Positions 1-16,801 of a DNA stretch of 16,801 nucleotides are shown here, one piece after another; position 1 is the first letter of the stretch, and every line of letters begins with the position of its first letter. The DNA lies in contig PLDP01000207.1 in NCBI GenBank assembly GCA_003136795.1, forward strand, positions 1-16,801. Reading direction: 5' to 3'. A program made the position numbers and the translations under genes. The notes beneath the pieces are model-generated. The model ran no database searches. It saw only the letters and a program-made list of their open reading frames with translations, and was not told the origin of the DNA. This DNA comes from Actinomycetota bacterium. GTDB lineage: Bacteria > Actinomycetota > Thermoleophilia > Gaiellales > Gaiellaceae.

Positions 1-582
1 AACACGAACACGAACACGAACAGCACGTAGTAGCGCCGGAGCAGCACGCTGTCGACGTGGAAGAAGTCGGTTGCGAGAATCCCCTTGGCTTGGGCGGCGA
101 GGAACTCGGTCCACGTCGTGGAGCCGGTGGCAGACGGTACCGGCACAGGATAGTGGCAACGCTCGTCTTCGACACGGTGACGCCGAGCTTTGCGAGCGCA
201 CCGACGATTCGGAGATAACCCCACCGGGGGTCTCGCGAGCCAGGCGGCAGATCAGCTCGACGGTCTCGTCTGGAAGAGCCGGGCGGCCCGGCCGCCGGTG
301 CGGGTAGGTCCACCGCTTCTTCACGAGCGCACGGTGCCACCCGAGGATCGTCAGTGGGGTGACGAGGAACGCCTGCCAGCGTTCCCGCGGGACAAGACCA
401 GCAAGCAAAGCGACGAGTGCTCTGTCGCACCAGGTGAAGCGGGGTGTCCGGGCGACCTGGCGGCGAAGCACGGCCAGCTGGTGGCGCAGGACGAGGATCT
501 CGACCTCGCGGTCGCGCTGATCGCCGGCGGGCGCCAAACGAAAGACGGCGCGCAACACCATATAGAGGAGTGAGAAGAGCAT
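1..582 (-). pseudogene. Integrase-type (DDE, IS3/IS481-like) transposase, N-terminal part, frameshifted and cut by the window edge
   Basis: Read on the minus strand from ATG at 582, the protein starts MLFSLLYMVLRAVF and continues with EILVLRHQLAVLRRQ, RERWQAFLVTPLTIL, KKRWTYPHR and [18 protein letters not shown]. This is the N-terminal signature of a widespread actinobacterial integrase-core transposase. At about 226-232 one base is missing: the expected [19 protein letters not shown] is in the next frame. At about 115-125 the frame changes again, to [20 protein letters not shown], which holds the first catalytic Asp region. The second shift fits a 10-nt deletion between two copies of GACGTGG (inference from family consensus). 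Two mid-domain shifts make it non-functional; IS3-type programmed frameshifting does not occur at these places. The 3' end lies outside the window. Confidence 0.85.
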
Positions 583-690
583 CGCTGCATCCTAGAGAAC
601 CGCTGGTCAGATGGCTAATCGGGTTTTGGTACCCCTCAGGAGAAGAACACGGTCGCGATTCTGCCACGCACGGCCGGTTAGGCGCTAGAA

Positions 691-1704
691 GTGCCCGCGA
701 TACTGGTCCGGAGGGACATGATGGCGAAGCTGCTCGCCGGCGGCTTCTTGCCCGCGGTCTGGCTGCCGGACGAGCAGACGCGGATCCTGCGCCGTCGGAT
801 CTCCGCCAGGGCGCAGCTGGTCCGGCAGCGCACACGCGCGAAGAACCAGGTGCACGCGACGCTGATCCGCAACCTGAAGGGCAAGCCGCCGGTCAGCGAC
901 CTGTTCGGCGTCCGCGGACGCCGCTGGCTCGCCGCGCAGGAGCTGCCGGCCGACGAGCAGGAGACGGTCGCGGCCTGCCTGCGCCAGATCGCCTTCCTCG
1001 ACCGCGAGCTCGCGCTGGTCGAGCGGGCGCTCGCTGAGCAGGTGCTCGCCTCGACCGAGATGCGGCGGCTGCTCACCCTGCCCGGCGTCAACTTCGTCAC
1101 TGCCGCCGCGCTGCTGGCCGCGATCGGCGAGATCGGTCGCTTCCCAAGTGCGCGGCAGCTGGTCAGCTACCTCGGCCTCGACCCACGCGTAACCCAGTCT
1201 GGCTGCGAGCCGGCCCGGCACGGACGGATCAGCAAGCAGGGCCCCGGCGAGACGCGACACGTGCTCGTCGAGGCCGCCTGGCACGCCGCCCGCGCACCCG
1301 GACCCCTACGCGCCTTCCACCAACGGGTCGCCGCCCGCCGCGGCGGCAACATCGCCACTGTCGCGGTCGCACGCAAGCTGGCCGTGATCGCCTGGCACAT
1401 GCTCAGCCGCGGCAAGGACTACGCGTTCGCCCGCCCCTCACTCACCCGCGAGAAGCTGCGCCGGCTCGAACTGATAACCGGCGCCGAACGCCAGAAACGA
1501 AAACGGATCGGCGTCTTCGCGACCAAAGAGCAGCACGACCTCGACAAGCAGCTCGCCGCGCAAGCCGAGCTGGCCTACCTCCGACTCGCCCAAGACTGGC
1601 AACCCGCGACCAAGGGCACGGGTGCCGCACCGGGGCGCGCATCACGTCGGCCATCAAGCGGCCAAGCAGCGCGGCAGGAGACAGCCCCACCCCCTGCGCT
1701 TTAG
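691..1704 (+). pseudogene. IS110-family transposase, 5'-truncated
   Basis: The 337-codon ORF (GTG start, preceded by an in-frame TAG at 679) matches the C-terminal three quarters of IS110-family DEDD transposases. It has VWLPDEQTRILRRR and RTRAKNQVHATLIRNLKGK, from the end of the N-terminal DEDD domain. It then has the transposase_20 domain: LLTLPGVNFVTAAALLAAIG, RQLVSYLGLDPRVTQSG, HGRISKQG, LVEAAWHAARAPGP and ARKLAVIAWHMLSRG. Family members are usually about 400 residues. The first part with the conserved Asp and Glu of the RuvC-like fold is absent, and the sequence just upstream (590-690) does not encode it in any frame. Recognisable homology starts near 712. IS110 elements usually lack long terminal inverted repeats, so the ends are not definable here. 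The element is probably inactive. Confidence 0.85.
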
Positions 1705-1755
1705 CTCGCGATCACCCGCACCAAATCGAACTCTCGCAAAGGAGCCGCCAACCGT

Positions 1756-2055
1756 CCAGCAACTTGACTTCCATCCGTAGTGGCGGACGTAGACGCGGAG
1801 GACGCGTTCGAGGTGGCGGCGGTTGACGATCAGGAGCCAGTCGAGGCACTCGCGGCGGACGGTGCCGATCCGCCGATCGATGAAGGCGTTCGCGCGGGGT
1901 GCCCGTACCGGTGTGCGGATCGTCCGGATGGCGTCGGAGCGGAACACCTCATCGAAGGCCGCCGTGAACTTGCTGTCGCGGTCGCGGATCAAGAACCGGA
2001 TCGGCTCCGACCGGTCGACGAACGTCTCGATGATGTTCCGTGCCTGCCGGCCAGC
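1756..2055 (-). pseudogene. Integrase-type transposase, C-terminal fragment (second copy)
   Basis: Read leftwards on the minus strand this encodes QARNIIETF, then RFLIRDRDSKFTAAFDEVF, RTIRTPVRAPRANAF, IGTVRRECLDWLLIV and RRHLERVLRVYVRHYG. This is the C-terminal half of an rve/DDE transposase, including the second catalytic Asp (RDRDSKF) and the final Glu (RRECLDW). Homology stops at HYG (expected HYNGHRPHRGL). The frame then runs through unrelated sequence to a stop at 1654, overlapping the 3' end of the IS110 ORF on the other strand. The N-terminal half is missing; homology starts only at about 2055. Its sequence differs clearly from the plus-strand fragment at 2058-2306, so the two come from different elements. 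Confidence 0.8.
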
Positions 2056-2057
2056 GC

Positions 2058-2306
2058 CCGGGACTCTCCTGGCGTGCTTTCCTACGAGGGCAAGCCGCGA
2101 GCCTGCTCGCGGTCGACTTCTTCACCGTCGCGACGATCGTGCTGCAGCGGCTCTTTTGTGCTGTTCTTCATCGAGCTCGACAGCCGGCGCGTACATTTTG
2201 TCGGCTGCACCGCGAACCCGACCGGCGTCTGGGTCACCCAGCAAGCTCGCCAATTCGCCTGGACGCTCTAGCAGCAGCCATCGCCGTTTCGATTCCTCAT
2301 CCGCGG
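2058..2306 (+). pseudogene. Integrase-type transposase, middle fragment (third copy), frameshift and stop
   Basis: The plus strand encodes RPGLSWRAFLRGQAASLLAV, then DFFTVATIVLQRLF. After one extra T in the TTTT run at about 2153-2156 the frame becomes VLFFIELDSRRVHFVG, CTANPTGVWVTQQARQFAWTL, then a TAG stop (2269-2271), then FRFLIRG before homology ends. The pieces match the middle of the same transposase family as the two minus-strand fragments, in the opposite direction. The overlap in content with the 1756-2055 fragment (QARN...FLIR versus QARQ...FLIR), with different sequence, shows separate origins. It is a dead remnant. Confidence 0.8.
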
Positions 2307-2311
2307 TTGAT

Positions 2312-2944
2312 CTACTGCACGTCCCGCGGAAGGCTGAGATGTTCAACCGCGGCTCGCAATTCGCACCGGTCGTCGCTGCAGTCGTCGTACAGGATAAGGG
2401 CGTGCTGGAGGTGATGAAGAGCGTCCATAAGACGCTCCTCTGCAGTTCCGGCTCCACGACGCCAGGGTCCGTCGTTAGGTGCGAGTCGCTTCTCGCGCAT
2501 CGCCCACTCGAACTGCTCATCAAGCCACCGTTCCGCAAGATCGATGAATCGCTCGTTCTCGTTCTCGTCCTCAGACCTAGTGGTGCTCATGCTCGGCGTT
2601 CGCGCACGCCTGCGCGTCCGGCCTAGTCCCATCAGGAATTCCAGTTCCGTGCGGCTTATCGTTCCTGCCTCTTCGAGCCCGATTAGATACGCGACGAGGC
2701 GCTCGTTCTCATCGAGCATGAGTTGCAGGTAGCCGACGAGTGCCGCCGCGTCCGTCGCCAGCCGCTCGACTGCGTTCGTCGTTTCGGCACCGCCAGAGAC
2801 TCGCTCACCGCACTGCCGTTCCTCGCGCAGGCGCTTGAGCAGGTCGAAGACGCGGTCGCGGATCTCGACAAAGTGAACGACGATCGCCCGCTTGCCCCGC
2901 ATCGCTTCCTTCAGCTCTTCCAACGTCAACCTCTCGTCACTCAT
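2312..2944 (-). CDS. Hypothetical protein, charged and helical, 210 aa
   Basis: I do not recognise this family. The protein is rich in Glu, Arg and Leu with long predicted helices: LTLEELKEAMRG, RDRVFDLLKRLREER, AAALVGYLQLMLDENERLV, RFIDLAERWLDEQFEWAMREK and RLMDALHHLQHALILY. It also has a low-complexity SEDENENER linker near residue 125. There is no signal peptide, membrane segment or obvious catalytic motif. Codons are coding-like for a GC-rich genome. The ATG overlaps the TGA of the upstream 78-codon gene as TGATG, so translational coupling is likely, and the start has no strong ribosome-binding site of its own. The stop lies about 5 bases from the end of the plus-strand transposase remnant, so the 3' end of the gene could have been altered by IS activity. 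Confidence 0.6.
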   Translation of the reverse strand: MSDERLTLEELKEAMRGKRAIVVHFVEIRDRVFDLLKRLREERQCGERVSGGAETTNAVERLATDAAALVGYLQLMLDENERLVAYLIGLEEAGTISRTELEFLMGLGRTRRRARTPSMSTTRSEDENENERFIDLAERWLDEQFEWAMREKRLAPNDGPWRRGAGTAEERLMDALHHLQHALILYDDCSDDRCELRAAVEHLSLPRDVQ

Positions 2945-3180
2945 CAGATCAGCAGTGCCCTGTGTCGCGGCCTCATCTGACTAGCGATTGCATGCTCCGC
3001 TCTCGTCGTTTTTCGAACTGCCAACCGCTCCGCGAAGAGAAACCCCGCTGACTCACCTACGAGCAGCCGCTTCGCCGCAACAAGTGACAGTTCCCCGGTC
3101 ATCCCCGCACTGGTTCGCGACAGCGTCACGATCGCGACACCGGCGCGTGCGTCATCGAGCCGTAACTCAAGACGAGCCAC
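2944..3180 (-). CDS. Hypothetical protein, 78 aa, coupled to the 210-aa gene
   Basis: A GTG start at 3180 follows a strong GAGGAGG ribosome-binding site about 4 nt upstream, which is the main reason to call this ORF. The product is basic and compact, with alternating hydrophobic stretches (GVAIVTLSRTSAGMTGELSL, SAGFLFAERLAV) and an Arg-rich C-terminus. I recognise no family. Its TGA overlaps the next ATG (TGATG), so it and the 210-aa gene are probably made from one transcript and may act together. No function can be assigned. Confidence 0.55.
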   Translation of the reverse strand: MARLELRLDDARAGVAIVTLSRTSAGMTGELSLVAAKRLLVGESAGFLFAERLAVRKTTRAEHAIASQMRPRHRALLI

Positions 3181-3322
3181 CGCGCCTCCTCGTCGGCTTC
3201 AGGTTGATGCTGATATGGACCATCAGCCAGTCGGCGAGCGCCCAACCAGGCGCGTTCAAGTAGGAAAGGAGGATCGGGCCGCCCACCACCCGAACCGCGA
3301 GGAGCAAGAAGAACGGCAGCGA
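3167..3322 (-). CDS. Possible small hydrophobic protein or gene remnant upstream of the coupled pair
   Basis: On the minus strand, after a TGA at 3323-3325, a frame with very high G/C at third codon positions reads FFLLLAVRVVGGPILLSYL, then NAPGWALADWLMVHISINL, then a basic tail KPTRRRGGSS and a stop at 3167. The codon bias and the one or two hydrophobic stretches look like a genuine membrane peptide. No good ATG exists: TTG near 3307 or a GTG near 3290 would have to start it, so a truncated remnant is equally possible. It overlaps the 78-aa gene start by 14 nt. An overlapping 66-codon frame with an ATG at 3326 has poorer codon bias. Confidence 0.3.
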   Translation of the reverse strand, partial: SLPFFLLLAVRVVGGPILLSYLNAPGWALADWLMVHISINLKPTRRRGGSS

Positions 3323-3561
3323 TCATGCGACCTAACGTTCTAGCGCAGTACGCATCCTGTACCTAGAGGCCTGACTGTGTTCCCCGACAGCGCGACAAGG
3401 CTGAGCATCATGAGATCGCGCGACCGCTGCGAAGCCATCTGGCGCGCATGGACCTGTCCGGTCGGCGGCGACGTTCTTTCCCGGCGCGCCGCGGCTCAGA
3501 TCGACTGTGAGTTTCGTCGAATGCCCTTGGACCGACGCGCTTCGTACGCTACGGTCCGGCC
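3323..3561. other. Gene-free spacer before the HTH-like gene
   Basis: I see no convincing coding sequence on either strand. The 174-codon minus-strand frame across this stretch is low-complexity Arg/Ala/Ser-rich and is the antisense of the gene at 3562. The only recognisable signal is the promoter-like sequence just before 3562. Confidence 0.5.
3527..3555 (+). promoter_or_regulatory. Candidate sigma-70-type promoter for a leaderless transcript
   Basis: TTGGAC (3527-3532), a 17-bp spacer and TACGGT (3550-3555) precede the GTG at 3562 by six bases. Transcription would then start at or beside the start codon. No Shine-Dalgarno sequence is present before that GTG, which fits leaderless initiation. 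Neither hexamer is a strong match. Confidence 0.4.
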
Positions 3562-3804
3562 GTGAGCGAAGGGGAGCGTACGCGCGTTCAGCCGCGAGCG
3601 CCCGAGCTGCTGCGGACGCCGGGCGCTCTCCTAACGCGTACGCACCTCCGGGAGCTTGGCCTTGAGCGCCGCGCCGTTGACGCCGTCTTCCGGACGCTTC
3701 CGATCGTCGTCCTGCCTGGCTACTCACGGCCGATGGTGCGCGCCGAGGACTACTTGGCGCTGGTGAAGCGCTCGACCTATCACGACGACCGCGTGCGCCC
3801 GTAG
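3562..3804 (+). CDS. Small HTH/excisionase-like DNA-binding protein, 80 aa
   Basis: The protein has a short polar N-terminus followed by LLTRTHLRELGLERRAVDAV, PIVVLPGYSRPMVRAEDYLAL and KRSTYHDDRVRP. The first segment reads as a helix-turn-helix (TRTHLRELGLERRAVDAVFR). The PGYSRPMVRAEDYLAL part resembles the wing and recognition region of MerR/excisionase-type (HTH_17) proteins. From memory, small proteins of this layout are common in GC-rich Actinobacteria; I assign the fold, not a target. The GTG start has no ribosome-binding site but a TACGGT box six bases upstream. The stop is nine bases before the next gene, so the two are probably cotranscribed. It could be the regulator of the downstream kinase locus or an island-borne excision factor. 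Confidence 0.55.
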   Translation: MSEGERTRVQPRAPELLRTPGALLTRTHLRELGLERRAVDAVFRTLPIVVLPGYSRPMVRAEDYLALVKRSTYHDDRVRP

Positions 3805-3813
3805 GTTGATCTC

Positions 3814-4359
3814 GTGCGTACCGCAACCGAGCTTCTGTCTGCCGAGCCACCGGCACCCCTTGCCGCCACGCTCAGCGTGCGGCCGATTCGTGCCTGCGTT
3901 CTGGTGCCGTCCGTCGACGGTGTTCCCTGGCAGTGGATCGTCGAGCATGCGATCGCAACCCAATGTCGGGTTTGGGGCGGCCAAGGGAATCTGATCGTGC
4001 CGACCGGCTGGGAAATCCGCGAGGACGAGCTGTTCCTCCGACTCCTCCGTTGCTTCAACCCAGATTTGCTCGCGGTGCATGCACCCACGCATTCCGACGT
4101 GGAGGAGATCGCCCCCGACGCCTACGCCGCAACGATCGCCGACGCAGACCGCCAGTTGAGCGATCTCGGTTTCGGCGAGCAGGCCCGGGCAGATGAGCTG
4201 CAGCGTCTGCGAGGCGAGGTGGCGTGGGGTCTTGAACCCACCGCCGAGCTTCACGCGAAGCTGATCGAGACAGTGGCCCCGCTTCGCCACGACGATGAGG
4301 TTCGATCGACCTTCCTCAACGGCAGCGCACCGCCCACCTTCGGACACGCCTGCCGATAA
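3814..4359 (+). CDS. Unrecognised 181-aa protein, possibly the N-terminal part of a larger family
   Basis: The protein opens with RPIRACVLVPSVDGVPWQWI, then IATQCRVWGGQGNLIVPT, and DELFLRLLRCFNPDLLAVH. A strand-helix-strand pattern with a WGGQGN turn suggests an alpha/beta nucleotide- or ligand-binding fold. The rest (IAPDAYAATIADADRQ to LIETVAPLRHDDEV) is helical. From memory, similar N-termini (VWGGxxNLI...PD) occur in long proteins of actinobacterial genomic islands, so this copy, which stops soon after APPTFGHACR, may be a shortened version. That is inference. The GTG start has TAGGTT six bases upstream and no ribosome-binding site. It lies between the HTH-like gene (9-nt gap) and the kinase gene (112-nt gap), all in one direction. 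Confidence 0.55.
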   Translation: MRTATELLSAEPPAPLAATLSVRPIRACVLVPSVDGVPWQWIVEHAIATQCRVWGGQGNLIVPTGWEIREDELFLRLLRCFNPDLLAVHAPTHSDVEEIAPDAYAATIADADRQLSDLGFGEQARADELQRLRGEVAWGLEPTAELHAKLIETVAPLRHDDEVRSTFLNGSAPPTFGHACR

Positions 4360-4371
4360 AGCAGGCAGGCG
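4347..4371 (+). terminator. 8-bp hairpin spanning the stop codon of the 181-aa gene
   Basis: CGCCTGCC (4347-4354) and GGCAGGCG (4364-4371) form a perfect 8-bp GC-rich stem with a 9-nt loop that contains the TAA stop. No T-tract follows, so if it ends transcription it does so weakly or in a Rho-assisted way. It might separate or attenuate expression of the kinase gene downstream. Confidence 0.35.
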
Positions 4372-4471
4372 GGAACATGCATGCGCCGCCATGTCCCGCT
4401 CAGGGTGAACGGGATCGAATAGCCCCTTGCATCTGTTCTGGGCTAGGTGTCGGTGTAGCCTCCGGATCGAA

Positions 4472-6553
4472 ATGCCGCGTGAGCCTCAATTTCAGACTGG
4501 CCAGAGAATCGCCGACGGCTATCGCCTCCTTAGGTATCTCGGCGGGGGTCAGGATGGCGAGGTGTGGCAGGTCGAGCAGATCTCCCTGGGCATGATCCGG
4601 GCCGCCAAGCTGCTGAACACCCTCGACGGCGATCGACGGGAGCGTTTCGACCGCGAGATCCGGATCTTGGCCAAGCTTGGGAGCCCGTACATCGTCACGA
4701 TCGTCGACCGTGGGACGACATGGAACGCAACGACGAGCACCGAGGTGCCCTTCTATGTCATGGAGTACATCGAGGACTCAGCTCCGCTTGACGAAGCATT
4801 GGCTGCCGTCCCTCGCGAACGATTATTCAAGACGCTGACGAGCTTCTTTTCGCAGACAGCCCGTGCGCTCGCATTTGCCCATCAACACGGCATCGCCCAT
4901 GGCGACGTGAAAGCAGCGAACGTACTTGTGCTCAAACGCGATAATGTGATCAAGCTCTCCGATTTTGGTTTCGGCGCGCTGCCCGGCGAGATCTCCGATC
5001 TGCGGAGTGAGTATCCAGACTCGTCTTACAGGACGCCGCCGGGTCTTGACGCATACGCGGCAGACATATACAAGCTGGGACGCACGTTCGCCGATCTCGT
5101 CGACGAGAATCAGGCAACGCTGCGTCAGGAAGAGGTGACTGCCGTCTTGGGCGTGATTGAGCGCCTCGTCAATACGCCTTCTACCATCGAGTTGGACGAG
5201 ATTAGCGCGCAGGTTGAATCTCTTGCCGCGCTGGAATCCTTATCCGAGCGGTCAGGAGTTCTAGCGCGTTCAACGGCTCTACCGGAGCTGCAGCTTTCGC
5301 CCGGGGGGATGGTCGTTCGTATCGCGCCCCAGGGCGAAATGGTTCTTTCGGAGAGGGCACAACGCATCGTCGACCATCCGCTGGTACAGCGACTCCGCTA
5401 CATCCGCGAGCGTCCACTTGAGCACCTGGCATTCCCAAGTGCGACATCGACCTATTTTGAGGACGCGATCGCTACCTTCGGTACGACTGTCGAATACCTT
5501 CGCCACTTCGTGCCAAGCGCGACAATGGCGAGCGCTAGCGACGAGTTGCTGTCGCATTTGCTGCTTTTTAGCCTTATCGCACCTGTGGGGGAGTACACGT
5601 TCAGCGAACTCATTTATGAAGTCTTCGATGATGACGAGTACAACCCCGTCGCCCGAGCGAGAAGACTCCTGGAGGGGGATGCCGCGGTTGAACGCGCCTT
5701 TGCCGAAGACTGGGAGACCTCGCCAGCGCGCGTCTTCGAATGGCTCGCGTCCGTCCAAGAGGGAATCGGCTATCTGTTCCTAGCTACCTCTCTCGGCCCG
5801 CGGGCGCTAGCGCGAGTATTTCGTCTGGCGTGGCATACCGGTCAGCCGACGCAGTCCGACGTACCGGGAACGATTAGCGCTCTACAAATCCGCGAAGCGG
5901 AGAACGCCTTCGTCGTGGATGCTTTGAAAGTTCCAGTCCTTGAGAACTACTACCTTGCTCGATCCACGATCCAAGAACGCGTGGAATCCAACATGACGGT
6001 GCGATCGGCACGCGGGATGCTGCGCTCGGCGCTAGAGATGTTCAGAGCACATGACATTCAGCCCCGCCATGCGTTTGAGGCAGACGAACCAGCTTTCTTA
6101 AGGCATTCCGCCGTACTCGCAGATTCGAGTGGTCTAGCTGATGCCGCGGAACTATTTCGCGGGATCGAGCAGCGTAAGCTGCATAGACGAGTCACCGTGA
6201 TCAAGGACTCGGAGTTGGAGGCCTTCCGGGCATTGAGTGTCGACGGTGATGCCCTGGCTGAATTGAACTCCGCCATTCTCGGTATCCTGGCTGCGAGCAC
6301 GGGATCCGCCGATGGTGGTCTCGGGACTCTTGTTTGGGATGTCTCGGGCACGGATGTGTCGTTGCCGCCTGTGGAGGTCGCCACTGTCGATGGCCTTGAG
6401 TCCCTGATGGAGTTCTCGCCTCTTGTGTCATCGGTTGTCGCCCGTCGGGCGGATGCGACTCTCTTTGCACCGGCTAAGCTCGTTCCTCCTCCAGATAGAG
6501 CCGACGAGACCCAAGAGACGATCGCGAAGACGATCCAACAACACATCAGTTAG
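4472..6553 (+). CDS. Ser/Thr protein kinase fused to a degenerate SAMHD1-like HD domain, 693 aa
   Basis: N-terminal kinase domain, about residues 10-230: glycine loop GGGQDGEV (24-31), Lys46 (RAAKLL), helix-C Glu62 (REIRIL), catalytic loop HGDVKAAN (143-150) with Asp145, Lys147 and Asn150, and DFG 164-166. HGD in place of HRD makes it a non-RD kinase, but all catalytic residues are present. From about residue 280 it follows the SAMHD1/dGTPase-like HD pattern: QRIVDHPLVQRLRYIRERPL, LAFPSATSTYFED (family: YPGATHTRFEH), LLFSLIAPVGEYTFSEL (family: LLHDIGHGPFSH), AENAFVVDALKVPVLENYYLAR, then RGMLRSALEMF and KLHRRVTV. The metal-binding His of FEH is Asp331 and the HD pair (about 366-368) is gone, so hydrolysis is unlikely. 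No membrane segment is seen. ATG 4472 fits the kinase fold; a TTG at 4427 would add 15 residues. Codons are less GC-biased than in the right half, suggesting transfer. Confidence 0.8.
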   Translation: MPREPQFQTGQRIADGYRLLRYLGGGQDGEVWQVEQISLGMIRAAKLLNTLDGDRRERFDREIRILAKLGSPYIVTIVDRGTTWNATTSTEVPFYVMEYIEDSAPLDEALAAVPRERLFKTLTSFFSQTARALAFAHQHGIAHGDVKAANVLVLKRDNVIKLSDFGFGALPGEISDLRSEYPDSSYRTPPGLDAYAADIYKLGRTFADLVDENQATLRQEEVTAVLGVIERLVNTPSTIELDEISAQVESLAALESLSERSGVLARSTALPELQLSPGGMVVRIAPQGEMVLSERAQRIVDHPLVQRLRYIRERPLEHLAFPSATSTYFEDAIATFGTTVEYLRHFVPSATMASASDELLSHLLLFSLIAPVGEYTFSELIYEVFDDDEYNPVARARRLLEGDAAVERAFAEDWETSPARVFEWLASVQEGIGYLFLATSLGPRALARVFRLAWHTGQPTQSDVPGTISALQIREAENAFVVDALKVPVLENYYLARSTIQERVESNMTVRSARGMLRSALEMFRAHDIQPRHAFEADEPAFLRHSAVLADSSGLADAAELFRGIEQRKLHRRVTVIKDSELEAFRALSVDGDALAELNSAILGILAASTGSADGGLGTLVWDVSGTDVSLPPVEVATVDGLESLMEFSPLVSSVVARRADATLFAPAKLVPPPDRADETQETIAKTIQQHIS

Positions 6554-6556
6554 TCG

Positions 6557-6573
6557 CGATGCGGCCGCCATCG
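6557..6573. terminator. Weak hairpin between convergent genes
   Basis: CGATG (6557-6561) and CATCG (6569-6573) flank a GC-rich 7-nt loop in the 34-bp gap between the kinase stop and the stop of the convergent nucleotidyltransferase gene. The position suits a bidirectional terminator. The stem is only 5 bp and lacks T-tracts, so support is slight. Confidence 0.2.
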
Positions 6574-6587
6574 GGAGCGACGGCTGC

Positions 6588-7421
6588 TCAGGACGAGTCC
6601 TCGCGTAGATAAGCCTGGTAGAGAGCTAAGTAACCTTTGCGATCTGGCTCATCGTGACACACCTGAGCAAGGGTGGAGACCTCGGTTTGGATCCAGCGTC
6701 GGAGTTCCGCCGCGGTGGGCATGAAAGCCATACGCTCTAGCTCGGCGACTTGGTCTCTCAACAGCGTCTCTTCGGCATGCCGGGTCGGTTCGCGCCAGAG
6801 AGCTGTTCCAAGCGGAAGCTGGCGCATGATTCGCGCCCGACTTTCGACAACGCTTCGGAAACGAAGGCGAGCGTTAACGGTCTCTCTGCGTAGCAGTTGC
6901 TTGGCCACATCACAAAGGGCCATGACGTAGCTCGAAAGATCGTTCTCCGCGTCGGGGAGCGTCGCCTGGGCATTTGAAGCATAAGCCTTAGCGATGCAAC
7001 CGTCAGCGTCCTTAAGGATTCCGGTCGGTGGGAAGAACAGCCGCGGCCAATACACGATCTCACCGCGCCGCTCTTCGGCGAGGAGTGAGAAGTCGAGCCG
7101 TGTCGTTCCAACCGTTAGATAGTGCTTCTCCGTGCCAGCCCAGTAGTGCCAGCCAACTTGTAACCCTCCGGAGCCAAGCCACTGACGAAGATTTGCGCTG
7201 CTCCACCACGGTCCGTGTTGTCTCGACCGCGACCACGCCGTCACGTCGACGAAGAGGAAATAGTCTAGGTCTGAGAAAGGATCAGAAACTGTGTTCGCGA
7301 CTGAACCAACTAGAACCGCGCCGATCACGGAGTCGTCGGAGTTGACCAGCCGCCGAACCGCTTCGGCGATTTGTTCGCGATCAAGAATGTGTGTCATCTT
7401 CCCACTCGGCCAGTAGGCCAT
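6588..7421 (-). CDS. Pol-beta-superfamily nucleotidyltransferase, 277 aa (Lnu(B/F)-like layout)
   Basis: The N-terminal domain has the nucleotidyltransferase signature GSVAN (39-43) followed by DPFSDLDYFLFVD with metal-binding Asp51 and Asp53, and a likely third carboxylate in TRLDFSLL (Asp110). The C-terminal half is helical (SYVMALCDVAKQLLRRE, ARIMRQLPLGTALW). Length and layout resemble lincosamide nucleotidyltransferases of the Lnu(B)/Lnu(F) group and related small-molecule adenylyltransferases, but I cannot name a substrate. The ATG at 7421 has AGGGG about 10 nt upstream; a second ATG at 7397 would remove eight residues. Either start overlaps the 3' end of the HIT gene (41 or 17 nt), so the two are cotranscribed and probably coupled. 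Transfer of a nucleotidyl group to a drug, metabolite or protein is the expected reaction. Confidence 0.75.
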   Translation of the reverse strand: MAYWPSGKMTHILDREQIAEAVRRLVNSDDSVIGAVLVGSVANTVSDPFSDLDYFLFVDVTAWSRSRQHGPWWSSANLRQWLGSGGLQVGWHYWAGTEKHYLTVGTTRLDFSLLAEERRGEIVYWPRLFFPPTGILKDADGCIAKAYASNAQATLPDAENDLSSYVMALCDVAKQLLRRETVNARLRFRSVVESRARIMRQLPLGTALWREPTRHAEETLLRDQVAELERMAFMPTAAELRRWIQTEVSTLAQVCHDEPDRKGYLALYQAYLREDSS

Positions 7422-7863
7422 GAGCGCGGTTCCCCTGCCGGAGCACAGTAACGATCGCGCTCAGCACGTCGGCCGGTTCGGACTCTAGCTCCGGGAAGGT
7501 CAAGAACATCGGCCAGCGATCATCGACCCAGGTTTTGCGACCGAAGGGCACTTCCTGGCTGTATCGGGGAAAGGCGTGCAGATGAAGGAGCGGGTCATGC
7601 TGGCCGGATATCACGTAATTGAACCGGGCGGGATTGAAACAAGCCTTCGCTAGTTGCTCGAAGGCCCTGATGACGATTCTGAGTTCAAGGACATCCCTTT
7701 CTGAGACCTGGGAGAATTCCGTTACCCGATTTTGGTTGAGGATCAGACAGCTACCCAAGGTGCGCTGCGCCGGGCGCACGCTGAGGATCCAGCTCGGAGT
7801 CGATCCCACCGCGAGGAGCGGAAGATCGAAGCGACACCAATCGGTAGCGGATGTTCTGGTCAT
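7381..7863 (-). CDS. HIT-superfamily nucleotide hydrolase/transferase, 160 aa
   Basis: The core LGSCLILNQNRVTEFSQV, helix ERDVLELRIVIRAFEQLAKA, FNYVISGQHDPLLHLHAFPRY is the HIT-family fold. The final segment aligns with the family pattern N-Y...PHLHWHVVPRY. His94, at the nucleophile position, and His96 are present; the first His of the HxHxH triad is Leu92. HIT proteins hydrolyse or transfer nucleotidyl groups (Ap4A, AMP-lysine, aminoacyl-AMP and similar). The start is ATG 7863, with AGGA about 4 nt upstream; the frame is open further upstream to 8070 but that extension is not protein-like. It overlaps the nucleotidyltransferase gene downstream, implying linked roles. Confidence 0.7.
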   Translation of the reverse strand: MTRTSATDWCRFDLPLLAVGSTPSWILSVRPAQRTLGSCLILNQNRVTEFSQVSERDVLELRIVIRAFEQLAKACFNPARFNYVISGQHDPLLHLHAFPRYSQEVPFGRKTWVDDRWPMFLTFPELESEPADVLSAIVTVLRQGNRAHGLLAEWEDDTHS

Positions 7864-8309
7864 CTTTTCCTGCGATCCTTCGACCTTCTGAAAACCGTAT
7901 GTCACGGCGGTGAGGCATGCCTCCTGGCGAGATCCGGTTCGAGGCTTCCCCGAGGAAGCCTGCTCGCTCGGTTTGGGGCGTCTGGTTGAGGCTACGCACT
8001 TCATGCGAAGCGAGGGCGCGTACCTCCTCCTGAGCAGCGCCTGGAGCGCTTCGGCAGCTCTTGTGTGCAACGCCGGGTGGGCGAGTTCCGTTGCCGATGG
8101 CTGCGCACCACCCAGTTGGAGTGGCGGTGTCTGCCCGTGTACGGTTAGGTGTGAAGCGTGCCGCAGTTAATTTCTGTCGGATCCGCGTTCAGCCCCTCCT
8201 GGCCGCAGCTTCACCCCTCGCTCGCAGAGGGTGTGCGAACGCCGTGCGAACAACTGCTGTCCAGAAGCGACCAAATCGGCACTTTTTCGGCCTCATGCGA
8301 ACAGCCTGA
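7864..8309. other. Non-coding or decayed spacer at the edge of the accessory block
   Basis: No frame on either strand looks protein-like. Visible structure is the 8-bp hairpin at 7942-7961, three copies of TGCGAAC (8234-8240, 8245-8251, 8296-8302), and an imperfect inverted repeat pairing GGCACTTTTTCGG (8278-8290) with CCGAAAATGCC (8315-8325), which reaches into the mutY remnant. A tRNA-like GGTTCGAGGC at about 7936-7945 has no matching acceptor or anticodon arms. The promoter of the HIT/nucleotidyltransferase operon should lie here. Confidence 0.45.
7942..7961. repeat. Perfect 8-bp hairpin upstream of the HIT gene
   Basis: AGGCTTCC (7942-7949), a 4-base loop CCGA, and GGAAGCCT (7954-7961) form a perfect inverted repeat about 80 bp upstream of the HIT-gene start. 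It has no T-tract on either side. It could be a structured leader element, an operator or a small DNA hairpin; nothing in the sequence decides between them. Confidence 0.5.
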
Positions 8310-8468
8310 TCAGACCGAAAATGCCCGCATAGCAGGAAGCTCCACGTTCTCAACGCGGTACTGCTGCAGCATCACCTCCGAGACGAGGATCGCGTAAGGG
8401 TCGGTTGTCTCGCGCCACGGAAGCGGTCGCTTGTTGTCCTCGTACCAAACCAAGAGCAGCTGTTGCAC
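8310..8468 (-). pseudogene. mutY: mutY (A/G-specific adenine glycosylase), N-terminal remnant
   Basis: The minus-strand frame starting near GTG 8468 reads [19 protein letters not shown], then [19 protein letters not shown]. This is the start of MutY: WY...LPWR...DPYxIxVSExMLQQ. Homology ends after RVENV, at about 8340, and the frame runs into unrelated residues and a TGA at 8310-8312. About 300 residues are lost, including the catalytic Asp and, where present, the iron-sulphur cluster region. Intact MutY removes adenine opposite 8-oxoguanine. The remnant is divergent from the ABC exporter gene at 8510, only about 40 bp away. The break coincides with the change from GC-rich core to the accessory block, so the block, or a deletion at its edge, probably removed the rest. 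Confidence 0.75.
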
Positions 8469-8509
8469 TGGGTTGAGCGTAGAGGCACCACGAACTTGAC
8501 TATCGTCTG

Positions 8510-9496
8510 GTGATCGGCGAGCCGGCCATCATTCCGTCTGCGGCAACTGAATCTCCGATCCGGGCCGAGCAGCTGCGGAAGGTCTACGGGAGCCGTCACG
8601 AGACCGTGATCGCGGTGGACGGCCTCGACCTCGAGGTGCGCCGCGGCGAGTTCTTCGGGCTGCTCGGCCCGAACGGCGCCGGCAAGTCGACGACGATCGG
8701 GATGCTGACCACGATCGTCGTGCCGACGGGCGGGCGGGCGCTGATCGCCGGCCTGGACGTGCGACACCACGCGGCAGCCGTAAAGCGGCGCATCGGTGTC
8801 GTCTCGCAGGCGAACACACTCGACCGCTCGCTGACCGTGTGGGAGAACCTCTACTACCACGGCCGTTTCTTCGGCGTGCCGCGGCGGCGGGCGCGCCTGC
8901 GCGCCGACGAGTTGCTCGAGCAGTTCGCGCTCTCCGAACGAGCGCAGTCGATGGTGTTCCAGCTTTCGGGCGGACTCGCGCAGCGGCTGATGATCGCTCG
9001 CGCGCTCGTGCACGAGCCCGAGGTGCTCTTCCTCGACGAGCCGACCTCGGGGATCGACCCACAATCCCGCATCAACCTCTGGCGCATCCTGGGCGACCTG
9101 CACGAAGCTGGGCAGACGACGCTGCTCACGACGCACAACATGGATGAGGCGGACAAGCTCTGCGAACGGATCGCGATCATCGACAATGGCAAGGCGCTCG
9201 CGCTCGGCAGCCCGACCGAGCTGAAGCAGACGCTCGGCGCCGACACCCTGATCACGCTGACGATCGACGGCGAGCCCGCGCCACTCGCGGAACGGGCGGC
9301 CGCGCTCGCAGGTGTGCGCGCCGTCGAGCGGGAAGGACAGCTCGTGCGCGTGTTCGCGACCCGCTCGGAGGGCGTGCTCGCGAAGCTCGTCGAGACTGCG
9401 ACGAGCCTCGGGCTGCACGTGCGCGACGCCGCGAGCCACCCGCCCAGCCTCGAGACCGTCTTCCTCACGCTCACCGGCAGGGAGTACCGCGAATGA
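8510..9496 (+). CDS. ABC transporter ATP-binding protein, DrrA-like, 328 aa
   Basis: Cytoplasmic ATPase of an ABC-2-type exporter. Visible motifs are Walker [10 protein letters not shown] (53-61), Q-loop in [19 protein letters not shown], signature LSGG (152-155), Walker [12 protein letters not shown] with Asp176 and Glu177, and the switch His209 in TTHNMDEAD. The C-terminal ~100 residues after the NBD ([18 protein letters not shown] onward, ending [14 protein letters not shown]) are typical of the daunorubicin-resistance DrrA group. The GTG start at 8510 follows TATCGT by three bases; there is no clear ribosome-binding site, so the exact start is uncertain by a few codons. The stop overlaps the permease ATG by 4 nt (ATGA). 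Substrate is unknown; drug or lipid export is likely. Confidence 0.9.
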
Positions 9497-10293
9497 GCGC
9501 CGAGGTGGGGACGTTCTTCGCGCTGGTGGCGCGCGACCTGCGCGTTCTCCGGCGCCAGTTCGGGCAGTTCCTGGTGCGCACGATCATGCAGCCGCTGCTC
9601 TTCGTCTTCGTCTTCGCCTACGTCTTCCCGAAGATCGGCCAGGGCTTCCACGGCGGCTCCACCGGTGTCTCGTTCACGACCGTGCTCGTGCCGGGCCTGA
9701 TCGCCGTCGCGATCAACTTCCAGGGCATCCAGGCCGTCGCGCTGCCGCTGGTGCAGGAGTTCAGCTTCAGCAAGGAGATCGAGGACCGCGTGCTTGCACC
9801 CGTTCCGGTCTGGGTCGTCGGGCTCGAGAAGATCGCCGTCGGCGCCGCCCAGTCGCTGCTTGCGGCCGGCGTCGTCTTTCCGATCGTCTACCTCGTGCAC
9901 GCGCATGGGGCCGCACCGAGCCTCCACATCCACGATCCCCTGCTGTTCGCGATCGCGCTGGTCTTCGCGTGCGTGCTCGCGGCCGCGCTCGGGCTCTTCA
10001 TCGGGACCGTGATCGACCCCCGCAAGATCCCGCTCCTGTTTGCCGTCGTCGTGATCCCGATCACGTTCCTCGGCTGCGTCTACTACCCATGGGCGACCCT
10101 CACGCCGATCCCGTGGCTCAAGGTCCTCGTGCTCCTCAACCCGCTCGTCTACATGACGGAAGGGCTGCGGGCGTCGCTGACGCCGGAGCTGCCGCACATG
10201 CCGGTGTGGGCGTTCATGCTCGCGCTCGTCGGCGGCTCGACCGCGCTCACGATCGTCTCGCTGCGGACGTTCACGCGGCGCGTCGTCACCTGA
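9493..10293 (+). CDS. ABC-2-type permease, DrrB-like, 266 aa
   Basis: Integral membrane partner of the preceding ATPase, translated from an ATGA overlap. Six hydrophobic segments are visible: IMQPLLFVFVFAYVF, the FTTVLVPGLIAVAI segment, the AQSLLAAGVVFPIVYLV segment, LLFAIALVFACVLAAALGLF, LLFAVVVIPITFLGCVYY, and WAFMLALVGGSTALTIVSL near the C-terminus. The length and the LVRTIMQPLLF start match ABC-2 transporters of the DrrB family. Two subunits each of ATPase and permease normally form the exporter. The gene ends 30 bp before the convergent UPF0104-family gene. Confidence 0.88.
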   Translation: MSAEVGTFFALVARDLRVLRRQFGQFLVRTIMQPLLFVFVFAYVFPKIGQGFHGGSTGVSFTTVLVPGLIAVAINFQGIQAVALPLVQEFSFSKEIEDRVLAPVPVWVVGLEKIAVGAAQSLLAAGVVFPIVYLVHAHGAAPSLHIHDPLLFAIALVFACVLAAALGLFIGTVIDPRKIPLLFAVVVIPITFLGCVYYPWATLTPIPWLKVLVLLNPLVYMTEGLRASLTPELPHMPVWAFMLALVGGSTALTIVSLRTFTRRVVT

Positions 10294-10323
10294 GCGACGG
10301 CGAGTGTGCGAGCTCGACGATCG

Positions 10324-11295
10324 TCACGACGACGTTCGCGCGGTGCGCGTCAGCCGCCAGGAGACAATGCCGGCGCCGAAGAGCAGCAGCTCGACGAGCG
10401 TGATCGCGAGCCTGTTCAGCAGCGTCACGCCGAGCGCGGGCCCGGACGTTGTGATCGCCAGCAGCAGCCCGTACATCGACGCTTCGCGCGCGCCGAGGCC
10501 CGACGGAGTGAACACCGCGAGCACGGCGACAATCGCGCCGACCGCCGACACCCCGCCGAGAAACGGGATCGTCGCAAGGCCGACATCGGTGCCGACGCTG
10601 CGCAGCATGAAGTACACAGCCGCACCGGAGATCAGCCAGGTGCCGCAGTAGAAGACGAGCAACACGATGGTCTGCGAGAACGGCAGCGGCTCGATCGTGT
10701 CGGCGCCGAACGGCCGCAGCAACCTTTGCATGAGGGGACGGAAGACGCGCGGGTGCAGGCCGAGCGCACAGAGCAGCCCGAACCCGACGAGCGGAAGCAG
10801 CGGCGCGTTCACGCCCCGCACCCACGCGAGGCTGACGACGAACACGATCACGCCGGAGATCGCCGACAGCCCGGCCTCAACGAGGATCGACGCGAGCACG
10901 GTTGGCGTGTCGGTGACGCCGGCCGAGCGTCGCAGAGCGAGCGTGCGTGCCGCCGGCGTCCACACGCCACCCGGCAGGTACTTCGCGAGCATCGACACCA
11001 TCTCGGCCTGCAACGCCACGCGGTACGGAATCTGGATGTTCCAGACGAGGAGGATGCGGATCCAGCCGAGGATGAAGACGAGGTAGTAGACGGCGACGGT
11101 TGCGAACCCAAGCGCGAGGTAGCCGGGCCGCGCGTTCTCGAGGAGCGGGCCCGCCTTCGACCACTGGTCCTGCACCGCCCAGACGCAGACCGCGACCGTT
11201 GCGGTGACGAGCGCCAGCTGCAGCGACTTGGCCACGCGCGGATGCGCGCGCAGATAGACGACCGCCTTGCGGGCGCCGCTCAGGATTTCCGCCAT
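10324..11295 (-). CDS. UPF0104 / lysylphosphatidylglycerol synthase TM-region family membrane protein, 323 aa
   Basis: Polytopic membrane protein with family marks AKYLPGGVWTPAAR (around residues 105-118) and AVFTPSGLGAREASMYGLLL near residue 265. Seven or eight hydrophobic segments are visible, including LGFATVAVYYLVFILGWIRI, AISGVIVFVVSLAWV, VLLVFYCGTWLISGAAVYF and ITLVELLLFGAGIVSW. The LPG_synthase_TM/UPF0104 family includes the flippase part of MprF and stand-alone proteins next to glycosyltransferases; the transported lipid is not known here. No synthase domain is fused. The gene is convergent with the ABC permease. The start is ATG 11295, without a strong ribosome-binding site. Confidence 0.85.
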   Translation of the reverse strand: MAEILSGARKAVVYLRAHPRVAKSLQLALVTATVAVCVWAVQDQWSKAGPLLENARPGYLALGFATVAVYYLVFILGWIRILLVWNIQIPYRVALQAEMVSMLAKYLPGGVWTPAARTLALRRSAGVTDTPTVLASILVEAGLSAISGVIVFVVSLAWVRGVNAPLLPLVGFGLLCALGLHPRVFRPLMQRLLRPFGADTIEPLPFSQTIVLLVFYCGTWLISGAAVYFMLRSVGTDVGLATIPFLGGVSAVGAIVAVLAVFTPSGLGAREASMYGLLLAITTSGPALGVTLLNRLAITLVELLLFGAGIVSWRLTRTARTSS

Positions 11296-11325
11296 GACGA
11301 CGGAGTTTGCCGGTCGGGAGGGTCC

Positions 11326-11484
11326 TCAGGTGGAGAGGCGGATGCCGACCCAGACGCCCGCGATCCCGCCGACCGCGCTGAAGAGCAGCGAGATGGCCGA
11401 GAAGCTCGAACTGCCCCAGAGCTCCGGAAGGTAGCCGCCGGCGAACGTGCCGAAGGTGGCGCAGATGCCGATGACCGAGCGCAT
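11326..11484 (-). CDS. Small glycine-rich membrane protein, 52 aa
   Basis: The ATG at 11484 follows AAGG at a good spacing (AAGGCGACC-ATG). Two short hydrophobic segments, VIGICATFGTFAGGYL and AISLLFSAVGGIAGVWVGI, separated by PELWGSSSF, form a helical hairpin with small-residue packing motifs. Short proteins of this layout are widespread in Actinobacteria and other phyla but have no known function. A longer frame up to 11550 would add a non-hydrophobic, poorly supported N-terminus and overlap the MFS gene. The gene is divergent from the MFS transporter, with 45 bp between the two starts. Confidence 0.7.
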   Translation of the reverse strand: MRSVIGICATFGTFAGGYLPELWGSSSFSAISLLFSAVGGIAGVWVGIRLST

Positions 11485-11516
11485 GGTCGCCTTATCGGCA
11501 CGTGAGGGCCCCTGGC

Positions 11517-11522
11517 TAAAGT
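11517..11522 (+). promoter_or_regulatory. Candidate -10 box for a leaderless MFS transcript
   Basis: TAAAGT ends seven bases before the ATG at 11530, placing transcription initiation at the start codon. There is no ribosome-binding site upstream; the purine-rich GGGGGAGG is inside the coding sequence. No good -35 element is seen. Confidence 0.35.
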
Positions 11523-11529
11523 CCCCGAG

Positions 11530-12936
11530 ATGGGGGAGGCTCGGCAGCACTACAACGTCACGCTCGCGATTCTCGCGCTCGCCGGCCTCGCCTACGCGCT
11601 CCAGCAGACGATGATCGTGCCCGCGCTACCGAGCCTGCAGCGCGATTTTCACACCTCGACCGCCTGGGTCACCTGGCTCCTGACGTCGTTTCTGCTCGTC
11701 TCCGCGGTGGCGACGCCGGTGCTCGGGAAGCTCGGCGACCAGTACGGCAAGGAACGCTTCCTGCTGCTCAGCCTGCTCGTCTTCTTCGTCGGCTGCGTCG
11801 CGGCGATCTTCGCCTGGAACATCTGGTCGCTGATCGCCTTCCGCGCGATTCAAGGTTTCGGCGGCGCCGTGTTCCCGCTCTCGTTCGCGATCGTCTTCGA
11901 CGAGTTCCCGTCGGAGAAGGTGGGCTCGGGCGTCGGCATGGTCTCCGCGATCCTGGGGGTCGGCGGCGGGCTCGGGCTCGTCCTCTCCGGCGTGCTCGTC
12001 GACTACGCCTCGTGGCGCTGGCTCTTCATCGTCGGGGCGGTGTTCGTCGGCGTGGCGGCGATCGGCGTGTGGCGCTTCGTGCCCGAGTCGCCGGTCAAGA
12101 CGCCGTCGAAGCCCGACCCTGTCGGTGCGGCGCTGCTCTCGGGCGTGCTCGTGACGCTGCTGCTCGCCCTCACGGAGGGGCCGGTCTGGGGCTGGGGCTC
12201 GAGCCGCGTCGCGGGGCTCTTCGTTGCGAGCGGGGTGTTCGCATTCACCTGGGTGCGCGTCGAGCTGCGGGTCCCGGAGCCGATGGTCGACATCCGGATG
12301 ATGCTGCAGCGCACCGTGCTGTTCACCAACCTGGCGGCGATCTTCACGGGCTTCGCGATGTTCGGCGCGTTCGTGCTCCTGCCCTCGCTGATGCAGACGC
12401 ACTCGGGCGGTAGTGTCGACTACGGCTTCGGCCTCTCGGCGACGGCGACGGGGGTCTACCTGCTGCCCGGCGGCGTGCTCGGGTTCGTCGCGGGACCGGC
12501 GGCCGGGCGGCTCGGCACACGGTACGGCTCGCGGCTGCCGCTGGTGCTCGGGCTCGTCCTGACCTCGCTCGGGGTCGCGTCGCTCGCCGTCCTGCACGCC
12601 CACCCGCTCGAGATCTCCCTCGGCATGGTGGGCATCGGGATCGGCGTTCCGTTCGCGTTCGCGGCGATGGCGAAGCTGATCATCGACGCGGTCCGGCCGT
12701 CCGAGACCGGCGTGGCAACCGGCATGAACACGGTGATGCGCACGATCGGGTCGGTGATCGGCGGCCAGGTCGGCGCGGCGATCGTCAGCGCCGACACGAT
12801 CGGCGGCTCGAAGATCCCCGCCGAGTCGGCGTTCGTCGCCGCGTTCTGGGTGAGCGCAGCCGTCGCGCTGGTCGGCGCGGTGCTGGCGCGGTTCATCCCG
12901 CGCAAGGGCGCGGCACGCGTCGCGTTTGCGGACTAA
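11530..12936 (+). CDS. MFS transporter, DHA2 (14-TM drug:H+ antiporter) type, 468 aa
   Basis: Major facilitator protein in the inner membrane. Motif A is GKLGDQYGKERFLL between TM2 and TM3, and motif C-like GVGGGLGLVLSGVLVDYASW follows TM5. The start YALQQTMIVPALPSLQRDF with AWVTWLLTSFLL is typical of EmrB/QacA-type drug exporters of the DHA2 family, which normally have 14 membrane segments and about 450-500 residues. Proton-driven export of a drug or metabolite is the likely role; the substrate is unknown. The gene is divergent from the 52-aa membrane protein. It ends 9 bases before gltX but is probably a separate unit, because gltX has its own promoter-like box. Confidence 0.88.
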   Translation: MGEARQHYNVTLAILALAGLAYALQQTMIVPALPSLQRDFHTSTAWVTWLLTSFLLVSAVATPVLGKLGDQYGKERFLLLSLLVFFVGCVAAIFAWNIWSLIAFRAIQGFGGAVFPLSFAIVFDEFPSEKVGSGVGMVSAILGVGGGLGLVLSGVLVDYASWRWLFIVGAVFVGVAAIGVWRFVPESPVKTPSKPDPVGAALLSGVLVTLLLALTEGPVWGWGSSRVAGLFVASGVFAFTWVRVELRVPEPMVDIRMMLQRTVLFTNLAAIFTGFAMFGAFVLLPSLMQTHSGGSVDYGFGLSATATGVYLLPGGVLGFVAGPAAGRLGTRYGSRLPLVLGLVLTSLGVASLAVLHAHPLEISLGMVGIGIGVPFAFAAMAKLIIDAVRPSETGVATGMNTVMRTIGSVIGGQVGAAIVSADTIGGSKIPAESAFVAAFWVSAAVALVGAVLARFIPRKGAARVAFAD

Positions 12937-12945
12937 CGTCGCGTC

Positions 12946-13944
12946 ATGACCCGTGTGCGATTTGCGCCCAGCCCGACCGGGACGCTGCACGTCGGCAACG
13001 CGCTGAGCGCCGTCGCGAACCGTCGCTTCGGCGACTGGATGCTGCTCCGGATCGACGACACCGATGCTGCCCGCAACGTTCCCGGCGGCGAGCAGGCGAT
13101 CCTCGGCGACCTGCGCTGGCTCGGCATCGACTGGGACGAGGGGCCCGTGCGCCAGAGCGACCGCGCCGAGCGGCACCTCGAGGCGGCACGCACGGCTGGG
13201 CTGCCGCAGCGCTTCGAGGGCGTGATGCTGTGGCGAGACGAGGGGCCGCCGACGTTCCACCTCGCGAGCGTGGTCGACGACATCGACTTCGCGATCACGC
13301 ACGTGATCCGTGGTTCCGACCATCGCGCGAACGAGGAGCTGCACGCCGCGTTGCACGAGGCGCTTGGCTCGAAGCCGCCGCACGTGATCCATCACGGCCT
13401 CGTCGTCGGCGACGACGGCAAGAAGCTCTCGAAGCGCGCCGAAGGCGCAACGGTCGCATCGCTGCGCGACGCCGGCTATCCCGCCGAGGGGGTGCGTGCC
13501 TACCTCGACGAGCTCGACCTGCCGAAGCACGACGTCCACCTCGACCTCGACCGCATTCGCTCGCTCTCGGTCGACGTGCTCGGGCAGCTCGACGACGAGG
13601 CGCTCGCCGAGCGGGTGGGCGTGCCGGTCGAGGCGGCCCCGCTCCTGCGCGGCGCGCACGACCTGGTCGAGGCGCGGGCGCTCGCGCGCACCGTGCTCGA
13701 CCCACCAAGTAACACAGTGTTACTAAGTCCCGAGACGCTGGAGCGCTTTGTGGAGCTGCGTTCGCAGCTGCCGGACGTGCTCGAACAGGACGAGGCGAAG
13801 ACGGTCGTGCGCGAGCTGAAGGCCGTCGGAGGGAATCTGCGCGCGCTGCGGGTGGCGCTGACCGGCCAGGAGCGCGGGCCGGAGCTCTGGGCCGTGCTGC
13901 GCGCGCTGCCGCGTGACGAGGCGCTGCGCCGCGCACTACCCTGA
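12946..13944 (+). CDS. gltX: Glutamyl-tRNA synthetase, unusually compact (332 aa)
   Basis: Class I aminoacyl-tRNA synthetase that charges tRNA(Glu). The HIGH-type motif is HVGN (15-18, in RFAPSPTGTLHVGNA), the KMSKS-type motif is KLSKR (160-164), and the ITHVIRGSDHRANEELHAA segment is the diagnostic GluRS active-site stretch. Ordinary GluRS is about 470-490 residues. Here the connective insertion between RAERHLEAARTAG and FHLASVVDDIDFAITHV is cut to some 30 residues, with no Cys zinc site, and the anticodon-binding part is short, ending with the usual RALRVALTG. Unlike GluQ-RS it keeps a helical C-terminal domain. Position before cysS matches the gltX-cysS order of Bacillus (without cysE). 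ATG 12946 has TAACGT six bases upstream and no clear ribosome-binding site. Confidence 0.85.
   Translation: MTRVRFAPSPTGTLHVGNALSAVANRRFGDWMLLRIDDTDAARNVPGGEQAILGDLRWLGIDWDEGPVRQSDRAERHLEAARTAGLPQRFEGVMLWRDEGPPTFHLASVVDDIDFAITHVIRGSDHRANEELHAALHEALGSKPPHVIHHGLVVGDDGKKLSKRAEGATVASLRDAGYPAEGVRAYLDELDLPKHDVHLDLDRIRSLSVDVLGQLDDEALAERVGVPVEAAPLLRGAHDLVEARALARTVLDPPSNTVLLSPETLERFVELRSQLPDVLEQDEAKTVVRELKAVGGNLRALRVALTGQERGPELWAVLRALPRDEALRRALP
13708..13724. repeat. Perfect AT-rich palindrome inside gltX
   Basis: AGTAACAC, a central A and GTGTTACT form a perfect 17-bp inverted repeat in otherwise GC-rich coding DNA. It is read in frame as Ser-Asn-Thr-Val-Leu-Leu (residues 255-260), including TTA and CTA leucine codons that are rare in this neighbourhood. 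It lies in the linker of the C-terminal domain. The form resembles a TetR-type operator half-site pair, but no regulator is nearby. Confidence 0.7.
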
Positions 13945-13949
13945 GCAGG

Positions 13950-15239
13950 GTGCGCCTCTACGACACGTACAGCCGCTCGCTCGTCGAGCTGCCCGCGGCA
14001 CCGGGCCCGATCCGCATGTACTTCTGCGGCCCCACCGTCTATGCGCGCGCGCACATCGGCAATGCGCGGCCGTTCGTGGTCGGCATGTGGCTGCGCTCGT
14101 GGCTGCGCGCGACGGGCTACGACGCGCAGCTCGTCCACAACATCACGGACATCAACGACAAGATCTACGACGCGGCGCCGGGCGCGAGCGCCGAGCTCGC
14201 CGCGCGCGCGACCGAGTGGTATCTCGAGGACACACGCGACCTCGGGCTCGGCATGCCCGACCGGCTGCCGAAAGCGACCGAGAGCGTGGCGCAGATCGTG
14301 CACTTCATCGAGGAGCTGGTCGAGGCCGGGCACGCCTACGCCGCCGGCGGCGACGTCTACTTCCGCGTTGCGAGCTTCGCCGACTACGGGCGGCTCTCCG
14401 GACAGAAGCCCGACCAGGTCGAGCAGGGTGAGGAGCCGAGCGCGCTCAAGGAGGATCCGCGTGACTTCGCGCTGTGGAAGGCGAACAAGCCGGCGACCGA
14501 GGACACGTGGTGGGACTCGCCGTGGGGCCGCGGCCGGCCGGGCTGGCACATCGAGTGCTCGGCGATGGCCGAGGAGATCTTCGGGCCCGTGTTCGAGATC
14601 CACGGCGGCGGGCTCGACCTCGTCTTCCCCCATCACGAGAACGAGGTCGCGCAGTCGCGGGCGCTCGGGCATCCCTTCGCGCAGATCTGGGCGCACAACG
14701 GGATGCTTCGCTTCACCGGCGAGAAGATGTCGAAGTCGGTCGGGAACGTCGCCACGATCCGCGAGACGATCGACGAGTGGGGCCGCGAAGCGGTGCTTGT
14801 CTTCTTCCTCACGGCGTCGTGGCGCAAGCCGATCGATTTCTCGCCCGAGACAATGGAACAGGCTGCGGCACGGCGGGACACGCTGCGAAACGCCTTCACG
14901 CTTGCGGCTGCCGGGCACGACGAGGCGGGCTGGAGCGCCTTCGCCGCCACGTTGGACGACGATTTCGACACGCCTGCAGCGCTGGCCGTCCTGCACGAAT
15001 GGGCCTCGACCGGACAGCTGGAGCTGCTGCGCCGGGGCCTGGCGATCTTCGGCCTCGAGTCGCTTGCCGAGCGGGACGAAGCCCCCGCCGAGGTGACCGC
15101 GCTGGCCGAGCGCCGCGCCGAGGCGCGCGCCGAGCGGGACTTCGAGACCTCCGACCGGCTCCGGGATGAGCTCGCCGCGCTTGGCTGGCAGATGCGCGAC
15201 GAGCCCGCCGGCGGCTACACCCTCGTTCGTGACGCCTGA
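13950..15239 (+). CDS. cysS: Cysteinyl-tRNA synthetase, 429 aa
   Basis: Class I synthetase for tRNA(Cys). Zinc ligands are Cys26 (YFCGPTVY), Cys203 (WHIECSAM), His228 and Glu232 (FPHHENE). HIGH is HIGN (35-38) and KMSKS is at 259-263 (GEKMSKSVGN). The C-terminal helical DALR-like region and ERDFETSDRLRDELAALGW end are standard, and the length is slightly below the usual 460. The GTG start is 5 bases after the gltX stop and has TACCCT seven bases upstream. The gene is followed by rlmB with an 11-nt overlap, so cysS, rlmB and yacP form one tight unit. Confidence 0.95.
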   Translation: MRLYDTYSRSLVELPAAPGPIRMYFCGPTVYARAHIGNARPFVVGMWLRSWLRATGYDAQLVHNITDINDKIYDAAPGASAELAARATEWYLEDTRDLGLGMPDRLPKATESVAQIVHFIEELVEAGHAYAAGGDVYFRVASFADYGRLSGQKPDQVEQGEEPSALKEDPRDFALWKANKPATEDTWWDSPWGRGRPGWHIECSAMAEEIFGPVFEIHGGGLDLVFPHHENEVAQSRALGHPFAQIWAHNGMLRFTGEKMSKSVGNVATIRETIDEWGREAVLVFFLTASWRKPIDFSPETMEQAAARRDTLRNAFTLAAAGHDEAGWSAFAATLDDDFDTPAALAVLHEWASTGQLELLRRGLAIFGLESLAERDEAPAEVTALAERRAEARAERDFETSDRLRDELAALGWQMRDEPAGGYTLVRDA

Positions 15240-15930
15240 CCTCGTCTACGGCCGCCGCGCCGTCCGCGAGGCGCTGCGGGGAAACCGCCAGGTGCTCGAG
15301 GTCTGGGCGACGGAGCGGGCGCTCAAGGGGGAGCCGTGGCTCGCCGAGGCGCGGCCGAAGGAGAGGGCTGACCGCGACCTCACCGAGCGGGCGGAGACTC
15401 GTGACCACCAGGGCGTCCTCGCGCTCATGGAGCCCTATCGCTATGCCGACGCCTACGAGCTCGCCGCGGCCGAGCGTCCGCTCCTGGCCGTGCTCGACCG
15501 GGTCACCGACCCGCGGAACCTCGGCGCGGTCTGCCGCAGCGCCGAGGGCGCCGGCGCGACCGGCGTCGTCGTCCCGGCGCATGGCTCGGCGATCGTCACG
15601 CCCGCCGTAGCGCGGGCCTCGGCCGGGGCCGTCGAGCATCTGCCCGTCGCCGTGGTGACGAACCTGGCGCGGTACCTCGAAGAGGTGAAAGGGGCTGACC
15701 TGTGGATCTTCGGCGCCGCCGGCGACGAGGGCACACCGTCGATGTGGGAGACCGATCTCTCGGGCGGCGTCGCGCTCGTCTTCGGAGCCGAGGGGAAGGG
15801 ACTGCGCCCGCTCGTGCGTCGCACCTGCGACGCGCTCGTCTCGATCCCGCTCGCGGGTGAGGTCGAGTCGCTCAACGTGTCGGTGGCCGCAGCGGTGCTG
15901 TTGTACGAAGCACGTCGCCAGCGTGGCTGA
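15229..15930 (+). CDS. rlmB: 23S rRNA (guanosine-2'-O-)-methyltransferase RlmB, SpoU/TrmH family, 233 aa
   Basis: SPOUT-fold methyltransferase using S-adenosylmethionine; RlmB modifies G2251 of 23S rRNA (E. coli numbering). An N-terminal substrate-binding domain (LVYGRRAVREALRG, HQGVLALM) precedes the trefoil-knot domain with motif 1 DPRNLGAVCRSA (Asn97, Arg103), motif 2 FGAEGKGL (185-192) and motif 3 IPLAGEVESLNVSVAAAVLL (Asn216). I chose GTG 15229 because homology begins at once with PDLVYGRRAV; it overlaps cysS by 11 nt. An upstream ATG at 15166 would add 21 residues unlike the family. It overlaps yacP by 8 nt. Confidence 0.92.
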   Translation: MTPDLVYGRRAVREALRGNRQVLEVWATERALKGEPWLAEARPKERADRDLTERAETRDHQGVLALMEPYRYADAYELAAAERPLLAVLDRVTDPRNLGAVCRSAEGAGATGVVVPAHGSAIVTPAVARASAGAVEHLPVAVVTNLARYLEEVKGADLWIFGAAGDEGTPSMWETDLSGGVALVFGAEGKGLRPLVRRTCDALVSIPLAGEVESLNVSVAAAVLLYEARRQRG

Positions 15931-16348
15931 GCTCTACCTCTTCGACGGCTACAACCTGCTGCACGCCGGGCCGTTCGAGGATGCGCGCGAGCTCGTCGAC
16001 GCGCTCGCGAGCTACGTCGCGATGCGCGGCGCGCGCGGGGTGGTCGTCTTCGACGGCGTGGGGGAGGACGCGACGCACGGGCCGCTCGAGGTGCGCTTCG
16101 CCCCGCACGCCGACACGCTGCTCGAGCGGCTTGCCGCGGAACATCGTGACGAGGCCCGGGTGATGCTCGTGACGAGCGACGCCACTGTGGCGGCCGCCGC
16201 CGGGGTCAACGTGGCGAAGCTCTCCTCGCAGTCCTTCCTGCGCGACTTCCGGCCGGCCGAGCACCGCGACGAGCGCCCCGAGGGGCTCGCCGGGAAGCTC
16301 GATCCCGAGACGCGGGCCCGGCTCGAGCGCTTGCGCAGAGGCGAGTAA
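15923..16348 (+). CDS. yacP: NYN-domain ribonuclease, YacP/Rae1-like, 141 aa
   Basis: PIN-like NYN-domain protein. It starts ELYLFDGYNLLH with the first acidic residue Asp8, then GVVVFDGVGEDATHGP and VMLVTSDATVAAAAGVNVAKL, the conserved acidic positions of the family. The C-terminus is charged and helical. In Bacillus the orthologue Rae1/YacP is a ribosome-associated endoribonuclease that cuts mRNA in the A site; the same neighbourhood (rlmB upstream, sigH downstream) supports orthology. GTG 15923 overlaps the rlmB stop by 8 nt. A longer frame from 15857 adds a non-homologous N-terminus. It is slightly shorter than Bacillus YacP (about 170 residues). Confidence 0.85.
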   Translation: MAELYLFDGYNLLHAGPFEDARELVDALASYVAMRGARGVVVFDGVGEDATHGPLEVRFAPHADTLLERLAAEHRDEARVMLVTSDATVAAAAGVNVAKLSSQSFLRDFRPAEHRDERPEGLAGKLDPETRARLERLRRGE

Positions 16349-16370
16349 CCGGGTCCCGTGCAATTGGGGC

Positions 16371-16399
16371 TTGTGCTCTTTGCGGGTCCTTGCTAGATT
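16371..16399 (+). promoter_or_regulatory. sigH promoter (extended -10)
   Basis: TTGTGC (16371-16376), a 17-bp spacer and TAGATT (16394-16399) with an upstream TGC at 16391-16393 form a sigma-70-type extended -10 promoter. The predicted start is near 16406, giving a leader of about 75 nt before the sigH GTG. It is the clearest promoter in the window and separates sigH from yacP. Confidence 0.6.
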
Positions 16400-16415
16400 T
16401 ACCTCAACCTCAGGG

Positions 16416-16477
16416 TGAGACTTTGGCGGTGCCGAGCGGAAGTCTCATCGGAAAACATCCCAAATACCGGGGGTATT
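16416..16477 (+). promoter_or_regulatory. Structured 5' leader of sigH: two hairpins, second over the ribosome-binding site
   Basis: Hairpin 1 pairs TGAGACTT (16416-16423) with AAGTCTCA (16440-16447) around a 16-nt loop that contains a small GGC/GCC helix. Hairpin 2 pairs AATACC (16463-16468) with GGTATT (16472-16477); the GGGGG run at 16469-16473 that serves as ribosome-binding site is in its loop and stem, 8 nt before the GTG. This could hold translation of sigH low until the structure opens. Known riboswitch classes were not recognised. Confidence 0.5.
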
Positions 16478-16481
16478 CGTC

Positions 16482-16801
16482 GTGCCCGTCCGCACCGCTG
16501 TCGCTTCCAAGTCACCGCAGAAGGCTCAACGAGAGCTTGAGGATCTGCAGCTCGTCCTGAAGGCGCGCAACGGCTCGAGCGTCGCGATGGACCAGTTGAT
16601 GCGCCGCTACACCTCGTTCGTGCGCCTGAAGGCGAGCTCGTACTTCCTGGCCGGCGGCGACTCGGAGGACCTGATCCAGGAGGGCCTTGTCGGCCTCTAC
16701 AAGGCGGTGCGCGACTTCCGCCCCGACAAGGAGACCTCGTTCCGGTCGTTCGCGGAGCTTTGCGTGACGCGCCAGATCATCACGGCGATCAAGACCGCGA
16801 C
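16482..16801 (+). CDS. sigH: RNA polymerase sigma factor SigH (sigma-70 family), N-terminal part, cut by window end
   Basis: The frame from GTG 16482 encodes about 106 residues and runs off the window. After a basic N-terminus comes ELEDLQLVLKARNGSSVAMD, RRYTSFVRLKASSYFLAGGD, EDLIQEGLVGLYKAVRDF and SFAELCVTRQIITAIKTA. This is sigma region 2, including the core-binding and -10 recognition helices, and is very close to Bacillus SigH/Spo0H (VRxKAxxYFxxGxDxEDLxQEG). Position after yacP matches the Bacillus order. Actinobacterial members outside endospore formers are annotated as SigH-like, with unknown regulon. GTG 16482 is preceded by GGGGG at 8 nt; the frame is open further upstream but not conserved. 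Confidence 0.93.
   Translation, partial: MPVRTAVASKSPQKAQRELEDLQLVLKARNGSSVAMDQLMRRYTSFVRLKASSYFLAGGDSEDLIQEGLVGLYKAVRDFRPDKETSFRSFAELCVTRQIITAIKTA

Follow-up and report, generated by a model that had tools for sequence, protein, structure and literature searches.

HD proteins of the SAMHD1/dGTPase type have no kinase; by the account in one part of a superfamily review (PMC8177086), they carry the metal ligands H..HD..D, and two proteins of this type, SAMHD1 and EF1143, form homotetramers that bind nucleotides at allosteric sites. The same part of the review describes RelA as without hydrolytic activity, the most probable cause being its divergent HD. RelA is a precedent for an inactive HD that is retained next to a working catalytic domain, an arrangement like that of the protein described here, but its partner domain is a (p)ppGpp synthetase rather than a kinase, and the likeness is one of description. 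In Clover, which consists of the dGTPase CloA and the nucleotidyltransferase (NTase) CloB, a dNTPase-type HD protein is central to a nucleotide-sensing switch, as far as excerpts of the Clover paper tell (PMC12265719). The word 'kinase' is absent from the main text of both papers, and excerpts of another source (PMC3710099) place HD and kinase domains in fusions with HEPN/CBS and AbiJ-type domains, not with each other.

The window analysed in the present study, a stretch of 16,801 nucleotides belonging to a 24,029-base contig of a Gaiellaceae assembly (2.6 Mb, 289 contigs, 81% complete), encodes a protein in which a Hanks-type kinase is joined to an HD half that has lost its metal ligands. It recalls Clover in that an NTase-like gene, a candidate only and in this case convergent, also lies near the fusion gene. 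On the account in those excerpts, however, CloA is catalytically live, whereas the HD half of the window protein is dead, and a live dGTPase with its partner CloB was not found here, the HD ligands being lost. Among the defence kinases of PADLOC, PD-T4-6 and MAD6 show kinase-domain similarity (1.9e-27 and 1.3e-28). The best match covers residues of about 10-168, the HD half is unmatched in the rows listed, and the PD-T4-6 model is matched over positions 4-156 of 292 instead of as a whole; these matches are generic and cover about the kinase domain only.

Organization of the fusion gene and its relatives

The gene (Table 1) starts at the ATG at position 4472, and the three full-length relatives returned by the protein search, P0002 (45% identity), P0003 (34%) and P0004 (32%), align from the same methionine. 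The four members measure 693, 693, 694 and 693 aa at 31-46% identity, and, since only these four are known, every statement on conservation rests on four sequences. Of the 129 matches of the protein search, 120 are listed; apart from the three relatives, none of these spans more than 44% of the query, and nearly all fall in the kinase region. The Pfam model HD_assoc_2 (PF19276) scores 35.6, 35.7 and 62.6 bits in P0002-P0004, above its cut-off in all three, and just under it in the window protein; the HD model PF01966 is absent from the Pfam matches of all four members.

Table 1. Features of the fusion gene and its surroundings, numbered from the first nucleotide of the window.
Feature	Position	Strand	Basis
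IS110-family transposase, upstream of accessory block	691..1704	+	PF02371 6.6e-24
Kinase / pseudo-HD fusion gene, 693 aa	4472..6553	+	ORF and translation; three full-length relatives
Hanks-type protein kinase domain, residues 17-237	4520..5182	+	Pfam PF00069 Pkinase 7.7e-23
Linker motif TALPEL, residues 268-273	5273..5290	+	Pro-Glu pair aligned in 4/4 dead-branch proteins
Pseudo-HD domain, about residues 285-518	5324..6025	+	profile matches and residue alignment
HD_assoc_2-like region, residues 476-602	5897..6277	+	Pfam PF19276 1.6e-4, 21.6 bits against a cut-off of 23.1
Nucleotidyltransferase-like gene, convergent with kinase gene, same low-GC block	6588..7421	-	PF04439 2.2e-4, below cut-off; GC3 0.63
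HIT-like hydrolase gene, same low-GC block	7381..8070	-	PF01230 0.015, below cut-off; GC3 0.69

A kinase predicted to be active beside an HD half without metal ligands

Hanks-type kinases are recognised by a VAIK-type Lys, an alpha-C Glu, a catalytic Asp, an Asn and the Asp of DFG. The window protein holds all of them, as K46, E62, D145 (within H143-G144-D145), N150 and D164, and they are invariant across the four members, in agreement with the original prediction, which had named these five residues and called the kinase non-RD from its HGD motif. With these residues in place, this non-RD kinase should be active. Invariant in all four members, too, is the post-DFG stretch of Y181-P182 and S184-S185-Y186-R187.

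Taken singly, the C-terminal sequence gives weak matches to the PDB (2hek, 5e-4; SAMHD1, 0.014). The profile of the four members, in contrast, reaches 2hek at 2.5e-29 over profile positions 24-392, 2q14 at 2e-20 and SAMHD1 at 3e-17, and hhalign pairs the dead HDs with live HDs at a probability of 99.85. Against HDs of the SAMHD1/dGTPase type (PDB 2hek, 2q14, 2o6i and 4bzb, the last being SAMHD1, an antiviral enzyme of humans) the profile match sets in at the HD N-terminus, and in 2hek it runs on through the HD_assoc region. Because of the strength of these profile matches, we rejected chance as the source of the HD similarity; the C-terminal half is, judged by profile comparison, of true HD ancestry, of the SAMHD1/dGTPase type with an HD_assoc_2-like region. 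The original prediction had seen this fold pattern in the second half and proposed a comparison with SAMHD1 profiles, and the profile matches to proteins of the PDB bear the pattern out.

The four metal ligands are nonetheless lost in all four members. In the window protein the His of FEH is D331, exactly as had been predicted; the HD pair is A370-P371, so that its predicted loss holds, while its predicted placement near residues 366-368 does not. In the DxDK motif the first Asp is replaced by G442, the second, before the Lys, by R444, and the Lys itself by A445; the second Asp is presumably the metal ligand in SAMHD1 numbering, and both are lost here either way. E374 and E379 stand at two further His positions of the HD. 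Across the four members the FEH His position reads D, D, S and Q, the HD pair A-P, S-A, N-K and R-H, the first Asp of DxDK G, A, S and A, and the second R, A, P and S. Thus, the ligand positions have been replaced in no common way, and the HD halves of the four proteins share no invariant His. The invariant columns of this half include R295, D301, Q306, L308, W414, E502-R503-V504 and R568. Of the four, only P0004 retains the DPxxG with which SAMHD1-type HDs start, so nucleotide sensing at this site is unsupported for the window protein. The comparison of homologues that the original prediction called for has therefore come out as it anticipated, the kinase residues being kept and the HD ligands lost in four of four members, and, as far as sequences can tell, loss of the HD centre characterises every one of the four known members and is no single-sequence oddity.

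Distribution of the dead branch

The full-length fusion gene is present in one of 103 family genomes, its own. Among the best matches listed from 299 genomes of the class (at most three candidates scored in each), those besides its own are confined to the kinase region, as are the plasmid matches of the dead-branch query and, on named genome contigs, the matches within the top 80 of 154 relatives; no dead-branch fusion was found on viral contigs. A profile search with the HD halves, in which up to 8000 candidates were considered, recovered P0003 together with a stand-alone HD with intact ligands (P0122). Across 396 genomes of the phylum, the HD profile found a match in 41, its own included. 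Thirteen loci were read from the other 40, of which one, in genome G460, is a live fusion and the rest are without a kinase; the other open frames listed (74-603 aa) are too short for a kinase/pseudo-HD fusion.

A kinase model run over 19 HD loci matched only in L035 and L125, both of them fusions, and no separate kinase gene was found beside a stand-alone HD at the 19 loci scanned. As a side observation, the stand-alone HDs from the genomes of one family (f23; loci L028-L034) form a second pseudo-HD group without a kinase, with no kinase-model match at their loci; seven of the eight f23 sequences read lack at least one HD ligand, and L026 is intact.

Live kinase-HD fusions and the reversal of constraint

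The fusion of G460, 847 aa in length, has FEH, HDIGH and DADKLDY intact. With its HD region as a query, the protein search returned 583 proteins, and among the best 120 of them a kinase is included in 112 and the HD ligands are intact in 120, a proportion that exaggerates the prevalence of intact HDs in kinase-HD fusions at large, because the query HD was itself intact and the set is biased towards live HDs. Sources named include Verrucomicrobia, Vicinamibacterales and the archaeon Methanoregula. In the same best 120 of 583, the kinase Lys column holds K in 107 (gap in 12, T in 1) and the catalytic Asp column D in 112 (gap in 8), 106 proteins measure 820-980 aa, and the Pro and the Glu of the linker pair occur in 114 and 118, respectively. 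At the second His of HDxGH, 69 proteins of this set carry Gln, 49 His and 2 Tyr, a variation that may reflect different chemistry. A search of 198 phylum genomes with live fusions (E <= 1e-60) found one, the already known G460; no place covering 80% of the live-fusion query was found on plasmids (E limit 1e-20) or in phage records (E limit 1e-10).

As to their settings, the G460 fusion sits behind an integrase-like ORF, with nearby small ORFs resembling toxin-antitoxin genes, all identified by eye. A contig of the viral collection (L125) encodes a full-length kinase-HD protein with intact HD motifs at 5479-8079 (+), and also carries portal, head maturation protease and integrase/invertase-family genes.

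Like the window protein, the live fusions (e.g., P0123, P0128, P0144 and P0202) have an N-terminal kinase and a C-terminal HD with an HD_assoc_2-type region; unlike it, they keep the HD ligands, and the HD is their more conserved half. The idea of a unique layout was therefore dropped, fusions with an intact HD being numerous in the protein database. The original prediction knew of no characterised protein with this layout, and this part stands for the open-licence library searched, where we found no study of a kinase-HD fusion; the singularity that it implied does not. The kinase-HD layout is broad in the database, and what is new, as judged from these comparisons, is the dead-HD branch, for which we propose a reversed wiring.

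This proposal draws on mean identities over matched regions of the two halves. Among the four dead-branch proteins they amount to 49.1% for the kinase and 29.4% for the HD, with the former higher in 6/6 pairs, whereas among 21 live fusions they are 44.3% and 56.8%, with the kinase higher in 5/210 pairs; the pairs are not independent, the dead branch offers just four members, and the live set was gathered via its HD, so that the live HD identity may be inflated. The reversal of constraint is large despite these sampling limits. Such a pattern fits HD catalysis as the output of the live group and the kinase as the output of the dead branch, and it likewise fits the proposal that the HD half senses a ligand and gates the kinase. 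The constraint on the dead-branch kinase may, however, have nothing to do with the HD half.

One fusion or two

The dead branch could have arisen by decay within the family of live kinase-HD fusions and not through a fusion of its own, a reading that is compatible with the functional readings below and to which we give a somewhat less than even chance. In its favour, full-length dead and live profiles match collinearly (probability 100, E 4e-58, 639 columns), so that the dead branch follows the kinase-HD-HD_assoc order of the live family; the Pro-Glu linker pair is common to both (four of four dead-branch proteins, and Pro in 114 and Glu in 118 of the best 120 of 583 live-set proteins described above); and the HD tree sets dead and live fusions against stand-alone HDs with a support of 90/84. 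The kinases, however, speak against it. On the live-fusion kinase model the dead-branch kinases score 69-75 bits, compared with a mean of 81 (range 67-102) for 16 held-out generic kinases, and on the generic model 107-119 bits against a mean of 229. With low scores on both models, they stand apart from both groups, and live-fusion kinase domains show no special closeness to them.

The HD half also gives reason for doubt. Two intact stand-alone HDs from the same phylum score 167 and 161 bits on the dead-HD profile, above all 120 live-fusion HDs (maximum 135, median 104.5), with nine other stand-alone HDs at 55-117 bits; P0004 keeps a DPLHGD start like that of stand-alone HDs; an AU test does not reject a tree in which the dead HDs group with stand-alone HDs of the same phylum (p 0.337); and the dead HD rows are long branches in the HD tree. 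Because the HD tree (24 live-fusion, 11 stand-alone and 4 dead HDs) and the kinase tree (23 live, 32 generic and 4 dead) each consist of three groups with no outgroup, sister relations are unreadable from them. On balance, we lean weakly towards two separate fusions.

Genomic setting

The kinase-HD, NTase-like and HIT-like genes form a block with a GC of 0.58-0.59 and GC3 of 0.63-0.69, compared with 0.68-0.72 and 0.89-0.95 for the genes at 8510-15239. In a DNA search of 12 genus-mates, a flippase-like segment (window 10324 onward) was matched in seven, and none of the matches listed falls in window 2306-8342. Around the IS110 gene lie IS fragments at 1-835 (-) and 1654-1992 (-), with rve_3 and HTH_21 below cut-off, which we take to be transposase pieces of the IS3/IS481 kind. 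Because of the low-GC block, the absence of a listed genus-mate DNA match, the IS110 gene and IS pieces upstream and the single occurrence among the family genomes, the kinase/pseudo-HD gene looks like an acquired accessory gene.

None of the window neighbours was found with the fusion elsewhere. The NTase-like and HIT-like genes overlap (6588-8070, minus strand) and could be a functional pair of their own, the latter as a putative nucleotide-conjugate hydrolase. Considered as a partner of the kinase, the HIT-like gene was found in only its own genome among 296 of the phylum. Its plasmid relatives are mostly annotated 'HIT family protein', and 2 of 15 were viewed in settings without a kinase-HD annotation, most genes of one setting being unnamed; the NTase-like gene has no plasmid match. 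Upstream of the kinase gene, an ORF of 181 aa at 3814-4359 (+), with the stretch VWGGQGNLIVP and no family match, has a relative in a single further genome out of 199 of the class, where a stop interrupts the frame, and, besides its own, none in a phylum sample of 149 and none on plasmids. It was dropped as a partner, the relative's 16-kb stretch being without a kinase-HD gene among the ORFs listed (by eye).

At the edge of the low-GC block, 8343-8465 (-) holds a shortened mutY-like start (NCBIfam TIGR01084 2.8e-11, model positions 3-46 of 277; no Pfam match); short similar stretches recur in the genus, but in two relatives that carry the ABC genes the surrounding stretches covered did not reveal the piece. 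No RNA family reaches its gathering score in the window, and a sub-threshold glutamine-II riboswitch match at 8183-8232 (+; 17.7 bits against 33, E 0.047) is probably due to chance.

Proposed function and its alternatives

Our favoured reading, to which we attach roughly an even chance, is that the horizontally acquired kinase would be the output, and the decayed dNTPase-type HD with HD_assoc_2 a sensor or assembly platform, perhaps in defence. In this scheme the pseudo-HD would still have the fold of SAMHD1/EF1143-type enzymes, perhaps along with their tendency to form oligomers, and would bind a nucleotide or protein ligand without cutting it. Assembly through the pseudo-HD would then let the kinases phosphorylate each other, S184, S185 and Y186 being candidate sites, and thereafter a target, so that phosphorylation would be the output of the kinase. 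A role in stress or against phages and plasmids, the weakest step of the scheme, is plausible because of the mobile setting, and the settings of the live relatives in G460 and L125 hint at a function in conflicts with mobile elements.

Several other readings of the HD half have to be set against this one. The pseudo-HD may be a partner-binding subunit that joins an active stand-alone HD dNTPase of its own cell in mixed oligomers, or regulates it, and the kinase would phosphorylate that dNTPase. Such a role would suit the homotetramers of SAMHD1 and EF1143, as reported in the part of the review cited above (PMC8177086), and the top scores of the two intact same-phylum stand-alone HDs on the dead-HD profile. 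In its own, 81% complete assembly, however, the HD profile (E <= 1e-5; four of nine candidates scored) matches the fusion itself only, so no stand-alone partner is seen, and we regard this role as improbable. We think equally little of the idea that the HD half is vestigial, or a tail for folding or stability, and the gene an ordinary kinase. Fast evolution of the HD half in the dead branch would agree with it, but length and order are retained in four diverged members, and many columns of the HD half are invariant; the constancy of length (693-694 aa) at such identities argues against a useless tail. That the HD half is still an enzyme, performing a different chemistry with other residues, seems very improbable: new invariant polar residues, e.g., E502-R503, do stand where the live fusions read differ, but the missing invariant His and the lack of any common replacement at the ligand positions weigh against it.

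Returning to the kinase as output and the pseudo-HD as sensor or platform, we further put forward, as a tentative and rather doubtful extension, that effector and regulator have been swapped: in the widespread live fusions the HD would be the output, by depleting nucleotides, and the kinase its regulator, and in the rare dead branch, perhaps an independent fusion, the HD would sense a nucleotide or a protein and the kinase would be the output.

If this swap is true, one two-part layout would encode two opposite wirings. The fusions with live HD and with dead HD are a natural pair that can reveal which half is the switch and which the output. The window protein also draws attention to numerous kinase-HD fusions, from bacteria and one archaeon, on which the open-licence library searched yielded no study. 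SAMHD1-like immunity would have a kinase-gated counterpart in the live members if these deplete nucleotides under the control of their kinase.
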